A stretch of 64,000 bases of DNA from Kiloniellales bacterium. Lineage in GTDB: Bacteria > Pseudomonadota > Alphaproteobacteria > Kiloniellales > JAKSBE01. The stretch is taken from assembly GCA_030066685.1 (NCBI GenBank), contig JASJBF010000001.1, positions 310,001 to 374,000 on the forward strand, written 5' to 3'. Below, piece by piece: positions 1 to 64,000 of the stretch. Numbering within the stretch: position 1 is the stretch's first letter; each line of letters opens with the position of its first letter. Under the pieces are notes generated by a model. It did not search any database. It was not told the origin of the DNA and was given only the letters and a program-made list of their open reading frames with translations. The position numbers and the translations under genes are program-made.

Positions 1-1022
1 GATTCCAGGGGTGCGCTGGCCTGCTCCGCCTCGAGCGTGAAGACCGCGTCGGCGATCTCGGGCAGAAGCTCTTCCCTGGTCAGCACGCCAAGGTCGATGG
101 GCGGGTTCCCGGTGGTCTCCTCGGCGACGACGGCGAAGTCGCTGCCGGTCGCCAATTTCTCAGCCGCCGCCTTGGCCGCGCCTTCGTCGGGCAGGATGAA
201 CTGCGCGATCTGGCGCCGCTCGGGGACCACGTACTCTTCGCGGCGTTCCTCGAAGGCCGCCCGCAAGTCCTCCTCGGGAATGCTGATCTCGGCGGAGACG
301 TCCGCGACCGCCAGGTGGAGGTAGGTGAGGCTGCGGTACTCCGGCGCCATGAAGCGGCCGCCATTGTCCCGGTAGAAGGCCTCGAGCGCCGCTTCCTCGG
401 GATCCGCCGGCACCTCAACCCCGGTGCGCGGCAGGACGAGGTACTCGGCGATCCGCCGTTCCGAACGATAGCGGTAGAGGATGTCCGCGAGGCTCTCCGG
501 GGCGGCGATGCCTTCGGTGACCGCGGCGTTGATCTGATCCTGGTTAGTCTCCCGGCGCAGCTGATCCAGCAGCATGCCCCTGGTCATGTTCGCGTTCCGC
601 AGGGTCTGGTCCAGGATCATCTGGTCGAACTCGCCCGCGGCATTCTGGAAGGCGGAGATCTCGCGGACCACCTTGAGCAGCTGCTCGTCGCTGACCACCA
701 GCCCCATATCGCTGGACAGCTGATCGAGCAGGGCCCGGTTGCTCAGCTCGCCGAGGACCTGATCGACCAGGCCGAAGCTGCGCGCCTGGCGCATGTCCAT
801 CGGCTGGCCCAGCATCTGCTGTATGCGGTCCATGGACTGCCGCAGGGCCCGGTCGAAGTCCTCGCGCGGCACCTGGGTGTCGCCGACCTGGATCACCGAA
901 GAGCTGAGCGCCGGACCGCGCACGATGTCGCCGATGCCCCAGACCGCGAAGCTCAGAATCAGAAGCCCGAAGAGGATGAAAGTGACGATCTTGGCACCGG
1001 TTTTGCGCAGGCTGTTCAACAT
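1..1022 (-). CDS. ppiD: PpiD/SurA-type peptidyl-prolyl isomerase, membrane-anchored periplasmic foldase (3' end outside window)
   Basis: Read on the minus strand from ATG at 1022, the protein begins MLNSLRKTGAKIVTFILFG and runs off the left edge after about 340 residues. Residues 11-30 form one hydrophobic segment after a basic start, which fits a signal anchor with the rest in the periplasm. The following helical part, rich in Gln, Arg and Leu (for example FDRALRQSMDRIQQMLGQPM), resembles the SurA/PpiD N-terminal chaperone domain. From about residue 245 the sequence VPERRQIAQFILPDEGAA looks like the start of a parvulin domain. The family helps fold proteins leaving the Sec translocon, consistent with secG nearby. 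The start codon lies 194 bases from the divergent tpiA. The full length and the C-terminal domain cannot be seen. Confidence 0.85.
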   Translation of the reverse strand, partial: MLNSLRKTGAKIVTFILFGLLILSFAVWGIGDIVRGPALSSSVIQVGDTQVPREDFDRALRQSMDRIQQMLGQPMDMRQARSFGLVDQVLGELSNRALLDQLSSDMGLVVSDEQLLKVVREISAFQNAAGEFDQMILDQTLRNANMTRGMLLDQLRRETNQDQINAAVTEGIAAPESLADILYRYRSERRIAEYLVLPRTGVEVPADPEEAALEAFYRDNGGRFMAPEYRSLTYLHLAVADVSAEISIPEEDLRAAFEERREEYVVPERRQIAQFILPDEGAAKAAAEKLATGSDFAVVAEETTGNPPIDLGVLTREELLPEIADAVFTLEAEQASAPLE

Positions 1023-1216
1023 GGCGGGGCTGTTGTCTCCCGGTCTCGGCTGTCGGCTTCGCAGATGAGGCTCGGCGCAAAAGGCGTCGGCGTTCGTGGG
1101 CGCGGCATCTTAGAGTCGCGGGATTTGCCCGGCAACACGCAAATCTCGGCGGGCTTTGCGGGCCTTGCGGCACTGTGCTAAGGGACCGGTCAGGCTTAGC
1201 AGGGAGGGGTCCGACC

Positions 1217-1969
1217 ATGCGGCGCAAGCTGATTGCCGGCAACTGGAAGATGAATGGCTTGCGCGCCTCTTCTCGAAATCTGGCGCAGAGCCTGCTGGAC
1301 GGGATCGCCTGCGCGGCACCGTCCTGCGACCTTCTGGTCTGCCCGCCCGCGTGTGTGCTGGAGACGGTCGGCGGCATGATCGCCGGGACGCCGATCGCGC
1401 TCGGCGGCCAGGACTGCCACAGCGCCGAGGCCGGCGCCCACACCGGCGACATCTCCGCCGCCATGCTGAAAGACGCCGGCTGCGCCTACGTCATCCTCGG
1501 CCATTCAGAGCGGCGCAGCGATCACGGCGAGACCGACGCCCTGGTCCAGGCCAAGTCGGGCGCGGCGCTGGCCGCCGGCTTGACCCCGATCGTCTGCGTC
1601 GGCGAGACCGCAGCGGAGCGGGACGCCGGCCGCACCCTGGCCGTGGTCGAAGCCCAGCTGGCCGGTTCCCTGCCACGGCTCGGACCCGGGCAGGTCCTGG
1701 CAATCGCCTACGAGCCCGTCTGGGCCATCGGCAGCGGCCGGACCCCGAGCGCCGCCGAGGTCGGCGAGCTCCACGGCGCGGTCCGGCGCTGGCTCGAGGC
1801 CAGGCTGGGCAACGAGGCCGCGGCGGCCGTCCGCATTCTCTACGGCGGCTCGATGAAGCCGGCCAATGCCGCAGAGCTGCTGGCCGTAGCGGAGGTCGAC
1901 GGCGGCCTGATCGGCGGTGCCAGCCTTAAGGCCGAGGATTTCCTGGCCATCGCCCGGGCCTGCGGCTAG
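1217..1969 (+). CDS. tpiA: triose-phosphate isomerase
   Basis: This 250-residue protein interconverts dihydroxyacetone phosphate and glyceraldehyde 3-phosphate in the cytoplasm. Catalytic landmarks are all present: GNWKMN with Lys11, the electrophilic His96 in LGHSERR, and the base Glu166 in AYEPVWAIGSG; the phosphate-binding YGGS lies near residue 208. The length is normal for the family. I chose ATG 1217 because it begins MRRKLIAGNWKMN as in homologues and follows the purine-rich AGGGAGGGG at 1201-1209; an in-frame codon at 1175 would add a non-homologous extension. It is divergent from the ppiD-like gene and followed by secG. Confidence 0.97.
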   Translation: MRRKLIAGNWKMNGLRASSRNLAQSLLDGIACAAPSCDLLVCPPACVLETVGGMIAGTPIALGGQDCHSAEAGAHTGDISAAMLKDAGCAYVILGHSERRSDHGETDALVQAKSGAALAAGLTPIVCVGETAAERDAGRTLAVVEAQLAGSLPRLGPGQVLAIAYEPVWAIGSGRTPSAAEVGELHGAVRRWLEARLGNEAAAAVRILYGGSMKPANAAELLAVAEVDGGLIGGASLKAEDFLAIARACG

Positions 1970-2114
1970 GCCCTGCCGCGGGCTGGAAATCCGGGCTGGT
2001 CAGGGGCCGCCGGAGCCGCTAAAAAGCTGCCGCGACCGACCCGGCCTCAGCGGCATGCGCCCGCCGGCCCGGACGTCGCCAGCGCCCCCGGACAAGAGCA
2101 ACGAGACCGAACCG

Positions 2115-2456
2115 ATGACCACCGTCCTCCTCGTCATCCACCTGCTTCTTGCGATCGCCTTGATCGGGACCGTCCTGCTCCAGAAGAGCGAAGGCGGCGG
2201 CCTCGGAATCGGCGGCGGCGGCGGCGGCGGGGGCGGCATGAGCGGATTCCTGACCGGCCGCGGCACGGCCAACCTCCTGACCCGGACCACCGCGATCCTG
2301 GCCGCCTGCTTCATGGTGACCAGCCTGACCCTGACGCTCCTGGCCGGCGGTGACCGGGAGGCGGGCTCGATCCTCGACGCCCCGATCCAGAGCGAAACGG
2401 CCCCGGCGGAAACCGGCCAGGGCGAGCCGGCGGAGCCCTCGGTCCCGGTTCAGTGA
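2115..2456 (+). CDS. secG: SecG protein-translocase subunit
   Basis: A 113-residue inner-membrane protein with two hydrophobic helices (about residues 2-22 and 55-77) joined by a glycine-rich loop and followed by an acidic, Ala/Pro/Glu-rich tail. The motif VLLQKSEGGGLG after the first helix is the SecG signature. SecG associates with SecYE and helps SecA-driven export. A run of nine consecutive glycines (about residues 38-46) extends the usual loop and comes from a GGC-repeat at about 2210-2237. ATG 2115 gives the expected N-terminus MTTVLLVIHLLLA. The tpiA-secG-pyrG order is common in alphaproteobacteria. Confidence 0.93.
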   Translation: MTTVLLVIHLLLAIALIGTVLLQKSEGGGLGIGGGGGGGGGMSGFLTGRGTANLLTRTTAILAACFMVTSLTLTLLAGGDREAGSILDAPIQSETAPAETGQGEPAEPSVPVQ

Positions 2457-2674
2457 CCGGGATCTCGAAACCCCAGGACGACCGCCCCACGAATCGAGAT
2501 CGCTTTCTTTCGCTCGCCAGGCCGAGGCGCGCGCGGATGGCCCCTTGCGGCGCCCCCGCGAGACCTCGGCGCGGCCCGGCAATTCTCGCTTTCCGCTGGG
2601 ATTCTGCGGCCTCCGTGACAATTGCGATGACGCGCCCCGCGGAGGCTTGCCCCGGCCGGTCGTTGGACCGATAG

Positions 2675-4309
<1,635 letters not shown>

Positions 4310-4328
4310 GCGCCGTCGATGTGGATAG

Positions 4329-5693
<1,365 letters not shown>

Positions 5694-5706
5694 GGCGGAG
5701 TCGTCC

Positions 5707-6162
5707 TTGAGGACTTGGACGCAACTGCCCTTCCGCTGGCGGCGCAGCGGCCTTTTGGTCCTGTCCCTCCTGCTCTTCGTCCTGCCCTGGCTGGCTCTGG
5801 CGGGCGAGAGCTATTCCGGCTGCGGCTTCCGTGACCTGGCCGGGGCGGTGCGGGCCGCGGCCGAGGGGCCGCTGGCGGCGCCGATCGCCTGGGACCTGGT
5901 GATCTTGCAGCCGGCGGCCGCGCTCGCCGGCCTGATCGTGGTGCAGCGCGGCTTAAGCCGGAAAGCCGCAGATTTCCTGGCCGCATTCGCGATCTTCGTC
6001 GGACCGCTCGCGATCGTCATGGCGCTCTACGAGGTGCCCGAGGTCTCGCTGCGGCCGGCCGGCTATGCGGTCCTGGCACTGGCGGCGCTGGCCCTGGTCC
6101 TGGATTTCCGTCCGGGCCTGGCCACCCGAAACCCCGAAGATCCCGAGGCGCCCGGGACCTGA
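5707..6162 (+). CDS. small multi-pass membrane protein of unknown function
   Basis: A 151-residue predicted inner-membrane protein read from TTG at 5707, thirteen bases after the eno stop; GAGGCGGA overlapping the eno stop could serve as ribosome binding site. Hydrophobic segments lie at about residues 16-32, 55-78, 90-106 and 115-137. The N-terminus is basic (RWRR) and the C-terminus is short and polar. It contains a lone SGCGF near residue 38. I recognise no family. Coding is supported by the regular alternation of hydrophobic spans and by its place between eno and ftsB. The start is uncertain because no ATG lies nearby. Confidence 0.6.
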   Translation: MRTWTQLPFRWRRSGLLVLSLLLFVLPWLALAGESYSGCGFRDLAGAVRAAAEGPLAAPIAWDLVILQPAAALAGLIVVQRGLSRKAADFLAAFAIFVGPLAIVMALYEVPEVSLRPAGYAVLALAALALVLDFRPGLATRNPEDPEAPGT

Positions 6163-6268
6163 GCGCAGGGCCGGGTCCGCGGTCCCGGCCTTGGCCATCG
6201 AGGGATCGCTCCGAGAATCCTAAGCTTTTTGGTTGACGCCGCGAATCGGCCTGTGATTCTCTGGGTCC

Positions 6269-6592
6269 ATGTCAAGCGTCAGGGACATCCGGCGTCGGGT
6301 CCGGCAGGTCGCCCCCCAGTTCCTCTCGGCCTGCGTGATGCTGTACTTCCTCTACCATGCGATCCAGGGCGACCGCGGCTTCCTGGCCTGGCTCAGTCTG
6401 AACAAGGACCTCGAACAGGCGAAGCTGGCCGCCGTGGAGGTGGAAGCGCAGCGGGAGCGTCTGGAAAGGCGGGTCGGCCGGCTGCAGCCGGAGCATCTGG
6501 ACCCCGATCTGCTGGACGAGCGCGCCCGGGCGCTGCTGAACCTGGGCCGGCACGACGAGGTGGTCATCGTACGGCCGCGGCCGAAGGACTAG
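6269..6592 (+). CDS. ftsB: FtsB/DivIC-type septum formation initiator
   Basis: A 107-residue bitopic membrane protein. A basic N-terminus (RDIRRRVRQ) is followed by one transmembrane helix (about residues 18-34), the short FLAWLSLNKDLEQ segment and a coiled coil (about 45-75) ending in the conserved HLDPDLLDERARALLNL. This is the FtsB/DivIC plan: with FtsL and FtsQ it forms the divisome complex that activates septal peptidoglycan synthesis. In alphaproteobacteria ftsB usually sits between eno and the pdh operon, as here. ATG 6269 is the first plausible start. Confidence 0.9.
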   Translation: MSSVRDIRRRVRQVAPQFLSACVMLYFLYHAIQGDRGFLAWLSLNKDLEQAKLAAVEVEAQRERLERRVGRLQPEHLDPDLLDERARALLNLGRHDEVVIVRPRPKD

Positions 6593-6753
6593 CCGGCACT
6601 TTGTCCACACTTGCTTAATCAAAATCGCATTAATTCAATAAAATCACATGTTTTTCAGGGCCATGCGCCCTGTTGCCTTCGTTAACCTTCCGCACTATTT
6701 TCAAGCCATAACAACTCCCGATCACAGGGATACATTCCGTTTCCGAGGGTGAC
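6593..6753 (+). promoter_or_regulatory. AT-rich leader of the pyruvate dehydrogenase operon
   Basis: These 161 bases between ftsB and pdhA are clearly AT-richer than the surroundings, especially 6610-6655, and probably hold the pdh promoter. An inverted repeat with 6-base arms (CAGGGC/GCCCTG) and a 5-base spacer lies at 6656-6672. It is preceded, not followed, by T residues on the plus strand, so an operator or leader hairpin is more likely than a terminator. No confident -35/-10 pair could be assigned. Confidence 0.4.
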
Positions 6754-7803
6754 ATGGCCAATCCGAAGAGCAGCGCGACCCGGGCCGGCGGCTCCGGGCC
6801 GAAAAAGCGGACGCGCAAAGGCAACGGTATCGCCGACTTTCCCGCCGAAGAGCTGATCGCCTACTACGAGGAGATGCTGCTGATCCGCCGCTTCGAGGAG
6901 AAGGCGGGGCAGATGTACGGCATGGGCCTGATCGGCGGCTTCTGCCATCTCTACATCGGCCAGGAGGCCGTGGTGGTCGGGATGCAGGCGGCGATCACCG
7001 ACAAGGACACGGTGATCACGTCCTACCGGGACCACGGCCACATGCTGGCCTGCGGCATGGATCCCAAGGGCGTGATGGCCGAGCTGACCGGACGCCGCGG
7101 CGGCTATTCCAAGGGCAAGGGCGGCTCGATGCACATGTTCAGCCGTGAGAAGGGCTTCTACGGCGGCCACGGCATCGTCGGCGCCCAGGTCCCGCTCGGC
7201 ACCGGCATCGCCTTCGCGCACAAGTACCTCGACGAGCCGGCGGTCTGCCTGACCTACCTCGGCGACGGCGCGATCAACCAGGGCCAGGTCTACGAGTCCT
7301 TCAACATGGCCTCGCTCTGGCAGCTGCCGGCGATCTACGTCATCGAGAACAACAAGTACGGCATGGGCACCAGCAGCGACCGCGCCTCGGCCCGCAGCAC
7401 CGAGCTCTACCAGCGCGGTCAGTCCTATGGCATCCCGGGCCAGCAGATCGACGGCATGGACGTCCTCGCCGTCAAGGCCGCCGGCGAGAAGGCCGTGGCC
7501 CACGCGAAGGGCGGCAAGGGCCCCTACATCCTGGAGGCGATGACCTACCGCTATCGCGGCCACTCGATGTCCGACCCGGCCAAGTACCGCAGCAAGGAGG
7601 AGGTCCAGAAGGTCCGCAAGGAATACGACCCGATCGACCAGCTGCGCAGCGCCCTGCTGGCCGGCGGGATCATAGACGAGGCCAGGCTCAAGGACATCGA
7701 CCGCGTCGTGAAGGCCAAGGTCTCGGAGGCCGCGGAGTTCGCCCAGGAGAGCCCGGAGCCCGATCCTGCCGAGCTCTACACCGACGTCTTTGTCACGGCC
7801 TGA
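6754..7803 (+). CDS. pdhA: pyruvate dehydrogenase E1 component, alpha subunit
   Basis: A 349-residue thiamine-diphosphate-dependent subunit that with PdhB decarboxylates pyruvate and acetylates the lipoyl arm of E2. The ThDP/Mg-binding motif starts at GDG 170-172 and ends with the characteristic VIENN; the phosphorylation-loop-like YRGHSMSDP follows near residue 268. The basic, low-complexity first 25 residues are typical of alphaproteobacterial PdhA. It is the first gene of pdhA-pdhB-pdhC-cupin-lpd-lipA, with regular 24-base gaps between the E1 and E2 genes. Confidence 0.97.
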   Translation: MANPKSSATRAGGSGPKKRTRKGNGIADFPAEELIAYYEEMLLIRRFEEKAGQMYGMGLIGGFCHLYIGQEAVVVGMQAAITDKDTVITSYRDHGHMLACGMDPKGVMAELTGRRGGYSKGKGGSMHMFSREKGFYGGHGIVGAQVPLGTGIAFAHKYLDEPAVCLTYLGDGAINQGQVYESFNMASLWQLPAIYVIENNKYGMGTSSDRASARSTELYQRGQSYGIPGQQIDGMDVLAVKAAGEKAVAHAKGGKGPYILEAMTYRYRGHSMSDPAKYRSKEEVQKVRKEYDPIDQLRSALLAGGIIDEARLKDIDRVVKAKVSEAAEFAQESPEPDPAELYTDVFVTA

Positions 7804-7827
7804 GCGGGCCATCGCGGGGAGGCAATC

Positions 7828-9210
7828 ATGGCGATTCAGATACTCATGCCGGCGCTGTCGCCGACCATGACAGAAGGCACGCTCGCAAAGTGGCTGGTCA
7901 AGGAGGGCGACAACGTCAACTCGGGCGACGTTCTCGCCGAGATCGAGACCGACAAGGCGACCATGGAGGTCGAGGCGGTCGACGAGGGCACCGTCGGCAA
8001 GCTGCTGATCGCGGAAGGCAGCGAGGGCATCGCGGTCAACACGCCGATCGCCGTCCTGCTGGAGGACGGCGAGGACGCCTCCGCGATCGAGGGCGCCGCG
8101 GCGGCGCCCGCAGCCGCGCCGGCGGAGGCGCCCGCCGAGACGCCGGTCGCGGCGCCGGCAGCGCCGGCCCCTGCGATCCAGACCGCGGCCGCGACTCCGG
8201 CGCCCGAGCCGGAGTGGACCGGCGAGACCGTGACCCTGACCGTGCGCGAGGCCCTGCGCGACGCCATGGCCGAGGAGATGCGCCGGGACGAGAAGGTCTT
8301 CCTAATGGGCGAGGAGGTCGCGCAGTACCAGGGCGCCTACAAGATCAGCCAAGGGCTGTTGGAGGAATTCGGCGCCAGGCGGGTAATCGACACGCCGATC
8401 ACCGAGATCGGCTTCGCCGGGCTGGGCGTCGGCGCCGCCTTCTACGGCCTGAAGCCGATCGTCGAGTTCATGACTTTCAACTTCTCCATGCAGGCCATCG
8501 ACCACATCGTCAACTCGGCGGCAAAGACGCTCTACATGTCCGGCGGCCAGATCTCCTCGCCGATCGTGTTCCGCGGGCCCAACGGCGCGGCCTCCCGGGT
8601 CGCGGCGCAGCACTCCCAGTGCTACGCCAGCTGGTACAGCCACCTGCCGGGGCTCAAGGTCGTCGCGCCCTATTCGGCGGCCGACGCCAAGGGCCTGCTG
8701 AAGGCGGCGATCCGCGACCCCAACCCGGTGGTCTTCCTGGAGAACGAGGTGCTCTACGGCCACAGCTTCGAGGTGCCCAAGGCCGAGGACTGGGTCGTTC
8801 CCATCGGCAAGGCCAGGATCGCGCGGCCGGGCAGCCACGTCACCATCGCCGCCTTCTCGATCATGGTCGGCAAGGCCCTGGAGGCGGCCGAGCTGCTCGC
8901 CGCCGAGGGCATCGAGGCCGAGGTCATCGACCTGCGCAGCCTGCGGCCCCTGGACAGCGAGACGGTGATCGCCTCCGTCCAGAAGACCAACCGCCTGGTG
9001 ACCGCGGAGGAGGGCTGGGCCCATGCCGGCATCGGCGCGGAACTCGCGGCGGTGATGATGGAGCAGGCCTTCGACTGGCTCGACGCGCCGGTGGCCCGGG
9101 TTGCGGGCAAGGACGTGCCCATGCCCTATGCCGCCAACCTCGAGCACCTCGCCCTGCCGCAGCCCGCCGACATCGTCGCCGCGGCCAAGGCGGTCACCTA
9201 CAAGAGCTAA
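7828..9210 (+). CDS. pdhB: pyruvate dehydrogenase E1 beta subunit with N-terminal lipoyl domain
   Basis: A 460-residue protein. Residues 1-80 are a biotinyl/lipoyl domain with the lipoylation site Lys43 in [11 protein letters not shown]. An Ala/Pro-rich flexible linker spans about 88-128. The transketolase-like E1 beta core starts near residue 135 ([17 protein letters not shown]) and continues to the transketolase C-terminal domain. Fusion of a lipoyl domain to E1 beta is known in alphaproteobacterial pyruvate dehydrogenases and gives the complex additional swinging arms. The lipoyl domain is nearly the same as that of PdhC just downstream, which suggests duplication within the operon. GGGGAGG precedes ATG 7828. 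Confidence 0.97.
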
Positions 9211-9234
9211 GCGACCCTGCAGGGGACACCCGCA

Positions 9235-10569
9235 ATGCCGATCAACATCCTGATGCCGGCCCTGTCGCCGACCATGACTGAAGGCACACTTGCCAAGTGG
9301 CACGTCAAGGAGGGCGATGACGTGGCCTCCGGGGATGTCGTGGCCGAGATCGAGACCGACAAGGCGACCATGGAGGTCGAGGCCGTCGAAGAAGGCACCG
9401 TCGGCAAGCTGCTGATCGCCGAGGGCACCGAAGGCGTGGCAGTCAATACGCCGATCGCCGTGCTGCTAGAGGAAGGCGAGGACGCCGGGGCGATCGCGGC
9501 CGCGCCGCCGCCCGCCGCGCCAGCCGCCGCGCCGGCACCTGCGCCGGCCGCAGCCTCGGGCAACGGTTCGGCGCCGGCCGCTGCTGCGGCCTCACAGCCC
9601 TCCGTCCCGACGCCACCGGCCACCGCGCCGAGCAACGGCGGCGGGCGGATCTTCGCCTCGCCCCTGGCACGGCGCATGGCCGAGCAGGCGGGCCTCGACA
9701 TCGGCGGCCTGAAGGGCAGCGGCCCGCACGGGCGCATCATCAAGGTCGACATCGAGGCCGCCTTGGCCGGTGGCGCCCCGGCGGCGCAGCCGGCAGCGGT
9801 CCCGGCGAACGCCCTGGTCCCGGCGCCCGCGGCGGTCCCCGCAACGACCGGGCCCTCGGCCAAGGACCTGGCCGACCTGCTGGGCATGACCTACCAGGCT
9901 CTGCCCAACAGCAACGTGCGCAAGACCATCGCGCGGCGCCTGGGCGAGGCCAAGCAGACCGTCCCGCACTTCTACCTCTCGATCGACTGCGAGCTGGACA
10001 AGCTGCTGGCCGTCCGCAAGGAGCTCAACGCCCGGGGCGAGGACTTCAAGCTCTCGGTCAACGACTTCGTGATCCGCGCCTCGGCCCTCGCCCTCAAGGC
10101 GGTGCCGGCCGCCAACGCCTCCTGGACCGACGCCGAGATCCTGCTCTACGACCACGCCGACGTCTCGGTCGCCGTGGCTACGCCGAGCGGCCTGATCACC
10201 CCCGTGATCAAGCAGGCCGAGGCCAAGGGCCTGGCCGAGATCTCGAACGAGATGAAGGACCTGGCCGGGCGCGCCCGCGAGGGCAAGCTCAAGCCCGAGG
10301 AGTACCAGGGCGGGACCTTCTCGGTCTCCAACCTCGGCATGTTCGGGATCACTGAGTTCGCGGCCATCATCAACCCGCCCCAGGGCTGCATCCTCGCGGT
10401 CGGCGCCGGTCAGCAGCGTCCCGTGGTCAAGGACGGCGCCCTGGCCGTTGCCACCGTGATGACCTGCACCCTGTCGGTCGACCACCGGGTGGTCGACGGC
10501 GCGGTCGGCGCCGAGTTCCTGGCCGCCTTCAAGAAGCTGATCGAAGATCCGCTGGCGATGCTTCTCTAG
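9235..10569 (+). CDS. pdhC: dihydrolipoamide acetyltransferase, E2 of pyruvate dehydrogenase
   Basis: A 444-residue E2 core protein: one lipoyl domain (residues 1-80, lipoyl Lys43), an Ala/Pro linker, a peripheral-subunit-binding domain around 140-178 (FASPLARRMAEQAG, SGPHGRI), a second linker and the catalytic acetyltransferase domain from about 220. The active-site signature is VDHRVVDGA with His417. It transfers the acetyl group from lipoyl to CoA and builds the multimeric core. Its start, [17 protein letters not shown], mirrors that of PdhB. A cupin gene separates it from lpd. Confidence 0.97.
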   Translation: MPINILMPALSPTMTEGTLAKWHVKEGDDVASGDVVAEIETDKATMEVEAVEEGTVGKLLIAEGTEGVAVNTPIAVLLEEGEDAGAIAAAPPPAAPAAAPAPAPAAASGNGSAPAAAAASQPSVPTPPATAPSNGGGRIFASPLARRMAEQAGLDIGGLKGSGPHGRIIKVDIEAALAGGAPAAQPAAVPANALVPAPAAVPATTGPSAKDLADLLGMTYQALPNSNVRKTIARRLGEAKQTVPHFYLSIDCELDKLLAVRKELNARGEDFKLSVNDFVIRASALALKAVPAANASWTDAEILLYDHADVSVAVATPSGLITPVIKQAEAKGLAEISNEMKDLAGRAREGKLKPEEYQGGTFSVSNLGMFGITEFAAIINPPQGCILAVGAGQQRPVVKDGALAVATVMTCTLSVDHRVVDGAVGAEFLAAFKKLIEDPLAMLL

Positions 10570-10582
10570 AGGGAGCGGAGCC

Positions 10583-10945
10583 TTGGACAAGGTCAATCTG
10601 ACGGAGAAGCTGGGACTGATCGGCGAGCACTGGAAGCCGCATCTGGTGGCCGAGCTCGACGACTACGAAATCAAATTGGTGCGGATCAAGGGCGACTTCG
10701 TCTGGCACAAGCACGACGAGGAGGACGAGCTCTTCCTTGTGATCAAGGGCGGTTTCCGCATGGACTTTAGGGACCGCCAGGTCGAGGTGGGCGAGGGCGA
10801 GCTGATCGTGGTGCCCAAGGGCGTCGAGCACAAACCCTTCGCGGAACAGGAATGCCAGGTCATGCTTCTGGAACGGCGCGGCGTGATCAACACCGGGGAT
10901 GCCCCGGCCGGCGAACTGACGCGCCAGACCACGCCGAGGATCTAG
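10583..10945 (+). CDS. small cupin-domain protein inside the pdh operon
   Basis: A 120-residue single-domain cupin. The first cupin motif has His42, His44 and Glu49 in WHKHDEEDE, and the second has PKGVEH with His83, so a metal site is probably intact. Translation starts at TTG 10583, thirteen bases after pdhC, with GAGGGAGCGG as ribosome binding site, and the stop lies four bases before lpd. The tight spacing suggests co-translation with E2 and E3. Function is unknown. The family includes mannose-6-phosphate-isomerase-like and dioxygenase-like proteins, and the sequence alone does not decide between enzyme and ligand sensor. Confidence 0.85.
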   Translation: MDKVNLTEKLGLIGEHWKPHLVAELDDYEIKLVRIKGDFVWHKHDEEDELFLVIKGGFRMDFRDRQVEVGEGELIVVPKGVEHKPFAEQECQVMLLERRGVINTGDAPAGELTRQTTPRI

Positions 10946-10949
10946 AGCG

Positions 10950-12362
10950 ATGGCAGACACTCAATTCGACCTCATCGTCGTCGGCGGCGGGCCCGGCGGC
11001 TACGTGGCGGCGATCCGGGCCGCGCAGCTCGGCATGAAGGCCGCCGTGGTCGAGCGCGAGCACCTGGGCGGCATCTGCCTGAACTGGGGCTGCATCCCGA
11101 CCAAGGCGCTGCTGCGCACCTCCGAGATCTATCACTACATGCAGCACGCCGGCGACTACGGCCTTTCCGCCAAGGAGGTCGGCTTCGATCTGGACAAGGT
11201 GGTTAAGCGCTCGCGCAAGGTCGCCGGACAGCTTAACGGCGGGGTCAGGCACCTGCTGAAGAAGAACAAGGTCCCGGTCTTCGACGGCCACGGCCGGCTC
11301 GACGGCAAGGCCGGCGACCGCCGAAAGCTCCATGTTTCCAAGGACGGCAAGGGCGTCGCCGACCTCACGGCCAAGAACGTGATCCTGGCCACCGGCGCCC
11401 GGGCGCGGCAGCTCCCGGGCCTGGAGGCCGACGGCAAGATCGTCTGGACCTACAAGGAAGCCATGGTGCCCGACAGCTTCCCCAAGTCGCTGCTGGTCGT
11501 CGGCTCCGGCGCCATCGGGATCGAGTTCGCCAGCTTCTACCGGACCATGGGCGCCGAGGTCACCGTGGTCGAGGTCCTGCCGCGGGTCCTGCCGGTCGAA
11601 GATGAGGAGATCTCGGGCTTCGCCCACAAGGCCTTCGAGAAGCAGGGCATCAAGATCCTGACCGACGCCACGGTGAAGTCCCTGACCCGCAACCCGCGCG
11701 GCGTGATCGCGACGATCGAGGCCAACAGCAAGTCCGAGGAGATCGGCTTCGAACGCGCCATCATGGCGGTCGGCATCGTCGGCAACGTCGAAGAGCTGGG
11801 CCTGGAGGGCACCGCGGTCCAGGTCGACCGCAGCCACGTCACCACCGACCAGTGGATGGCCACCGGCGAGCCGGGGGTCTACGCCATCGGCGACCTGACC
11901 GGGCCGCCCTGGCTGGCCCACAAGGCGAGCCACGAAGGGGTCATCTGCGTCGAGAGGATCGCCGGTAAGAACGACGTCCATCCCCTTAACACCAAACGGA
12001 TTCCAGGCTGCACCTATTGCCATCCCCAGGTCGCCAGCGTCGGCCTGAGCGAGGCCGCGGCCGTGGAAGCCGGCCACGACGTCAAGGTCGGCCGTTTCCC
12101 CTTCATGGGCAACGGCAAGGCCATCGCCCTGGGCGAGCCCGAGGGCATGGTCAAGACGGTCTTCGACAGCAAGACCGGCGAGCTGCTGGGCGCCCACATG
12201 GTCGGCGCCGAGGTCACTGAGCTGATCCAGGGCTACGCCGTGGCCATGACCCTGGAGACCACCGAGACCGACCTGATGCACACGGTCTTCCCGCATCCGA
12301 CCCTGTCGGAAATGATGCACGAGAGCGTCCTTGACGCCTACGGCCGGGCCATCCACTTCTAG
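10950..12362 (+). CDS. lpd: dihydrolipoamide dehydrogenase, E3
   Basis: A 470-residue flavoprotein disulfide reductase that reoxidises dihydrolipoyl groups with NAD+. It has the FAD-binding [18 protein letters not shown], the redox-active pair Cys43/Cys48 in [13 protein letters not shown], the NAD-binding [14 protein letters not shown] near residue 185, the second FAD motif YAIGDL, and the C-terminal catalytic His in FPHPTLSE. Length is typical. Its place directly after the E1-E2 genes suggests that this copy serves the pyruvate dehydrogenase complex, though E3 proteins can be shared. Confidence 0.97.
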
Positions 12363-12385
12363 GTGGCCAAGAGGAGCGACCTGCC

Positions 12386-13339
12386 ATGTCCGTGACGACA
12401 GAGCAAAAGCGGGTCCGCCATCCGGAGAAGGCGCACAAGCCGGACAACCCGGTCAAGCGCAAGCCGGCCTGGATCCGGGTCAAGGCGCCGACCTCGCCGG
12501 CCTACCACGAGACCCGGCGGATCATGCGCGAGAACAGGCTGGCCACGGTCTGCGAGGAGGCGGCCTGCCCCAACATCGGCGAATGCTGGGCCAAGCGCCA
12601 CGCGACCATGATGATCATGGGCGAGATCTGCACCCGGGCCTGCAGCTTTTGCAACGTGGCGACGGGCAAGCCGGGCGCGCTCGATCCCTTCGAGCCCACC
12701 AACGTCGGCCAGGCCGTGGCCAAGCTGGGCCTGGAGCACGTGGTGGTCACCTCGGTCGACCGCGACGACCTGGACGACGGCGGGGCGCAGCACTTCGCCG
12801 AGACCATCCAGGCGATCCGCAAGGCCGCCCCGGGCACGACCATCGAGGTCCTGACTCCGGACTTCCTGCGCAAGGATGGCGCGCTGGAGGTGGTGGTCGC
12901 GGCCAAGCCCGACGTCTTCAACCACAACCTCGAGACCGTGCCCCGGCTCTATGCCGAGGTGCGCCCGGGCGCGCGCTACTTCCACTCGCTGCGCCTGCTG
13001 GACGAGGTCAAGGACCTGGATCCCTCGATCTTCACCAAGTCCGGCATCATGGTCGGCCTCGGCGAGAGCAAGGAGGAGGTCTACCAGGTCATGGACGACC
13101 TGCGCTCGGCCCGGGTCGACTTCATGACCATCGGCCAGTACCTGCAGCCGACGCCCAAGCACCACATCATCGACCGCTTCGTCACACCCGAGGAGTTCCA
13201 GGCATACGAGCGCCAGGCCTTCGGGAAGGGCTTCCTGATGGTCTCGGCCTCGCCGCTGACCCGCTCCTCCTACCACGCCGGGGATGATTTCCAGCGCCTG
13301 CGCGCCGCCCGCGAGGCCCAGCTCGCCGCCGCCGGTTGA
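12386..13339 (+). CDS. lipA: lipoyl synthase (radical SAM)
   Basis: A 317-residue enzyme that inserts two sulfurs into protein-bound octanoyl groups, making the lipoyl cofactor used by PdhB and PdhC upstream. The auxiliary 4Fe-4S cluster is bound by Cys56, Cys61 and Cys67 ([12 protein letters not shown]), and the radical-SAM cluster by Cys82, Cys86 and Cys89 (CTRACSFC). The C-terminal RSSYHAG supplies the serine ligand of the auxiliary cluster. All are intact. GAGGAG lies upstream of ATG 12386. Cofactor maker and user are thus in one operon. Confidence 0.98.
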
Positions 13340-13956
13340 GCGCGCCCGCCGAGACCGCAGATCCGAAGCAGAGGCCGGCGGCGCCGCGGGCCTCGCTCCG
13401 CTGGCTCTTCGCGGCCCTGGGACTCTACGTCAGCCTGCTGGCCCTGCTGCGCTACGGCGAGTTCCTCTTGGTCGAAGTCTTCGGCCCCAATCCCTGTTGC
13501 ATCGGGGAGACGATCAGTGGCACCCGGTTGGCCTCCCTGACCTGGCTCGGGCTCTGCCTGCTGGCCGCCTTCCTCGGCCGCAGCTTCACGATCTGCCTCC
13601 TCTTCCCCGAGATCGCCTGGCCCAGCGCCCTCTGGCGCGCCTTCAAGGGCCTCTGGGTGATCGTGGCTGCCGGCACCCTTCTGATCTCAGGGCTGGCTCC
13701 GGGGCTCTGGAACGGTGAAGAACAGGCCTTCGACGGGTTCCTGCTCGTCCTCACCGCGCTGATCTCGGGCCCGGCCCAGGCCTATCTCGGCGGCTTGGCC
13801 CTCCTTCGGCCCGGGTTGCAGATGCTGTGGCGCCACGCCGCGCTTGCGATCGAGAACGGCGTCGTCCTGCTTCTGGCGAGCCTGGGCGTCTTGAGCTTCG
13901 TCGCCGCCTGCTCCAAGCTTGGCGGGCTCTACGACTTGCGCCTGGCCTGTCCCTAG
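13336..13956 (+). CDS. multi-pass membrane protein of unknown function
   Basis: A 206-residue predicted inner-membrane protein starting at TTG 13336, whose codon overlaps the lipA stop (TTGA), a sign of translational coupling. Hydrophobic spans occur at about residues 23-45, 66-84, 97-117, 132-152 and 168-190. A loop with [12 protein letters not shown] after the first span contains a vicinal Cys pair. I recognise no family and no catalytic motif. The gene looks like the last member of the pdh-lipA transcript, before the COQ10-like gene 25 bases on. Confidence 0.6.
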
Positions 13957-13981
13957 AGCGCCGGGAACGAAACGGGAAGCG

Positions 13982-14440
13982 ATGCCGACCCACGCCGAGA
14001 AGCGCCTGCTGCCCTACGAGCCGGAACAGCTCTTCGCGCTGGTCGCGGACGTCGAGCGCTATCCGGATTTCCTGCCCTGGTGCCTGGCGGCGCGGGTCAC
14101 CCGCCGCCAGGACAACGTGATCCACGCCGACCTGATTATCGGCTTCAAGATGTTCCGCGAAGGCTTTACGAGTCGGGTCACACTCGACCGGCCGGCCAGC
14201 CGGATCGACGTCGCCTACACACGCGGACCCTTCAGATACCTCAACAACCACTGGATCTTCGACAGCCATCCGGAGGGCTGCCTGATCGACTTCTACGTCG
14301 ACTTCGAGTTCCGCTCCCGCCTACTGAGGCGGGCCATGGCGCCGCTCTTCAACGAGGCCGTTGGGCGGATGGTGGCGGCCTTCGAGGCGCGTGCCGAGGA
14401 TCTCTATCGGGGCGGCCCTGCGGCCTCCGTGGCGGGCTGA
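13982..14440 (+). CDS. COQ10/RatA-type START-domain protein (ubiquinone-binding)
   Basis: A 152-residue protein of the SRPBCC/START superfamily. The opening THAEKRLLPYEPEQLFALVADVERYPDFLPWC is, in pieces, the hallmark of the COQ10/RatA family, followed by FREGFTSRVTL and the C-terminal amphipathic helix ending AAFEARAEDLY. Eukaryotic COQ10 binds ubiquinone and supports respiration; the E. coli relative was named RatA, with a disputed ribosome-related role. In alphaproteobacteria the quinone role is more likely. ATG 13982 follows CGGGAAGCG. Its stop lies 17 bases from that of the convergent CPBP protease gene. Confidence 0.85.
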   Translation: MPTHAEKRLLPYEPEQLFALVADVERYPDFLPWCLAARVTRRQDNVIHADLIIGFKMFREGFTSRVTLDRPASRIDVAYTRGPFRYLNNHWIFDSHPEGCLIDFYVDFEFRSRLLRRAMAPLFNEAVGRMVAAFEARAEDLYRGGPAASVAG

Positions 14441-14457
14441 TCCCGTCCGAGCTCGCG

Positions 14458-15201
14458 TCACCCGATGGTCAGCGCAAGCAGGACCAGATTGATCGCGTTG
14501 TAGGCCCCGTGCACCACGATGGCCGGCCAAAGCGAACCGCTGCGCTCGTAAAGCAGGGCGAGGACCACGCCAATGGCGAAGAGGGACGGCATCAGCCAGG
14601 GTATCGCGTGCACCGAAGCGAAGAGCGCTGCGGAAATCGAGGCCGAGATCAGCACACCGAGGTGGCGCCGCAGCCAGGCATAGAGAAGGCCCCGGAACAG
14701 CAGCTCCTCGACCAACGGCCCAAGACCGGCAGCGACCAAAAGCAAGCCCAGGAATGACGCGGGCGACAGGCCCTCCGCGGCGAGGATCGCCTCCTGCGGG
14801 TTGTCGAAGGTGCGGCCGACGAGGCGCTGCACCAAGATCATGAGCACCAGGGCCAAGGCGAAGGTCAGAAGGGTCACCCAGAGAGTCCGCCGGTACCACT
14901 CGGGCGCGGCCGGGCGCAGGCCTAGGTCCTGCCAGGAGAGGGCGCGCCGCCGGAACACGACGATATGGATCACCGCCAGCAAGCCGAGGTAGTGAAGTGC
15001 GAGCATGCCGACCAGGAAAAGCTGCTGGCCGACCTCGTTGCCGCCTATATGCGCGCGCAGGGACTCTCCCAGGAAGCTGCCCAACTCAATCGTTCCGAGA
15101 AGGATCGCGACGCTTCCGACTGCGACAAGGAGGATGTCCACGCCGGTCGGAGGCTGGCGCCGACGCAGCTTTCGAGGTCCGATCCGCGGCGGCGGGGTCA
15201 T
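14458..15201 (-). CDS. CPBP-family intramembrane glutamic endopeptidase
   Basis: A 247-residue multi-pass membrane protein. The CPBP (Abi/CAAX-protease-like) motifs are present: Glu165-Glu166 and Arg170 in EELLFRG, FxxxH ending in His198, and HxxxN with His231 and Asn235. Hydrophobic spans begin near residue 21, and the catalytic core is in the C-terminal half. Substrates are unknown; members cleave prenylated proteins, bacteriocin leaders or anti-sigma factors. The ATG at 15201 overlaps the stop of the cinA-like gene (ATGA), so it ends the minus-strand operon ispDF-pgpA-cinA-CPBP. Confidence 0.85.
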   Translation of the reverse strand: MTPPPRIGPRKLRRRQPPTGVDILLVAVGSVAILLGTIELGSFLGESLRAHIGGNEVGQQLFLVGMLALHYLGLLAVIHIVVFRRRALSWQDLGLRPAAPEWYRRTLWVTLLTFALALVLMILVQRLVGRTFDNPQEAILAAEGLSPASFLGLLLVAAGLGPLVEELLFRGLLYAWLRRHLGVLISASISAALFASVHAIPWLMPSLFAIGVVLALLYERSGSLWPAIVVHGAYNAINLVLLALTIG

Positions 15202-15698
15202 GGCCCGGCCGCCGGCACTTCTCCGGACAGCAGCTCGAAGGCTGCGGCGAGGGACGCGGCGCGCACCGCCTGGCGATCGCCGGAAAAGACGAAGCGGCGA
15301 TGCTCCGGCGCCTGCCCGCTGCGGCAGAGACCCAGGTAGACCAGGCCGACCGGCTTGGTCTCGGTCGCCCCGCCGGGGCCGGCGATGCCGGTGACCGAGA
15401 CCGCGACCTCGGCGCGGGAGCGGTCCAGCGCGCCAGCCGCCATGGCCTCGGCGACCTCGGCGCTGACCGCGCCCTTGGCGCGCAGCAGCGTCTCGGGCAC
15501 GCCGAGAAGCTCCTGCTTGGCCTCGTTGGAGTAGGTCACGAAGCCGCGCTCGACCACGTCTGAGGAACCGGGGATCTCGGTCAGGCAGGCCGCGATCAGG
15601 CCCCCGGTGCAGCTCTCCGCGGTGACGATCCTGAGCCCGGCCCGGCGGTAGCGGGCGAGCAGGTCCTCGGCAGCGGCCGCGAGGTCTAAGGGAAACAT
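15198..15698 (-). CDS. pncC: CinA C-terminal-domain protein (nicotinamide-nucleotide amidohydrolase type)
   Basis: A 166-residue protein equal to the C-terminal domain of CinA, without the N-terminal pyrophosphatase domain. The motif TAESCTGGLIAA, with its catalytic Ser and Lys environment, VTYSNEAKQELLGV and VSVTGIAGPGG are characteristic. PncC enzymes deamidate nicotinamide mononucleotide to nicotinate mononucleotide in NAD recycling. I use ATG 15698, which gives MFPLDLAAAAEDLL; it overlaps the end of pgpA by 13 bases. An in-frame extension further upstream is only the opposite frame of pgpA and was excluded. Confidence 0.88.
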   Translation of the reverse strand: MFPLDLAAAAEDLLARYRRAGLRIVTAESCTGGLIAACLTEIPGSSDVVERGFVTYSNEAKQELLGVPETLLRAKGAVSAEVAEAMAAGALDRSRAEVAVSVTGIAGPGGATETKPVGLVYLGLCRSGQAPEHRRFVFSGDRQAVRAASLAAAFELLSGEVPAAGP

Positions 15699-16186
15699 GG
15701 CGGCACTCCGAAGGCAGCCAGCAGAGCATAGGCCGCCGCCGCGGCGAAGAGGCCGGCGACCATGTCGTCGGCCATGATTCCGAGCGCGCCGGAAAGGCGC
15801 CGTTCGGCGAGGCTGACCGGCCAGAGCTTGGCAATGTCGAACATGCGGAACAGGACGAAGCCGAGGACGAAGCTCTCGACCGTGAGGCAGAGCGGCGCCA
15901 GGGTCAGCCACTGCCCGGCGACCTCGTCGATCACCACGGCGCCGGGGTCCGGGTCGCCGCCGGCCCGCGCGTAGCGCCCGCTGACCGCCAGGCCGAGGCC
16001 GAAGACGGCGGCGGCGGCAATCAGCAGCCCCAGGTTGCCGCCGGCCCAGAGGATCAGGGCGGCGAAGGGCAGGGCGGCCAGGGAGCCGAAGGTGCCCGGC
16101 GCCGTGCGGAGCAGCCCGCTGCCGAACCAGGTGGCCAGCAGGGTCACCGGCGACCAGAAGGGCAGGGCGGGCCGGCGCAGCATCAT
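15686..16186 (-). CDS. pgpA: phosphatidylglycerophosphatase A
   Basis: A 166-residue membrane enzyme that dephosphorylates phosphatidylglycerol phosphate. Family marks are the early GTFGSLAALP, the central VIDEVAGQWL and the late ADDMVAGL, with hydrophobic spans between them. Length fits. ATG at 16186 overlaps the ispDF stop by four bases, with a second ATG immediately after. The downstream cinA start lies within the last codons. The operon therefore mixes isoprenoid precursor, phospholipid and nucleotide-salvage steps, a common alphaproteobacterial arrangement. Confidence 0.92.
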   Translation of the reverse strand: MMLRRPALPFWSPVTLLATWFGSGLLRTAPGTFGSLAALPFAALILWAGGNLGLLIAAAAVFGLGLAVSGRYARAGGDPDPGAVVIDEVAGQWLTLAPLCLTVESFVLGFVLFRMFDIAKLWPVSLAERRLSGALGIMADDMVAGLFAAAAAYALLAAFGVPPCFP

Positions 16187-17352
16187 CCGCCGGGCAGGTC
16201 CAGGCTGGCCGTGGCCTGGGCCGCGATGCCCTCGCGCCGGCCGGTGAAGCCGAGGCTCTCGGTGGTCGTCGCCTTGACGCTGACCCGGCCCCGGTCAAGA
16301 CCCAGGATCTCGGCGATGCGCGCGACCATGGCCGCGCGCCGGGGCCCGACCTTGGGCGCCTCGCAGATCAGCGTCACGTCGAGGTGCACGATCCGGGCGC
16401 CCCGCGCCGCCGCGAGCTCCCCGGCGGCACGCAGGAAGACCGCGGAATCGGCGCCCTTCCACTGCGGGTCCGAGGGCGGGAAGTGGCTGCCGATGTCGCC
16501 CTCGCCCAAGGCGCCCAGGATGGCGTCGGTGCTGGCGTGGAGCCCCACGTCGGCGTCCGAATGGCCGAGCAACGCCCGGTCATGGGGCACCGCGACGCCG
16601 CAGAGCCGGATGGTGAGGCCGCCGGGCACCGGCGGGCCGAAGCGGTGGACGTCGAAGCCGGTGCCGCAGCGGGTCTCCCGCCGGCCCCCGGCCAAGAGGC
16701 CTTCGGCACGTTCCATGTCGTCCTTGCTGGTGATCTTGAAGTTGCGCTCCGCGCCCTCGACGACGCCGACCGCTAGCCCCGCCGCCTCCAAAAGGGCCGC
16801 GTCGTCGGTCAGCTCCCGCCCGGCGAGGTCGGCGTGGGCCGCCACGATGTCCGCGTAGCGGAAGCCCTGCGGCGTCTGGGCCCGCCAGAGGCCGCCGCGG
16901 TCGACGGTGCCGGAGATCGCTCCGTCCTCGACCCGCTTCAAGGTGTCGGCCACCGGAACCGCAGGTATCACTCCGGCGTGGTCGTCCAGGCCGGACAGGA
17001 CCCGGTCGACGATCTCGCCGGAGACGAAGGGCCGGGCGGCGTCGTGGATCAGCACCCGCTCGGGTGCGATGTCGGCGAGGGCGGCAAGGCCGAGGCGCAC
17101 CGACTCCTGACGGGTCGCACCACCGCCGACGGGCGGCCGGAGATCGAGCCCTGCGGCCGCGGCTTCGTAAAGCTCCCGGTCGTCGGGATGGATCACCGTC
17201 TGAACGGCGCCGATCCCGGGATGCGCCGCGAAGGCCTCCAGCGCGTGGCGCAGCACCGGCTTGCCGCCGAGGGCCAGGAACTGCTTCGGCAGCTCGGCGC
17301 CGAAACGATGGCCGCGGCCGGCGGCCACCACCAGGGCGGCTGCGTCAGGCAT
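16183..17352 (-). CDS. ispDF: bifunctional IspD/IspF of the non-mevalonate isoprenoid pathway
   Basis: A 389-residue fusion. Residues 1-220 are IspD (2-C-methyl-D-erythritol 4-phosphate cytidylyltransferase) with ALVVAAGRGHRFG and LPKQF for CTP binding and HDAARPF. Residues 228-389 are IspF (2,4-cyclodiphosphate synthase) with metal ligands Asp234 and His236 in TGFDVHRFG and His272 in DADVGLHASTDAILGA. The fusion of these non-consecutive steps is typical of many alphaproteobacteria. It starts the minus-strand operon and is divergent from the CcsA-like gene, with 83 bases between the starts. Confidence 0.97.
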   Translation of the reverse strand: MPDAAALVVAAGRGHRFGAELPKQFLALGGKPVLRHALEAFAAHPGIGAVQTVIHPDDRELYEAAAAGLDLRPPVGGGATRQESVRLGLAALADIAPERVLIHDAARPFVSGEIVDRVLSGLDDHAGVIPAVPVADTLKRVEDGAISGTVDRGGLWRAQTPQGFRYADIVAAHADLAGRELTDDAALLEAAGLAVGVVEGAERNFKITSKDDMERAEGLLAGGRRETRCGTGFDVHRFGPPVPGGLTIRLCGVAVPHDRALLGHSDADVGLHASTDAILGALGEGDIGSHFPPSDPQWKGADSAVFLRAAGELAAARGARIVHLDVTLICEAPKVGPRRAAMVARIAEILGLDRGRVSVKATTTESLGFTGRREGIAAQATASLDLPGG

Positions 17353-17435
17353 CTTCGCTCCTCGGAATCCACACTGAATCGAGGCAGACCCTAGAGCGCG
17401 ATGGCGGTCCGGCCAAGAGGTGATATATAGGGGCC

Positions 17436-18239
17436 ATGTGGCACGCCTCCGCGATGAGCTTCGCAGCCCTGGTCGCTCTGCTGCCCGGCGCGATTCTGCC
17501 GTTCCGGCGCCGGGTCGAACGCCCCGACATGGTCTACTGGCTCCTGCTCGCGGTTGCCCTGGCCGGCAGCAGCGCGGTCGCCGTGGCCGGCTTCAGGGGC
17601 GCGTGGAACACCGGATTCAGCGCGACGCTCTGGCTGTCGATCGCGACCACGCTCGCGTTCTTCATCCTGCTCTCGGCGGCGCTGCGCGAGGCCTGGCGCC
17701 TGGCCCCGCTGACGCTGCCCTACCTCTTGCTGCTCGGCCTGCTTGCGACTATCTGGGCGCAGGCGACCCCGCTGGCCCGGCCGGAAGCCGCCTTCGATGC
17801 CTGGCTGCGGATCCACATCGCGACCGCGCTGGCGACCTACGCCCTGGCGACCCTGGCGGCGGTCGCCGCGACCGCGGTCCTGATCCAGGAGCGGGCGCTC
17901 AAGCGCAAGCGGGAGACCGGCCTGTCGCGTCTTCTGCCGGCCCTGGCCGATGCCGAGCGGCTGGAGGTCAGCCTGCTGCGCTGGTCCGTCCTGGTCATGG
18001 CGGTCGGCCTGATGACCGGAATGGCCGTCCAGTATCTAAGCACCGGCCTGCTGCTGATCCTGGACCACAAGGTTCTCCTGTCCTTCCTCGCCTTCGCCGT
18101 CCTGCTGCTGCTTCTGGCCTTCCACCACACCACCGGCCTGCGGGGCCGCATGGCGGTGCGTCTGGCCCTCCTGGCCTACCTCCTGCTGACCCTGGCCTTT
18201 CTCGGGGTCAAGTTCGTCACCGACGTGCTGGCGGCCTGA
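17436..18239 (+). CDS. CcsA/YpjD-like cytochrome c assembly-family membrane protein
   Basis: A 267-residue protein with about eight hydrophobic spans. The order of spans, the loop LRIHIATALATYALATLAA with a His near residue 129, the linker with basic LKRKRETGLSRLL and the second His in LDHKVLLSFLAF match the CcsA-related heme-handling proteins, of which E. coli YpjD is the short form. Its role in cytochrome c maturation is not proven for this subfamily. ATG 17436 begins MWHASAM. It is divergent from ispDF, and 100 bases separate it from dusB. Confidence 0.8.
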   Translation: MWHASAMSFAALVALLPGAILPFRRRVERPDMVYWLLLAVALAGSSAVAVAGFRGAWNTGFSATLWLSIATTLAFFILLSAALREAWRLAPLTLPYLLLLGLLATIWAQATPLARPEAAFDAWLRIHIATALATYALATLAAVAATAVLIQERALKRKRETGLSRLLPALADAERLEVSLLRWSVLVMAVGLMTGMAVQYLSTGLLLILDHKVLLSFLAFAVLLLLLAFHHTTGLRGRMAVRLALLAYLLLTLAFLGVKFVTDVLAA

Positions 18240-18302
18240 TCCTCGGAGGCGCGAGCGGGGGCGAGAAAAGGGCGTGCATCTTCGGCCCGGCCGGGGTACA
18301 AA

Positions 18303-18345
18303 GCCCAAAATTTCAGCAAGTAGCTTGAGTGATTAAAAATTGGGC
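18303..18345 (+). promoter_or_regulatory. inverted repeat that includes the dusB start codon
   Basis: GCCCAA at 18303-18308 pairs with TTGGGC at 18340-18345, with further A/T matches inward after two mismatches. The right arm contains the TTG start of dusB, and no strong Shine-Dalgarno sequence precedes it. A hairpin in the mRNA could therefore limit initiation of the dusB-ntrBC transcript. The stem is short, so this is only suggestive. Confidence 0.3.
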
Positions 18346-19353
18346 ATTCAGCTTGACGGCCTTCGCATTGCGACGCCCGTGATCCTGGCGCCCATGTCGG
18401 GGATCAGCGACCTGCCGTTCCGTCGCCTGGCCAAGGCCGCCGGGGCCGGCCTCGTGGTCTCGGAGATGATCGCCTCGCAATCGGCCATCCGCGAGACCCG
18501 GGAGAGCCTGAGCCTGTCCCGGAGCAGCCCGGAGGAGGCGCCCCTGGCGGTGCAGCTGGCCGGCTGCGAGCCCGCAGTCATGGCCGAGGCGGCGCGCCTG
18601 ACCGAGGACCGCGGCGCGGCCCTGGTCGATATCAACTTCGGCTGTCCGGTGAAGAAGATCGTCAACAAGCAGGGCGGCTCCGCCCTGATGCGCGACGAAC
18701 CCCTGGCCGCCCGAATCCTGGAGGCCACCGTCAAGGCGGTCAGCCTGCCGGTCACCCTGAAGATGCGCCTCGGCTGGGACGACGAATCCCGCAACGCGCC
18801 GCGCCTGGCGCGCATCGCCGAGGACTGCGGCATCCGCATGATCACCGTGCACGGGCGGACCCGGATGCAGATGTTCGACGGCCGCGCCGACTGGGCATTC
18901 TTGCGCCGGGTCAAGGAGGCAGTGTCCGTTCCCATAATTGTCAACGGCGATATCGTCGACGCGCCCTCGGCCCGCCGCGCCCTTGCGGCCTCCGGCGCGG
19001 ACGGGGTCATGGTCGGGCGCGCGGCCCGCGGCCGGCCCTGGCTGCTCGGGGAGATCGCGGCCGCCCTCGGCGGTGCCGGCACGCCGCCGCCGGATCTCGA
19101 GGCGCAGCGCGCGCTGGTGCTGGCGCACTACGAGGACATGCTCTCGCACTACGGCATCGCCCGGGGCCTGCGGATCGCTCGCAAGCACTTGGCCTGGTAC
19201 GGCGAAGCCCTGAGTGCGTGTGAAGGGGGTGCGCGTGAGGGGGGTGCGGATGAGGGGTTCAGGGCGAGGATCAACGCCGAAACCGAACCGGAGCGGGTCC
19301 GCGGCGCGATCGGCGCGCTTTTCGACGCGGCCTGCGCGCGGGCGGCGGCCTGA
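18340..19353 (+). CDS. dusB: tRNA-dihydrouridine synthase DusB (nifR3)
   Basis: A 337-residue FMN enzyme reducing uridine in tRNA. Motifs: [16 protein letters not shown] (FMN-binding start), the catalytic Cys102 in [16 protein letters not shown] and VHGRTR, then [14 protein letters not shown]. The start is TTG 18340, which fits family N-termini; the next ATG would remove part of the barrel. Near residues 292-306 three degenerate copies of a 15-base repeat add Gly/Glu-rich sequence where homologues have a short helix. The gene leads the classic nifR3-ntrB-ntrC order and overlaps ntrB by three bases. Confidence 0.95.
19214..19258 (+). repeat. three-copy 15-base tandem repeat within dusB
   Basis: Units start at 19214, 19229 and 19244 with consensus GTGCGNRTGARGGGG. 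Each unit is in frame and encodes one Ala/Glu/Gly pentapeptide ([15 protein letters not shown], with frame offset). Being a multiple of three, copy-number changes would keep the gene open. Confidence 0.75.
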
Positions 19354-20473
19354 TGACCGGCGTCACCGTCAAGCTCGCCAGGGGCGGCGACCTGCCGGCC
19401 GAGGTGATCCTCAACACCCTGGCCCAGCCCTTGGTCGTGGTCGACGGCGAGGATCGCCTGACCTATGTCAACCAGGCGGCCGAGCAGTTCTTCGAGACCA
19501 GCGCCAACGCGCTCCTGGGGCGCCCGCTGGCAAGCATCGTGCAGGCCGACAGCCCCCTCTTCGGCAGCCTGCAGCAGGCCCGGGAGTCCGGGCACAGCCT
19601 CTTCGGTCACGAGGTGGCGCTGGCCTCGCCCCGCATCGGGCAGCGCCTGGTCTCGCTCAGCGTGACGGCCATCCCGGATTCCCTGTGCCACGGGGCACCG
19701 GGCCAGGTGATCGTCAGCTTCGACGAGCGTTCGATCGCGCGCAAGATGGGCGACCAGCTCGTCCATCGCAACGCCGCCCGCTCGGTCACCGCCATGGCCG
19801 CCATGCTCGCCCACGAGGTCAAGAACCCGCTGTCCGGCATCCGCGGCGCCGCCCAGCTCCTGGAAGGCAGTGTCGCCGAGACCGACCAGGAGCTGACCCG
19901 CTTGATCTGCAGCGAGGCGGACCGCATCGTCAATCTGGTCAACCGCATGGAGATGTTCTCCAGCGACCAGCCGATCGCCCGCGAGCCGGTGAACATCCAC
20001 CAGGTCCTGGAATACGTCCGGCGAGTCTCTCAGAGCGGCTTCGCCCAGGGCTACCGTTTCGTCGAGCGCTACGATCCCTCGCTGCCGCCGGTCCACGGCA
20101 ACCGCGACATGCTGATCCAGGCCTTGCTGAACCTGGTGAAGAACGCCGCCGAAGCGGCCCAGCCGGGGGGCGGGGAGATCGTCCTGACGACCCGCTACAA
20201 GCCGGGCCTGCGCCTGACCGCGCCGGTCGGCGGCGACCGCCTGCACCTGCCGCTGGTGGTCACCGTCCAGGACAACGGCCCCGGAATCCCCGAGGAGCTG
20301 CGCCGGCACCTCTTCGATCCCTTCGTCACCACCAAGCCGGGGGGCAGGGGCCTGGGCCTGGCCCTGGTCGCCAAGGTGGTGAGCGATCATGGCGGCGTGA
20401 TCGAGTGCGACAGCGAACCGGGGCGGACGCTGTTCCGGCTCCTGCTGCCGCTTTACCGCGAGGAGGCGCCCCG

Positions 20474-20477
<4 letters not shown>
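19353..20477 (+). CDS. ntrB: nitrogen-regulation sensor histidine kinase NtrB
   Basis: A 374-residue soluble two-component kinase. A PAS-like domain occupies roughly residues 15-110, followed by the dimerisation helix with phospho-acceptor His154 in [11 protein letters not shown] and the ATPase domain with [12 protein letters not shown] (N box), DNGPGIP and GRGLGLALV. NtrB phosphorylates NtrC in nitrogen limitation and is normally controlled by PII protein. ATG 19353 overlaps the dusB stop; its own stop overlaps the ntrC start (ATGA), consistent with coupled translation. Confidence 0.96.
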
Positions 20478-21913
<1,436 letters not shown>

Positions 21914-21983
21914 GAATGCTGTTGCAGATCGGCAACAGAGCGGCCTTCCTGCAACGACCTTCAACGACGCGTGAAGCCAATCG

Positions 21984-24230
21984 ATGCCAGGAGATGATGC
22001 GGGCTCGGCGCTGCGCCAAGCCCTGAAGGACTTCCTCGACTGGGCGCGCCGGATCAATCTCGAGCGCAAGCTTGCCGTCGGTCTGATGATCGCGGCGATC
22101 GCATCGGGCATCGCGACCTATTGGGCGATGACCGGCGAATCGGCCAAGACCACCGGCCCGCGCGCGATCCTGATTCTGTTGAACCTGGATCTGGTCCTGC
22201 TTCTAGGGCTGGGCATCCTGGTGCTGCGCCGCATGGTGGCCCTCTGGACCGCGCGCCGCCGGGGCATTGCCGGCGCGCGCCTGCACAGCCGCCTGGCGGT
22301 GCTCTTCGGCCTGGTCGCGGTGACCCCGACTATCGTGGTCTCGGTCTTCTCCGTGCTGTATTTCAGCTTCGCACTCCAGGGCTGGTTCTCGGATCGGGTC
22401 AGCACCGCCGTGGAGGAATCCTTCGCTGTCGCCAAGGCCTACCTCGAAGAACACCGCCAGACCATCGGCGGCGATGCCCTGGCGATGGCGCAGGACCTGA
22501 ACCGGGAGGGCCAGGTGCTGCTGTTCAACCGCGCCCGCTTCACCCAGTTCCTGGCCGCCCACGCCGCCTTGCGCTCCCTGACCGAAGCCGTGGTCTTCGA
22601 TTCCAGCGGCCGGGTCCTGGGCCGGGCCGGGATCGGGCTGCTCTTGGACTTCGATCCGGCGATCCCGGACTGGGCCTTCGAGCAGAGCCGCGAAGGCGAG
22701 GTGGTGATCCTGACCGCGGACACCGACGACCGGGTCCGCGCCCTGGTCCGCCTGGATGCCTTCCAGAACACTTTCCTGGTCGTCGGCCGCCTGGTCGATC
22801 CGCGGGTCCTGGCCCATACCGACCGGGCCAGCAACGCCTCGACCATCTACAAGGCCCTGGAGCGCCAGCGCGAGGGCTTCCAGATCACCTTCGCGGCGAT
22901 CTTCGTGGTCGTGGCGCTGCTCTTGCTCCTGGCCGCGACCTGGGTTGGACTGGCTTTCGCCAACCAGCTGTCACGACCGATTCAAGACCTGATCTCGGCG
23001 GCCAACCAGGTACGCCAGGGCGACCTGGCGGCTCGTGTCCCGGAGCCTGACAGCGGCGATGAGATCGGCTGGCTGTCGCGGGCCTTCAACCGCATGACCG
23101 GCCAGCTGGAAAGCCAGCAGCGCGCGCTGATCGACGCGAACAAGGAGTTGGACCAGCGTGGCCGCTTCACCGAGGCCGTGCTGTCGGGCGTCAGCGCCGG
23201 CGTGATCGGCCTGGACCACCAGGGCCGGATTACCCTGCCCAACCGCTCGGCCTGCGAGCTGCTGTCCGCGGAACCCGAAGAGCTGCGCGGCAAGCGCCTG
23301 AGCGAGGTGATTCCGGAACTGCGCGAACTGCTGGACAAGGCCGACAACGTGCGCCGCGACCACCAGCACCAGATCACGCTCAACCAGCCGGATGGCACGA
23401 CCCGCACCCTGCTGGTTCGGATCACGACGGAGCGGGGCGGCCACGGGATTCTGGGCTTCGTCGTCACTTTCGACGACATTTCCGAGTTGATGTCGGCGCA
23501 GCGCAAGGCCGCCTGGGCCGATATCGCGCGGCGCATCGCCCACGAGATCAAGAACCCGCTGACCCCGATTCAGCTCTCGGCGGAACGTCTGAAGCGCAAG
23601 TACCTGGACGAGATCCAGAGCGACAAGGAGACCTTCGAAATCTGCACCGACACCATCGTGCGCCATGTCGGGGACATCGGGCGGATGGTCAACGAGTTCT
23701 CCAACTTCGCCCGGATGCCGGCCCCGGTGATGCAGGAGGAGAGCCTGACCGACGTCATCCGCCAGGCGGTCTTCCTGCAGCGCTCGGCCCATCCCGGGAT
23801 CCGCTTCGACACCGACCTGCCCGAGGCGGCCGTCCAGGCGAACTTCGACCGCCAGCAGATCAGTCAGGCGCTGACCAACCTGCTGCAGAACGCCGTCGAA
23901 TCGATCGAGGAGCGGATCGCCAGGGACGGCGAGGCCGACGGCGGCGAAATCCGGGTCTCGCTGGGACGCCTCGAGGAAGCGCTTGAGATCCGGGTCGAGG
24001 ACAACGGCCGCGGTCTGCCGAAGAAGGACCGGGACCGTCTGACCGAGCCCTACATCACCACCCGCAAGCACGGCACCGGACTGGGCCTCGCGATCGTCAA
24101 GAAGATCATGGAGGACCACGGCGGCGACCTTAGGCTGGCCGACAAGGAGGGCGGGGGTGCGACCGTCTGTCTGTTCCTGCGCGCCAGCGAGGGACCGGGC
24201 GTCCGGAAGCAGGCGTCAGCCGCCGAGTGA
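21984..24230 (+). CDS. ntrY: membrane sensor histidine kinase NtrY
   Basis: A 748-residue transmembrane kinase. Hydrophobic spans lie at about residues 28-50, 58-78, 100-123 and 302-325, with a periplasmic sensing region of roughly 180 residues before the last span. A HAMP domain (RPIQDLISAANQVRQGDL), a PAS domain and the kinase core follow, with His520 in RRIAHEIKNPLTPIQL, the N box LTNLLQNAVES and the G box HGTGLGLAIV. NtrY pairs with NtrX in alphaproteobacteria, with roles in nitrogen, redox and envelope control. It starts 70 bases after ntrC. Confidence 0.96.
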   Translation: MPGDDAGSALRQALKDFLDWARRINLERKLAVGLMIAAIASGIATYWAMTGESAKTTGPRAILILLNLDLVLLLGLGILVLRRMVALWTARRRGIAGARLHSRLAVLFGLVAVTPTIVVSVFSVLYFSFALQGWFSDRVSTAVEESFAVAKAYLEEHRQTIGGDALAMAQDLNREGQVLLFNRARFTQFLAAHAALRSLTEAVVFDSSGRVLGRAGIGLLLDFDPAIPDWAFEQSREGEVVILTADTDDRVRALVRLDAFQNTFLVVGRLVDPRVLAHTDRASNASTIYKALERQREGFQITFAAIFVVVALLLLLAATWVGLAFANQLSRPIQDLISAANQVRQGDLAARVPEPDSGDEIGWLSRAFNRMTGQLESQQRALIDANKELDQRGRFTEAVLSGVSAGVIGLDHQGRITLPNRSACELLSAEPEELRGKRLSEVIPELRELLDKADNVRRDHQHQITLNQPDGTTRTLLVRITTERGGHGILGFVVTFDDISELMSAQRKAAWADIARRIAHEIKNPLTPIQLSAERLKRKYLDEIQSDKETFEICTDTIVRHVGDIGRMVNEFSNFARMPAPVMQEESLTDVIRQAVFLQRSAHPGIRFDTDLPEAAVQANFDRQQISQALTNLLQNAVESIEERIARDGEADGGEIRVSLGRLEEALEIRVEDNGRGLPKKDRDRLTEPYITTRKHGTGLGLAIVKKIMEDHGGDLRLADKEGGGATVCLFLRASEGPGVRKQASAAE

Positions 24231-24264
24231 GCTTCGCAACAGGGTTTGGCAAAGGCGAGAAGCC

Positions 24265-25680
24265 ATGGCGCGTGAGATACTGATCGTCGACGACGAAGCC
24301 GACATCCGGATGCTGATCACCGGCATCCTGGCCGACGAGGGCTATGAGACCCGCGAGGCCTCGAACAGCACCGAAACCCTGGATGAGATCCGCAAGCGCC
24401 GGCCCGACCTGGTGATCCTCGACGTCTGGCTCCAGAACAGCGAGCTGGACGGCATCGAGGTGCTGACCAAGCTGAAGCGAGTCGATCCGACCCTGCCGGT
24501 GGTGATCATCAGCGGCCACGGCACGATCGGGACCGCGGTCCAGGCGATCAAGCTGGGCGCCTACGACTTCATCGAGAAGCCCTTCAAGTCCGACCGCCTG
24601 CTCCTGGTCGTGGAGCGCGCCCTCGAGGCCGCGGAGCTGCGCAGCGAGAACGAGGAACTGCGCCTGCGGGTCGGACCGGACAGCGACCTGATCGGCACCT
24701 CCTCCGCGATCAACCATCTGAGGCAAGCGATCGACAAGGTAGCGCGCACCGGCAGCCGGGTGTTGATCACCGGACCGGCCGGTGCCGGCAAGGAGGTCGT
24801 GGCGCGCCTGATCCATCAGAACTCGGCCCGCGCCGCCGAGGCCTTCGTCGCGCTGAACTGCGCGGCCATGCATCCCGACCGCCTGGAAAGCGAGCTCTTT
24901 GGCGCGGAGGCCGGCGCCGAGGGCGGCGACTCGCCCCGCAAGCTGGGCACCTTCGAGCGCGCCCACCGGGGCACGCTCCTGCTCGACGAGGTCGCCGACA
25001 TGCCGCTGGAGACCCAGGGCAAGATCGTCCGGGTCCTGCAGGAGCAGACCTTTCGCCGCCTGGGCGGCGAGGGCGTGGTGCAGGTGGACGTCCGGGTCAT
25101 CGCCTCGACCAACCGGGACCTGGCGAGCCTGATGCGCGAGGGCCGCTTCCGGGAGGACCTCTTCTACCGTCTGAACGTGGTGCCCCTGTCGGTGCCGGCC
25201 CTAGCCGACCGGCGCGAGGACATCCCCTTGCTCGCCAGGCATTTCATCGAGCGCTCGGCCGAGGCGACCGGCTTGCCGCCGCGCCGCCTGACCAGCGATT
25301 CCCTGGCGGTCCTGCAAGGCTACGGCTGGCCCGGCAACGTGCGGCAGCTGCGCAACGTCCTCGACTGGATCCTGATCATGGCCCCGGGCGACCCCGGCGA
25401 GCCGGTTGGCGCGGACATGCTGCCCGCGGACATCGGAGAAATCGCGCCGGCGGCCCTGCGCGGCGGCAACGGCGGCGAGATCATGTCCCTGCCGCTGCGC
25501 GAGGCGCGGGAGGTCTTCGAGCGGCAGTACCTGGAGGCCCAGGTCACCCGCTTCGGCGGCAACATCTCCCGGACCGCCGGCTTCATCGGCATGGAGCGCT
25601 CGGCGCTGCACCGCAAGCTGCGCTCGCTCGGCATCTCGACCTCCCCCGACCGTCCGCCGAGCAACGGTGGCGGTTCATGA
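24265..25680 (+). CDS. ntrX: response regulator NtrX
   Basis: A 471-residue NtrC-like regulator. Receiver Asp53 sits in VILDVWLQ, and the AAA+ domain has GPAGAGKE as Walker A and GTLLLDEVADM as Walker B. The loop that in NtrC reads GAFTGA is replaced by AEAGAEGGDSPRK (about residues 215-227), so direct sigma-54 activation is unlikely. This is known for several alphaproteobacterial NtrX proteins. A Fis-type helix-turn-helix (ISRTAGFIGMERSALHRKL) ends the protein. ATG 24265 begins MAREILIVDDE; the stop overlaps trkA (ATGA). Confidence 0.95.
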   Translation: MAREILIVDDEADIRMLITGILADEGYETREASNSTETLDEIRKRRPDLVILDVWLQNSELDGIEVLTKLKRVDPTLPVVIISGHGTIGTAVQAIKLGAYDFIEKPFKSDRLLLVVERALEAAELRSENEELRLRVGPDSDLIGTSSAINHLRQAIDKVARTGSRVLITGPAGAGKEVVARLIHQNSARAAEAFVALNCAAMHPDRLESELFGAEAGAEGGDSPRKLGTFERAHRGTLLLDEVADMPLETQGKIVRVLQEQTFRRLGGEGVVQVDVRVIASTNRDLASLMREGRFREDLFYRLNVVPLSVPALADRREDIPLLARHFIERSAEATGLPPRRLTSDSLAVLQGYGWPGNVRQLRNVLDWILIMAPGDPGEPVGADMLPADIGEIAPAALRGGNGGEIMSLPLREAREVFERQYLEAQVTRFGGNISRTAGFIGMERSALHRKLRSLGISTSPDRPPSNGGGS

Positions 25681-27053
25681 AGGTGATCATCTGCGGGGCC
25701 GGCCAGGTCGGCTTCAACATCGCGCGCTACCTGTCCAGCGAGGGCGCCGACATCACCCTGATCGACCAGTCCGAGGCTCTGGTCACCAAGATCGCCGACT
25801 CCCTCGACGTCCAGGGGCTGGTCGGCTTCGCCTCGCACCCTGACATCCTCGAGCGGGCCGGCGCACCCGACGCCGACATGGTGATTGCGGTGACCTACGC
25901 GGACGAGGTCAACATGGTGGCCTGCCAGATCTGCCATTCGCTCTTCGACGTCACCACCAAGATCGCCCGCGTTCGCCATCAGAGCTACTTGAACCCCTTG
26001 TGGTCAGACCTCTTCAGCCGGGACCATCTGCCGATCGACGTGATCATCTCGCCGGAGATCGAGGTCGCACGGGCGATCAGCCGCCGGCTGGAGGTGCCGG
26101 GGGCCTTCGACGTCATTCCCCTGGCAGACGGCAAGGTCAGCCTGATCGGCGTCCATTGCACGCCGGAGACGCCGATCCTCGACACCCCGCTGCGCCAGCT
26201 CACCGGCCTTTTCCCGGACCTCCACATCCTGGTCATCGGGCTGCAGCGCGACGGCCGCGCCATCGTGGTCGCCCCCGAGGACGTCATGCTCGACGGCGAC
26301 GACGTCTACTTCGTGGCGGAGACCGAGCACCTGACGCGGGCCATGGTCGCCTTCGGCCACGAGGAGAAGGAGGCCCGCCGGGTGATCATCGTCGGCGGCG
26401 GGAACATCGGCCTGAGCCTGGCGGAAATCGTCGAGGACAAGTATCCCCACGTGGCGCTCAAGCTGATCGAGATCAACAAGGAGCGCGCCGAGTACGTGGC
26501 ACAGCAGCTCAAGCGCACGGTGGTCATCCACGGCGACGCGCTGGACCAGGAGATCCTGGAAGAGGCCAACGTCAAGGCGACCGAGACCGTGATCGCGGTC
26601 TCCAACGACGACGAGGTCAACATCTTGACCTCCCTGCTGGCCAAGCGCTTCGGCTCGCAGCGCGCGGTCACCCTGGTCAACTCGACGACCTACAGCCCCC
26701 TGATCGGGACCCTGGGCATCGACACCGTGGTCAGCCCGCGCGAGATCACTGTCTCGACCATCCTGCAGCACGTGCGCCAGGGCCGGATCCGATCGGTGCA
26801 CTCCCTGTCCGAGGGCTTCGGCGAGATCATCGAGGCGGAAGCGCTGGAGACCTCGAGCCTGGTCGGGGTCCCGCTGCGCGAGGCCGACCTGCCCGAGGGA
26901 GTCATGGTCGGCGCCATCGTCCGCGGCGAGGAGGTCATCATCCCGCGCGGCGACACCGTGATCAAACCTAAGGATCAGGTCGTGATCTTCGCGGCGTCCA
27001 GCGCCGTCAAGTCGGTGGAAAAGCTCTTCGCCGTCCGGCTCGAGTTCTTCTAG
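25677..27053 (+). CDS. trkA: Trk potassium-uptake regulatory protein TrkA
   Basis: A 458-residue cytoplasmic protein with two RCK units. Each has a Rossmann nucleotide site (VIICGAGQVGFNIARYL at the start and VIIVGGGNIGLSLAEIV near residue 236) followed by a TrkA-C domain. It gates the TrkH/TrkG potassium channel in response to NAD(H)/ATP. No trkH gene lies in this window. The gene overlaps ntrX by four bases; the ntrYX-trkA linkage is standard in this bacterial class. Confidence 0.96.
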   Translation: MKVIICGAGQVGFNIARYLSSEGADITLIDQSEALVTKIADSLDVQGLVGFASHPDILERAGAPDADMVIAVTYADEVNMVACQICHSLFDVTTKIARVRHQSYLNPLWSDLFSRDHLPIDVIISPEIEVARAISRRLEVPGAFDVIPLADGKVSLIGVHCTPETPILDTPLRQLTGLFPDLHILVIGLQRDGRAIVVAPEDVMLDGDDVYFVAETEHLTRAMVAFGHEEKEARRVIIVGGGNIGLSLAEIVEDKYPHVALKLIEINKERAEYVAQQLKRTVVIHGDALDQEILEEANVKATETVIAVSNDDEVNILTSLLAKRFGSQRAVTLVNSTTYSPLIGTLGIDTVVSPREITVSTILQHVRQGRIRSVHSLSEGFGEIIEAEALETSSLVGVPLREADLPEGVMVGAIVRGEEVIIPRGDTVIKPKDQVVIFAASSAVKSVEKLFAVRLEFF

Positions 27054-27086
27054 CGGCGCCACCAGGGAGAAGGGGTACAAGACGCC

Positions 27087-27947
27087 ATGGCGAGACAGGC
27101 TTACGTGAACGGGCGCTACCTGCCGCAGGGCGACGCGACGGTGCACATCGAGGACCGCGGCTACCAGTTCGCCGACGGCGTCTACGAGGTGGTGCCGGTG
27201 GTGCGCGGCGCGCTGGTCGACGAGGATCCCCACCTCGACCGGCTCGAGCGGTCCCTGGCAGAGCTCAGGATCCCCATGCCGGTGTCGCGGGCGGCCCTGA
27301 AGCTTATCAGCCACGAGCTCATGCGCCGCAACCGCCTGAGCAACGGCTTTCTCTACATGCAGGTGACCCGCGGGGTGGCGCCCCGGGACCACAAGTTCCC
27401 GAAGGCCGCGACGCCCGCCCTGGTCATGACCACCCGGCAGACCAAGCCGCACAGCGCCGCGCAACTGGCCGAAGGCGTCGCCGTGATCACGGTCCCCGAC
27501 ATTCGTTGGAAACGCTGCGATATCAAGTCGGTATCCCTGCTTCCCAATGTGTTGGGCAAGCAGGCGGCGGTCGAGGCCGGGGCCTTCGAGGCCTGGATGG
27601 TCGCCGAGGACGGTCGGGTGACCGAAGGCACCTCGACCAACGCCTGGATCGTGACCGGGGACAACAAGCTGGTGACCCGGGAAGCCGGCAACGCCATCCT
27701 CAACGGCATCACACGCGTGTCCTTGTTGCGCCTGGCCGAGGGCGAGGGCGTCGAGCTGGAGGAGCGCGCCTTCACCGTCGAGGAGGCCCTGGAAGCCCGG
27801 GAGGCCTTCATCACCTCCAGCACCAACTTCGTCATGCCGGTCACGCGGATCGACGACCGCCCGGTGGGCAACGGCCATCCCGGGATCCTGACCCAGCGGC
27901 TGCGCGAGGTCTACGAGGGCTACGCAGCCGGCACGGGGCCCGCGTGA
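27087..27947 (+). CDS. dat: D-amino-acid transaminase (class IV PLP enzyme)
   Basis: A 286-residue aminotransferase. The PLP lysine is Lys147 in CDIKSVSLLPNVLGKQ, the phosphate-binding and product motifs EGTSTNAWIV and NGITR follow, and the N-terminus VNGRYLPQGDATVHIEDRGY is typical of D-alanine transaminases. The enzyme would make D-glutamate or D-alanine for peptidoglycan. Branched-chain transaminases and aminodeoxychorismate lyase share the fold, but the length and motifs favour the D-amino-acid group. GGGAGAAGGGG is upstream of ATG 27087. The stop overlaps the GTG of the next gene. Confidence 0.92.
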   Translation: MARQAYVNGRYLPQGDATVHIEDRGYQFADGVYEVVPVVRGALVDEDPHLDRLERSLAELRIPMPVSRAALKLISHELMRRNRLSNGFLYMQVTRGVAPRDHKFPKAATPALVMTTRQTKPHSAAQLAEGVAVITVPDIRWKRCDIKSVSLLPNVLGKQAAVEAGAFEAWMVAEDGRVTEGTSTNAWIVTGDNKLVTREAGNAILNGITRVSLLRLAEGEGVELEERAFTVEEALEAREAFITSSTNFVMPVTRIDDRPVGNGHPGILTQRLREVYEGYAAGTGPA

Positions 27948-28612
27948 GCCTGCCGAGGCCGCGGGCCCTGCTCTTCGACTGGGACAACACCCTGGTCGAC
28001 ACCTGGGCGGTCATCCACCAGGCCCTGAACGTGACCCTGCGGGCCATGGGCCAGCCGACCTGGACCTTGGAGGAGACCCGCGCCCGGGTCCGCGCCTCGG
28101 CCCGTGACAGCTTTCCCGAGCTCTTCGGCGGCCGCGCCGAGGAGGCCATGGCGATCTTCTACGGCACCTACGAGCGGGAGCACCTGAAGCGGCTCCGGGC
28201 GCTGCCCGGCATCGAGGAGATGCTGGCGGACCTGGCCGAGAGCCGCCGCTACCTGGGCGTGGTCAGCAACAAGAAGGGCAGCATCCTGCGCCGCGAGGCG
28301 GCCCATCTGGGCTGGGAGCGGTGGTTCGGCCGCCTGGTCGGCGCCGAGGATGCCGCGGCGGACAAGCCGGACCCTGCGGCGATCGACCTGGCGCTGGCGG
28401 GGTCCGGTCTGACGGCCGGGCCGGAGGTCTGGTTCGTCGGCGACACGGACATCGACATGGCCTGCGCGCAGGCGGCCGGCTGCACGGCGATCCTGCTGCG
28501 CGAAGCCGCACCGGCACCGGGCGAATTCGCCGCGCATCCGCCCTGCCGGCACGCGGCGACCTGCGCTGAGCTTATGGCATCTATTGGGAAGTCTGAGTTT
28601 TCATCCCGGTGA
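27944..28612 (+). CDS. HAD-superfamily hydrolase (phosphoglycolate phosphatase-like)
   Basis: A 222-residue protein starting at GTG 27944, which overlaps the transaminase stop (GTGA). HAD motif I is LLFDWDNTLVDT with Asp12 and Asp14. Motif II is represented by VVSNKKG, the motif III lysine by DKPDPAAIDLAL, and motif IV by FVGDTDIDMACAQAAG. The cap is alpha-helical (type C1). The substrate is not determined by sequence; phosphoglycolate or another small phosphate ester is plausible. Sequence in the same frame upstream overlaps the transaminase and is not coding. Confidence 0.88.
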   Translation: MSLPRPRALLFDWDNTLVDTWAVIHQALNVTLRAMGQPTWTLEETRARVRASARDSFPELFGGRAEEAMAIFYGTYEREHLKRLRALPGIEEMLADLAESRRYLGVVSNKKGSILRREAAHLGWERWFGRLVGAEDAAADKPDPAAIDLALAGSGLTAGPEVWFVGDTDIDMACAQAAGCTAILLREAAPAPGEFAAHPPCRHAATCAELMASIGKSEFSSR

Positions 28613-28695
28613 ATACGTGATACTCAACCTTAAGGTTTGTCTCTGCTCGTGCCACGTGCGCGGGGTCTCCCGGTACAGTTAGGCAAACGGTCCTA

Positions 28696-28715
28696 GCTCC
28701 AGCGGTTTCTGGAGC
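28696..28715 (+). promoter_or_regulatory. hairpin in the leader of hfq
   Basis: GCTCCAG (28696-28702) and CTGGAGC (28709-28715) can form a 7-base-pair stem with a 6-base loop, 36 bases before the hfq start. It is not followed by a T tract, so it is not an intrinsic terminator. hfq mRNA is often autoregulated through its leader, which makes this a candidate control element. Confidence 0.35.
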
Positions 28716-28751
28716 CGCAGCTGAGACGAAAACGAAACGTGAGGGGGTCGC

Positions 28752-29003
28752 ATGGCGGCGGAGAAATCACAAAACGTTCAGGACGTTTTTCTGAATCACG
28801 TCCGCAAGAACAAGGTTCCGGTCACCGTATTCCTGGTCAACGGTGTCAAGCTCCAAGGCGTGATCACTTGGTTCGACAATTTCTGCGTCCTGCTGCGGCG
28901 CGATGCACACTCGCAGCTTGTCTACAAGCACGCCATCTCTACCGTAATGCCGTCGACGCCGGTGCAGCTCTTCGAGCCGTCCAAGGAAGGAGAGGGGTCC
29001 TGA
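28752..29003 (+). CDS. hfq: RNA chaperone Hfq
   Basis: An 83-residue Sm-like protein. Sm1 is [23 protein letters not shown] and Sm2 is [10 protein letters not shown], with the proximal-face residues [15 protein letters not shown] before them. It forms a hexamer that pairs small RNAs with mRNAs. ATG 28752 follows GTGAGGGGGTCGC. The hfq-hflX order, with a 25-base gap, is common throughout proteobacteria. Confidence 0.98.
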
Positions 29004-29028
29004 CGGAGCGAACCTTAAGGATCTCAGA

Positions 29029-30369
29029 TTGAATCGGGAGGATCCCAGCGCAGCGGCACCGGCGGGAAAGGAAAGCTCGACCGGCCGCGTCGTGGTGCTG
29101 CATCCGGCCCTGGCAGAGGCGCGGCAGAGCCGACGCGCTGCCGAGGGGCGCCTGGCCGAAGCCGTGAGCCTCGCCGCAGCCATCGATCTCGAGGTCGTAC
29201 ACGCTGAAGTTGCAACACTCCCGCGGCCGCGGCCGGCGACTCTCTTCGGTCAAGGCACCGTCGAGCGCCTGGCCGGGACCGTCTCGGCCTGCCGGGCCGA
29301 TCTTGTGCTGGTCGACCGGGCGCTGTCCCCGGTGCAGCAGCGCAATCTCGAAAAGGCTTGGAAGACCAAGGTTATCGATCGGACCGGGCTGATCCTCGAG
29401 ATCTTCGGCGCCCGGGCCAGGACCAAGGAGGGCAGCCTGCAGGTCGAGCTGGCGGCCTTGAACTACCAGCGCTCGCGCCTGGTGCGCTCTTGGACCCACC
29501 TGGAGCGGCAGCGTGGCGGCTTCGGCTTCCTCGGCGGCCCGGGCGAGAGCCAGCTGGAGATCGACCGGCGCCTGATCTCGGAGCGGATCACGCGGATCAA
29601 GGCCGAGCTCGAGAAGGTCAAGCGCCGGCGCGGCCTGCATCGCCGGGCGCGTCAGCGCGTGCCCTATCCGGTGGTCGCCCTAGTCGGCTACACCAACGCC
29701 GGAAAGTCGACGCTTTTCAACAGGATCACCGGCGATGCGCAGCTCGCGCACGACATGCTCTTCGCGACCCTGGATCCGACCATGCGCCTGGTGCGCCTGC
29801 CGGGCGGCCTGGAGGCCATCCTCTCCGACACCGTCGGCTTCATTTCCGACCTGCCGACCGACCTGGTGGCAGCCTTCCGGGCCACCCTGGAGGAGGTGGT
29901 CGAGGCCGACCTGATCCTCCACGTCCGGGACATCGCCAACCCCGACAGCGAGGCCCAGCGCCAGGACGTCCTGGCTATCCTCGCCGACCTCGGCCTGGAG
30001 GCCGGCGCCGAAGAGCCCATGCTCGAGGCGCTCAACAAGATCGACAGCCTGACCCCGGCACAGCGGCAGGCGGTGCGCGAGCGCGCCGCACGCAAGCCGG
30101 AGGTCCTGGCCTGCTCGGCCCTGACCGGCGAGGGCCTGCCCGAGCTACTGCAGGCCGTCGAGGCGCGGCTGGTGCGAGACCACAAGCGGGTCGAACTGAC
30201 CCTCGGGCCGGAGGAAGGGGCCGCCATCGCCTGGCTCCACGAGCACGGCCGGGTCCTGGAGCGTCGGGAGGTCGAGGGCAAGACGCACATGTGCATCAGC
30301 CTGAGCCCGGCGGCCCTGGCCCGCTTCGAGCAGCGCTACGGCGCGCAGCGGGAGGCCGCGGCGGAGTGA
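29029..30369 (+). CDS. hflX: ribosome-associated GTPase HflX
   Basis: A 446-residue GTPase. The N-terminal HflX domain includes LFGQGTVERLAG, and a basic coiled coil around RITRIKAELEKVKRRR leads to the G domain with G1 GYTNAGKST (from residue 220), G3 SDTVGFISDLP and G4 NKID. HflX splits or rescues stalled ribosomes under stress. The start TTG 29029 lies 25 bases downstream of hfq and is preceded by AAGGATC; no ATG is available nearby. A seven-base gap leads to the next gene. Confidence 0.95.
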   Translation: MNREDPSAAAPAGKESSTGRVVVLHPALAEARQSRRAAEGRLAEAVSLAAAIDLEVVHAEVATLPRPRPATLFGQGTVERLAGTVSACRADLVLVDRALSPVQQRNLEKAWKTKVIDRTGLILEIFGARARTKEGSLQVELAALNYQRSRLVRSWTHLERQRGGFGFLGGPGESQLEIDRRLISERITRIKAELEKVKRRRGLHRRARQRVPYPVVALVGYTNAGKSTLFNRITGDAQLAHDMLFATLDPTMRLVRLPGGLEAILSDTVGFISDLPTDLVAAFRATLEEVVEADLILHVRDIANPDSEAQRQDVLAILADLGLEAGAEEPMLEALNKIDSLTPAQRQAVRERAARKPEVLACSALTGEGLPELLQAVEARLVRDHKRVELTLGPEEGAAIAWLHEHGRVLERREVEGKTHMCISLSPAALARFEQRYGAQREAAAE

Positions 30370-30376
30370 GCGGCCT

Positions 30377-31219
30377 GTGACCGTCTCGATCGAAGAGGTC
30401 ACCCGGGTCCTGCTGGAGACGGCAGCCGAAGAGGTGCTCCCGCGGTTCCGCAGCCTCGACGAAGAGGACAAGCGGATCAAGGCGGGCGGCGAGGTCGTGA
30501 CCGTCGCCGACGAAGCCGCGGAGCGGCGCCTGACGCAGCGCCTGCGCGCCCTCCTGCCGGGTTCCCTGGTGGTCGGCGAGGAGGCCGCCGCCGCCGATCC
30601 CGAGGTCTTCGCGAATCTGGCCCGGGACGAAGCGGTCTGGCTGATCGATCCCATCGATGGCACCACCAACTTCGCCGAAGGCGTGCCGGTCTTCGCGATG
30701 ATGCTGGCCCTGGTCGAGCGGGGAGAGATCTGCGCCGCCTGGATCCACGACGTGCCCGGCGAGCGGACCGGCGTGGCGGAGCGGGGCAGCGGCAGCTGGA
30801 TCGAGGGGCACCGTCTCCAGGTCGCCGCCGCCGCCGCCCTCGGTGAGATGACCGGGACGCTTCATGCCGGCCAGTTCGGCGGCTCGGAGCTGCGCGAGCG
30901 GATCCGGGCCAAGCGCGGCAAGCTGGGCGCGATCCGCAGCCTGCGCTGCGCCGGGGCGGAGTACCTGCGCCTGGCCGCCGGCGAGATGCACTACAGCCTC
31001 TTCACCAAGCTGATGCCCTGGGACCACGCGCCGGGCGTTCTCCTGCACGCCGAGGCGGGCGGCTACGCCTGGACCGCCGAGGACCGGCCCTATTCGCCGC
31101 GCCGGCGCGAAAGCCGCGGGCTCCTCCTGGCACCGGACGAGGCCTCCTGGCGCTTGCTCCACGAGGAGCTTTACGGCGACGCCGTGGTCACCACCGGGGG
31201 AACGCCAGGCGCGCCCTGA
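30377..31219 (+). CDS. inositol-monophosphatase-family phosphatase
   Basis: A 280-residue Mg-dependent phosphatase starting at GTG 30377. Metal-binding motifs are GEEAAA (near residue 70), DPIDGTTNFAEG with Asp91 and Asp94, and WDHAPGVLLHAEAGG near residue 215. The family includes inositol monophosphatase, histidinol-phosphate phosphatase and 3'-phosphoadenosine phosphatase (CysQ); I cannot separate these from motifs alone. It follows hflX by seven bases and is convergent with mazG, whose stop is 12 bases away. Confidence 0.88.
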   Translation: MTVSIEEVTRVLLETAAEEVLPRFRSLDEEDKRIKAGGEVVTVADEAAERRLTQRLRALLPGSLVVGEEAAAADPEVFANLARDEAVWLIDPIDGTTNFAEGVPVFAMMLALVERGEICAAWIHDVPGERTGVAERGSGSWIEGHRLQVAAAAALGEMTGTLHAGQFGGSELRERIRAKRGKLGAIRSLRCAGAEYLRLAAGEMHYSLFTKLMPWDHAPGVLLHAEAGGYAWTAEDRPYSPRRRESRGLLLAPDEASWRLLHEELYGDAVVTTGGTPGAP

Positions 31220-31231
31220 GCCTGCTGGCTC

Positions 31232-32041
31232 TCAGCCCTCCGAGGCTTTTGCCGCCTGCCAAAGGCCTTCGAGTTCGTCCAAGGAAGCTTCCGCGGGGCC
31301 GCGGCCCTGGGCGGCGAGGGCGGTCTCGATGGCCCGGAAGCGCCGCTCGAACTTGGCGTTGCAGCGGCGCAGGGCGACCTCGGGATCGATCGTGAGGTGG
31401 CGCGCCAGGTTGACCAGGGCGAAGAAGAGGTCGCCGATCTCGTCCTCCAACCGCTCCCGGTCGCCGCCGCAGGTCATTTCCTCTTTCAATTCAGAGACCT
31501 CTTCTTCGATCTTCGCAAAGACCTGGGCGGCTTCCGGCCAGTCGAAGCCGACTCGGGCAGCGCGCTTCTGCAGCTTCTCCGCGCGCATCAGGGCGGGCAG
31601 GGCGAGGGCCACGCCGCCGAGGACGCTCTCGCCATCACCCTTGGCGGCGCGCTCCTGGGCCTTGTGCTCCTCCCAGGCCCGGCGCTGGGCGGCCGCGCCC
31701 CCGACCTCGGTCTCGCCGAAGACGTGGGGGTGGCGGCGCTCCATCTTGTCGGAGATCGCGGCGGCGACCTGGGTGAAGTCGAAGGCGCCGGCCTCCTCGG
31801 CCATGCGGGCGTGGAAGACGACCTGGAGCAGCAGGTCGCCGAGCTCGTCGCGCAGCTCGCCCATATCGTCGGCCTCGATGGCCGCCGCCACCTCGTAGGC
31901 CTCCTCGATGGTGTAGGGGGCGATGCTGCGGAAGTCCTGCTCGATGTCCCAGGGACAGCCGTGCTTCGGATCGCGCAACCGGGCCATGATCTCGAGCAGG
32001 CGCCGGGTCTGCGCTTCGGCTTGGATCGATTCGTCGGTCAT
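31232..32041 (-). CDS. mazG: nucleoside triphosphate pyrophosphohydrolase MazG
   Basis: A 269-residue protein with two MazG domains. The first has PYTIEEAYEVAAAI and DELGDLLLQVVFHAR, the second KIEEEVSELKEEM and EDEIGDLFFALVNLAR, each supplying the Glu/Glu/Asp metal site. MazG cleans noncanonical nucleoside triphosphates and lowers ppGpp in E. coli. ATG at 32041 starts MTDESIQAEAQTRRLLEIMARL. The same frame stays open far upstream, but only as the complement of the divergent regulator gene. Confidence 0.96.
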   Translation of the reverse strand: MTDESIQAEAQTRRLLEIMARLRDPKHGCPWDIEQDFRSIAPYTIEEAYEVAAAIEADDMGELRDELGDLLLQVVFHARMAEEAGAFDFTQVAAAISDKMERRHPHVFGETEVGGAAAQRRAWEEHKAQERAAKGDGESVLGGVALALPALMRAEKLQKRAARVGFDWPEAAQVFAKIEEEVSELKEEMTCGGDRERLEDEIGDLFFALVNLARHLTIDPEVALRRCNAKFERRFRAIETALAAQGRGPAEASLDELEGLWQAAKASEG

Positions 32042-32121
32042 AGCGCCGGATCTTAGCCAAGCCGGGCGCCCCGGGCCATGGCCGAGACGGGGCGCCGAGG
32101 CAGCGTCCCCGGGGACCCTGG

Positions 32122-32185
32122 CCTTGACATAAACCTTGACATATGTGCGATCTGATAATATGTAATACGCGAAATAGATATATCT
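32122..32185 (+). promoter_or_regulatory. AT-rich promoter/operator region between mazG and the NrtR-like gene
   Basis: The 10-base word CCTTGACATA occurs twice with a 12-base period (32122-32131 and 32134-32143), giving two TTGACA -35-like boxes. GATAAT and TATGTA words at 32154-32164 could be -10 elements, the latter 17 bases after the second TTGACA. ACATATGT (32139-32146) and AGATATATCT (32176-32185) are perfect palindromes. The set lies just upstream of ATG 32201 and may include an autoregulatory operator. Confidence 0.55.
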
Positions 32186-32200
32186 CTGGGAACCGAAGCC

Positions 32201-32968
32201 ATGAGCGGCAAGGCCGGACAGACGACAGAAAGCGCTCCCGACGATCCCAGGGCCTACGAGCGGCCGTCGGTCACGGTCGACCTGGCGCTGCTTTCGGTCC
32301 GCGAGGGGCGTCTGAGCGTGCTCCTGCTGCGCCGCGACCGGGCGCCGTTCCAGGGTGCCTGGTCTCTGCCGGGCGGCTTCGTGCGCATCGACGAATCGCT
32401 CGAAGAAGCGGCGGAGCGGATTCTGCGCGAGAAGGCGCAGATGTCCGGCGTCTTCATGGAGCAGCTCTTCACCTTCGGCGCGATCGACCGCGACCCCCGC
32501 GCCCGCGTCATCACCGTGGCCTACTACGCCCTGGTGGAAGCCGGGCGGTTCGACGAGGCACTGAAAGCCTCGGCCGAGCTTTCCTTGTTTGAAATCCTCG
32601 TGCCCTGGGCGGGCGAGACCGGGGGCGCGGTCGCCATCTGCTCCGCCGACGGCGAGACCGAGCCGCTCGCCTTCGACCACGCCGAGATCCTCGGCATGGC
32701 GGTCAAGCGGCTGCGCGGCAAGCTGGACTACAGCCCGGTCGGCTTCGAGCTTCTGCCGGAGCGCTTCACCCTGCGCCAGCTCCAGGAGGTCCACGAGGCG
32801 ATCCTCAATCGCCGCATGAACAAGCCCGCCTTCCGCCGCCGGATGCTCGACAAGGGCGTCCTGCAGGCGACCGGAGAGCGGGAGAGCGGAGTCACCTACC
32901 GGCCGGCCGAGCTCTATCGCTTCCTCGCGCCGAAAGCCGCCGGTCCGGGCCAGAACCAGGAGGGTTGA
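32201..32968 (+). CDS. NrtR-like Nudix-family transcriptional regulator
   Basis: A 255-residue protein with an N-terminal Nudix fold (about residues 22-165) and a C-terminal winged helix (about 180-245, FTLRQLQEVHEAILNRRMNKPAFRRRML). This is the NrtR architecture: regulators of NAD metabolism that sense ADP-ribose or related compounds. The Nudix box begins correctly (G59 to E65) but Ile74, Lys78 and Gln80 replace the expected Glu, Glu and Gly, so hydrolysis is unlikely. It is the first of three tightly packed genes with the SPFH and NAD-kinase-like genes, three bases separating it from the next. Confidence 0.85.
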   Translation: MSGKAGQTTESAPDDPRAYERPSVTVDLALLSVREGRLSVLLLRRDRAPFQGAWSLPGGFVRIDESLEEAAERILREKAQMSGVFMEQLFTFGAIDRDPRARVITVAYYALVEAGRFDEALKASAELSLFEILVPWAGETGGAVAICSADGETEPLAFDHAEILGMAVKRLRGKLDYSPVGFELLPERFTLRQLQEVHEAILNRRMNKPAFRRRMLDKGVLQATGERESGVTYRPAELYRFLAPKAAGPGQNQEG

Positions 32969-32971
32969 GAC

Positions 32972-33976
32972 ATGGCCGAGATCCGCCGCTATCCCTTTCT
33001 GCGCCACCTGCGCAGCGAAGCCAGCGTTCACGTGACCCACTACCGCAAGGGCCGCAAGCACAGGGCGGGCAGGGGCCTGGCCTTCTGGTTCCGCCCCGAC
33101 GGCGCCAGCATCGCCGAGATCCCGATGGACGACCGCGACATGCCCTTTCTGTTCCGGGGCCGCTCCAAGGACTTTCAGGAGGTCACGGTGCAGGGGCTGA
33201 TCACCTGGCGGGTCGCCGATCCCGAGGGGCTCGCCGAGCGCCTGGACTTCACGATCGACTTGAAGACCGGCGCCTATCTCAATGAACCTATTGACCAGGT
33301 TGCGAGCCTCTTGACCGGGCTCGCACGTCAGGAGGCGCTGCGCTACCTGGCGGAGCTGCCGATCGGCGAGCTGCTGGAAAATGGCCCGGCGCCGGTCCAG
33401 GCCTGCGTCGAGCGCGGCCTGACCTCGGCCGAGCGCCTGACCGATATGGGGATCGAGGCGGTCACGGTCCGCCTAGCGGACCTGGCGCCCTCGGCCGAGC
33501 TGGACCGGGCCCTGCAGACCCCGACCTTCGAGGCCCTGCAGCAGCGCGCCGATCAGGCAACCTTCGAGCGCCGGGCCCTGGCGGTCGAGAAGGAGCGGGC
33601 GATCGCCGAGAACGAGCTGCAGAACCGCATCGAACTCGCACGCCGGGAAAGCCAGCTCATCGCCCAGGAAGACGAGAACGCCCGCAACCGCGCGACCGGC
33701 GAGGCCGAGGCCCGGCAGATCGCGGCGGCCGGGGAGGCCGAGCGGATCCGGGTCGTCGGCCAGGCCCGCGCCGAGACCGAGAAGGCGCGCATGGAGGTCT
33801 ACCGCGACCTGCCGCGCGACGTCCTCCTGGCCCTGGCGGCCCGGGAGTTCGCCGGCAAGCTGACCTCGATCGAGCACCTCAGCGTCACGCCGGACCTGCT
33901 GGGCAGCCTGCTGGGCTATCTGGCCCGTGCGGGAGCCAAGCGCCTCGAGCACGACGCCCAGACGGGCGCCGACTAG
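32972..33976 (+). CDS. SPFH/band-7 domain protein without transmembrane anchor
   Basis: A 334-residue protein. Residues about 15-185 resemble the SPFH (prohibitin/flotillin) domain, including VTVQGLITWRVADPEGLAERL and a final ADLAPSAELDRALQTPT. A long charged coiled coil follows (about 190-270, rich in ERRALAVEKERAIAENE and EAEARQIAAAGEAERIR). No N-terminal hydrophobic segment is seen, unlike most slipins. SPFH proteins form large ring- or cage-like assemblies on membranes. Co-transcription with an NAD-responsive regulator and an NAD-kinase-like protein suggests a shared role that I cannot name. Confidence 0.85.
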   Translation: MAEIRRYPFLRHLRSEASVHVTHYRKGRKHRAGRGLAFWFRPDGASIAEIPMDDRDMPFLFRGRSKDFQEVTVQGLITWRVADPEGLAERLDFTIDLKTGAYLNEPIDQVASLLTGLARQEALRYLAELPIGELLENGPAPVQACVERGLTSAERLTDMGIEAVTVRLADLAPSAELDRALQTPTFEALQQRADQATFERRALAVEKERAIAENELQNRIELARRESQLIAQEDENARNRATGEAEARQIAAAGEAERIRVVGQARAETEKARMEVYRDLPRDVLLALAAREFAGKLTSIEHLSVTPDLLGSLLGYLARAGAKRLEHDAQTGAD

Positions 33977-33987
33977 GCGGGCGGGCC

Positions 33988-34884
33988 ATGGCCAGCACCG
34001 CGGCCCGCGCCGTGGTCGTGACGCGCGAGACAGACTACGAAGCTCTGCTCGCGCGCCACGCCACCCGGGAGCAGGCGCGCTTCTTCCTGAAAAGCCGCGG
34101 CCAGAGCCTGGAGGCGGTCGAGGCGCGCCACACACGATTCCAGGCCGCGCTGCAACAGGTCCGCACGGCGATCCCGCTGGACTGGCGTCGCTCCCTGATC
34201 CGCCGGGGCGACCTGGACCGCTTCCTCTTCGGCCCCGAGGATGTGGTGATCGCGGTCGGCCAGGACGGCCTGGTTGCCAACCTGGCGAAGTACCTGGACG
34301 GGCAGCCGGTCCTGGGGATCAACCCGGAGCCGGAGGTCAATCCCGGGCTCCTGGTGCCGCTGCCACCGGCGGCGACCGGCGGGCTTCTGCTGCCGGCGGC
34401 CGAGGGCACGGCGGATCTGGAGCCCCGTACCATGGCCGAGGCCCGCCTGGACGACGGCCAGAGCCTTCTGGCCCTCAACGAGATCTTCGTAGGCCATCGC
34501 AGCCACCAGTCGGCCCGCTACCGGCTGTCCCGGGACGGGCAGGTCGAGGAACAGTCCTCTTCCGGGATCATCGTCGCCACCGGGACCGGGGCCACGGGCT
34601 GGGCCCGCTCGATCATGGAGAGCCGCCGGATCACTCTGGAGCTCGATCCCGTCGCACGCGAACTCGGGTTCTTCGTCCGCGAGCCCTGGCCCAGCGCGAC
34701 CACCGGCACCGCCCTGTCGGCCGGCCGGCTGGGCGACGGCGCCGCACTCGAGGTGCTGTCGCACATGCAAAGCGGCGGCGTGGTCTTCGCCGACGGCATC
34801 GAGGCCGACCACCTCGGCTTCGACTGGGGCCGCCGGCTCGAGGTCCGCGTCGCCGAACGGCGCCTCAACCTGGTGAGGGGATAG
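33988..34884 (+). CDS. divergent NAD-kinase-like (ATP-NAD kinase fold) protein
   Basis: A 298-residue protein whose motif order resembles NAD kinase. DVVIAVGQDGLVANLAKYL (residues 85-103) replaces the usual GGDGT by GQDGL; GINPEPEVN is the counterpart of the GIN motif; LNEIFVGH matches the conserved LNE; and IIVATGTGATGWARSI resembles the Ser/Thr-Gly nucleotide loop. The Gly-to-Gln change sits in the catalytic loop, although the Asp is kept, so activity toward NAD is uncertain. It starts 11 bases after the SPFH gene. A true housekeeping NAD kinase is presumably elsewhere. Confidence 0.75.
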   Translation: MASTAARAVVVTRETDYEALLARHATREQARFFLKSRGQSLEAVEARHTRFQAALQQVRTAIPLDWRRSLIRRGDLDRFLFGPEDVVIAVGQDGLVANLAKYLDGQPVLGINPEPEVNPGLLVPLPPAATGGLLLPAAEGTADLEPRTMAEARLDDGQSLLALNEIFVGHRSHQSARYRLSRDGQVEEQSSSGIIVATGTGATGWARSIMESRRITLELDPVARELGFFVREPWPSATTGTALSAGRLGDGAALEVLSHMQSGGVVFADGIEADHLGFDWGRRLEVRVAERRLNLVRG

Positions 34885-34965
34885 CCGGCTCGAGAATTGA
34901 CAAGCCACGGCCGGACAAGCCTAGGATCGTCTAAGTCCGGCGGTGTCCGGGGAACAGGGGCTGGG

Positions 34966-36108
34966 ATGACGCAGGACCGGCAGAGCTTGGAAGCCCTCAA
35001 GGCGGAGCTGCGCGCGCTGCCCGGAACGCCGGCGGAAGAGGCGCACACGCTGCCGCCCGGCGCCTTCACCTCCGAGGCCTTTTTCGCCTTGGAGCAGGAA
35101 CACCTCTTCCGGCGCGAATGGGTCTGCCTGGGGCACGAGTCCGACATCCCGGCGCCCGGCGACTACTTCACGAGCGAGCTGGCCGGCGAGCCCCTGATCG
35201 TCTGCCGTGACGCCGACGGGCCGGTCCGCGTGCTGTCCAACGTCTGCCGTCACCGTGGCACCGTTCTCCTGCAAGGCGCTGGAAACAAACGTGTTTTTGT
35301 GTGCCCTTACCACGCCTGGAGCTACGGGCTCGACGGCCGCTTAAAGAGCGCGCCGCATATGGATCAGGTTGCGGGCTTCGACAAGGCGGCCTGCCGCCTG
35401 CCGGTCTTCGCCAGCGAAATCTGGCGCGGCTTCGTCTTTGCCAACCTGGGAGGCGCGACCAAGCCCCTGGCAAAGCGGCTCGGGACCCTCGAAGCCCTGA
35501 TCGAGAACTACGGCATCGAGCACCGAAAGGCCGTGCTGGTCGAGGAAGAGGCCTGGGCCGCCAACTGGAAGTGCCTGGTCGAGAACTTCATGGAGGCCTA
35601 TCACCTCAGCCCGATGCACCCCAAGACGCTGCACCCCATGATGCCGAGCACGCTCTGCGAGCGGCTCGAGGTCGGCGAGGGCTGCAGCGCCTACCGGGGC
35701 AACTACCGGCCCGGCACGCCGCAGCGCAGGCCCTTTCCCGAAGCGCTGACCGCGCAGGAGCGCAACAGCAGCCTGCTGTTCAGCGTCTTTCCCAACCTCG
35801 TGATCGCGCTGGGGCCCAGCACGGTCCTCTACCTCTGCATCTTCGCCAATGGGCCGGGCGCCTTGAGGGTCCGCTGGGGCCTGCTCGCGCATCCCGGAGA
35901 GGCGGGCAGAAAGGCCGCCCGCGACTACGAAGGCCTGGTCCGGGCCTTCAACGCCGAGGACAAGGTGACCCTCGAGAGCCTGCAGAAGGGCCTGGGCTCG
36001 CGTCACCTCGCGCGCAGCCCTCTGGCGCCCGCCGACTACGAAGGCACCGTCTGGGACTTCTATCTCTATCTGGCACGCCGCCTCGGCGAGAACGGCGCAC
36101 TGGACTGA
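34966..36108 (+). CDS. Rieske non-heme iron oxygenase, alpha-subunit type
   Basis: A 380-residue ring-hydroxylating-oxygenase-type protein. The Rieske 2Fe-2S cluster is bound by Cys94, His96, Cys113 and His116 (CRHRG and CPYHAWSY). The mononuclear iron region NWKCLVENFMEAYHLSPMH supplies His213 and His218. The closest groups by motif are choline, glycine-betaine or carnitine monooxygenases rather than dioxygenases for aromatics, but the substrate is unknown. No reductase or ferredoxin gene is adjacent. ATG 34966 is preceded by GGGGCTGGG. The 81-base gap to the NAD-kinase-like gene leaves operon membership open. Confidence 0.85.
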   Translation: MTQDRQSLEALKAELRALPGTPAEEAHTLPPGAFTSEAFFALEQEHLFRREWVCLGHESDIPAPGDYFTSELAGEPLIVCRDADGPVRVLSNVCRHRGTVLLQGAGNKRVFVCPYHAWSYGLDGRLKSAPHMDQVAGFDKAACRLPVFASEIWRGFVFANLGGATKPLAKRLGTLEALIENYGIEHRKAVLVEEEAWAANWKCLVENFMEAYHLSPMHPKTLHPMMPSTLCERLEVGEGCSAYRGNYRPGTPQRRPFPEALTAQERNSSLLFSVFPNLVIALGPSTVLYLCIFANGPGALRVRWGLLAHPGEAGRKAARDYEGLVRAFNAEDKVTLESLQKGLGSRHLARSPLAPADYEGTVWDFYLYLARRLGENGALD

Positions 36109-36194
36109 GGCGGTGTCCGCCGCCGACTTGTTCTGGCGCGAGGGGAGATGCCAGTCAGCAGCGGCAGGCGATGCCTCTGCCAACACAAATCGCG

Positions 36195-36210
36195 CATAAT
36201 GTATATTATG
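36195..36210. repeat. AT-rich inverted repeat between convergent genes
   Basis: CATAAT (36195-36200) and ATTATG (36205-36210) are separated by GTAT in the 144-base gap between the convergent oxygenase and MBL genes. It lies in a small AT-rich patch in otherwise GC-rich DNA. No T tract follows on either strand, so it is not an evident terminator. Confidence 0.4.
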
Positions 36211-36252
36211 GAAAATACACGATACCCTGGCACTGCCGGGCGTCCAAGGCCT

Positions 36253-37029
36253 TCAGGCGCCGCTGATCTCGACCACCTGGCCGTCGTAGGCCGGCTCGAC
36301 GCCCGCCGGACAGCGGCTCTTGAGCTCGGCGTAGTCCGTCTTGTGGTTCATATGGGTCAGCAAGGCCCGCTCGGGCTTCAGGCGCTCGATCCAGGCCAAG
36401 GTCTGCTCCGTGTGGGAGTGCGTGGGATGCGGCCCGTCCTGCAGGCAGTCGACGATCCACAGCCGGACGCCGTCCAGCGCCGCGAAGGCCGCGTCGTCCA
36501 GGTCCGAGACGTCGGTCGAATAGGCCATGTCGCCGATCCGGAATCCGAGCGACCGGCCCTCCTCGCCATGGCCCTGGACGAAGGGCGTGACCTCAACGCC
36601 GGCGGCTTCGAAGGCGTCCTCGACCACATGATCTTCGAGCAGCGGCCGGTAGAAGCTGCCCGGCGGGCAGCTCGAGGTGAAAGCATAGGCGAAGCGCAAA
36701 GTCAGCATGGCCTGGGTCTCGGCGTCCATGAAGGCCGGGATCGGCGCCTTCCGCCGATAGACCAAGGACCGCAGGTCGTCCAGACCGTGGCAGTGGTCGG
36801 CATGGTGATGGGTGAAGAGCACGGCGTCGAGCCCGGTGACGCCGGCATCGAGCAGTTGGGCGCGCAGGTCCGGTGACGCATCGATCAGGATGCTGGCGTC
36901 GCTGGTCTCGACCAGGACCGAGACTCGGCGTCGCCGGTTGCGCGGGTTCGTCGGATCGCAGCGGCCCCATTCGCCGCCGACCAGCGGCACGCCACCGGAG
37001 CCGCCGCAGCCCAGAATCGTGACCTTCAT
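36253..37029 (-). CDS. metallo-beta-lactamase-fold hydrolase, PhnP-like
   Basis: A 258-residue MBL-fold protein. The N-terminus KVTILGCGGSGGVP and the metal motif FTHHHADHCHGLDD (around residues 72-85) resemble PhnP phosphodiesterases and related short MBL enzymes; YSTDVSDLDD and THMNHKTDY supply later ligands. The substrate is probably a cyclic or diester phosphate, but this is inference. Its ATG at 37029 overlaps the tatD stop by four bases. MBL and tatD genes next to metG are a familiar alphaproteobacterial set. Confidence 0.88.
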   Translation of the reverse strand: MKVTILGCGGSGGVPLVGGEWGRCDPTNPRNRRRRVSVLVETSDASILIDASPDLRAQLLDAGVTGLDAVLFTHHHADHCHGLDDLRSLVYRRKAPIPAFMDAETQAMLTLRFAYAFTSSCPPGSFYRPLLEDHVVEDAFEAAGVEVTPFVQGHGEEGRSLGFRIGDMAYSTDVSDLDDAAFAALDGVRLWIVDCLQDGPHPTHSHTEQTLAWIERLKPERALLTHMNHKTDYAELKSRCPAGVEPAYDGQVVEISGA

Positions 37030-37814
37030 GCCGCGGCGGGCCGCGCCGCCCTGTCAAATAAATCATAGAAATTATTAGTGGTTACCTGAGCAAGCTCATC
37101 TGCAGTGACAGCCTTGAGCTCGGCCAGGGCCGCCGCCGTATGAACCACGAAGGCCGGCTCGTTCCGCTTGCCCCGCCGCGGCACCGGCGCCAGGTAGGGC
37201 GCGTCGGTCTCGACCAGCAGGCGCTCCAGGGGTACCCGGCGCAGGGTCTCGCGTAGTTCTTCCGCCTTCTTGAAGGTCATGATTCCGGAGACGCCGATGT
37301 AGAAGCCCAGGTCCAGGGCCGCCTCGGCCAGCGCCGGGCCCGCGGTGAAGCAGTGGATCACGCCGTTCAGGGCGCCGGCTTCGGCTTCCTCCCGCAGGAT
37401 CGTGACGGTATCCGCATCGGCGTCCCGGGTGTGGACGATGAGCGGCAGGCCGGTCTCCCGGGCGGCCGCGATGTGGCTGCGAAAGCTGCGCTGCTGCGCC
37501 TCCCTCGGGCTGTGTTCGTAGAAGTAGTCGAGGCCCGTCTCGCCGATGCCGACGACCTCCGGCAGGTCCGCCAGGGCACAGAGCCGCTCCGGGGTCTCCT
37601 GCCCCTCCTCCGCCGCTTCGTGCGGATGCACGCCGACCGAACAGGAAACCTCGGGAAAGCGCTGCGCAATACCCCGGACGACGTCGAACTCGGAGAGCTT
37701 GGTGCAGATCGTCACCATCGCCGAGACCCCGGCCCGGCGCGCCCGGCCGACGATCTCCTCGAGGTCGCCGTCGCGCGCCAGGTAGTCGAGGTGACAGTGG
37801 GAATCGATCAGCAT
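37026..37814 (-). CDS. tatD: TatD-family metal-dependent deoxyribonuclease
   Basis: A 262-residue TIM-barrel hydrolase with the family pattern: DSHCHLD at the N-terminus, Glu in GIGETGLDYFYEHS, HTRDAD, HCFTAG and TDAPYLAP. These provide the divalent-metal site. TatD proteins act as 3'-5' exonucleases or DNA-repair nucleases. It overlaps the MBL gene by four bases. Between its start and the metG stop lie 423 bases, which hold only a possible small gene. Confidence 0.95.
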   Translation of the reverse strand: MLIDSHCHLDYLARDGDLEEIVGRARRAGVSAMVTICTKLSEFDVVRGIAQRFPEVSCSVGVHPHEAAEEGQETPERLCALADLPEVVGIGETGLDYFYEHSPREAQQRSFRSHIAAARETGLPLIVHTRDADADTVTILREEAEAGALNGVIHCFTAGPALAEAALDLGFYIGVSGIMTFKKAEELRETLRRVPLERLLVETDAPYLAPVPRRGKRNEPAFVVHTAAALAELKAVTADELAQVTTNNFYDLFDRAARPAAA

Positions 37815-37938
37815 CGTCCGGTCTCACAGGGCTGGCCCCGATCCGAGACATCGCATCGCGACGTCCCGGCGCGAGGCCGGATCTTCTACGAGGCGTGCTG
37901 ATAGCGCGGCACCGCTGCCCGCGTCAACGCAGCTTGAT

Positions 37939-38097
37939 CTAGCGGCGGCGCGGCGTTGCGGGTTCGAGGCCGAGGCGGACCGCCGCGGGGCGCCGGCCGG
38001 CGAGGAGCAGGCCGCTCTTGAATCGGCTGGTCAGGGAGAAACGGCGCGGCTGCGGCGGCGCTTTGGTCAGTCCCCTGCCCGAGGTCGGTTTCTTCAT
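37939..38097 (-). CDS. possible small basic protein
   Basis: A 52-residue open frame from ATG 38097 begins MKKPTSGRGLTKAPPQPRRF and is rich in Arg, Pro and Lys, with no hydrophobic segment or known domain. GGCGGAAG lies at a suitable distance upstream. It is on the same strand as metG and tatD, between them. The frame also remains open upstream to a TTG at 38178. Composition could equally be chance in GC-rich DNA. The rest of the 37815-38237 gap shows nothing recognisable. Confidence 0.3.
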   Translation of the reverse strand: MKKPTSGRGLTKAPPQPRRFSLTSRFKSGLLLAGRRPAAVRLGLEPATPRRR

Positions 38098-38237
38098 CGC
38101 TTCCGCCTTCGGCTGATTGCTCAGCGGCATCCCTTTCGGAACGCGGTTGGAAACGATAGGCGGCGAAGTGTTAACCAAAGCTGAATCGTGCGGGCGCGAC
38201 CGCAGCGAAGGGACGCGCCCGCGCCGTCGGAAAGCGA

Positions 38238-39803
38238 TCAGGAGGCCGTTTCCTCTTCCTCGACGAAGCGCGGGAAGACTCCCTGCGGCTTCGGCAGCTC
38301 CCTGCCGACAGCAAGCGGCGACGGAAGCGCCGCCGCATCGCGGTCCGCTTCCGCGACGCCGAGTTGGTCAAGCAGCCGGGCCATGGACTGCGGCATCACC
38401 GGCTGGCTCACGATTGCCAGGTGGCGCAGCACCTCGGCGCCGACGTAGAGCACCGTCGCCATCCGGGCCGGATCGGTCTTTCTCAAAGCCCAAGGCGCCT
38501 GCTCGTCAACGTAGCGGTTCGCGGCGCCGACGAGCTCCCAGGTCGCTTCCAGCGCCTTGTGGAAGGCCTGGACCTCGTAGTGCGCGCGCAGCCGGTCGAG
38601 CAGCCCCGCAGCCTGGTCGAGCAGAGCCCGGTCGGCGTCCGCGAAGGCACCGGGCGCCGGCACCCGGCCCTCGCAGTTCTTGGCAATCATCGACAGGATG
38701 CGCTGACCCAGGTTGCCAAAGTCGTTGGCCAAGTCGCTGTTGCTGCGACGAATCAGGCTCTCGCGCGAGATGCTGCCGTCATTGCCGAAGGGCACCTCGC
38801 GCAGCAGGTAATAGCGCAGCTGGTCCAGGCCGAATTCCTCGACGATGGCCTGGGGCGAGAGAACGTTGCCCAGCGACTTGGACATCTTCTGGCCCTCGAC
38901 GTTGAGGAAGCCGTGGGCGAAGACCCGCTTGGGCAGCGGCAGGCCGGCGGACATCAGGAAGGCCGGCCAGTAGATCGTGTGGAAGCGCAGGATGTCCTTG
39001 CCGATGACGTGCAGGTCTGCGGGCCAGTAGGTCTTGAAGGCCTCGCAGTCCTCGTCCGGATAGCCGACGCCGGTGATGTAGTTGGTCAGGGCGTCGAGCC
39101 AGACGTACATGATGTGGTCGGCGTCGCCCGGCACCGGGATGCCCCAGCGGAAGGTGGTGCGCGAGATCGAGAGGTCGAGCAGCCCCTGCTTGATGAAGTT
39201 CTCGACCTCGTTGCGCCGGTAATGCGGCAGAATGAAGTCCGGGTTGGCCGCGTAGTGCGCCAGCAGCTTGTCGGCGTAGGCCGAGAGCCGGAAGAAGTAG
39301 GTCGGCTCCTCGACCCAGTCGACCGGCGCGCCGGACGGCGCCAGGAACCTGCCCTCGCCGTCCTTGGTCAGCTCGTCCTCGGCGAAGAAGGCCTCGTCGC
39401 GCACCGAGTACCAGCCGGCGTACTTGCCGAGGTAGATGTCTCCGGCCGCCTCCAGCTTTCGCCAGATCGCCTGGCTGGAGGTGACATGCCGGGCCTCGGT
39501 GGTCCGGATGAAGTCGTCGTTTGAGATGTCGAGGTAGCCGCCCATTGCGCGGAACAGGCCGGCGATCTCGTCGCAGAAGGCCTTGGGCTCCTTGCCCGCG
39601 GCGCCGGCGAACTGCTCGACCTTCTGGCCGTGCTCGTCGGTCCCGGTCAGGAAATGCACGTCGTAACCGTCCAGCCGCTTGAAGCGCGCCATGACATCCG
39701 TCGCGATGGCCTCGTAGGCATGCCCCAGGTGGGGCGCACCATTGACGTAGGAGATCGCGGTCGTGATGTAGTACGGCGTCTTGTCCGCGGCGGACATGGA
39801 CAA
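38238..39803 (-). CDS. metG: methionyl-tRNA synthetase
   Basis: A 521-residue class I synthetase charging tRNA-Met. The HIGH motif appears as HLGHAYE near residue 21 and KMSKS at 306-310. ITTAISYVNGAPHLGH and LTGTDEHGQKVE are diagnostic. The protein lacks the C-terminal dimerisation extension of E. coli MetG and has the shorter form common in alphaproteobacteria. The zinc knuckle cysteines are not seen. It follows holB by 29 bases in the minus-strand series. Confidence 0.97.
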   Translation of the reverse strand: MSMSAADKTPYYITTAISYVNGAPHLGHAYEAIATDVMARFKRLDGYDVHFLTGTDEHGQKVEQFAGAAGKEPKAFCDEIAGLFRAMGGYLDISNDDFIRTTEARHVTSSQAIWRKLEAAGDIYLGKYAGWYSVRDEAFFAEDELTKDGEGRFLAPSGAPVDWVEEPTYFFRLSAYADKLLAHYAANPDFILPHYRRNEVENFIKQGLLDLSISRTTFRWGIPVPGDADHIMYVWLDALTNYITGVGYPDEDCEAFKTYWPADLHVIGKDILRFHTIYWPAFLMSAGLPLPKRVFAHGFLNVEGQKMSKSLGNVLSPQAIVEEFGLDQLRYYLLREVPFGNDGSISRESLIRRSNSDLANDFGNLGQRILSMIAKNCEGRVPAPGAFADADRALLDQAAGLLDRLRAHYEVQAFHKALEATWELVGAANRYVDEQAPWALRKTDPARMATVLYVGAEVLRHLAIVSQPVMPQSMARLLDQLGVAEADRDAAALPSPLAVGRELPKPQGVFPRFVEEEETAS

Positions 39804-39832
39804 CTCCTCGGAGACTTACCGGGCCTTCGGGA

Positions 39833-40948
39833 TCAGGCCGCGAGGGCCTCGAGCTCTTGGAAGGCGGCCATGAAGACCTGCCGGCGGTCGAGGTTGACCG
39901 CCTCGGCACGGCCGAACAGGCGGTGCAACTTCTCCCACAGGCTCGCGGCCTGCGCAAGATTGCCCTGGGCCAGCAGACGGCCGAGCAGGGCGCCCTCCCC
40001 GGCCACGATCTCCTCCGGCTGCCGGCCCTGGGCCGCGGCCCGGGCCAGGCGCGCCAGCCACCAGAGCAGCAGATCGCTCGCGGTGCGGAAGGCGGCCCCG
40101 GAGCGGTCGCGGCCAAGCCGTTCGGCCAGGGCCTTGAGCTTGGCGAAGTCCGTCCGCGGCAGCTCGGCCAAGAGTGCGACCAGCTCGGCATAGAGCCCGA
40201 GCCCGCCCTGCGAAGCCAGGTCCAGGGCCCGGCCGATGCTGCCCTCGGCCAGCTGGACCAGGCCGGCGGCTTCCTGGGCCGGCAGCTCCGGCGCGTAGCG
40301 GCCCAGGAGCTGCGTCACCTCGGCGTCTGGCAAGGGCGGCAGCACCAGGTGGCAGCAGCGCGAGCGGATGGTCGGCAGCAGGCGCCCTGGGGCATGGGCC
40401 AGCAGCAGCAGCAGGGTGTTCTTCGGCGGCTCCTCCAGGGCCTTCAGGAGGGCGTTGGCGGCGTTGCGGTTCAAGTCGTCGGCGGCGTCGACCAAGATGA
40501 GGCGCCAGCCGCCCAAGGCCGGGGTCAGGTGGACGAAGCCAAGGGCGGCGCGGACCCTGTCGACGCTGATCGACTGCTGCGGCTTGCCGCTCTCGTCCTG
40601 GCCCCGCTCCAGGACCCTTAGGTCGGGATGGCTGGCCGAGGCGATCAGGCGGAAGGCCTCGCCGTCCTCCGGCACCGCCAGGCTACCGGGGGGATCGCCA
40701 GGATCGGCGCCAAAGAGGCCCGGCTCCTGGGCCGCGCGACCCTGCCCTTGTCCCAGGACGAAGCGCGCGAAGCGATAGGCCAGGGTCGCCTTGCCGACCC
40801 CGCGCGGCCCGCTGATCAGCCAGCCGTGCGGGAGCCGACCGGAATGGAAAGCCTCGAGCAGCCGCGCCTCGGCGGCGTCCTGGCCCAGCAACAGCGGGTT
40901 GGCACGCGGCAGCGGCGGTCCGATCGTCGCCGGCTCAGCAGCGGTCAT
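39833..40948 (-). CDS. holB: DNA polymerase III subunit delta'
   Basis: A 371-residue AAA+ clamp-loader subunit. It has a Walker A-like GPRGVGKATLAYRFA near residue 47, the sensor stretch LILVDAADDLNRNAANALLKALEEPP and LLLAHAPGRLLPTIRSRC with the arginine-containing SRC motif. The zinc-binding cysteines of the E. coli-type domain are not obvious. With DnaX and HolA it loads the beta clamp. ATG at 40948 overlaps the tmk stop by four bases; tmk-holB-metG-tatD is a classic order. Confidence 0.93.
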   Translation of the reverse strand: MTAAEPATIGPPLPRANPLLLGQDAAEARLLEAFHSGRLPHGWLISGPRGVGKATLAYRFARFVLGQGQGRAAQEPGLFGADPGDPPGSLAVPEDGEAFRLIASASHPDLRVLERGQDESGKPQQSISVDRVRAALGFVHLTPALGGWRLILVDAADDLNRNAANALLKALEEPPKNTLLLLLAHAPGRLLPTIRSRCCHLVLPPLPDAEVTQLLGRYAPELPAQEAAGLVQLAEGSIGRALDLASQGGLGLYAELVALLAELPRTDFAKLKALAERLGRDRSGAAFRTASDLLLWWLARLARAAAQGRQPEEIVAGEGALLGRLLAQGNLAQAASLWEKLHRLFGRAEAVNLDRRQVFMAAFQELEALAA

Positions 40949-41583
40949 GGCAGGATTAGCCCCAGGCGCTCGGTGACGGCTTTGCAGACGGCGCGGTGCA
41001 CCGCATCGGCATCGCCGCGGCCGTCGATCAAGGCGCAGCGCTCCGGCTCCGCCCGGGCGATCGCCTGAAAGCCCTCACGGACCCGCTGGTGAAAGGCAGT
41101 TCCCATGGCCTCGTAGCGCGCCGCCCCGCCGGCGCGCGCGCCGGCCCGGGCCAGGCCCAGCTCGACCGGCAGGTCGATGACCAGGGTGAGGTCCGGCCGC
41201 GGGCGCTCGGCCACCAGTCCGCGCAAGGCCTCGACCGGGGCCGTGCCGAGCTTGTGGCCGTAGCCCTGGTAGGCCAGGGTCGAATCGGTGAAACGGTCGC
41301 AGAGCACCCAAGTGCCGGCGGCCAGCGCCGGGCGGACGGTCCGCGCCAGGTGCTCGGCCCGGGCGGCGGAGTGCAGCAGCGCTTCGGTCAGCGGCAGCCA
41401 GCGTTCCGCCGGGCCGTCGACCAGGAGGTTGCGGATCTGCTCGGCGCCGGGGCTGCCGCCGGGCTCGCGGGTCTCGGCCACGGCCAGACCCTCGGCCCGC
41501 AAGGCGGCGGCCAGCAGCCCGACCTGGGTCGATTTGCCGGCGCCCTCGCCGCCTTCGAAAGTAATGAACCTCGCCTCCGCCAT
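40945..41583 (-). CDS. tmk: thymidylate kinase
   Basis: A 212-residue kinase that makes dTDP from dTMP. The P-loop is FEGGEGAGKST, the DR(Y/F) motif is CDRFTDSTLAYQGYG and the LID region is GARAGGAARYE. I chose ATG 41583, which gives MAEARFITFEGGEGAG; an upstream in-frame start at 41619 would add 12 residues not expected in the family. It is 78 bases from the dacC-like gene. Confidence 0.95.
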   Translation of the reverse strand: MAEARFITFEGGEGAGKSTQVGLLAAALRAEGLAVAETREPGGSPGAEQIRNLLVDGPAERWLPLTEALLHSAARAEHLARTVRPALAAGTWVLCDRFTDSTLAYQGYGHKLGTAPVEALRGLVAERPRPDLTLVIDLPVELGLARAGARAGGAARYEAMGTAFHQRVREGFQAIARAEPERCALIDGRGDADAVHRAVCKAVTERLGLILP

Positions 41584-41661
41584 GGCGGCGACTCTGCCGG
41601 GGCGCCTCCCGGCGGTCAATCGGGGGCGCTCGATTGCAGGGGTCGTGCGTGGCGGCTTCCG

Positions 41662-42801
41662 TCAGGGCGCGCCGGTCACGAAGTACATCAGGGCCGAGAC
41701 GATCCGCCCAAACGGCCCGAGCTGCTCGACCGAATGCCCGGCATAGAGCGGGAACTCGCGCGGCGCCATTTCCGGGGCGGTCACCCTCAGGGTCCCGATC
41801 TGGTCGCCTTCCTGGATCGGCGCCGGCACCGGCTGCTCGTAGATCGCGGTCACGACCATGTCCTTTCGGGCCTTGCGCGGCAGGGTGATCACGATGTCCT
41901 CGGGCGAGGTCAGCGGTACGTTCATGGCGTCGCCCAGCCAGACGTCCGCGGCCTCGACGCTCTCGCCGGCCTTGAACAAAGTGTAGTTGTTGAACTCGCG
42001 GAAGCCCCAGTTGAGGATCCGTTCGGTCTCCCGGCCCCGCTCCTTCATGCTGCCCAAGCCGGTCGCGACCAGGATCAGGCGCCGGCCGTTGCGCTCGGCC
42101 GAGGCCGTGAGGCCATAGCCGGCCTCCTCGGTGTGTCCGGTCTTCAGGCCATCGGCCCCAGTGTTGCGGTAGAGCAGCGGGTTGCGATTGCCCTGGCGGA
42201 TGTCGTTCCAGGTGAATTCCTTCTCGGAGTAATAGGCATAGTACTCCGGGTATTGCTCGATGATCAGCTGCGCCAGGATCGCCAGGTCGCGCGCCGACAT
42301 CCGTTGGCGCTCGTCGGGCCAGCCGGTGGCGTTCGCGAAGCTGGAGTTGGTCAGGCCGATCTCCCGCGCCTTGTCGGTCATGGCCTCGGCGAAGGCCTCC
42401 TCCGAGCCGGACAGGCCTTCTGCCAGGACGATGGAGGCGTCGTTGCCGGACTGCACGATCACGCCGCGCAGCAGGTCCTCGACCCTGATCTGCTTGCCGA
42501 CCTCGACGAACATCTTGGAGCCGCCCTTGCGCCAGGCCTTCTCTGACACCGTGAAGGTGTCGTCCAGGGAAAGGCTGCCCTCGCGCAGCTTCTCGAAGAC
42601 CATGTAGGAGGTCATGATCTTGCTCATCGAGGCCGGCGGCATGGGCAGGTCAGCATCCTTCTCGAAGAGCACCGTATTGGTGCTCATGTCGACCAGGATG
42701 GCCTCTCGCGCCAGGGTCTGGAACTCGGCCCTGGCGCCGAAGGAAACGCACAACAGGGCCGCGAGACCGATCGCTGCGGCAGTAAGTCTTGGCATCTTCA
42801 C
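41662..42801 (-). CDS. dacC: D-alanyl-D-alanine carboxypeptidase (penicillin-binding protein 5/6 type)
   Basis: A 379-residue periplasmic serine peptidase. A signal peptide ends at ARA-EF (residue 25). Catalytic motifs are S58-M-S-K61 (PASMSKIMT), SGN near residue 117 and KTG near 217. The C-terminal PBP5_C domain and an amphipathic end (FGRIVSALMYFVTG) fit membrane attachment. It trims pentapeptides in peptidoglycan. It lies between rlpA and tmk, with a 112-base gap to rlpA. The exact paralogue letter (dacA or dacC) is uncertain. Confidence 0.92.
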   Translation of the reverse strand: MKMPRLTAAAIGLAALLCVSFGARAEFQTLAREAILVDMSTNTVLFEKDADLPMPPASMSKIMTSYMVFEKLREGSLSLDDTFTVSEKAWRKGGSKMFVEVGKQIRVEDLLRGVIVQSGNDASIVLAEGLSGSEEAFAEAMTDKAREIGLTNSSFANATGWPDERQRMSARDLAILAQLIIEQYPEYYAYYSEKEFTWNDIRQGNRNPLLYRNTGADGLKTGHTEEAGYGLTASAERNGRRLILVATGLGSMKERGRETERILNWGFREFNNYTLFKAGESVEAADVWLGDAMNVPLTSPEDIVITLPRKARKDMVVTAIYEQPVPAPIQEGDQIGTLRVTAPEMAPREFPLYAGHSVEQLGPFGRIVSALMYFVTGAP

Positions 42802-42913
42802 TCCAAAGGGGATCTTCGGTCGGCTCTATCGGCTCCCGGATCGGCAGCTGGAATTCGCCTATCGCGGGATTGCGCCGAAAATATGACGGTCGGAGTCTGC
42901 GCTGGGATAGCGT

Positions 42914-43930
42914 TCATTCCACCACGATGCGGGCGTCGTTGTAGCCTTTCGACAGCAGCGAGCTGAACAGGCGATCCGCGTCCTCGATCGAGGCCAGCGG
43001 CCCGAAGCGAACCCGGAAAAAATGCCGGCCGTCGACGATCGTGGGCGCGATCGAGGGCCGTCCCAGCGGGGTCAGGCGGACCCGAAGCCGATTGGCGTTG
43101 TGGAAATACATGAAGGATCCGGCCTGCACATAGAGCCGGTCGGCCCGCTCTGAACGGATCGTCACAACTCCGTCCGGCTGCGGCATCGCGTTGTCGGCGA
43201 TGAAATCCAGGCGCCCGCGATCTGCCAAGGGCTCGGCGGCTCTCAGCGACCCGCCGCCGATCGCAGCGCTGTCGTTCGGAGTCGGCGGCGGCGCGGAGGC
43301 CGATGGCGCCAGGGGCACCACGGCCACCGCCACAGTCGGCACCGCCAGGGGCGCCGGGTCGTCGTCCTGCCGCGATTGGGCCGCGGCGGCGAGGCGGCGG
43401 CTCTCCGCTTCGATCAGTTCGACCCTCACCTTTGCGGTCCCGGCCTCCTGAAATCCCAGGAGCTCGGCGGCCTGACGAGAGACGTCGATGATTCGGCCGC
43501 GCGCGAAGGGCCCGCGATCGTTGACCTTGAGCCTGAGCGAGCGGCCGTTCTCGAGATTGGTCACCCGAACCATGGACGGCATCGGCAGGGTCCGATGCGC
43601 GGCCGTCAGGGCTTCCTGATCGTAGGTCTCGCCGTTGGCCGTCGGCTTGCCGTCGAAGCCGGGGCCGTACCAGGAGGCGATCCCCGTCTCGTCGTAGTCG
43701 TACTGAATCCGTGGGTAGTACCAGGTGCCTTGGATCTGATAGGGCTTGCCGATCTTGTAGTGCCCGGCTGCGGGGGCCGGCCGCTCGGGCCTGGCCTTTT
43801 TGCTCTCCTCGACGCTGTGGACCGCCACCTGGGTCTCGCTGCAACCGCTCAGCCAGACGGCAGCGGCGGCCAGCACGGCGAGCCGGTGGCTCGAGTGGCA
43901 CCGCCCTGAGCTTTCCCAGAACCGGCTCAA
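42914..43930 (-). CDS. rlpA: RlpA-type septal-ring lipoprotein (lytic transglycosylase-like)
   Basis: A 338-residue lipoprotein with lipobox LSGC at Cys30, a double-psi beta-barrel domain (ASWYGPGFDGKPTANGE, VRVTNLENGRSL, VNDRGPFARGRIIDVS) around residues 75-175, a Pro/Ala linker and a C-terminal SPOR domain (LYVQAGSF to the end) that binds denuded glycan at septa. RlpA cleaves or organises such glycans. The start is TTG 43930, overlapping the mltB stop (TTGA), with AAGAAGGAGG as ribosome binding site inside mltB. This coupling suggests the two act together. Confidence 0.92.
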   Translation of the reverse strand: MSRFWESSGRCHSSHRLAVLAAAAVWLSGCSETQVAVHSVEESKKARPERPAPAAGHYKIGKPYQIQGTWYYPRIQYDYDETGIASWYGPGFDGKPTANGETYDQEALTAAHRTLPMPSMVRVTNLENGRSLRLKVNDRGPFARGRIIDVSRQAAELLGFQEAGTAKVRVELIEAESRRLAAAAQSRQDDDPAPLAVPTVAVAVVPLAPSASAPPPTPNDSAAIGGGSLRAAEPLADRGRLDFIADNAMPQPDGVVTIRSERADRLYVQAGSFMYFHNANRLRVRLTPLGRPSIAPTIVDGRHFFRVRFGPLASIEDADRLFSSLLSKGYNDARIVVE

Positions 43931-45207
43931 TTGACGCCCTCCTTCTTGTCTCCGCCAGGCTCGATCGATGCCTGTCGAAGCTGCTGCAGCAGATCGGCAG
44001 AGGGATAGCCGTCGGGCGGCAATCCGGCGCCGCGCTGATAGGCGCGCACCGCCCGCCGCGTCAACGGCCCGGCGACGCCATCGGGTTTCCCGACGTCGAA
44101 GCCCAGGGTGTTCAGGCGACTCTGGATTTCCTCGACCTCGGCCCGGCTCAGCGGCCGGTCGGAGGAATCCGGTTCGCTGAGGAGCCGGCTCCGGCCCTTC
44201 AGCCGGTCGGCCAGATGCCCGACCGCCAGTGCGTAGAGAACCGAGCGGTTCCACTTCATGATGGTGCGGAAGTTCTCGTAGACCAGGAAGGCCGGCCCCC
44301 GATGTCCCGCCGGCAGCACGATCGAGCCGGTGATCTGGGAAACCGGCAGGCGCTTGCCGTCGCTTCGCCGTATCCCGAGCCGGGCCCAGTCCGAAACCGC
44401 CCGCCGGGTCCCGAGCCCGGCCAGCTCGAGGTCGAAGCCCTTCGGCAGCCGGACCTCGCGGCCCCAGGTCTCCTCCTTGCGCCAGCCGATGCGGCTCAAG
44501 TAGTTGGCCGCGGATCCGAAGGCGTCCGGCAGGTTGGTCCAGATGTCGCGGCGGCCGTCGCCGTCGAAGTCGACCGCGTAGCTCTTGAAGGTCGAGGGAA
44601 TGAACTGCATGTGCCCCATGGCGCCGGCCCAGGACCCCAGCATCTTGTCCGGCGCGATATGCCCCTGCTCCAGGATCCGCAGGGCATCGATGAGCTGGAC
44701 CCGGAAGAACTTGCTGCGCCGAGGGTCGTACGCCAGGGTCGCCAGGGCTTCGACGACCCCAAAGCGGCCCTTGTAGTCGCCGAAGTTGCTTTCCAGCCCC
44801 CAGAAGGCCACGAGGTAGTGCGGCGGCACGCCGTACCCGCGGTAGACCCGCGCGAGGAGCCGGCGGTGCTTGACGAGCAGCTGCCGACCGCGCTTGATCC
44901 GCTCCTTGGTCAGGCGCTTGTCGAAATAGCCCCAGAACGTCTGGGTGAACTCCGGCTGGCGCCGGTCGAGCTCGACGATCTTGGGGTTCGGCCGCAAGCC
45001 GGTCAGCGCCTTGTCGAGTGTCGCCTCTGAAACGCCTTGCCTGCGGGCCTCGGCTCTCAGCTCGCGCAGGAAGTCGTCGAAGGTCCCCTGGGCCGCGGCC
45101 AGCGGTGAGAAGGCCGTGCTCAACGCGGCCACCAGGACCCAGAGCCGGAGGCCGGCTAGACGGCGTCCCCAGGACCTCCGGCAAGCTTCAATCTGGAGCG
45201 AGATCAA
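43927..45207 (-). CDS. mltB: MltB-family lytic murein transglycosylase with peptidoglycan-binding domain
   Basis: About 426 residues. After a signal sequence ending near AAAQG, the SLT_2 domain has FDDFLRELRAEARRQGVS, the catalytic Glu in AFWGLESNFGDYKG and GAMGHMQFIPSTFKSYAVDFDGDG. A C-terminal PG_binding_1 domain contains IQSRLNTLGFDVGKPDGVAGPLTRRAV. It cleaves glycan strands. The start is uncertain: I prefer TTG 45207 with AAGG eight bases upstream; the frame is open from GTG 45297, which would put 30 extra residues before the signal sequence. The gene opens the series mltB-rlpA-dacC. Confidence 0.9.
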   Translation of the reverse strand: MISLQIEACRRSWGRRLAGLRLWVLVAALSTAFSPLAAAQGTFDDFLRELRAEARRQGVSEATLDKALTGLRPNPKIVELDRRQPEFTQTFWGYFDKRLTKERIKRGRQLLVKHRRLLARVYRGYGVPPHYLVAFWGLESNFGDYKGRFGVVEALATLAYDPRRSKFFRVQLIDALRILEQGHIAPDKMLGSWAGAMGHMQFIPSTFKSYAVDFDGDGRRDIWTNLPDAFGSAANYLSRIGWRKEETWGREVRLPKGFDLELAGLGTRRAVSDWARLGIRRSDGKRLPVSQITGSIVLPAGHRGPAFLVYENFRTIMKWNRSVLYALAVGHLADRLKGRSRLLSEPDSSDRPLSRAEVEEIQSRLNTLGFDVGKPDGVAGPLTRRAVRAYQRGAGLPPDGYPSADLLQQLRQASIEPGGDKKEGVN

Positions 45208-45688
45208 TCGTTCAACCTTCGCGTCGACACCGCGGCAGGAAGCGGTGAACCTTCTGCCACAGGTGCCTGCTTCGCGCAATCCGCGGTTTCGCACCACGGC
45301 GTTCCAGGCCCCGAAGGCCTTCGCCCGCCGCTCCCGGGACGGGACGGCGCCCGCTGCGGCGCTGCCCGGAGTCCTCCGCGAGGCGCCGAAACCCTACGCC
45401 GGCAAGCCCGCCCTTCAAACGTCCAGAGCACTCAGAGAAAGGCCGCCGCCCGGCGAGCCCGGAGGCCGCTCTACAGAAAGCCCTGATTCATTTCGATCTT
45501 TCCCGAGGCTATCTGGCTGTTTTTCTTGATTCAATTCAATTACGTGTACAGATTATTCTGCATTTTTATAGAAGCTTAACAATTAGTTTCTTCTTAAGAA
45601 TTTCATGTTTGATGGTAGTTCTGCAAATAAGACTTGCAACTATTTGTCTTTATTTGTTCGTTTTTCGGTTGCGGAGGGAGGTACTCCA
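45208..45688. promoter_or_regulatory. divergent intergenic region with AT-rich promoter stretch
   Basis: This 481-base gap separates the divergent mltB and first TadG-like genes. The left 260 bases have normal high GC and no supported gene. From about 45495 to 45665 the sequence is strongly AT-rich, with many A/T runs, very unlike the rest of the window. It likely contains the promoter for the TadG-like gene and could be a target for an AT-binding silencing protein. The final GGAGGGAGGT (45673-45682) is an unusually strong ribosome binding site for ATG 45689. Confidence 0.45.
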
Positions 45689-46972
45689 ATGCGGTTCCCG
45701 ATGTTCGCAAGAGCGCGCTCGGCCCTGCATCGCTACAAGCAGAACGAGGAGGGCACGGCCATCGTACTCCTCGGCTTCGCGGTCTTCGTCCTGGTCGGCG
45801 CGGCCGGCCTGGCCTTCGATGCCGGGCGCGGCTACATGCTCAACGCCAGGCTGAGCCAGGCCGTGGACGCCGCCGCCCTGGCCGGCGGCCGCTCGCTCAG
45901 CATCGGCAGCGGCGGCGATTACAAGGCAGTTATCAAGAAGTACTTCAAGGCCAACCTGCCCGACGGCTACATGGGCGCCGAAATCCCGGATCCCATCATC
46001 GAGCTGAAGGGCGATGGCGACGAGATCGAGGTCGTCGCCACGGCCACGGTGCCGACCACCCTGATGCGGGTCCTGGGCTCCAAGAGCATGAAGATCGACG
46101 CCCGGGCCGTGGTCCACCGGGCGGTCAAGGGGCTGGAAGTCGCCCTGGTGCTCGACAACTCAGGCTCGATGTCCGGCGGCAAGATGACCGACCTCAAGGA
46201 TTCCTCCAAGCTCCTGGTCGACATCCTCTACGGCGACAACGACGTCGTCGAGGACCTCTACGTCTCCATCGTGCCCTTCACCGGCCGGACCAACCTCAAA
46301 GGCCACACCCAGGTCCATCCGGTCGAACCGCCGCCGCCGAGCTCGACCTACATCTGCCTCGACATGCGCGGCGGGAACTTCGCCGAGAACGACGCGCCGC
46401 CGGTCACCAATCCCTTCGACCACTTCTCCAACGGGCCCTACACCTGGGAAGAGAATTCCACGAAGCACAAGGACAGGGTCTGTCCCAAGGCGGCGATCCT
46501 GCCTCTGGTCCAGAGCAAGTCCACGGTCAAGACGGCGATCAACGGCATGAAGGCCAAAGGCTGCACCCGCTACGACATCGGCACGGTCTGGGGCTGGCGG
46601 AACATCTCGCCCCGCTGGCAGGGGCTCTGGGGCGGCTCCCCGGGCAGCCTGCCATTGGCCTACGAAGAGGCCGACATGGAGAAGGCGATCATCATCATGA
46701 CCGATGGCGCCAACACGCCGGACTGCCTGAAGGATGTCCAGACGGAGGAGCAGACCGAGCAGGCCTTCTCCCGGATCTGCGCGGACATGAAGGCCAACGG
46801 TATCGTGATCTACACCATCACCTTCAAGCTCGACGATCCCGACACCAACGACCTTTTCCGCACCTGTGCCTCCGGTCAGGAGCGCTACTTCAAGTCGCCC
46901 TCCAGCGACGCGCTGGAGACCGCCTTCACGACGATCGCCAACGATCTCTCGACCCTGCGGCTGAGCCAGTAG
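45689..46972 (+). CDS. TadG-like pilus-assembly-type protein with vWA domain, copy 1
   Basis: A 427-residue protein. Residues 20-70 match TadE/TadG N-termini: EEGTAIVLLGFAVFVLVGAA is a single membrane span, then FDAGRGYMLNARLSQAVDAAALAGGR. A vWA domain follows, with an intact MIDAS D156-x-S-x-S in VLDNSGSMSGG, and the later ITMTDG-like IIIMTDGANTPDC. The span plus outward vWA domain fits the proteins that decorate Tad pili or act as adhesins, but no other tad gene is present. ATG 45689 is chosen for its strong ribosome binding site; the frame is open from 45605. It is closely related to the next two genes. Confidence 0.88.
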   Translation: MRFPMFARARSALHRYKQNEEGTAIVLLGFAVFVLVGAAGLAFDAGRGYMLNARLSQAVDAAALAGGRSLSIGSGGDYKAVIKKYFKANLPDGYMGAEIPDPIIELKGDGDEIEVVATATVPTTLMRVLGSKSMKIDARAVVHRAVKGLEVALVLDNSGSMSGGKMTDLKDSSKLLVDILYGDNDVVEDLYVSIVPFTGRTNLKGHTQVHPVEPPPPSSTYICLDMRGGNFAENDAPPVTNPFDHFSNGPYTWEENSTKHKDRVCPKAAILPLVQSKSTVKTAINGMKAKGCTRYDIGTVWGWRNISPRWQGLWGGSPGSLPLAYEEADMEKAIIIMTDGANTPDCLKDVQTEEQTEQAFSRICADMKANGIVIYTITFKLDDPDTNDLFRTCASGQERYFKSPSSDALETAFTTIANDLSTLRLSQ

Positions 46973-46987
46973 GAGAGGTCACGGCCG

Positions 46988-47010
46988 GCCGTTCGACCGA
47001 GTCGAACGGC
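46988..47010 (+). repeat. perfect inverted repeat after TadG-like copy 1
   Basis: GCCGTTCGAC (46988-46997) and GTCGAACGGC (47001-47010) form a 10-base-pair stem with a 3-base loop, 16 bases after the stop codon. No T tract follows. It stands immediately before the intrinsic terminator and may be a second element protecting the mRNA 3' end. Confidence 0.7.
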
Positions 47011-47033
47011 AGAGACGACACGCAAGAGCCATC

Positions 47034-47063
47034 GGGGCGCGGCCAAGGGGCCGCGCCCCTTTT
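47034..47063 (+). terminator. intrinsic terminator of TadG-like copy 1
   Basis: A perfect 11-base-pair GC stem (47034-47044 with 47049-47059), AAGG loop and following TTTT make a strong rho-independent terminator. It ends the transcript of copy 1 before the TadG remnant and copy 2. Confidence 0.85.
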
Positions 47064-47111
47064 CCTTGCCCCGGCCCCCGGCGGCGCCCTTGGTCCGGCC
47101 CAACGCTTGGT

Positions 47112-47335
47112 TCGAGCCGGCGATCAATGCCATGACGGCCAAGGGCCGCACCCCCCACGACATCGGTGCGGTCTGGGGCTGGCGGGACATTTCGCCCGAA
47201 TGGCGGGGTGTCTGGTCCGGCTCCGGCGCCAGCCTGCCCCTGGACTATCAAGAGGCCGACCTGGAGAAGGCGATCCTCATTCGGATCAGCGCTTTCGTCC
47301 TGATCGGCCTGACAGACATCCAAGGCGTGCAAACT
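47112..47335 (+). pseudogene. decayed fragment of a TadG/vWA gene
   Basis: Between copies 1 and 2 the plus strand carries a fragment that still translates INAMTAKGRTPHDIG and VWGWRDISPEWRGVWSGSG, colinear with the middle of the vWA domain of the TadG-like genes. Bases 47157-47278 are nearly the same as 48367-48488 of copy 2, and clearly closer to copy 2 than to copy 1. After 47280 similarity fades, and both the N-terminal membrane span and the MIDAS motif are missing. A frame from 47066 to 47374 remains open, but it mixes fragment and unrelated sequence. It is best read as a remnant of an extra tandem copy. Confidence 0.75.
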
Positions 47336-47488
47336 GCGCATGTAATTCTATATATTACTACCACAAATACCTAGATTATTTACTGCATGTTAAGAGATAA
47401 GGAGTGAAGTGTTTCTCTGCAGAGGGCCTTTTCACCAAATTTATTGGGCCTTTTATTTCCTTATTCTGGGGCGGGAGGCCCTGAAGAC
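47336..47488 (+). promoter_or_regulatory. AT-rich leader of TadG-like copy 2
   Basis: An AT-rich stretch (most marked 47340-47400 and 47430-47466) precedes copy 2, comparable to those before copies 1 and 3. A GCGGGAGG ribosome binding site lies at 47471-47478. I see no certain promoter boxes. Confidence 0.4.
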
Positions 47489-48766
47489 ATGCGCTCGTTC
47501 TTTCAATCCCGGTTTCGCCCGGCGGTGGGCCGCTTCGCCAAGGCGGAAGACGGTACGGCCATCGTCCTTCTCGGGTTTTCGGTCTTCGTCCTTGTCGGCG
47601 CGGCCGGCCTGGCCTTCGACGCCGGGCGCGGTTACATGCTCAACGCCAGGCTGAGCCAGGCCGTGGACGCCGCCGCCTTGGCCGGCGGCCGCTCGCTCAG
47701 CATCGGCGGCGGCGGTGACTACAAGGCGATCATCAAGAAGTATTTCAAGGCCAACCTGCCCGACGGATACATGGGCGCCGACGTTCAGGAGCCCACGATC
47801 ACGCTCAGCACCGAAGGCGACGAGATCGAGGTCTTCGCCACGGCCACGGTGCCGACCACCCTGATGCGGGTTCTGGGCTCCAAGAGCATGAAGATCGACG
47901 CCCGGGCCGTCGTCCACCGGGCGGTCAAGGGTATGGAAGTCGCGCTGGTGCTCGACAACTCAGGCTCCATGTCCGGCAGCAAGATGGGCGACCTCAAGGA
48001 CTCCTCGAAGCTCCTGGTCGACATTCTCTACGGCGACAACGAGACGGTCGAAGACCTCTATGTCTCGCTGGTTCCTTTCTCGGGCCGGACCAACGTGAAG
48101 GACCAGGTGGAGATCCATCCGACGTCCCCGCCGAACCCGGACTACGTTTGCCTCGACATGCGCAGCGGGACCTTCGCCGAGGACGACACGCCCCCGGCGA
48201 CAAGTCCCTTCGGGCACTTCTCGAACGGCGAATACACCCACGAGAACGATCCCGGCAAGTACAAGAGCAAGGTCTGTCCGAAAGCCCAGGTTACGCCGCT
48301 GATCCAGCCCAAGACGTCGGTCAAGTCCGCGATCGACGCCATGCAGGCGAAGGGCTGCACCCGCTACGACATCGGTTCGGTGTGGGGCTGGCGCAACATC
48401 TCGCCCGAATGGCGGGCTGTCTGGTCCGGCTCCAGCGCCAGCCTGCCCCTGGACTATGAAGAGGCCGACATGGAGAAGGCGATCATCATCATGACCGATG
48501 GCGCCAACACGCCGGACTGTCTCCAGGACGTCCAGACCCAGGAGGAGACCGAGCAGGCCTTCGCCCGGATCTGCGCCGATATGAAGGCCAACGGCATCGT
48601 GATCTACACGATCACCTTCAAGCTCGACGATCCCGACACCAACACCCTGTTCCGCGAATGCGCCTCGGGCGCGGAGCGCTACTTCAAGTCGCCCTCGGGC
48701 GACCAGCTGGAGGCCGCCTTCACGGCGATCGCCAACGACCTCTCGACCCTGAGGCTGAGCCAGTAG
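47489..48766 (+). CDS. TadG-like protein with vWA domain, copy 2
   Basis: A 425-residue paralogue of copy 1 with the same plan: a short basic start (MRSFFQSRFRPAVGRFAK), one membrane span with EDGTAIVLLGFSVFVLVGAA, the GRGYMLNARLSQAVDAAALAGG segment and a vWA domain with intact MIDAS DNSGSMSG and IIIMTDGANTPDC. Over roughly 145 bases (from 45790, and from 47590 here) the DNA differs from copy 1 at about seven positions, pointing to recent duplication or gene conversion. ATG 47489 is preferred over 47444 because of the nearby ribosome binding site and alignment with copy 1. Confidence 0.88.
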   Translation: MRSFFQSRFRPAVGRFAKAEDGTAIVLLGFSVFVLVGAAGLAFDAGRGYMLNARLSQAVDAAALAGGRSLSIGGGGDYKAIIKKYFKANLPDGYMGADVQEPTITLSTEGDEIEVFATATVPTTLMRVLGSKSMKIDARAVVHRAVKGMEVALVLDNSGSMSGSKMGDLKDSSKLLVDILYGDNETVEDLYVSLVPFSGRTNVKDQVEIHPTSPPNPDYVCLDMRSGTFAEDDTPPATSPFGHFSNGEYTHENDPGKYKSKVCPKAQVTPLIQPKTSVKSAIDAMQAKGCTRYDIGSVWGWRNISPEWRAVWSGSSASLPLDYEEADMEKAIIIMTDGANTPDCLQDVQTQEETEQAFARICADMKANGIVIYTITFKLDDPDTNTLFRECASGAERYFKSPSGDQLEAAFTAIANDLSTLRLSQ

Positions 48767-48793
48767 CGGCTTGGTCACCGACCCCTCGACTCG

Positions 48794-48824
48794 GGGCCGC
48801 GGCAGATCCTGCCGCGGCCCTTTT
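48794..48824 (+). terminator. intrinsic terminator of TadG-like copy 2
   Basis: GGGCCGCGGCAG and CTGCCGCGGCCC form a perfect 12-base-pair stem with an ATC loop, followed by TTTT. It resembles the terminator of copy 1 in position and composition, so the copies appear to be transcribed separately. Confidence 0.88.
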
Positions 48825-48879
48825 CCTATGCGGAGCCCGGGCGCTCCGCCGGAGACGCCGTCCGGCGGCAAGGCAGGCG

Positions 48880-49018
48880 ACCTCTCGGTCGAAACATCGC
48901 GTTTTGGTTGTAAATGTTCAGTAAACTAAATAAAAATTGAATACACTAGAGTATTGCATATTTATTTATCCGGAGATTTGGGTTATATTTACTTTCACAA
49001 GTCGTTCCGGATGGATAC
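48880..49018 (+). promoter_or_regulatory. AT-rich leader of TadG-like copy 3
   Basis: This stretch is strongly AT-rich from about 48900 to 49000, again in contrast to the genes around it. TTGAAT at 48937 and a TATTTA 16 bases further could form a promoter, but the match is modest. No strong Shine-Dalgarno sequence precedes ATG 49019. Confidence 0.4.
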
Positions 49019-50296
49019 ATGAAGATCGCGGCGACTCAACGACTGCGGGACCGTCCAGCAAGCTTCCTTCGCGACGAGGGGGGCTCCGGCCTCGCTCTGA
49101 TCGCGTGGTCGATGCTGACCTTGGCGGCCGCCTCGGGCCTCGCTTTCGATGCCGGCCGCGGCTACCTCATCAAGGCCAAGCTCGGCCAGGCCGTCGATGC
49201 CGCAGCGCTCGCCGGCGGCCGGGCGCTGGCCGCCCGGGACGGCGCCCGCTACGAGTCCCAGATTATCAAGTATTTCAGGGCGAACTTCCCCGACGGCTAT
49301 CTGGGCGTCGCGGTCGCCGAGACCGAGCTCGACATCCGGTTGCGGGGCGAGAAGATCGAGGTCACCGCCTCGGTCGAGGTGCCGACGACGTTGCTGCGGA
49401 CGGTCAACATCCGGGGCTTCACCGTCTCGGCCAGCGCAGCGGTCAACCGCACGGTGCGAGGCCTGGAGATCGCCATGGTGCTCGACAACTCCGGTTCCAT
49501 GAATGGTCGCAAACTCAGAGAGTTGAAGGCAGCCGCGGATATTCTGGTCGAAGCCCTCTACGGCGACGGTGGGACGGCCGACAACGTCTACGTGTCCCTG
49601 GTGCCCTTCACCGCCCGCGCCAACGTCAAGGGCCAGGACAAGGTCCACCCGGGCAAGTCGCCCAACAAGGACTACGTCTGCTTCGACGTGCGTCCCGGCA
49701 CCCACGCGGTGGGTGACAGCAATCCCGTCGACATGCCCTTCGAGCACTACTCCGGGACCCTCTCGGCCGACAGGAACCCCAAGGCCTATGCCGACAAGAT
49801 CTGCCCGAAATCGGCCGTTCAACCCCTCACACGAAAGCGGGCCGAGGTCGAGGGCGCGATCAGGGACATGAAGGCGAAGGGCTGCACCCGCTACGACCTC
49901 GGGGCGGCCTGGGGCTGGCGCGCGCTCTCGCCCAAGTGGCGTGGCTTTTGGCAGGGCGTGGAGTTCGAGCAGCCCTTCGAGTACGGCGAGCAGGGCCTCT
50001 CCAAGGCGGTCATCATCATGACCGATGGCGAGAACACGCCCAAGGACTGTGCCCTCGATCTGGAGAGCAAGCAGGAAACCGAGGCGATGTTCGTCGAGGC
50101 CTGCCAGGGGATGAAGACCGAGGGCATCATCGTCTACACCATCACCTTCCAGGTCGAGGACGAGACCACCAACGCGATCTTTGAGAGCTGTGCGTCCGGA
50201 AGGGCCCGGGCCTTTCGCTCGCCCGACGGCGCCGAGCTGATCTCGGCCTTCGAGGAAATCGCCGGCGATCTCTCGACCCTGCGCCTGGTGCAGTAG
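49019..50296 (+). CDS. TadG-like protein with vWA domain, copy 3 (diverged)
   Basis: A 425-residue paralogue with the same order of parts: the span ALIAWSMLTLAAASGLAF, then DAGRGYLIKAKLGQAVDAAALAGGR, and a vWA domain with MIDAS DNSGSMNGRK and IIIMTDGENTPKDC. It shares the GCTRYDLGAAWGWRALSPKWRGFW block with the other copies but is considerably diverged, so it is the oldest branch of the tandem family. No clear intrinsic terminator follows. The next gene, a different vWA protein, begins 150 bases later. Confidence 0.88.
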   Translation: MKIAATQRLRDRPASFLRDEGGSGLALIAWSMLTLAAASGLAFDAGRGYLIKAKLGQAVDAAALAGGRALAARDGARYESQIIKYFRANFPDGYLGVAVAETELDIRLRGEKIEVTASVEVPTTLLRTVNIRGFTVSASAAVNRTVRGLEIAMVLDNSGSMNGRKLRELKAAADILVEALYGDGGTADNVYVSLVPFTARANVKGQDKVHPGKSPNKDYVCFDVRPGTHAVGDSNPVDMPFEHYSGTLSADRNPKAYADKICPKSAVQPLTRKRAEVEGAIRDMKAKGCTRYDLGAAWGWRALSPKWRGFWQGVEFEQPFEYGEQGLSKAVIIMTDGENTPKDCALDLESKQETEAMFVEACQGMKTEGIIVYTITFQVEDETTNAIFESCASGRARAFRSPDGAELISAFEEIAGDLSTLRLVQ

Positions 50297-50446
50297 GCCC
50301 TCGCAGGCGCGCGAATCAAGTCTGCAGCGGCTTTCCCCGGTGCCTCACAGACGGCCGACGGCGCGGGTGGCGCCGGTTGTGGTGCCCCTGCGGGGGTTGT
50401 GCCATAACAGGGTTGCTGCAACCGGAGATCCGGAGGCGACGAGTCG

Positions 50447-51787
50447 ATGCGGGGTTGCTTTCTGCGGGCTTTACTGGGGCCGGCCTTGGCCGTCGCGCTC
50501 GCGTCTCCCTGCGGGGCCGAAGAAGCGCAAGACCTCGAATTCTTGCAGAATCGCCTGAGCAAGATCCTGGAGTTCGAGCCGACGGGCCGCGAAATCTCCT
50601 GGCGCAACCCGGGCACCGGCAACGACGGCCTCGTCATGGTGGAGCGCACCTATTTCCTGGACCCGAAGACGCCTTGTCGCGATTTCATCCTGACCTTGGA
50701 CCGTGGCGGCAGCGCGCCGCAGATTTTGCGCGGCACGGGATGCCGCAGCGAGGATGGCGACTGGCGGCTCGGCGCCGACGGCGAGCCGACGTTGTTGTCC
50801 GCAGTCGAAAGAGGCTGGGTCCAGGCGGGGCCCGAGTTCGACCGGGTCTACGATGACGAGCTGGTGCCCGACGACATCGACGGCTTTGAATTTGCCGACA
50901 AGGCCTTGCCTGCCGAACCCGCGCCGCCCTCGGAAAAGCTGGCCTTGCAGGACCTGGTGGCCGATGCCCGGCGCCTCGACGATTCAATCCTCCAGGATGC
51001 CACCGAAGAGATAGGGCCGGACGACCTGGCTTCGGCGGAGCTTGCGGCAGAGCTGAACGCTACGGCGGACCCACAGGCCCAAGCCGTTATCGCCCTGCCC
51101 GCCACCGGGCTTCTGCCCGAGCCAAACTGCACCGACTATCCTGTCGGGGGCCCGTCGGTCGAAGCCGAGGAACTCGACCTCGTGTTCCTGCTGGACACCA
51201 CCTCCAGCATGCGGTCCGAACTCGGCGACCTCAAGGCCGGCGTCATGTCCTCCGTCAGGGTTCTGCTGCGGATGGTCTCCAGCCTCAACATCGGCTTCGT
51301 GGCCTTCCGCGACCGGAACGATTCCTACGTGACCAGCGCCTTCCAGCTGACCCCGATGACGGAGGACAGCCTGAGGCGGCTCGAGATCTTCGTCGAGGGC
51401 CTCAAGGCCGGCGGCGGCGGCGATCGTCCCGAGGCCATCGACAAGGCGATGGGCGTGGCCAAGGACATGCCCTGGCGGCCGACGGCCCTTGGCCAGATCG
51501 TCGTGATCGGGGACGCCCCGGCGCACGCCGGCGCTCGGGGCCGGACCCTCATCATGGCCGAGAACTTCCGCGGCGACGTGCCCTCGAGCGCCGCTCGGCG
51601 CAAGGTCTCCGCAGTCTATACCGGCTCCGCGCGTCGGCGGGGTAGTCGGAAGTTCTTCCATCATCTCGCCAAACACGGCGGCGGTTGCTTCACGTCCGAC
51701 CCGCAAACGCTTGTCGAGAACGTGCTGCTCTCGGTCCTGGGTCGGGGACGGTCCAGGCCGGCAGAAGCCCTGCCGGGGCCCTCTTGA
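50447..51787 (+). CDS. secreted protein with 17-kDa-surface-antigen-like domain and vWA domain
   Basis: A 446-residue exported protein. A signal peptide ends near CGA-EE (residue 24). Residues 30-110 (ILEFEPTGREISWRNPGTG, TYFLDPKTPCRDF, GTGCR) resemble the RT0821/Lpp0805-type surface antigen domain. A disordered acidic region leads to a vWA domain from about residue 243 with MIDAS D250-T-T-S-S. The vWA core (IGFVAFRDRNDSY, GGGGDRPEAIDKAMGVAKDM, VIGDAPAHAG) is strikingly similar to the anchor-vWA protein at 56300-57286. It therefore looks like a periplasmic or surface member of the same system. Confidence 0.82.
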   Translation: MRGCFLRALLGPALAVALASPCGAEEAQDLEFLQNRLSKILEFEPTGREISWRNPGTGNDGLVMVERTYFLDPKTPCRDFILTLDRGGSAPQILRGTGCRSEDGDWRLGADGEPTLLSAVERGWVQAGPEFDRVYDDELVPDDIDGFEFADKALPAEPAPPSEKLALQDLVADARRLDDSILQDATEEIGPDDLASAELAAELNATADPQAQAVIALPATGLLPEPNCTDYPVGGPSVEAEELDLVFLLDTTSSMRSELGDLKAGVMSSVRVLLRMVSSLNIGFVAFRDRNDSYVTSAFQLTPMTEDSLRRLEIFVEGLKAGGGGDRPEAIDKAMGVAKDMPWRPTALGQIVVIGDAPAHAGARGRTLIMAENFRGDVPSSAARRKVSAVYTGSARRRGSRKFFHHLAKHGGGCFTSDPQTLVENVLLSVLGRGRSRPAEALPGPS

Positions 51788-52077
51788 CGGCCTGGCAACC
51801 GGAACCGATGTTCCTACGCAACGCCGGTAATATGCGGGTCGCATAGAGGACACAAGCGGCCCAACGTCGGAGCGCGCCCTATTTCTTATATATTTCAATA
51901 AATTACGCTGGAGACTTTCGCCGCCAATGGAGCGCCGTTGCCGTGCGACCGCCGTCCGAAGCCGAGGTCTTGGTCACAAGGATGCGACTGCCGCCGCTAG
52001 GATTTAGATGGTATATTTGCCGGTAAAGCGGGCTTCTTGCCCGCCGTTTGCCGTGCACGACAAAAAGGGGTTGTCTC
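51788..52077 (+). promoter_or_regulatory. intergenic leader with long hairpin
   Basis: The 290-base gap contains an AT-rich patch (51880-51905) and, at 52021-52053, a hairpin: GCGGGC/GCCCGC with a 5-base loop, extended after a 2-base bulge by CGGTAAA/TTTGCCG with one G-T wobble. It lies 24 bases before the chosen TTG start of the next gene. No T tract follows, so it could act as a leader structure affecting translation. No other gene is seen. Confidence 0.4.
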
Positions 52078-52734
52078 TTGGCTAAGACGGTTCGATCGGC
52101 GTTTCATCCAGGCACGAACAAACAGTCCCCGGACAGGATCTTGGCCGTGGTCGCGCTCAGCTTGGCCCTGCTCGTCCCGGCGAGCCTTCAGGCCCAGGAG
52201 GACGCGGCGGCCGCGGACCGGGCCTATCTGGAGAAGCGCCTCAGGAAGATCCTGGAGTTCGAGCGGACCGGCGCCGAGGTCGTCTGGACCAATCCCGAGA
52301 CCGGGAACAGCGGCAAGATACAGCTGATGCGCACCTATTTCCTCGATCCCAAGACGCCCTGCCGGGACTACCTGCGGACCATCGATTCCACTGCCGGCGA
52401 GCCGGTGTCGGTGCGAGGGACTGGCTGCCGCGAGGCGACCGGCGGCTGGAAGCTGACCGAGGATTCCAAGCCGAAGCGTACCGTCAAGCGCGGCGATAAG
52501 GGAAGCAAGACGGCGGCAGCCACCCCGGGCGGAAGCGATCCGACCGCCAAGGCGCCGGCCGGTGCCGGGGGCGCGCCTGATGGCAAGAAGCCCAAGCCCC
52601 CTTCTGCTAAGAAGAAGAAGCCCGCCGCGCCGGCCAAGGCCGTTGCCAAGGCCCCGCCCCCGCCGCCGAAGATCTCGGCGCGAGTGCCGAGCCGGCCGCC
52701 GGAATGGGAGGCCGCCGACGACAATGCCTACTAG
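52078..52734 (+). CDS. exported protein with 17-kDa-surface-antigen-like domain and basic Pro/Lys tail
   Basis: About 218 residues from TTG 52078 (AAGGGG upstream); TTG 52048 is possible. A signal sequence (ILAVVALSLALLVPASLQAQ) precedes a domain homologous to that of the 50447-51787 protein: ILEFERTGAEVVWTNPETG, RTYFLDPKTPCRDY and GTGCRE. From about residue 135 the protein is low complexity, rich in Lys, Pro and Ala, ending in basic-proline repeats that may contact cell wall or partner proteins. Its last 11 bases overlap the kinase gene, so the two are probably translated together. Confidence 0.78.
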   Translation: MAKTVRSAFHPGTNKQSPDRILAVVALSLALLVPASLQAQEDAAAADRAYLEKRLRKILEFERTGAEVVWTNPETGNSGKIQLMRTYFLDPKTPCRDYLRTIDSTAGEPVSVRGTGCREATGGWKLTEDSKPKRTVKRGDKGSKTAAATPGGSDPTAKAPAGAGGAPDGKKPKPPSAKKKKPAAPAKAVAKAPPPPPKISARVPSRPPEWEAADDNAY

Positions 52735-54916
52735 CTACGAGGCCGATGCCGGCGCCCTGTCGCCCTTCGCCGGCGGGGACCCCAGGGACCTCGCGCCCGG
52801 GGCCGACGTCGACGGCTTTCAGATCCTGGGCATTCTCGGCCGCGGCATCTATGGCGTGACCTACCTGGCGCGGGAAGCGACCCAGGGCGCGAAGGCGGCA
52901 ATCAAGCTCTTCCAGCCGGACCCCGGCAGCCTGCAGCCCCTGGCCGCCGATGACGATCCCGGCGCCTCGGCGCTGGCCGCCTTTCGTCGCGAGGCGGCGA
53001 TCCTCGGGCGCCTGGACCATCCCAACATCGCCCGCTGCCGCGATTTCCGCGACAGCCGCGAGCGCCCCTACATCGTGCTCGAGCCCGAAGAGGGGCACAG
53101 TCTCGCGGCGGCCCTGGTCGCCGTGCCCGAGGCCTTCAACGAGGACCGGCTGCATCGAATCCTGGTGCCCCTGCTGGATGCACTTTCTCATTTGCACGCC
53201 AAGGGGATTTTGCATCGGGACATCAAGCCGTCGAACATTCATCTGCGGCCGGACGGCAGCCCAGTCCTGCTCGACTTCGGCGCTGCAGGCGAACTCGTCG
53301 GCTCCTCGGGCAAGACGGATCCCGTGAGCTGCCTGACACCGGGCTTCGCGGCACCGGAGCAATACCAGAAAGCTGGTCACGAAGGCCCCTGGACCGACAT
53401 CTACGGCTTGGCGGCCGTGGCCTATCGGGCGGTGACCGGCAAGATCCCGCCGGACGCCCGGGACCGGCTGAACGGCGCGAAGATGCTGCCGGCCCGAAAG
53501 CTGGGCGCCGGCCACGCGTCGCCGGCCTTCCTGGCCGCCATCGACTGGGGTCTCGCCCTGACGCCAGGCAAGCGGCCGCAGAGCGCACAGGATTGGACCA
53601 AGGCCCTGGCCGTCGCCGCCGGTGAGCCGGGCAAGCAGGACCTGACGCCGGCCGCAGAGTCTGGCGAAGCCGAAGAGGCGGCCAAGGACGCCGATCTGGA
53701 CGACGTCCCTCCGACCCAGCGCATCAAGCGCGAGCCGGGCGTGAGCGACACCTTCTACGTCGAGGGGCCCCGGGCTCAGGTCGCCGGCCCAGGCACCGCG
53801 CGGCCTCGGGCCAGCCGGACGCCGGTCGGTCTGATCTTCGGGATCTTGTTCATCGTCGGCCTGACCGGTGGCGGCTGGGCCTATTGGCAGTGGACGGTCC
53901 TTCAGAACAAGACGGAATGGACGGTCGACCCGGCCGGCCGGGGCGACACCGCGACCATCGAAGCGGCGCTCGCCCAGGCCAGGGACGGCTCGACGATCCG
54001 GATTCAACCCGGCACCTACGAGGAAAGCCTGGTCCTGTCGCGTCCGGTGACGATCGAGGCGGTCTCGGCGGACCCCGCGGACACCGTGATCGCGCCGAGC
54101 AGCGGCAGCTGCCTGACCGCAACCGCGGAGACTGGCAAGCTGTACGGCCTGACGCTCCGCAAAGCGCCCGGCGGCGGCGGCGAAGGCTGCGTGCTTCTGG
54201 TCGGCAGCAATCTGACCCTGGCCAACAGCGTGATCGAAGCCGAGGGCACGCCCGCCGTCATCCTGCACAGCGGGGGCGCCGCGACGCTCAAGGACCTCGA
54301 GATCAAGGTCTCGGGCGGCGTGCCCGCGGTGGTCGTCTCCAACGGCGCCCGGGCCCGCATGTCCGACAGCAGCATCGCCGGCGAGGCCGCGGTCGGCCTC
54401 CTGGTGCGCCGGGGCGCAGCGCCCGAGGTCATCGGCAACGAGATCAAGGGGACCAAGCGCGCGGGCATGATCCTGGAAGCGGGCGCGGCCGGTCGCTTCG
54501 AAGGCAACCAGATCATCCAGAACGCCGGCACCGGCGTGGTGATCCGCGGCGGCTCGCGACCGGTCTTCGCCAAGAACCGGATCGAATCAAACGGCGAGGC
54601 CGGGGTCTTCATCTACGAGGGCGCGCGCGGGGAGCTCGACAGCAACGTCGTGACCCGCAACGGCGGCTCCGGGATCATCGTCGGTGAGGGCGCAACCCCG
54701 CTTCTTCGCAAGAACGAAGTGCAGGACAACGGCGACCACGGGATCCTGCTCCTGGAGCGGGCCGGTGGCCGGCTCGAGGGCAACCGGGTCAAGTCCAACA
54801 AGAGGTACGGTCTGGCCATCAGCGTCGATGCCGCGCCGGACCTGAGCGAGAATGAGGTGACCGGAAACGCGAGCGGTCAGACAAAGAAAGGCAAGATCGC
54901 GACGGAGGGCAAATGA
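52724..54916 (+). CDS. transmembrane Ser/Thr protein kinase with extracytoplasmic beta-helix domain
   Basis: A 730-residue protein. Residues 32-300 are a Hanks-type kinase with glycine loop GRGIYG, Lys61 in AAIK, Glu90, catalytic HRDIKPSN (164-171), DFG (184-186) and APE (210-212), all intact, so it should be active. A juxtamembrane region with Thr-Gln and acidic clusters precedes a single span (about 367-389). Beyond it, residues about 398-725 show the repeating G-N-x-I/V pattern of a right-handed parallel beta-helix (pectate-lyase/NosD-like), a likely ligand- or polysaccharide-sensing domain. The neighbouring FHA proteins are natural readers of its phosphothreonines. Confidence 0.88.
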   Translation: MPTSYEADAGALSPFAGGDPRDLAPGADVDGFQILGILGRGIYGVTYLAREATQGAKAAIKLFQPDPGSLQPLAADDDPGASALAAFRREAAILGRLDHPNIARCRDFRDSRERPYIVLEPEEGHSLAAALVAVPEAFNEDRLHRILVPLLDALSHLHAKGILHRDIKPSNIHLRPDGSPVLLDFGAAGELVGSSGKTDPVSCLTPGFAAPEQYQKAGHEGPWTDIYGLAAVAYRAVTGKIPPDARDRLNGAKMLPARKLGAGHASPAFLAAIDWGLALTPGKRPQSAQDWTKALAVAAGEPGKQDLTPAAESGEAEEAAKDADLDDVPPTQRIKREPGVSDTFYVEGPRAQVAGPGTARPRASRTPVGLIFGILFIVGLTGGGWAYWQWTVLQNKTEWTVDPAGRGDTATIEAALAQARDGSTIRIQPGTYEESLVLSRPVTIEAVSADPADTVIAPSSGSCLTATAETGKLYGLTLRKAPGGGGEGCVLLVGSNLTLANSVIEAEGTPAVILHSGGAATLKDLEIKVSGGVPAVVVSNGARARMSDSSIAGEAAVGLLVRRGAAPEVIGNEIKGTKRAGMILEAGAAGRFEGNQIIQNAGTGVVIRGGSRPVFAKNRIESNGEAGVFIYEGARGELDSNVVTRNGGSGIIVGEGATPLLRKNEVQDNGDHGILLLERAGGRLEGNRVKSNKRYGLAISVDAAPDLSENEVTGNASGQTKKGKIATEGK

Positions 54917-55025
54917 GGCGGGCCGGGTATTCGGCGGAGGCAATCTGGACGTGCGGCAGACGCCGGCTGGAGCGACGCGACCCGGATCGCGGCGGCGTTC
55001 CGGCCATCTTGTTCGGGAGGGCGGG

Positions 55026-55463
55026 GTGAAGACGGTCGTTGTTGGGCGCAGTCCCTACGCCGACGTGGTCCTGGCCGACGCCTCGGTGGCTCGGCGTCAT
55101 GTCGAGGTCGTGATCACCGACGACGGCCGCTACTTCGTGACCGACTGCGCCACGGAAACGGGGTGCTGGCGACGGGTATCGGCCGATCAGGGGCGCGACC
55201 ATTGGGAGAAGCTGCGCCAGAGCTTCGTATCGATGGAGGATCACCTCAGACTTGGCGACCATCACTGCACCCTGAAGGATCTGCTGCGCGACGTCGACCT
55301 CCGCGACTCCGCCGAGACCGGCCCCGGTGGCGGCGGTGCCGGGCGCGGCGGCGATGCCCACGGCGGCGGCGCGGCGGGCGGCGCCGACCGTCGCATCGAG
55401 AGCCTGCGCGGCCGGGTCGAGCGTGATCCCGTGACCGGCGAGATCATTCCCAAGAGGCTGTAG
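55026..55463 (+). CDS. FHA-domain protein 1
   Basis: A 145-residue protein from GTG 55026 (GGGAGGGCGG upstream). The FHA core has VVVGRSPYADVVLADASVARRHVEV, with Gly-Arg, Ser and Arg-Arg-His, which bind phosphothreonine in this family. The usual Asn-Gly-Thr element is replaced by ATETGCWRR, so affinity may differ. A Gly-rich linker and a conserved-looking end (RVERDPVTGEIIPKRL) follow. The frame is open from GTG 54951, which would add a basic 25-residue stretch. Its stop is two bases before the MotA/TolQ-like gene. Confidence 0.82.
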   Translation: MKTVVVGRSPYADVVLADASVARRHVEVVITDDGRYFVTDCATETGCWRRVSADQGRDHWEKLRQSFVSMEDHLRLGDHHCTLKDLLRDVDLRDSAETGPGGGGAGRGGDAHGGGAAGGADRRIESLRGRVERDPVTGEIIPKRL

Positions 55464-55465
55464 GC

Positions 55466-56293
55466 ATGGCTGAGAGCGTTCTACCCCATCAGGATCTCGA
55501 GCAACGGGAGCGACCGCGGCACCACTACAGCCGCAACATCTTCGCGCACCTGCTGATCCTTTTCGGCGCTCTGATCGCCGGCCTGCTGACCATTCTCCTG
55601 TTCCACAACGTGCTGCCCGACACCGCGGCCGAGATCCTGATCGACCGCGACCGGGAAAGCTATCCCTTCACCGTGCAGAACGTGATGTGGATCGTGTTCT
55701 TCCTGGGCCTGGGGGAGCTGGTGGTCCGGGTTCGCGACGCCATCGCGGAACGCGGCCAGGTGCAGGAGGGCTATCTGCCGGAGGACGAGCGCACCATCCT
55801 CCAGACGCCCGAACTGCGCCAGATCTACAACCACGCGCGTCTCGTCTCCGGGCCCGGCGGTGTCGCCGAGGGCCGCTTCTTGCCGCGCCTGATCCAGCGG
55901 GTGGTTCTGCAGTTCCAGACCAGCCGCTCGATCGACCAGGCGAACTCCCTCCTGAACTCCAGCCTGGAGCTCTGCCTGCACGAGATCGACCTGCGCTACA
56001 ACATGGTCCGCTACGTGGTCTGGGTGATCCCGACCCTCGGCTTCATCGGCACCGTCGTCGGCATCTCCCTCGCCCTGGCCTACGCCGGCTCGGTCGACCT
56101 CCAGGACCCGACCCTGCTCGCCGAGCTGACCAAGCGCCTCGGCGTGGCCTTCAACACCACCCTGCTCGCGCTCTTCATGTCGGCGATCCTGGTCCTGGTC
56201 CAGCATGTCGTGCAGGCGCACGAGGAGCGCGCCCTGAACCTGGCCGGCCAGTACTGTCTCGACAATCTGATCAACCGCCTCTACGAGGAGTGA
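55466..56293 (+). CDS. MotA/TolQ/ExbB-type proton-channel protein
   Basis: A 275-residue inner-membrane protein with four predicted spans: about residues 25-47, 70-90, 183-206 and 225-250. The third contains IPTLGFIGTVVGIS, the defining P-x-L-G-x-x-G-T-V-x-G pattern of MotA/TolQ/ExbB proteins, and the fourth GVAFNTTLLALFMSA, also family-typical. The roughly 90-residue cytoplasmic loop between spans 2 and 3 is the usual site of signal or torque coupling. In known systems five such subunits surround two MotB/ExbD subunits and use the proton gradient. The adjacent gene encodes a matching partner, six bases downstream. Confidence 0.9.
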   Translation: MAESVLPHQDLEQRERPRHHYSRNIFAHLLILFGALIAGLLTILLFHNVLPDTAAEILIDRDRESYPFTVQNVMWIVFFLGLGELVVRVRDAIAERGQVQEGYLPEDERTILQTPELRQIYNHARLVSGPGGVAEGRFLPRLIQRVVLQFQTSRSIDQANSLLNSSLELCLHEIDLRYNMVRYVVWVIPTLGFIGTVVGISLALAYAGSVDLQDPTLLAELTKRLGVAFNTTLLALFMSAILVLVQHVVQAHEERALNLAGQYCLDNLINRLYEE

Positions 56294-56299
56294 TCGGCG

Positions 56300-57286
56300 A
56301 TGCACTCGCGCCAGAGGCGGAACCTCGAGGTCATCAGCATTTCGGCGCTGGACCTCTTCGCCTCGGCCCTCGGCGTCTTCATCCTGATGTCGGTCGTCCT
56401 GTTCCCCTACTACCTCCGCCAGCCCTCGACGGAGCAGGAGTTGCAGGGCGCGCGCGCCAATCAGGCCGCGTCGGGGGTCTCGCTCTCCGAAGCGCGCCAG
56501 GTCGCGGAGGACGCCCAGGACGCCATGGCCGAGGCCGAGGCCCGGCGCAGCAAGGCGCGTGACGAGCTGCAGCGCGCCGAAGCTTCCCTGGCCGAGGCCG
56601 AGCAGGTGAGACTGGTTGCCGCCCGCCGGGTCAAGAAGGAGCCGGAGAAGAAGGCCGCCGACGACACAGAGAAAGGGCGGCTCAATATCGGCGACCTGGA
56701 CATCGTCTTCGTGGTGGACACCACCAGCAGCATGAAGCGGGAGATCGCGGATGTTCAGGCGAGCCTCCTCGGGATCATCCGGGTGCTGCACCGCCTGGCG
56801 CCCAGTCTCAACGTCGGCTTCGTCGCCTATCGGGATCGGAGCGACGCCTACCTGACGCGCACCTTCCAGCTCGCTCCCATGACCGGCAACAATCTCAGGC
56901 GGATCCAGGCCTTCGTCGAGCGCCTGAGGGCGTCCGGCGGCGGCGACGTGCCGGAGGCCGTCGACAAGGCGCTCGGCGTGGCCAAGAACATGCCCTGGCG
57001 GTCGACCGCCCTCGGCTGGATCATCGTGGTCGGCGATGCCCCGGCGCACGCCGGCGCCCAGAGCCGGACCTTCGACATGGCCCGGAACTTCCACGCCTAC
57101 GCGCCTGCCGGCGTGGTTCAGCGCCGGATCTCGGCGATCTTCACAGGCAACGAAAGGCGGCGGAGCAGCCGGAGGTTCTTTCAGCAGCTGGCCAAGTCCG
57201 GCGGCGGCGACTACGTCAACCACCGGGGCCGCATCATCGAGAGCGTCCTTTTGTCGATCCTGACCCAAGAGCCCTCGTCGTCGTGA
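56300..57286 (+). CDS. MotB/ExbD-like membrane anchor fused to a vWA domain, protein 1
   Basis: A 328-residue protein. The N-terminus has a single span, SALDLFASALGVFILMSVV (residues 15-33), with Asp18 at its edge, where ExbD, TolR and MotB carry their proton-binding Asp; PYYLR follows. A helical Ala/Glu/Arg-rich segment (about 55-112) likely forms a coiled coil. The C-terminal vWA domain has MIDAS D140-T-T-S-S and VGFVAYRDRSDAY, nearly the same core as in the secreted protein at 50447-51787. If topology follows ExbD/MotB, the vWA domain lies in the periplasm, where the known families have OmpA-like or TonB-binding domains. Confidence 0.85.
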   Translation: MHSRQRRNLEVISISALDLFASALGVFILMSVVLFPYYLRQPSTEQELQGARANQAASGVSLSEARQVAEDAQDAMAEAEARRSKARDELQRAEASLAEAEQVRLVAARRVKKEPEKKAADDTEKGRLNIGDLDIVFVVDTTSSMKREIADVQASLLGIIRVLHRLAPSLNVGFVAYRDRSDAYLTRTFQLAPMTGNNLRRIQAFVERLRASGGGDVPEAVDKALGVAKNMPWRSTALGWIIVVGDAPAHAGAQSRTFDMARNFHAYAPAGVVQRRISAIFTGNERRRSSRRFFQQLAKSGGGDYVNHRGRIIESVLLSILTQEPSSS

Positions 57287-57308
57287 TGTTGTTCCAAGGG
57301 CGGAGGAT

Positions 57309-57689
57309 ATGAGCGACTATCACAATCGTCTGAATTCGGACCTCGAGACCGGCTGGTGCCTCGAGGGCAGCGACGGGGAGGACAAGAAGGTTCGCCTCTT
57401 GATCGGCGACACCCAACTCGGCCGCGCGACCCTGGGCCTGACCCTCGGCCGCCACGGCGCGCTCTGCGACCTGGTGGTCGAGGATCCCACGGTTTCGCGC
57501 CGGCATCTGCGGATCGGCCGGGGCAGCGAGGGGCTCTTCGCGGAGGACACCAATTCCCTGAACGGCACCCTGCTCGACGGCGCCAGGTTGCGCCCCTTCG
57601 AGCCGGTCAAGCTCTACGAGGGCGCCCAGCTCACGCTCGGCGCCACGGTCTTGACCTTGAGCCGGGTCGCCGAACCGGCCTTCGCCTAG
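57309..57689 (+). CDS. FHA-domain protein 2
   Basis: A 126-residue, essentially one-domain protein with a canonical FHA site: LTLGRHGALCDLVVEDPTVSRRHLRI (in parts GR, SRRH) and then EDTNSLNGTLLDG with the Asn-Gly-Thr element. It should bind phosphothreonine peptides. No membrane span is seen, so it is cytoplasmic. CGGAGG precedes ATG 57309. It lies between the two anchor-vWA genes (22 and 15 bases from them), as expected for a connector between the kinase and the membrane complex. Confidence 0.9.
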   Translation: MSDYHNRLNSDLETGWCLEGSDGEDKKVRLLIGDTQLGRATLGLTLGRHGALCDLVVEDPTVSRRHLRIGRGSEGLFAEDTNSLNGTLLDGARLRPFEPVKLYEGAQLTLGATVLTLSRVAEPAFA

Positions 57690-57704
57690 ACCGGAGGGCG
57701 CGCC

Positions 57705-58679
57705 GTGCAGCGGCCGTCGCGCGAGACCTCGATCTTCAACATGTCGGCGCTCGACCTGCTGGCCATGGCGACCGGCACCTTCGTGCTGATCGTGGTGATT
57801 CTGCTGCCCTACTACCGCAAGGAGTTCGACGCCCACGCCGAGATCCTCGACCTGAAGGCCGCGACCGAGACCCAAAGCGCGGAGGCCGAGGATATCTTGC
57901 AGGCCGCGGTTGCCGAGGCCCGAGCCGCCGCGCAGATGAAGTCCGAGGCCGAGCAAATGCGCAACGCCGCGGCCGAGGCCCGGGCCGCCGCCGCCTCGCT
58001 GCGCCAGGAGGCGGACCAGCTCGACGCGCAGGGCGGCAAGACGGAAAAGAAGGCGGAGAAAAAGAACGCCACCCTGGTTCCCAAGACCATCGAGAAGCTG
58101 GACCTGATCATCGTCATCGACACCACCTCCAGCATGGTGGAGACCTTGAAGGACCTGCGCCTTTCGATCCACGGCCTGATCCGGATCCTCGAGCGCCTGG
58201 TGCCGTCCCTGCGGATCGGCGTCGTCGCCTACCGGGATCACGATTTTGGTACCTGGGTCACGCGCAGCCTGCAGCCGACCTCCACCGAGCGCCAGCCGAA
58301 GGAGATCTACGATTTCGTCGGCCGCCTGAAGCACGCGGCCCGAGGCGGTCCGACCCCGCGCGAGGCCGTCCATGCCGGTCTCAACCGCGCCGTTTCAATG
58401 TCGCTGCGGCAAGACGCACAGCAGACCATCATTCTGGTCGGCGACGCCGGCCCGCATAAGGAAAAGGAGAGGTCCACCCTGCTGCTGGTGAAGCGCTTCG
58501 CCGAAGGCGGCCCCAACCGCAACGTCAGCGCGCACTTCGTGGAAACCCGCTCCTACCGGTCCTTCGGCACCAACGATAGGAACTACTTCAAGAAGCTGGC
58601 CGAGGTGGGCCGCGGGGAGTTCAGCGACCAGCGAGGCAGCATGATCGAGAAAGTGCTGCTGGCCGTCTTGAAGGAATAG
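57705..58679 (+). CDS. MotB/ExbD-like membrane anchor fused to a vWA domain, protein 2
   Basis: A 324-residue protein with the same plan as the 56300-57286 protein: the span SALDLLAMATGTFVLIVVIL (residues 14-33) with Asp17 and then PYYRK, an Ala/Glu-rich coiled coil (about 43-118) with repeated EAR and EAE words, and a vWA domain with MIDAS D139-T-T-S-S. The vWA part is more diverged (RIGVVAYRDHDFGTW). The start is GTG 57705 after CCGGAGGG. Two unequal anchors with one channel gene suggest a heteromeric 5:2 complex or two alternative outputs. Confidence 0.85.
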   Translation: MQRPSRETSIFNMSALDLLAMATGTFVLIVVILLPYYRKEFDAHAEILDLKAATETQSAEAEDILQAAVAEARAAAQMKSEAEQMRNAAAEARAAAASLRQEADQLDAQGGKTEKKAEKKNATLVPKTIEKLDLIIVIDTTSSMVETLKDLRLSIHGLIRILERLVPSLRIGVVAYRDHDFGTWVTRSLQPTSTERQPKEIYDFVGRLKHAARGGPTPREAVHAGLNRAVSMSLRQDAQQTIILVGDAGPHKEKERSTLLLVKRFAEGGPNRNVSAHFVETRSYRSFGTNDRNYFKKLAEVGRGEFSDQRGSMIEKVLLAVLKE

Positions 58680-58893
58680 CGCCACTCGGCCTCAGTTGCG
58701 CCTTGGTAAGAACGCCTTGGCTGGCCATGTGGAAGCCATGACAAAGGCCGACTGCCTCCTCGGCGCCGGCCTTCACACCATCGGCACTGACCTGAACGGG
58801 TATTGGCCGACCCGCCTCAGCCAAAGCCCCTTTCGGTTACCCCGTCAGGAAAGCGGACTCGCCGCCGAACCCGAAAGGTCGAGGCAAGATCCT

Positions 58894-59526
58894 TCAGTAG
58901 GTATCCGACCCGTCGCCGGTTCCCGGTTGCTGGCCGCTGCCCCCGGAGGCCCGTGGCGTGGTGTCCGCAGGCGTGTCGGAGTCGACCAAACTGCCCGGCG
59001 GCTTCTGGCCGGGCGGCAGCGTGTCCGGGTTGATCCAGGTTCCCGAAGCCCCGGGCGCCGTAGATCCGAGGTTCTGCGGCAAAGGGATGATCCGGGTGTA
59101 GGTATCCCCGTACTGCACCAGGACCGGCGCACCATCCTTGATCGGCTCCTCCTGATCCCCGCGGTTCTGCACCAGGGTGACGACCCGTCCGTCATCCATG
59201 CGGACGACGTACTCATAGCCATCCCGGTCGTTGAAGGTGCTCTCGGCCAGGTAGCCGGCGCCCGCGCCGACCAGGGCGCCGAGCACGGTGATCGGACCGC
59301 TGCCTCCGGTCAGGCCATAGCCGGTCGCACCGCCGGCCGCACCGCCCGCGAGTGCCCCGACCGGGCCGGTGCTGCCCTCGATCTCGACCTCGCGCGACGA
59401 GAGGACGGTCCCCTCGGCGGTCGAGAGAACCTTACCGACGTCCTCCGCATCGTAGGTGTCGGACGACGACGTGCCGCAAGCGCCGAGGAACATCGGAACG
59501 AGTAGAACTGCGAAAAGCCGTCGCAT
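58894..59526 (-). CDS. glycine-zipper outer-membrane lipoprotein (SlyB / 17-kDa antigen type)
   Basis: A 210-residue lipoprotein: lipobox LGAC with Cys17, then SSSDTYDAEDVGKVLSTAEGTVLSSREVEI in family-typical style, a glycine-zipper stretch (ALAGGAAGGATGYGL and VLGALVGAGAGYL), a small beta-rich domain and a Pro/Ser-rich tail. Such proteins insert in the outer membrane and stabilise it. ATG 59526 is chosen for the signal peptide MRRLFAVLLVPMFLGAC; the frame runs further upstream without homology. It is related to the truncated gene at the right edge. It is convergent with the anchor-vWA gene; the 214 bases between them show no clear terminator. Confidence 0.85.
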   Translation of the reverse strand: MRRLFAVLLVPMFLGACGTSSSDTYDAEDVGKVLSTAEGTVLSSREVEIEGSTGPVGALAGGAAGGATGYGLTGGSGPITVLGALVGAGAGYLAESTFNDRDGYEYVVRMDDGRVVTLVQNRGDQEEPIKDGAPVLVQYGDTYTRIIPLPQNLGSTAPGASGTWINPDTLPPGQKPPGSLVDSDTPADTTPRASGGSGQQPGTGDGSDTY

Positions 59527-59845
59527 GGCCTCTCTTCCCCATCTAGATTTAGTCTCACTAACTATAGTGCCGCCCGCAGCGCCCCACCAGTGCGGTGGTG
59601 CGCTTTGTTCAAGCGATCTCACCCCAAGCCATAATCCTAAAGATATTAACATGTTCTGTGAAGAAATTCATTTATTTTCTCAATAACGGTCCCAGACTGC
59701 TCACGCGCGATTGAACTTGGTCACGGGTCTCGAGGCCCAAGCTGCCCGAGGCGCCGGGCGCCATCATCGGCCGGATCCTGCCCTCGACCCAATTCTCCCT
59801 TGCCTGGCAGGGCGATCCTCCGCAAGCTTGCGCAGGGAGGCAGCG
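59527..59845. promoter_or_regulatory. divergent region between the lipoprotein gene and pqqB
   Basis: The 319-base gap has an AT-rich centre (59620-59690) suited to divergent promoters. A hairpin (arms 59579-59588 and 59594-59603, one mismatch) is followed by TTTGTT on the plus strand. CGCAAGCTTGCG at 59821-59832 is a perfect 12-base palindrome directly before the pqqB ribosome binding site GGGAGG. I looked here for a pqqA gene (a short peptide with the Glu-x3-Tyr motif) and found none. Confidence 0.45.
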
Positions 59846-60775
59846 ATGAAGGTCCTGGTGCTCGGCGCCGCCGCCGGTGGCGGCTTTCCTCAATGGAACT
59901 GCAACAGCGCGCTTTGCCGACGGGTCCGCGAGGGCGATCCCGCGGCCAAGCCGCGCAGCCAGTCCTCGATCGCGGTCTCGGCAGACGGCGAGCGCTGGGC
60001 GGTGTTCAACGCCTCGCCCGACCTGCGCCAGCAGTTCAACGACAATAGGGCGCTTCACCCCAGGGAGGGCCTCAGACACACGCCCTTGGGCGCGGTCGTC
60101 CTGACCAACGCCGACGTCGACCACGTCGCGGGCCTTCTGACCCTGCGCGAGCGGCAGGCCTTTGCACTCTACGCCAGCCGGCGGGTGCAGGACGCCCTGG
60201 CCGCAAACCCGATCTTCAACGTGCTGCATCCCGACTACGTGGCGCGGCGGGCTTTGGAACTCGGCCAGGCCACGCGGATTCGGGACGGTGCCGGCGACGA
60301 CCTCGGGTTGCTGGTGACGCCCTTCGCGGTTCCCGGCAAGGTGGCGCTCTACCTGGAAGACGAGGCGGCCGGTCCGGACTTCGGCACGCAGGAGGGCGAC
60401 ACCATCGGCCTGAAGATCGAAGCCAGCGGGGGAGAGACCGGCTTCTACTACATCCCCGGCTGCGCCGCCGTCGACGGCCCCTTGGCGGAACGGCTTCAAG
60501 GCGCGCCGCTGGTCCTGTTCGACGGCACGCTCTACCGCGACGACGAGATGGTCGACGCCGGCCTCGGCAGCAAGACCGGCAGGCGGATGGGCCACATCAG
60601 CATCTCCGGGCCCGAGGGCTCGCTCGCCGCCTTCGACGGCCTCGGGGTCCGGCGCCGCATCTACATTCACATCAACAACAGCAACCCGGTGCTGCTCGAG
60701 GACTCAGAGGAGCGCCGGGCCGTGGAGGCCGCGGGTTGGGAGGTGGCCTACGATGGACAGGAGATCGAGCTGTGA
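59846..60775 (+). CDS. pqqB: pyrroloquinoline quinone biosynthesis protein PqqB
   Basis: A 309-residue metallo-beta-lactamase-fold protein beginning KVLVLGAAAGGGFPQWNCNS, the PqqB hallmark, with FNASPDLRQQ, TNADVDHVAGLLTLRE and HININNSNP-like IYIHINNSNPVLL. PqqB acts as an oxygenase on the tyrosine-glutamate intermediate in PQQ synthesis. ATG 59846 follows GCAGGGAGG. It is followed with a 4-base overlap by pqqC. The rest of the pathway is not adjacent. Confidence 0.95.
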   Translation: MKVLVLGAAAGGGFPQWNCNSALCRRVREGDPAAKPRSQSSIAVSADGERWAVFNASPDLRQQFNDNRALHPREGLRHTPLGAVVLTNADVDHVAGLLTLRERQAFALYASRRVQDALAANPIFNVLHPDYVARRALELGQATRIRDGAGDDLGLLVTPFAVPGKVALYLEDEAAGPDFGTQEGDTIGLKIEASGGETGFYYIPGCAAVDGPLAERLQGAPLVLFDGTLYRDDEMVDAGLGSKTGRRMGHISISGPEGSLAAFDGLGVRRRIYIHINNSNPVLLEDSEERRAVEAAGWEVAYDGQEIEL

Positions 60776-61506
60776 GTGACCTGCTCAGCCCCGCGCAGTT
60801 GGAGGCCCGGCTGCGCGAGATCGGCGCGACCCGCTATCACAACCTGCACCCCTTCCATAAGCTTCTGCACGCTGGCGAGCTGAGCAAGGGCCAGGTCCAG
60901 GCCTGGGCGCTCAACCGCTACTGCTACCAGGCGACCATCCCGGTCAAGGACGCGACCCTGATCGCCCGGCTGGAGGATCCCGAGCTTCGGCGGATCTGGC
61001 GCCAGCGCCTGGTCGACCACGACGGGGACGAGCCCGGGACCGGCGGCATCGCCCGCTGGCTGGCCCTCGCCGAAGGCCTGGGCCTCGACGTCGGCTACGT
61101 CAAGTCGCAGGACGGCGCCCTCCCCGCCACCCGTTTCGCGGTCCGGGCCTACGTCGCCTTCGTGCGCGAGCGCAGCATCCTGGAGGCCATCGCCTCCTCC
61201 CTCACCGAACTCTTCTCGCCGACCATCATCGCCGAGCGGGTCTCCGGCATGCTCGCCGGCTACGACTTTGTCAGCGAGGAGACCCTCGCCTACTTCAACG
61301 CCCGCCTGACCCAGGCCCCGCGGGACGCGGATTTCGCCCTGGCCTATGTGTTGGAGCGGGCCCGCTCGCCGGACCAGCAACGCGCTGCGATCCGCGCCCT
61401 GGAGTTCAAATGCAGCGTGCTCTGGGCCCAGCTCGACGCGCTCTATCACGCCTACGTTGCGCCGGGGCACGTGCCGCCGGGCGCCTTCCAGCCCGACGAG
61501 GTTTGA
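60772..61506 (+). CDS. pqqC: pyrroloquinoline-quinone synthase PqqC
   Basis: A 244-residue helical oxidase performing the last ring-closure and eight-electron oxidation in PQQ formation. Typical segments are TRYHNLHPFH, WALNRYCYQATIPVKDA, RLVDHDGDE and LFSPTIIAERVSGM. GTG 60772 overlaps the pqqB stop (GTGA). After the stop no pqqD or pqqE follows; the next gene is convergent, 195 bases away, and that gap shows nothing recognisable. Confidence 0.95.
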   Translation: MSDLLSPAQLEARLREIGATRYHNLHPFHKLLHAGELSKGQVQAWALNRYCYQATIPVKDATLIARLEDPELRRIWRQRLVDHDGDEPGTGGIARWLALAEGLGLDVGYVKSQDGALPATRFAVRAYVAFVRERSILEAIASSLTELFSPTIIAERVSGMLAGYDFVSEETLAYFNARLTQAPRDADFALAYVLERARSPDQQRAAIRALEFKCSVLWAQLDALYHAYVAPGHVPPGAFQPDEV

Positions 61507-61701
61507 CCCGGGTCAGTCCAGGTTGCGCGCCGGACAGGTGCCGGCGTCGAGCTCCCGCAGCGGATGATCAGCGACGAACGGCGGCGAGCGGATCAGAAAT
61601 TCGGCCAACGCGCGTCCCGACTTGCCTGTCGCCCGGTCCGGGTCTCAAAGGAAGCGAGTGACAAGCGGTCGTGCAGCGCCGTCGAGGCACCGCGACGGCC
61701 G

Positions 61702-62241
61702 TCAGGGCTTGGGCTCGAAGGAGAACTGCTGGCCGCCGACGCTGGCCTCGAACATCAAGCCGCCGCTCGCCAGGGTGAAGACCGCGATGCCGCCGGCGAA
61801 GTCCAGGGCGTTCGAGGCGCTGCTGTCCAGAGCCACCGCCGAGACGTCGGCCGCGAACTCGAAGTTGCCGGCCTTGAAGCGCTCCAGCGCCTCCTTGTCC
61901 TTGAAGAAGACGATCTCCCTGAAGGTCTGGCCGCCGGCCTGCAGCCCGAAGGTGAACTGCGTGATGGAACTGGCGCCGATCACCTCGCCCTGCTCGTAGA
62001 CCGTGCCGTCGCCGTGGGCCCCGCCGAAAACCAGCCCGCCCTTGGTCACCTTGGGAAACACCGCATAGCCGTAGGAGCGCGCGAAGAAGACCTCGAGACG
62101 GGGATTGGCCTCCTTGAAGGCGACGACGGCCTCCTGCGCCAGCTTCTGCGATTCGGGGTCCCAGCCGGCGGCAGCAGGGCCGCTCCAAACCCCTATGACC
62201 AGACAAAGCCCGATGACGCTTCTTGAGACAAAGCGGATCAT
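61702..62241 (-). CDS. SYLF-domain (YSC84-type) lipid-binding protein
   Basis: A 179-residue exported protein with signal sequence ending near AAAGW. The SYLF/YSC84 domain shows FFARSYGYAVFPKVTKGG, FGGAHGDGTVYEQGEVIG, TFGLQAGGQTFREIVFF and a final GGLMFEASVGGQ. In eukaryotes the domain binds phosphoinositides; bacterial members are periplasmic and of unclear role, possibly in lipid handling. ATG 62241 gives the signal sequence. It lies among outer-membrane lipoprotein genes but on the opposite strand from the OmpA-family gene. Confidence 0.9.
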   Translation of the reverse strand: MIRFVSRSVIGLCLVIGVWSGPAAAGWDPESQKLAQEAVVAFKEANPRLEVFFARSYGYAVFPKVTKGGLVFGGAHGDGTVYEQGEVIGASSITQFTFGLQAGGQTFREIVFFKDKEALERFKAGNFEFAADVSAVALDSSASNALDFAGGIAVFTLASGGLMFEASVGGQQFSFEPKP

Positions 62242-62531
62242 GGTTCAGCACCCCATTGGAATCGATAGCCAGCCTGCCGTTTCGGCGCGAGACTATCAGA
62301 CCCGGAGCCCCGCTGCCTAGCCAAGGGTCGGGCGCAGCGCCCGAAAATGCAAGCAAATCCGGGGGATTCCTGCATCGCTTCCTTGTCACATCAATCCCAC
62401 AAGTCAGTCACAGGCCAGCCCGTATCCTCGCGCGCGATGGAGATGGAGGTGGTCTCGCCGAAAAGAAGCCAACCGCCGAGTTGGTTGAATAACAAAGATC
62501 TAGCGCTTGCGGATTTGGTGGGATCTAAACC
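62242..62531. other. divergent spacer between SYLF and OmpA-family genes
   Basis: This 290-base gap presumably holds promoters for both divergent genes. A short hairpin (TCGGGCG at 62328-62334, CGCCCGA at 62338-62344) is flanked by AAAA on the plus strand. No gene was recognised. Confidence 0.4.
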
Positions 62532-63479
62532 ATGAAACCTTTGAACCGAAGCTTCTTGCCGTGGCTCGGCGCGCTCTTGCTTGTCGGCTGCGGCGTTCAA
62601 CTCGAAGTCGCCGAAGAGGCCGAGCCGAAGGGCACGGACTTCAACAAGAGCCTTTACGAAGGCTATTTGGAGCTCTCCCGGGCGGAGTACCAGGAGGGCG
62701 ACTACCGCGACTCCGACACTTTCGCCGAGCGGGCAATCATCGCCGCGGACGGCGCCGCACCGCCGCCGGAGGCGGTCGACGCCAGGGACATTCCCTCCGA
62801 CAAGGTGAGCCTGCTCGCCGAGGCGCGGGACCGGCTCCTGGCCCTGCTTGACGAAGGCGGGATCGAGCGCCTGCCGCAGCAGGCCGCGGAAGCACAGATC
62901 AAGTTCGAATGCTGGATGCAGGAGCAAGAGGAAGACCGCCAGCCTGACGACATCGCCGCCTGCCGGACGGACTTCTTCGACGCGATGGCCTACCTCGAGA
63001 CCGAGCTTGCACCCAAGGCGGTGGCCGCCGCCGAGACCCCGGCGCCGGCCGCGAAGATCGAGGCGGTCCCCGTGCCCCGGGCCAAGACGGCGGACGAGGC
63101 GCCCGCGGCCTTGAAGCCGGTTCCGGATTCCTTCGTGGTCTATTTCGACTTCGATCAGTCGAAGCTCTCCCAGGAGTCCATTGCGGTGCTGATGGAAGTC
63201 GTGCTCGCCGCCTCCAAGAAGGAAGGCAGCGTGATCACAGCGCTGGGACATACGGACTCTGCCGGCAAGCAGGACTACAACCAGGCTTTGGCCCGCAAGC
63301 GGGTGGAAGCGGTCACGAAGTTCCTGATCGAGAGCGGCGTCGACAAGACGCGGATCAAGGCAGAGGCCCTCGGTCCTGCAAAACCCGCGGTGGCTGCGCC
63401 CGACGGTCAGCCCGAACCGAAGAACCGCCGGGTCGAGATCAAGTTCGCAGCCAAGGAGCCGGTGGTCAGCGCAAATTGA
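62532..63479 (+). CDS. OmpA-family peptidoglycan-binding lipoprotein
   Basis: A 315-residue lipoprotein with lipobox LVGC at Cys20. Residues about 35-160 form a helical, TPR-like acidic domain (FNKSLYEGYLELSRAEYQEGDYRDS). An Ala/Pro linker leads to a C-terminal OmpA domain (about 195-305: VVYFDFDQSKLSQES, ALGHTDSAGKQDYN, LARKRVEAVTKFL, NRRVEIKF), which binds diaminopimelate in peptidoglycan. It tethers the outer membrane to the wall. It differs from Pal by the extra N-terminal domain. Confidence 0.9.
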   Translation: MKPLNRSFLPWLGALLLVGCGVQLEVAEEAEPKGTDFNKSLYEGYLELSRAEYQEGDYRDSDTFAERAIIAADGAAPPPEAVDARDIPSDKVSLLAEARDRLLALLDEGGIERLPQQAAEAQIKFECWMQEQEEDRQPDDIAACRTDFFDAMAYLETELAPKAVAAAETPAPAAKIEAVPVPRAKTADEAPAALKPVPDSFVVYFDFDQSKLSQESIAVLMEVVLAASKKEGSVITALGHTDSAGKQDYNQALARKRVEAVTKFLIESGVDKTRIKAEALGPAKPAVAAPDGQPEPKNRRVEIKFAAKEPVVSAN

Positions 63480-63510
63480 GTTGGGCGCGTCGCCGCCCGT
63501 CCCTTCCTCA

Positions 63511-63547
63511 TCGCCGAAGCCGTGCCCGAGGCGGCCGGCTTCGGCGA
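63511..63547 (+). repeat. stem-loop after the OmpA-family gene
   Basis: TCGCCGAAGCC (63511-63521) is perfectly complementary to GGCTTCGGCGA (63537-63547) with a 15-base loop, 31 bases after the stop. There is no T tract, so it may stabilise the mRNA end or act in rho-dependent termination. Confidence 0.6.
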
Positions 63548-63683
63548 CCACCGGAGATTGCCCAATAATCGGGCAGACTCGTGCATGGCGCTAAATTGAG
63601 GTGCCGGCGGGGTATGACTCCGGCCCGGGCAGTGTTACTCTTGTGAACATCGTAGCGCTGGCGGGCACGAGGAGGAGGTCGCT

Positions 63684-64000
63684 TTGCGCCGGGCCCAGAT
63701 CTCAGTCGTTACCCTGCTCTATTTCCTGGCGGCCTGCGGCAGCCCGACCAAGGATGTCTACAACGTCAGCGAGGTCGGTCAGCTCCAAGAGGTCATGGAA
63801 GGCCGCGTCCAGGACTCGCGTTTTGTCGACATCGACGCCAAGGATTCAGGCTCGGGAACGATGATCGGCGGCCTTGCCGGCGGAATCGGCACCCTGGTCA
63901 GCGTTGGCGGGGGTTTCGGTCTGGTCGCCTTCCTTCTCGGCAGCGCGGTCGGGGCCGTGGTGGGCTACGTGGTCGAAGACGTGGCGACCGACCGCGACGG
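63684..64000 (+). CDS. glycine-zipper lipoprotein, truncated by window end
   Basis: At least 105 residues read from TTG 63684 (GAGGAGGAGG upstream). The lipobox LAAC places the lipidated Cys at residue 18; PTKDVYNVSEVGQLQEVMEGRV and VDIDAKDSGSGTMIGG follow, then a glycine-zipper stretch (GLVAFLLGSAVGAVVGYVV). The first half aligns with the lipoprotein at 58894-59526 (DTYDAEDVGKVLSTAEGTV), so the two are paralogues. The 3' end lies outside the window. Confidence 0.82.
   Translation, partial: MRRAQISVVTLLYFLAACGSPTKDVYNVSEVGQLQEVMEGRVQDSRFVDIDAKDSGSGTMIGGLAGGIGTLVSVGGGFGLVAFLLGSAVGAVVGYVVEDVATDRD

What the first reader, a model, noticed from the sequence alone, without database searches (positions are those of the whole stretch)
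32201..34884. Compact operon: NrtR-like regulator, SPFH protein, divergent NAD-kinase-like protein
The three genes are spaced by 3 and 11 bases. Two of the families handle pyridine nucleotides or ADP-ribose; the third forms membrane-linked assemblies. The combination suggests an NAD(P)- or ADP-ribose-responsive membrane function that I cannot match to a described pathway.
Basis: partly seen in the sequence, partly recalled or inferred. Interest (0 to 1): 0.7.

Follow-up and report, generated by a model that had tools for sequence, protein, structure and literature searches.

The report
Self-regulated NAD-linked scaffold gene trio
Three neighbouring bacterial genes (a switch protein, a ring- or cage-type scaffold protein and an odd relative of the enzyme that makes NADP) stay together as one apparently self-controlled unit in at least five bacterial phyla, and probably act on the cell's NAD pool in a way that seems not to have been described.

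Summary
In detail: 32201-34884 is an NrtR-like regulator, an anchor-less SPFH protein and a divergent NAD-kinase-like protein, 3 and 11 bases apart. The unit is not local. Searched independently, SPFH and kinase-like genes mark the same genomes, adjacent: 12 of 12 (398 genomes) and 12 of 13 (296; the 13th contig ends inside SPFH); in a third phylum 26 of 27 kinase-like genes adjoin SPFH (the 27th runs into a contig end). Of 80 fetched loci, SPFH adjoins in 79, the regulator in 67, and no other family is in more than 12. In the window's genus a palindrome (32158-32181) occurs once per genome, before the triad: a dedicated self-repressor. The kinase-like protein is of mitochondrial NADK2 type (Z 26.8), but GGDG reads GQDG; catalytic Asp and Asn-Glu are kept. 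The regulator keeps residues NrtR uses for ADP-ribose. One predicted viral contig places the pair among NAD-salvage-like genes. Best reading: an SPFH assembly, induced by ADP-ribose or another NAD product, that organises an NADK2-type NAD(H) kinase or NAD(P) sensor. Linkage, operator, predicted folds and motifs are shown; ligand, activity and assembly are inferred. No description was found in the open-licence papers searched.

The parts
32136..32141 (+). TTGACA, possible -35 hexamer; a second TTGACA lies at 32124-32129
   Evidence: Read; the block ACCTTGACATAT is identical in three species of the genus. The consensus promoter scan reported no site, so this is a reading by eye.
32158..32181 (.). 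Inverted repeat ATATCTAATA-N4-TATTAGATAT (the window copy differs from it at 3 positions), putative operator of the NrtR-like regulator; 19 bases lie between it and the start codon
   Evidence: conserved in 3 of 3 species while the flanks differ; the only site at up to 3 mismatches in each of 3 genomes, 0 for the reversed control; no match in 100 shuffles of the window, with a pattern fitted to the window's own copy.
32201..32968 (+). NrtR-like transcriptional regulator: degenerate Nudix domain plus NrtR winged helix (P0001, 255 aa)
   Evidence: Nudix catalytic box degraded (R73 I74 L75 R76 E77 K78) while R45, R97, R100 and H160 are kept.
32972..33976 (+). SPFH/Band 7 protein without N-terminal anchor, with a predicted 104-residue helix (P0002, 334 aa)
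   Evidence: (pLDDT 87.5).
33988..34884 (+). NADK2-type NAD-kinase-like protein with GQDGL in place of GGDGT (P0003, 298 aa)
   Evidence: (pLDDT 95.3).

Best explanation
It is an accessory, self-contained and self-repressed three-gene module. The regulator sits on its own operator and leaves it when a nucleotide derived from NAD, most likely ADP-ribose, accumulates as a sign of NAD cleavage or turnover. The operon then makes a soluble SPFH protein that oligomerises into a ring or cage, and an NADK2-type enzyme that is held by that scaffold and acts on the pyridine-nucleotide pool, most likely phosphorylating NAD(H) to NADP(H) with a modified phosphate-donor loop. Shown here: the genes, the lasting linkage of these three, the operator that in three genomes is found nowhere else, the predicted folds and the conserved active-site and ligand-pocket residues. 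Inferred: repression itself, the ligand, the kinase activity, the SPFH-kinase contact, oligomerisation and the physiological role.
For: SPFH and kinase-like profiles, searched separately over 694 genomes of two phyla, mark the same genomes but for one cut contig; adjacency in 26 of 27 in a third phylum. Spacing of -4 to +13 bases in 64 of 79 loci and correlated divergence, r 0.93 over 59 shared rows. No fourth family in more than 12 of 80 loci, apart from clusters lying opposite the triad. Operators: one per genome in 3 of 3 genomes of the genus; a different pair of palindromes at the regulator-SPFH junction in 10 of 10 divergent-layout genomes searched, of 22 such loci. Pocket residues R45, R97, R100, H160 in 59 of 60 regulators each; R100 aligns with SoNrtR Arg98, which contacts ADP-ribose and is Gly in the sugar-binding BtAraR. 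D93, N164, G193, W205 and D269 in 72 of 72 kinase-like proteins, E165 in 71. NADK2 fold match Z 26.8, rmsd 2.7, 276 aligned. In one 257-kb predicted viral contig the pair lies in a same-strand run with an NrtR-like gene, an isochorismatase/nicotinamidase-like gene and a nicotinate phosphoribosyltransferase-like gene.
Against: GGDG, the phosphate-donor motif of NAD kinases, reads GQDG in 68 of 72 (GPDG in 4) and the following Thr is Leu in 72 of 72, so kinase activity may be altered or lost. The Tyr that contacts adenine in SoNrtR is Asp in P0001. Relatives of the viral contig's NAD-salvage genes were found beside none of 98 bacterial loci except one weak isochorismatase-like ORF. Nine of 80 loci with upstream sequence, and L036, L054 and L060, lack an adjacent regulator. 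In 9 of 10 divergent-layout genomes 11 further operator-like sites occur elsewhere and were not inspected. No fusion of two members was found. No experiment was found.
Confidence: 0.45

Rival explanations
1. The NADK2-type protein is a pseudokinase: it binds NAD(P)(H) but does not transfer phosphate, and by doing so gates assembly or disassembly of the SPFH oligomer. The module is then a redox or NAD(P) sensor rather than an enzyme.
For: Both donor-side residues of GGDGT are replaced in a fixed way (Q92 in 68 of 72, L95 in 72 of 72) while acceptor-side residues are kept.
Against: Catalytic Asp D93 and Asn164 are invariant in 72 of 72, more than a mere binding protein would need.
Confidence: 0.28
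2. The module is a stress or conflict system: NAD-cleaving effectors or ADP-ribosylating toxins raise ADP-ribose, which switches on a protective NAD-preserving unit; the phage copy would then be counter-defence.
For: Patchy accessory distribution, kinase-like gene on 57 plasmids and on one predicted viral contig.
Against: No PADLOC model matched the SPFH or kinase-like protein; no conserved neighbour of any kind; no match in 50,697 phage records; the protein tree follows phyla fairly well (8 changes, least possible 5). Neighbours were not searched for defence genes by name.
Confidence: 0.12
3. The annotation 'sugar kinase' is right in spirit: the regulator is AraR-like and senses a sugar, and the kinase-like protein phosphorylates a sugar or sugar nucleotide.
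For: Plasmid records annotate the kinase-like gene 'sugar kinase'; the best PDB match of the regulator is the arabinose regulator AraR and Pfam also gives AraR_C; R45, R97 and H160 match the AraR sugar contacts.
Against: R100 is kept in 59 of 60 where AraR has Gly; NrtR_WHD scores above AraR_C (84 against 44.5 bits); the fold is that of NAD kinases, NADK2 first; no sugar-utilisation family is conserved nearby.
Confidence: 0.07
4. The three genes merely hitch-hike together with no joint function.
For: Regulator absent beside nine complete loci; regulator moves between two layouts.
Against: Co-occurrence and adjacency across phyla and a shared operator.
Confidence: 0.03

Closest known systems
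NrtR (ADP-ribose-responsive Nudix-related repressors of NAD synthesis; SoNrtR, MsNrtR)
   Same: Nudix plus NrtR winged helix, degenerate Nudix box in the window's copy, palindrome before its own gene, conserved ligand residues.
   Different: The palindrome is found only before the triad in three genomes; NCBIfam equivalog score 162.5 against a cut-off of 400. In the divergent layout of this set 19 of 21 copies keep an intact catalytic Nudix box.
Mitochondrial NAD kinase 2 (NADK2)
   Same: Best sequence and fold match: 1.6e-18 for the profile, Z 26.8; shares the N-terminal segment and the SSG...TGTG...W stretch (alignment).
   Different: GQDGL instead of GGDGT; partner genes; 25% identity. Proteins with GGDGT and no SPFH neighbour (L227, L228) score higher with one NADK2 fragment.
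SPFH operons (NfeD-SPFH, HflK/HflC; prokaryotic subfamilies SPFH1-12, PMC2636767)
   Same: SPFH domain plus long coiled coil, a dedicated partner gene in the same operon; two prokaryotic subfamilies (SPFH8, 9) are described as soluble (passages).
   Different: The partner is a NADK2-type protein; the words kinase, Nudix and NAD do not occur in that paper's main text. Whether P0002 is SPFH8 or SPFH9 was not tested.
Major vault protein cage
   Same: SPFH-fold cage protein; the structure library holds vault entries with ADP-ribose and with PARP4 (titles).
   Different: Rows at Z about 12 with rmsd over 20, which for a long helix may mean only a common arrangement; no evidence of descent or of a cage here.

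Membership tests
NrtR family regulator | Nudix domain followed by NrtR winged-helix domain | tested here: met
   Pfam NUDIX 46.2 bits (cut-off 21.1) and NrtR_WHD 84 bits (27).
NrtR family regulator | Regulon of NAD-synthesis genes | tested here: not met
   Operator pattern at up to 3 mismatches found once in each of 3 genomes, before the triad only. More degenerate sites would be missed.
NrtR family regulator | Binds ADP-ribose | not testable with these tools
   Only residue conservation: R45, R97, R100, H160 in 59 of 60 each.
NrtR (NCBIfam NF050029 equivalog) | Score above the curated cut-off | tested here: not met
   162.5 against 400 bits.
SPFH/Band 7 superfamily | Band_7 domain | tested here: met
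   70 of 70 rows of A5; model matches HflK/C, prohibitin and stomatin folds.
Membrane-anchored SPFH subfamilies | N-terminal transmembrane or hydrophobic stretch | tested here: not met
   Highest 19-residue hydropathy of P0002 is 0.9; 9 of 70 rows exceed 1.6; for the five highest, which are those printed, the stretch starts at residue 148, not at the N terminus.
NfeD-linked SPFH | NfeD gene next to it | tested here: inconclusive
   No fourth family is conserved in 80 loci; NfeD itself was not searched for by name.
NAD kinase (Pfam NAD_kinase) | Score above the curated cut-off | tested here: not met
   P0003 15.8 against 25.5; 5 of 72 relatives match at E 1e-3.
NAD kinase | NAD kinase fold | tested here: met
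   Model pLDDT 95.3; NADK2 Z 26.8, P. aeruginosa NAD kinase Z 23.2.
NAD kinase | GGDG motif | tested here: not met
   GQDG in 68 of 72, GPDG in 4.
NAD kinase | Catalytic Asp and Asn-Glu motif (roles recalled) | tested here: met
   D93 72 of 72, N164 72 of 72, E165 71 of 72.
NAD kinase | Phosphorylates NAD(H) | not testable with these tools
   Needs an assay.
Known anti-phage defence systems (PADLOC-DB 2.0.0) | Match to a system component | tested here: inconclusive
   No match for SPFH or kinase-like protein; weak PDC-S07 match (0.0013) of the Nudix part.

The most novel reading that the evidence does not exclude
A widespread, previously undescribed NAD-handling assembly of bacteria: an anchor-less SPFH protein forms a ring or cage that holds an NADK2-type enzyme with a remodelled donor loop (GQDGL), and the whole is switched on by ADP-ribose as an alarm of NAD loss. 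It would be a dedicated link between SPFH scaffolds and pyridine-nucleotide metabolism, with a large phage having borrowed the pair for NAD salvage.
Probability: 0.25. Interest if true: 0.85.

Novelty: new variant of a known kind. Interest (0 to 1): 0.68.

Why it matters
[quoted passage not shown] a subfamily that keeps one enzyme partner across phyla gives a direct handle on what the scaffold is for. A second, motif-altered NAD kinase under a dedicated NAD-metabolite switch would add an inducible layer to NADP supply, as prokaryotes typically encode a single NAD kinase (PMC6675116, start of abstract). NADK2-type proteins in bacteria (this family, and GGDGT relatives such as L227 and L228) also bear on the mitochondrial NAD kinase clade, described there as of unknown provenance (passages).

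Tried and rejected
Rejected: a purely local gene cluster; an NAD-synthesis regulon at the sensitivity; a sugar-kinase reading; a phage-borne origin (no match in phage records; one locus among the viral contigs, found by peptide patterns); wild lateral transfer (the protein tree follows phyla: 8 changes, least possible 5, shuffled mean 29.4, quick tree of 72 rows). An early idea that layout and Nudix catalysis go strictly together failed: intact box in 0 of 39 same-direction and 19 of 21 divergent rows, but among 15 further regulators only L056 is intact, in a same-strand layout, while eight divergent ones are degraded. An early idea that the triad family is the closest bacterial kin of NADK2 was weakened: the GGDGT proteins L227 and L228 score higher with fragment 1 (37.9 and 37.3 against at most 26.4 bits), though with fragment 2 the best 14 rows are all of the triad family; the fragments had been cut where they matched our own profile, which favours our family. 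The Nudix gene after the Methylomonas triad gave no NAD-specific family. Absences in VIA lists were not used as evidence.

Papers: the whole text was read for none. Passages seen: PMC2636767, PMC13086221, PMC7159879, PMC6800001, PMC4666351, PMC6675116. Listings only: all others. 'SPFH' with 'NAD kinase' gave 0 papers, with 'NrtR' 0 ('SPFH domain'), 'Band 7' with 'NAD kinase' and 'nudix' 0, 'SPFH' with 'nudix' 5 (one looked at by passages, not about this), 'SPFH' with 'sugar kinase' 2 (listing). The library is open-licence only, so this is weak evidence of absence.
Full report
Observation. The three ORFs lie where stated, 32201-32968, 32972-33976 and 33988-34884 on the + strand, with 3 and 11 bases between them. 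A mazG-like ORF runs the other way before them (start about 32041) and a Rieske-type ORF follows; both identities are read from translations, not searched.

The proteins. P0001 carries a Nudix and an NrtR winged-helix domain. P0002 carries a Band 7 domain and, by an AlphaFold2 model from 70 rows (mean pLDDT 87.5), an SPFH core, a helix of 104 residues and a short helical C-terminal part. It matches HflK/C, prohibitin, stomatin, erlin, flotillin and vault folds (best VIA row 7vhq_G, Z 14.5, rmsd 7.5, 230 aligned; the tool warns that long helices can give such Z without kinship, but the isolated stomatin SPFH domain also fits at Z 12.7, rmsd 2.3, 111 aligned). It has no N-terminal anchor. The first half of the helix (175-235) is its best-conserved part, mean majority share 0.77 against 0.53-0.63 in the other segments before the variable tail, which fits a partner-binding or assembly surface (inference). 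P0003 is an NAD-kinase fold (pLDDT 95.3) closest to mitochondrial NAD kinase 2: Z 26.8, rmsd 2.7, 276 aligned, 25% identity, against 23.2 with 247 aligned for P. aeruginosa NAD kinase. By profile it scores NADK2 at 1.6e-18 and the best bacterial NAD kinase at 1.4e-7. The same genome has another, weaker NAD-kinase match.

Conservation of the unit. Among 58 genomes of the order, the window's included, 8 hold a close P0003 homologue (E below 1e-90); the remaining matches, at 1e-4 to 1e-7, look like ordinary NAD kinases, and the 22 fetched all carry GGDG. In the 7 besides the window's, the SPFH gene is adjacent in 7 and the regulator present in 6. Among 398 genomes of the phylum, 12 hold the kinase-like gene and the same 12 hold the SPFH gene; in the 11 besides the window's the two are neighbours in 11, and the regulator is found in 7 of 11 (of the 4 misses L053 and L055 are at contig ends, L054 and L060 are not). 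In the phylum of a Kribbella genome 12 of 296 hold the kinase-like gene and 13 of 296 the SPFH gene, 12 of them the same and adjacent; the thirteenth contig ends inside the SPFH gene. In the phylum of a Phycisphaerales genome only the kinase-like gene was searched: 32 of 199 match at 1e-20. Of the 27 with E below 1e-80, 26 have the SPFH gene beside it, and in the other the frame runs into the end of the sequence. The 5 weaker ones are not counted as members: of the 3 that were fetched, none had the SPFH gene beside it, two carry GGDGT and one GGDN.

Named loci. SPFH is beside the kinase-like gene in 79 of 80 (L106 starts at a contig end; in L093 the gap is 977 bases); the gap is -4 to +13 bases in 64 of 79. 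The regulator is beside them in 67 of 80: 45 in the same direction, 22 divergent, 13 absent; four of the 13 (L074, L098, L106, L107) have too little sequence, nine do not. In five of the nine (L112, L119, L129, L133, L135) operator-like palindromes remain before the SPFH gene, by eye. Clustering the ORFs of the 80 loci (E 1e-15, most of the longer ORF covered) gave SPFH in 77 loci, kinase-like in 75, regulator in 65; the next large clusters lie on the opposite strand over the triad and are read as antisense shadows; the next other cluster is in 12 loci and scattered. Phyla: Pseudomonadota 41, Actinomycetota 27, Planctomycetota 4, Myxococcota 4, Acidobacteriota 1, Chloroflexota 1, unassigned 2; the full triad is in the first five and in the unassigned. 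Distances of SPFH and kinase-like proteins correlate at r 0.93 over 59 shared rows, against 0.78 and 0.83 with the regulator; shared descent alone contributes to all three. Alignments used 71 of 80 kinase-like, 69 of 79 SPFH and 59 of 67 regulator sequences plus the window's own.

Control. In the window's genus a palindrome of two ten-base arms lies just before the regulator's start and is conserved while the flanks differ. Allowing 3 mismatches it occurs once in each of three genomes, before the triad, and never in the reversed control. Divergent-layout genomes have instead two copies of TATCGTCA-N3-TGACGATA at the regulator-SPFH junction, in some overlapping the called start of the regulator: 10 of 10 genomes searched, plus 11 further sites elsewhere in 9 of them at 1-2 mismatches whose genes I did not inspect, against 1 for the control. 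The regulator therefore looks dedicated to its own module, most clearly in the window's genus.

Ligand. R45, R97, R100 and H160 are each kept in 59 of 60 regulators. Counting along the alignments, R100 corresponds to SoNrtR Arg98, which bonds ADP-ribose, and to Gly89 of the arabinose regulator; R45, R97 and H160 correspond to the arabinose contacts Arg34, Arg86 and His131 (residues named in passages of PMC4666351; the numbering offset of 3, and the H160 match, are my own deduction). The Tyr that contacts adenine in SoNrtR is at the aligned place in 31 of 60 rows but is Asp14 in P0001. So the pocket looks like that of a pentose-nucleotide binder, with a gap in that reading. The catalytic Nudix box is broken in 39 of 39 same-direction regulators and intact in 19 of 21 divergent ones of this set, though not in more distant groups.

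Active site. In 72 kinase-like proteins D93, G94, L95, N98, K101, N164, H173, Q174, Y178, S191, S192, G193, W205, R231, E232, D269, G270 and E272 are invariant, E165 is kept in 71, and Q92 in 68 with Pro in the other 4. All 15 rows of A3, six of which are 40-42% identical to P0003, also read GQDG. The change from GGDG therefore is old and nearly fixed. The GGDG(T) loop faces the phosphate donor in NAD kinases (recalled), so the donor side is remodelled while catalytic Asp and acceptor side are kept. The kinase and sensor readings cannot be told apart by sequence.

A telling exception. In one 257-kb IMG/VR contig the SPFH and kinase-like genes (9 bases apart; 44% identity to P0003) lie in a same-strand run: NrtR-like (1.9e-17 to the ADPR-responsive repressor model), isochorismatase domain (weakly nicotinamidase, 0.00065), ClpP, DUF3228, SPFH, kinase-like, nicotinate phosphoribosyltransferase-like (1.2e-24), lysyl-tRNA synthetase. 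The NrtR, nicotinamidase and phosphoribosyltransferase scores are below those models' curated cut-offs. Nearby R2K ATP-grasp and RlaP genes fit a jumbo phage, but the viral label is the collection's own. It is a single locus, and relatives of its NAD-salvage genes were found around none of 98 bacterial loci except one weak isochorismatase-like ORF in L105.

Mobility. Fifty-seven of 72,556 plasmid records carry the kinase-like gene, 42 of them from Rhizobium. Of the six I opened, four (R. etli p42f, Moraxella pNP7-1, a Providencia and a Methylomonas plasmid) have the whole triad, annotated NUDIX, SPFH and 'sugar kinase' or 'hypothetical', in the divergent layout; pAST2 has a short SPFH-position ORF and no annotated Nudix gene beside it, and the Roseomonas plasmid has SPFH but no recognised regulator.

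Judgement. The linkage, the dedicated switch and the NADK2-type fold are well supported; the NAD/ADP-ribose link is inference from several lines; the mechanism is a proposal. The parts are known families and the system as a whole was not found in the papers searched, so I class it as a new variant of a known kind (a dedicated SPFH-partner operon under an NrtR-type switch), with a bolder reading in the section on the most novel reading.

Noticed in passing
L197 637-9156 (IMGVR_UViG_3300023296_000874): Predicted viral, jumbo-phage-like contig with an NAD-salvage-like run that includes the SPFH and NADK2-type pair, a ClpP and a lysyl-tRNA synthetase.
   Followed up: partly
L227 1324-2253, L228 1330-2190: NADK2-type proteins with intact GGDGT and no SPFH gene found beside them, in genomes of the phylum of a Phycisphaerales genome; they score higher than the triad family with one mitochondrial NADK2 fragment.
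   Followed up: partly
L226 1480-2355: A further NADK-like protein with GGDN in place of GGDG, no SPFH gene found beside it.
   Followed up: no
L177 (pAST2) and L178 (Moraxella osloensis pNP7-1): Kinase-like gene directly beside tetR-tet(H); the ORF in the SPFH position is short (annotated hypothetical) in pAST2 and annotated SPFH, full-length, in pNP7-1, so the unit rides with a tetracycline-resistance element there.
   Followed up: no
L185 (G591): Both the kinase-like and the SPFH match are reported with one stop inside; possibly a terminal stop, a decaying or a misassembled copy.
   Followed up: no
window 28752-32041: hfq-like, hflX-like and mazG-like ORFs just upstream; HflK/C genes lie by hfq-hflX in some other bacteria (passage of PMC13086221), but here the SPFH gene is of another kind, so this looks like coincidence (identities read from ORF translations, not searched).
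   Followed up: no

Follow-up and report, generated by a model that had tools for sequence, protein, structure and literature searches.

The eight genes described here raise the question of whether a proton-driven motor of the bacterial envelope can be controlled by Ser/Thr phosphorylation and work through vWA domains. They lie within the window, that is, the whole stretch of 64,000 nucleotides of Kiloniellales DNA that was analysed. A sequence-only reading had described them as same-strand genes for a MotA/TolQ/ExbB-type channel, two membrane anchors ending in vWA domains, a transmembrane kinase, two FHA proteins and two exported proteins. All eight open reading frames were confirmed at the positions first given, and the reported domains were recovered in a Pfam search (Table 1). 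The gaps across 55026-58679, announced as 2-22 bases, measure 2, 6, 22 and 15 bases in succession, and the ATG of P0003 overlaps the stop of the preceding gene P0002.

Table 1. Genes of the cluster and residues of interest; positions are those of the window, and codon positions are given for residues.
Feature	Position	Strand	Description
P0001	50447-51787	+	Exported; 17kDa_Anti_2 and VWA_4 (Pfam); genus-restricted accessory, probably not core
P0002	52048-52734	+	Exported; 17kDa_Anti_2 (Pfam); candidate periplasmic partner
P0003	52724-54916	+	Ser/Thr kinase (Pkinase, cytoplasm), membrane segment, right-handed beta-helix (periplasm)
P0003 linker Thr331 (DDVPPTQRI)	53714-53716	+	Putative FHA-docking phospho-site
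P0004 (FHA1)	55026-55463	+	Small FHA protein; FHA (Pfam); directly upstream of channel
FHA1 tail Thr137 (VERDPVTGEIIPKRL)	55434-55436	+	Family-wide C-terminal motif, putative FHA ligand
P0005 (A subunit)	55466-56293	+	MotA/TolQ/ExbB-type channel; four membrane helices; MotA_ExbB (Pfam, 5e-11)
P0005 pore T196	56051-56053	+	Invariant in 38 relatives
P0005 pore T232	56159-56161	+	Invariant in 38 relatives
P0006 (rod B1)	56300-57286	+	Asp-bearing membrane helix, coiled coil, predicted periplasmic vWA; VWA_4 (2.5e-10)
P0006 membrane Asp D18	56351-56353	+	ExbD/MotB-type
P0007 (FHA2)	57309-57689	+	FHA (Pfam, 1e-16); complete phospho-Thr binding residues
P0008 (rod B2)	57705-58679	+	Asp-bearing membrane helix, coiled coil, predicted periplasmic vWA; VWA (7e-5, slightly under the Pfam curated cut-off)
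P0008 membrane Asp D17	57753-57755	+	ExbD/MotB-type

Among solved structures, sequence search found no significant relative (best E 0.087), and fold comparison was used instead. The AF2 model of P0005 (pLDDT 91) has the TolQ/ExbB/MotA fold, with TolQ, ExbB, ZorA and MotA as top structural matches (Z 14.3 over 204 residues at 3.6 A for TolQ; Z 10-11 for ZorA). The two pore threonines are located in the last two membrane helices and align with those of TolQ and ExbB. In the tree, where long branches leave its exact placement unsure, P0005 groups with neither TolQ, ExbB nor MotA, and none of the cluster proteins matches TolR or ExbD in Pfam. On these two results we reject the deflating account named in the sequence-only reading, an ordinary TolQ or ExbB accompanied by its own partner. 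The assignment of P0005 as the channel (A) subunit of a 5:2-type motor is well supported by sequence and model.

Its presumptive partners, P0006 and P0008, carry a membrane Asp that is invariant in 37/37 anchors (counted from the alignment, as a regular-expression count presupposes the Asp), and the MIDAS residues Asp140 and Asp246 are likewise invariant in 37/37 aligned anchors. A conserved Arg/Lys precedes the anchor membrane helix and points to an N-in topology; the vWA heads of both proteins are periplasmic by predicted topology. The model of P0006 comprises a helix (11-39), a coil (44-111) and an integrin-like vWA domain. The SHLS motif of TolA and TonB, sought by direct reading, is absent from the helices of both rods, and some remote anchors have no vWA. 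Neither an adhesin of the outer membrane nor an export gene is conserved alongside the vWA heads, and their first-proposed role as adhesin-like modules that are moved or loaded is a conjecture. Fold, pore threonines and membrane Asp bear out the motor identity first proposed for the channel and the two anchors, and P0006 and P0008 are well supported, from alignment and predicted structure, as two unlike Asp-bearing partners (B) of P0005. TolQR and ExbBD share with the cluster the A-subunit fold, the pore threonines and the partner-helix Asp, but they form a separate clade; the window partners end in vWA instead of the TolR/ExbD fold, and none of TolA, TonB and Pal (Tol-Pal/Ton motors) occurs in the cluster.

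TolQ-like channels that lack TolR and are joined by two unlike partners, each with an Asp helix and a vWA domain, were reported in 2025 (Mol Biol Evol, msaf138; PMC12204202), where these TPH-vWA motors constitute a 'second family', of the Idiomarina type, published without a phenotype. Judged on described features, the window type resembles this family in its TolQ-like channel, the lack of TolR/ExbD and the unlike Asp-helix/vWA pair, and adds two FHA proteins, a beta-helix kinase and a 17kDa_Anti_2 protein; a kinase is unmentioned in that paper, and its single 'FHA' match is the name FhaC (PMC12204202). A distant group (L057-L063) has no FHA or kinase genes and probably represents the published family. 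The earlier statement that no described motor combines vWA, kinase and FHA has thus to be given up for the vWA part, since the TolQ-like channel with paired Asp-helix/vWA partners is already known; it holds for the kinase/FHA/PP2C wiring, as no description of a channel with vWA, FHA and kinase was found in the literature searched (preprints and most subscription papers lie outside the search). The Agl-Glt machinery of Myxococcus (AglRQS, GltG) combines a proton motor and two unlike ExbD-type partners with the FHA protein GltG (PMC3169522) and, according to literature cited in PMC12204202, also has a vWA adhesin, CglB. However, GltG is one large FHA/TonB protein, whereas P0004 and P0007 are small and soluble, with no predicted membrane segment and solely FHA-type Pfam matches; moreover, the motor rods of the window themselves carry the vWA, and no kinase is listed among the Agl-Glt genes (PMC3169522).

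The order 17kDa_Anti_2 - kinase - FHA - channel - anchor/vWA - FHA - anchor/vWA occurs in seven other genomes, either whole or interrupted by contig ends, as well as in further named records, and is stable across families; the genes thus recur as a cluster and are not scattered, the outcome on which the original proposal had staked itself. Of the eight-gene unit first claimed, P0002-P0008 stand, and a P0002 homologue is present in every window-clade locus with room for it. P0001, 260 bp away from the next gene and found elsewhere in one genome only (L045, same genus), was rejected as a core part. Three further-upstream vWA genes (45605-50296) are TadE/G-like and were rejected as core motor substrates, being found beside the cluster in the window's genus only.

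The wider channel clade spans six phyla as titled in the records, mostly metagenome assemblies, a picture drawn from a genome-contig scan covering 80 of 366 channel relatives. In some relatives a CHAT protein adjoins the cluster, and a distant homologue is located on an Anabaena plasmid within a CRISPR III-B/viperin stretch. Among the matches listed, a same-strand FHA gene lies directly upstream of the channel in 77/81 wider-clade loci; the corresponding figure for ordinary channel loci is 0/33. Loci with full context (39) include, again among the matches listed, at least two FHA genes in 37 cases, an anchor in 38, a kinase in 32 and PP2C in 17. In a phylum-wide prevalence search of 398 genomes, the window alone scored high and two other matches were remote, which indicates that the system is rare; the cluster appears rare yet widely scattered among bacteria. 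These neighbourhoods bear out the suggestion that the kinase and FHA genes belong with the motor, and support the association as a conserved feature and no chance neighbourhood. With an FHA reader almost always and a kinase usually encoded beside it, the clade would be the first 5:2 motor found in the literature search to be wired to eukaryote-like Ser/Thr phosphorylation.

The motifs HRDIKPSN, DFG and AAIK are intact in P0003, in which a single membrane segment separates the Pkinase domain from the beta-helix. The Thr331 motif is found in 10/10 kinase relatives (shuffled mean 0.19). Three window-clade relatives retain this motif and the beta-helix although two of them (L047, L048) have lost the kinase domain and the third (L050) has replacements at catalytic residues (Lys by Arg, HRD by HCD, DFG by DFE), so the activity of a P0003-type kinase is not always required. 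Kinases of relatives may bear an FGE-type domain, and the window cluster has no neighbouring PP2C gene. Among the FHA proteins of the loci, the NPxTGEI tail distinguishes FHA1 (70/75, versus 0/117 of the others); Ser replaces the tail Thr in two FHA1 proteins and Pro stands at +3 in four, variants at odds with a strict FHA ligand. The phospho-Thr binding residues of FHA2 are complete in 12/12 relatives, and window-clade FHA1 has Ala in place of the Ser of SRxH.

We read the cluster, with slightly better than even confidence, as a phosphorylation-gated 5:2 proton motor driving periplasmic vWA heads, in which the motor parts are well supported and the switching and output are what we infer. Five copies of P0005 would surround one P0006/P0008 pair, and proton flow would turn the rods and with them the vWA heads, which may take hold of a partner in the periplasm or outer membrane (in this cluster, P0002 is a candidate for that role). 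The beta-helix ectodomain of the kinase could sense a wall or envelope signal, and the kinase would phosphorylate Thr331 in its linker, Thr137 in the FHA1 tail, or both; FHA2 and FHA1 would thereupon bind the channel on its cytoplasmic side and act as the motor's switch, which in many relatives an adjacent PP2C would reset. A more far-reaching formulation is put forward tentatively, at somewhat short of even: a distinct multi-phylum envelope machine, its 5:2 motor gated by a kinase - FHA - PP2C phosphorelay via the NPxTGEI tail of FHA1 and its work or grip exerted via paired periplasmic vWA heads. The clade offers a concrete control hypothesis for the motor family of PMC12204202, with two residues named for direct testing, T331 of the kinase and T137 of FHA1.

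The wiring could also run in reverse, the vWA heads feeling envelope tension or a ligand, FHA1 on the channel reading proton leak or rod movement, and kinase, FHA and PP2C signalling inward. The tighter linkage of FHA1 than of the kinase to the channel (77/81, among the matches listed, against 32/39) and the loss of the kinase domain while channel, rods and FHA proteins remain agree with such a direction, which is nevertheless unlikely: the loci have no constant output gene such as a transcription factor or a cyclase, the invariant proton-path residues suggest genuine ion-driven work, and the kinase, having its own periplasmic domain, has its own input.

Zorya shares with the cluster a 5:2-type channel fold, and the ZorA/ZorB models match cluster proteins, weakly only. 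A Zorya-like conflict or anti-phage system, whose motor would detect envelope perturbation and whose kinase and associated proteins would act as the alarm, could be read from this distant likeness, from the kinase domain matching defence kinase models (as is general for kinases), and from the CHAT and CRISPR III-B/viperin neighbours of relatives. This is improbable in view of the lack, by Pfam, of any ZorC/ZorD-like gene, any nuclease and any further effector among the genes of the window cluster, the housekeeping genes that flank it with no mobile element or tRNA seen, and an order that is stable across families; in addition, ZorB has a peptidoglycan-binding domain where the window rods carry vWA, and the window channel has no long ZorA tail.

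The T6SS threonine phosphorylation pathway (PpkA, Fha, PppA, TagR) governs a contractile injection machine and is not known to involve a proton motor. Although its transmembrane Ser/Thr kinase and FHA protein recur in the cluster, and PP2C and an FGE-type sensor domain, which we take to be comparable to TagR, in relatives, a side branch of this pathway, or of some other secretion system to which the channel would be accessory, is very improbable, since no T6SS or other secretion component occurs among the eight proteins (Pfam), TssC is matched in 4/14 carrier genomes, never in the cluster, and gave no match in 10/14 (some genomes are incomplete), and carriers with complete genomes, G182 for example, suggest that T6SS can be absent.

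The archaellum network, which regulates archaellum expression, resembles the cluster in combining FHA, vWA and kinases, but its vWA protein is soluble and is not known to have a proton-channel partner. Within the network, the FHA protein ArnA, the vWA protein ArnB and the kinases ArnC and ArnD act on motility (PMC5300886).

The eight same-strand genes and the domains named in the sequence-only reading are all present in the window, and the gaps of 2–22 bases that it reported within 55026-58679 measure 2, 6, 22 and 15 bases. The start of the kinase gene overlaps the stop of the preceding gene. P0001 lies 260 bp apart from the rest and has a counterpart in only one other genome, a member of the window's genus, so the core is taken to comprise seven genes (52048-58679). 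Seven other genomes share the order 17kDa_Anti_2, kinase, FHA, channel, anchor/vWA, FHA, anchor/vWA, although some of these occurrences are cut by contig ends and some lack the kinase domain. Three TadE/G-like vWA genes stand in a row immediately upstream; their relatives adjoin the cluster only within the window's genus.

Coordinates of the cluster genes and of features in related loci
Feature	Sequence	Coordinates	Description
TadE/G-like genes	window (+)	45605-46972, 47444-48766, 49019-50296	vWA
P0001	window	50447-51787	17kDa_Anti_2 + vWA
P0002	window	52048-52734	exported 17kDa_Anti_2
P0003	window	52724-54916	kinase
P0004	window	55026-55463	FHA1
P0005	window	55466-56293	channel
P0006	window	56300-57286	anchor, vWA head
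P0007	window	57309-57689	FHA2
P0008	window	57705-58679	anchor, vWA head
L047		1539-2915	kinase remnant
L048		6075-7361	kinase remnant
L055		3094-3873, 3471-4643	anchors
L093		16003-17337	peptidase-FHA
L115		5630-7291	peptidase-FHA
L122		4153-7263	TPR-CHAT
L148	Anabaena plasmid pANACY.03	7662-9062	channel homologue
L153	window genome, contig 24	7457-8215	ExbB-like channel

Among 84,980 species genomes scanned there were 366 channel relatives, the best 80 of which belong to Alpha- and Gammaproteobacteria, Latescibacterota, Binatota, Gemmatimonadota, Rhodothermota and Balneolota, although nearly all are metagenome assemblies and individual placements may be misbinned. The grouping of channel, anchor, FHA and kinase genes that was first noted is borne out as a conserved feature: a same-strand FHA gene lies immediately upstream of the channel at 77 of the 81 loci with room upstream, an association not built in, since loci were found via the channel alone. 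Among 39 loci with 8 kb on each side (related genomes, hence not independent counts), at least two FHA genes occur in 37, a kinase in 32, PP2C in 17 and an anchor in 38 (28 with an anchor whose vWA is recognised by models). None of 33 ordinary channel loci (PF01618 genes with the top scores in the same taxonomic order, viewed within about 1.5 kb, plus the window genome's others) had an FHA, kinase, PP2C or anchor gene, nor did 15-kb stretches around the window genome's four other channel loci contain any. When 398 Pseudomonadota were sampled evenly, the window alone scored high, so the system is rare. In a distant sister group (L057-L063) the channel is accompanied by Asp-helix/vWA anchors as well as by TPR and FGE/PEGA proteins; neither FHA nor kinase was recognised at these loci.

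The channel protein matches MotA_ExbB (Pfam), and its AF2 model (pLDDT 91) has TolQ, ExbB, ZorA and MotA as leading structural matches, headed by TolQ (Z 14.3, 204 residues, 3.6 A); helical bundles easily reach high Z, but real motor chains cluster at the top of the list, with matches spanning most of the chain. Two residues that align with the TolQ/ExbB pore threonines, T196 and T232, are invariant in 38 relatives. In a tree the channel and its relatives form a clade apart from TolQ/ExbB and MotA, so that grouping with an ordinary TolQ or ExbB is not observed, although long branches make the branching order among these groups uncertain. A further ExbB-like channel of the window genome (L153) is distant from TolQ and MotA, and anchors recognisable as the window-cluster family were not seen near it.

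P0006 and P0008 are partners of the ExbD/MotB type, with a vWA as output domain. Each begins with a short positively charged stretch followed by one membrane helix, which by the positive-inside rule places coil and vWA in the periplasm; in the P0006 model, residues 11-39 form a helix and 44-111 a long coil, and the vWA is integrin-like. The membrane-helix Asp (P0006 D18, P0008 D17) and two vWA metal-site aspartates are invariant in 37/37 aligned anchors. In one gammaproteobacterial branch the metal-site SxS has disappeared from one head and persists in the other, which fits an unlike pair. The Asp-helix/coiled-coil anchors of a remote relative (L055) bear heads unlike vWA, and the output head may thus be exchangeable.

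The kinase has intact catalytic motifs, one membrane segment and an outer beta-helix, replaced in one scanned gammaproteobacterial relative by an FGE-type domain. FHA domains bind phospho-Thr ligands, often with Ile/Val/Leu or Asp at +3. The corresponding FHA2 contacts (GR, SRRH, LN) are kept in 12/12 relatives; in window-clade FHA1 the Ser is replaced by Ala. Two conserved sites that match Thr-x-x-Ile/Val are candidate ligands and may be phosphorylated. The first, T331 in the kinase linker (DDVPPTQRI), is found in 10/10 relatives, themselves not independent, against a shuffled mean of 0.19 (highest 3). The second is the C-terminal tail motif of FHA1, [ND]Px[TS]Gx[IVP], which in most cases sits 3-6 residues before the end and occurs in 70/75 FHA1 proteins against 0/117 other FHA proteins of the same loci. 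Two genomes of one genus (L047, L048) have a deletion of the kinase domain that spares a stub of its end, and they keep a PPTVR[IV] motif along with membrane segment and beta-helix; in L050 the domain is damaged with the T331 motif retained; since the motif outlives the kinase domain, a second kinase or another role has to be allowed for. SAR86 and Latescibacterota forms (L093, L115) carry a trypsin-like peptidase joined to an FHA domain.

The evidence establishes the components, how they are conserved and that they lie next to one another. On balance we lean towards reading the whole as a phosphorylation-gated motor, in which P0005 and one P0006/P0008 pair would form a 5:2 assembly, protons would drive motion of the periplasmic vWA heads, these would act on a partner (e.g., P0002), and the kinase, FHA1 and FHA2 would gate the motor. 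Conservation of this regulatory module makes motor switching open to direct test. The opposite wiring, with the motor as a sensor feeding the kinase, is unlikely. The claim that no motor with vWA, kinase and FHA had been described does not hold for the motor core, as a 2025 paper (PMC12204202) describes a TolQ homologue of unknown function that has no TolR and whose Asp-helix/vWA partners come in unlike pairs; that text lacks the word kinase, and its sole "FHA" match is the name FhaC. The claim stands for the kinase/FHA-wired form, of which no description was found in the open full-text literature, preprints excluded. Functional parallels, to none of which the cluster was found to belong, are the T6SS threonine phosphorylation pathway, the Agl-Glt gliding machine, with its FHA protein GltG and AglRQS motor (PMC3169522), and the archaellum Arn network. 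A role in defence is improbable, and a link to a secretion system more so still. A distant channel homologue (L148), possibly defence-linked, has type III-B CRISPR genes on one side and a viperin gene on the other. In one gammaproteobacterial form (L122 and 16 similar loci) a gene for a conserved TPR-CHAT (caspase-like) protein adjoins those for the two vWA anchors.

Follow-up and report, generated by a model that had tools for sequence, protein, structure and literature searches.

A TolQ-like channel gene linked to paired vWA proteins with an invariant membrane-helix aspartate: a candidate envelope motor in a Kiloniellales bacterium

The closest described relatives of the system reported here are the transpore-helix (TPH) vWA proteins, which were predicted in 2025 from a seed in Idiomarina (PMC12204202; Mol Biol Evol 2025, msaf138). 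Genes for these proteins lie adjacent to a tolQ-like gene, occur without tolR or exbD, and come as heterologous pairs. In AlphaFold3 models the transpore helix is predicted to insert into the channel pore, where its conserved Asp forms a pair that sits in a threonine ring. A sister vWA family with an SHLS motif was proposed to act as TolA/TonB-like transducers outside the channel. The main text of PMC12204202 makes no mention of kinase, PP2C or FHA (forkhead-domain) genes. Two further machines offer a comparison. ZorAB of the Zorya phage-defence system is a 5:2 motor in which the ZorB Asp is required (D24 in type I, D21 in type II; PMC11890865). The AglRQS gliding machine of Myxococcus is encoded by one TolQ-like ring gene and two axle genes, and the machine includes an FHA protein, GltG (PMC3169522).

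The locus analysed here lies in a window of 64,000 nt from a Kiloniellales bacterium (GCA_030066685.1, contig JASJBF010000001.1, positions 310,001-374,000 of the forward strand). All genes of the operon are on the + strand of the window. The first encodes a secreted vWA protein whose N-terminal domain is 17kDa_Anti_2-like (50447-51787), and the second a secreted protein with the 17kDa_Anti_2-like domain only (52048-52734). They are followed by a Ser/Thr protein kinase that has a transmembrane segment and ends in a right-handed beta-helix (52724-54916; Pfam Pkinase 118.5 bits, Beta_helix 128.6 bits), an FHA-domain protein directly 5' of the channel (54951-55463; Pfam FHA 35.4 bits), the MotA/TolQ/ExbB-type channel subunit P0003 of 275 aa (55466-56293), the anchor-vWA protein P0001 of 328 aa (56300-57286; Pfam VWA_4 40.6 bits), another FHA-domain protein (57309-57689; Pfam FHA 61.1 bits), and the second anchor-vWA protein P0002 of 324 aa (57705-58679; VWA E 7e-5). 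The preliminary description placed the channel gene between the two anchor genes, which is incorrect: it lies upstream of both, and the gene between them encodes the FHA protein. The core gene order was seen again within the genus and elsewhere in the Alphaproteobacteria. The vWA domain of the first secreted protein is 54% identical to that of P0001, and this protein is a possible periplasmic or outer-membrane partner. The kinase, encoded upstream of the channel, is presumably a periplasmic sensor. Just 5' of the operon are three tandem genes for similar secreted vWA proteins with TadG-like N-termini (45605-46972, 47444-48766 and 49019-50296, +); the third, which was the one tested, gave Tad and VWA matches. 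Two ORFs 3' of the operon (59711-61506, +) resemble pqqB and pqqC by sequence appearance.

P0001 and P0002 are very likely axle (B) subunits in an ion-driven motor of the 5:2 type, with P0003 as the ring (A) subunit. We favor this reading because the Asp at the start of the anchor helix is invariant and the sole charge there, anchors and channel co-occur, the channel has the fold and threonines of this motor class, the helix persists in relatives whose vWA domain has been replaced, no PF02472 (ExbD/TolR) match was found in the operon, and the AlphaFold3 model of PMC12204202 shows a corresponding arrangement. By the traits described in that paper, the locus is a further example of the motor type predicted in 2025. 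Membrane-anchored vWA genes lie beside a TolQ-like channel gene, and the Asp stands at the helix start in 72/72 rows of a wide alignment. The heterologous pairs also have their counterpart, namely the two paralogues in the window and two anchors per channel in 15/15 genomes. Likewise, there is no tolR or exbD beside the channel, as no scanned operon protein matched PF02472; the single match in this genome lies beside TolQ on contig C2. The locus differs from the described TPH-vWA systems in that kinase, PP2C and FHA genes are linked to it and some relatives carry a non-vWA domain.

The resemblance extends to the classical motors. ExbBD and TolQR share a same-fold ring with pore threonines and a single-span partner with an Asp near the helix start, but the anchors have no PF02472 periplasmic domain, carry vWA in its place and come as two paralogous partners. 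In MotAB and PomAB the Asp is likewise followed by a helix start rich in small residues (DFVTAMMAFFL versus DLFASALGVFIL), whereas P0003 is nearer to TolQ/ExbB than to MotA and the anchors have neither a MotB_plug nor an OmpA-type wall-binding domain. Pfam scans of P0001, P0002 and 44 anchors gave no ExbD/TolR (PF02472), MotB_plug or OmpA-type match. AglRQS also combines one ring gene, two axle genes and an FHA protein, but AglQ and AglS are PF02472 proteins and not vWA anchors. When the anchor helix was compared with TolR and MotB by hhalign, Asp fell on Asp in an alignment that 120 of 200 (TolR) and 5 of 200 (MotB) column-shuffled profiles equalled, and the MotB-TolR pair scored equally low, which shows that the comparison has little power. 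The equivalence with the Asp of ExbD, TolR and MotB that had been proposed from the N-termini stands to the extent that Asp aligns with Asp; the comparison did not show homology beyond that. The conclusion that the anchors work like ExbD/TolR/MotB axles is nevertheless well supported. When PDB sequences were searched with the anchor-helix profile, nothing beyond chance matches came up, and these were insect odorant receptors (LDLFASVLGAV, E 1-2.4); the motif without its gene context is therefore not diagnostic. Elsewhere in the same genome (contig C24, - strand) there is a second non-canonical channel gene (7457-8215; locus L044) with a small single-span partner (6865-7479). The partner reads FRDVILLALAGFVAMVILLLPHLNPP, again with an Asp at the helix start, and has no ExbD match.

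The channel subunit belongs to the MotA/TolQ/ExbB superfamily (PF01618, 42.8 bits against a cut-off of 22.9). It has a TolQ-like three-helix core with one additional N-terminal helix. Fold comparison was used for it because a profile search of PDB sequences found no match. The AF2 model (pLDDT 84) resembled TolQ most closely (Z 14.6 and rmsd 3.4 A across 206 residues), with ExbB next, followed by ZorA and MotA. The top 19 structural rows were all TolQ, ExbB or ZorA, on a scale where chance Z for helical models can near 13. The best Foldseek rows were also all from this superfamily, with no single E-value below 0.001. Thr196 (56051-56053) is the equivalent of the first TolQ pore threonine and aligns with the Thr of GLFGTVWGI in the TolQ of the same genome. 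Thr231-Thr232 (56156-56161) is the equivalent of the second, with Thr232 aligning to the Thr of LFATALGL. All three positions are Thr in 32/32 relatives aligned there.

The N-terminus of P0001 reads MHSRQRRNLEVISISALD(18)LFASALGVFILMSVVLFPYY, and that of P0002 reads MQRPSRETSIFNMSALD(17)LLAMATGTFVLIVVILLPYY. Both starts are preceded by purine-rich ribosome-binding sequences; P0002 has a GTG start with a Shine-Dalgarno-like GGAGGG 5' of it. The shared motif SALDLxAxAxGxFxL...PYY and its coordinates had been described correctly, and so had the residue numbers of the Asp at the helix start, Asp18 in P0001 (codon 56351-56353) and Asp17 in P0002 (codon 57753-57755). In the AF2 model of P0001, a membrane helix of 24 residues (16-39; 56345-56416) is followed by a stalk, also helical (44-112), and from residue 133 by the vWA domain; confidence in the helix is modest (pLDDT about 55-72). 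The PDB matches of the anchor model are vWA and integrin domains. A plasmid search with P0002 was set aside: its only matches were to annotated cutinases of Rhodococcus, in their vWA part. The positive-rich N-terminus suggests that the vWA domain lies in the periplasm, and this placement fits with the close vWA relative encoded at 50447-51787, a secreted protein. The vWA metal site (DxTxS plus a second Asp) is intact, as D140, T142, S144 and D246 are invariant in 14 close relatives and D140 and D246 in 40 anchors.

The anchors are tied to the channel by linkage and co-occurrence. Running a channel alignment against genome contigs gave 33 loci in Alpha- and Gammaproteobacteria, plus records labelled Deltaproteobacteria and Acidimicrobiia. 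Of 398 Pseudomonadota genomes, 15 had the channel and 21 the anchor helix. Every channel genome had exactly two anchor matches beside the channel, except that in one the second was on another contig. The six anchor matches in the 383 genomes without the channel were marginal (E 0.004 to 0.01), and chance alone would give about as many; the co-occurrence has a Fisher p of 9e-23. One locus counts against the axle reading. In Thiomargarita (L055, 9554-12487) the order is FHA-channel-FHA-PP2C, with the PP2C and FHA matches above cut-off, and no anchor gene lies within 10 kb on either side. Taken with the invariance of the Asp, the invariant channel threonines and the published AlphaFold3 model (PMC12204202), linkage and co-occurrence support the tie between Asp and channel that was drawn from the sequence of the window.

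Do the two anchors share one axle? P0001 and P0002 are paralogues with 36% identity from end to end. The two anchors fall into distinct lineages in every one of three groups of vWA systems. By their vWA parts, the two partners are each other's closest relatives, whereas a weak signal from the helices points to the reverse pairing across two groups. One ancient duplication was tested with trees: A+C and A+D were rejected by those built from full-length sequences and from vWA domains (p 3e-6 to 9e-11), but with the helix alone A+C was weakly preferred and A+B was not rejected. The pattern could be accounted for by repeated independent duplication or by homogenisation of vWA domains. The strongest rival to a shared axle is that P0001 and P0002 each form a homodimeric axle of their own and that the two axles take turns on a single ring. 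The axles of MotB, ExbD and TolR are dimers of one protein, which speaks for it. Against it, the paralogues persist as separate lineages in each vWA group and are kept 1:1 with the channel, and AglQ and AglS show that one ring gene can come with two axle genes (PMC3169522). We regard homodimers as plausible, though less probable than even.

The independent evidence for the Asp is its conservation across relatives. The agreement between P0001 and P0002 does not amount to two independent observations because the two are paralogues. In an alignment of 44 distinct anchor N-termini, the Asp was the sole invariant column out of 46. A wider search found it in 72/72 rows (45 distinct cores), with Glu or Asn never in its place; many of these rows come from related species and are not independent events. 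From D-6 to D+16, none of the 72 rows has a charged residue other than the Asp. Distant anchors of the SFLDI and AFLDI types (FTISFLDIISSAFAAVVLL or FNIAFLDIMASGLGAIIL) retain it. Furthermore, when single-span proteins near the channel were listed without requiring an Asp, every anchor found carried one. The Asp is thus real, invariant and coupled to the channel, and its loss among homologues, named in the preliminary description as one result that would overturn the idea, was not observed. Could the Asp be purely structural? It might serve in a helix capping box (Ser15-x-x-Asp18, with the Asp at N3) where the membrane segment starts, and have no role in ion flow. The AF2 helix begins at residue 16, which would make Ser15 the N-cap, and Ser is common at D-3 (58/72 rows). 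However, the other 14 of the 72 rows, where D-3 is Ala, retain the Asp, Glu or Asn never takes its position, and the channel retains its threonine ring. Capping as the whole explanation is therefore unlikely.

The helix behaves as a module of its own. Among full-length vWA anchors with identity down to 20%, only ten residues are invariant. Six of these lie within the helix or beside it (S15, D18, A21, F27, P36 and Y38); the four others belong to the vWA domain and include Asp140 and Asp246 of the metal site. In six loci (L064, L072, L073, L074, L076 and L077) the Asp-bearing helix is joined to another C-terminal domain, and those scanned gave no vWA match; in two of the six, the exchanged domain shows DUF2135 similarity below threshold. 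As the helix is kept though vWA is replaced, it is a conserved module under stricter constraint than the domain it carries. It could be argued that the anchors are TolA/TonB-like force transducers on the exterior of the channel and that the axle is some other protein, as was proposed for the sister vWA family with the SHLS motif (PMC12204202). This is very unlikely for P0001 and P0002, as they have neither that motif nor a His in the helix, their invariant residue is an Asp, and no other ExbD/TolR-like axle gene was seen in the operon. Membership of the Zorya defence motors, to which weak profile matches (ZorA2 to the channel, E 3e-6; ZorB1 to P0001, E 0.007) and the presence of ZorA among the structural matches of the channel (Z 11.4) might point, was rejected as highly improbable: the channel ends directly after its last helix with no long cytoplasmic ZorA tail, the anchors have no OmpA-type cell-wall domain, and no ZorC, ZorD or ZorE effector was seen among the scanned operon proteins.

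How would the axle proposed here work? A P0003 pentamer would hold two anchor helices in its pore, probably one from each paralogue. Asp18 and Asp17 would be protonated and deprotonated, or would bind Na+, beside the ring of Thr196 and Thr231/232. Ion entry may then turn the ring against the axle. The coiled coil would pass this motion to the periplasmic vWA domains, which, with their metal site intact, may grip a partner in the envelope. Genes for signalling proteins recur around the channel, with an FHA gene in 24/33 loci of channel relatives and a Ser/Thr kinase or PP2C gene in 20/33; the linkage is not universal and was unseen in Robiginitomaculaceae-type loci. It suggests control by phosphorylation, and the FHA proteins and the membrane Ser/Thr kinase would probably gate the motor in this way. 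In the literature searched, no vWA/TolQ system was described as carrying FHA, PP2C or kinase genes. The complete picture, in which a heterodimeric vWA axle of a 5:2 ion motor is switched by the co-encoded kinase, PP2C and FHA proteins and carries an exchangeable periplasmic domain while the Asp helix is kept, is offered tentatively.

Three features are new relative to PMC12204202, namely the kinase/PP2C/FHA links, the swapping of the vWA domain, and the paralogous axle pairs in each group of systems. The locus would extend envelope motors beyond flagella, Ton, Tol and gliding by a family that has no known job. It makes two points testable: that a 5:2 axle may be built from two different proteins, and that such a motor may be gated by phosphorylation. 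The invariant Asp provides a clean single-residue test in every relative.
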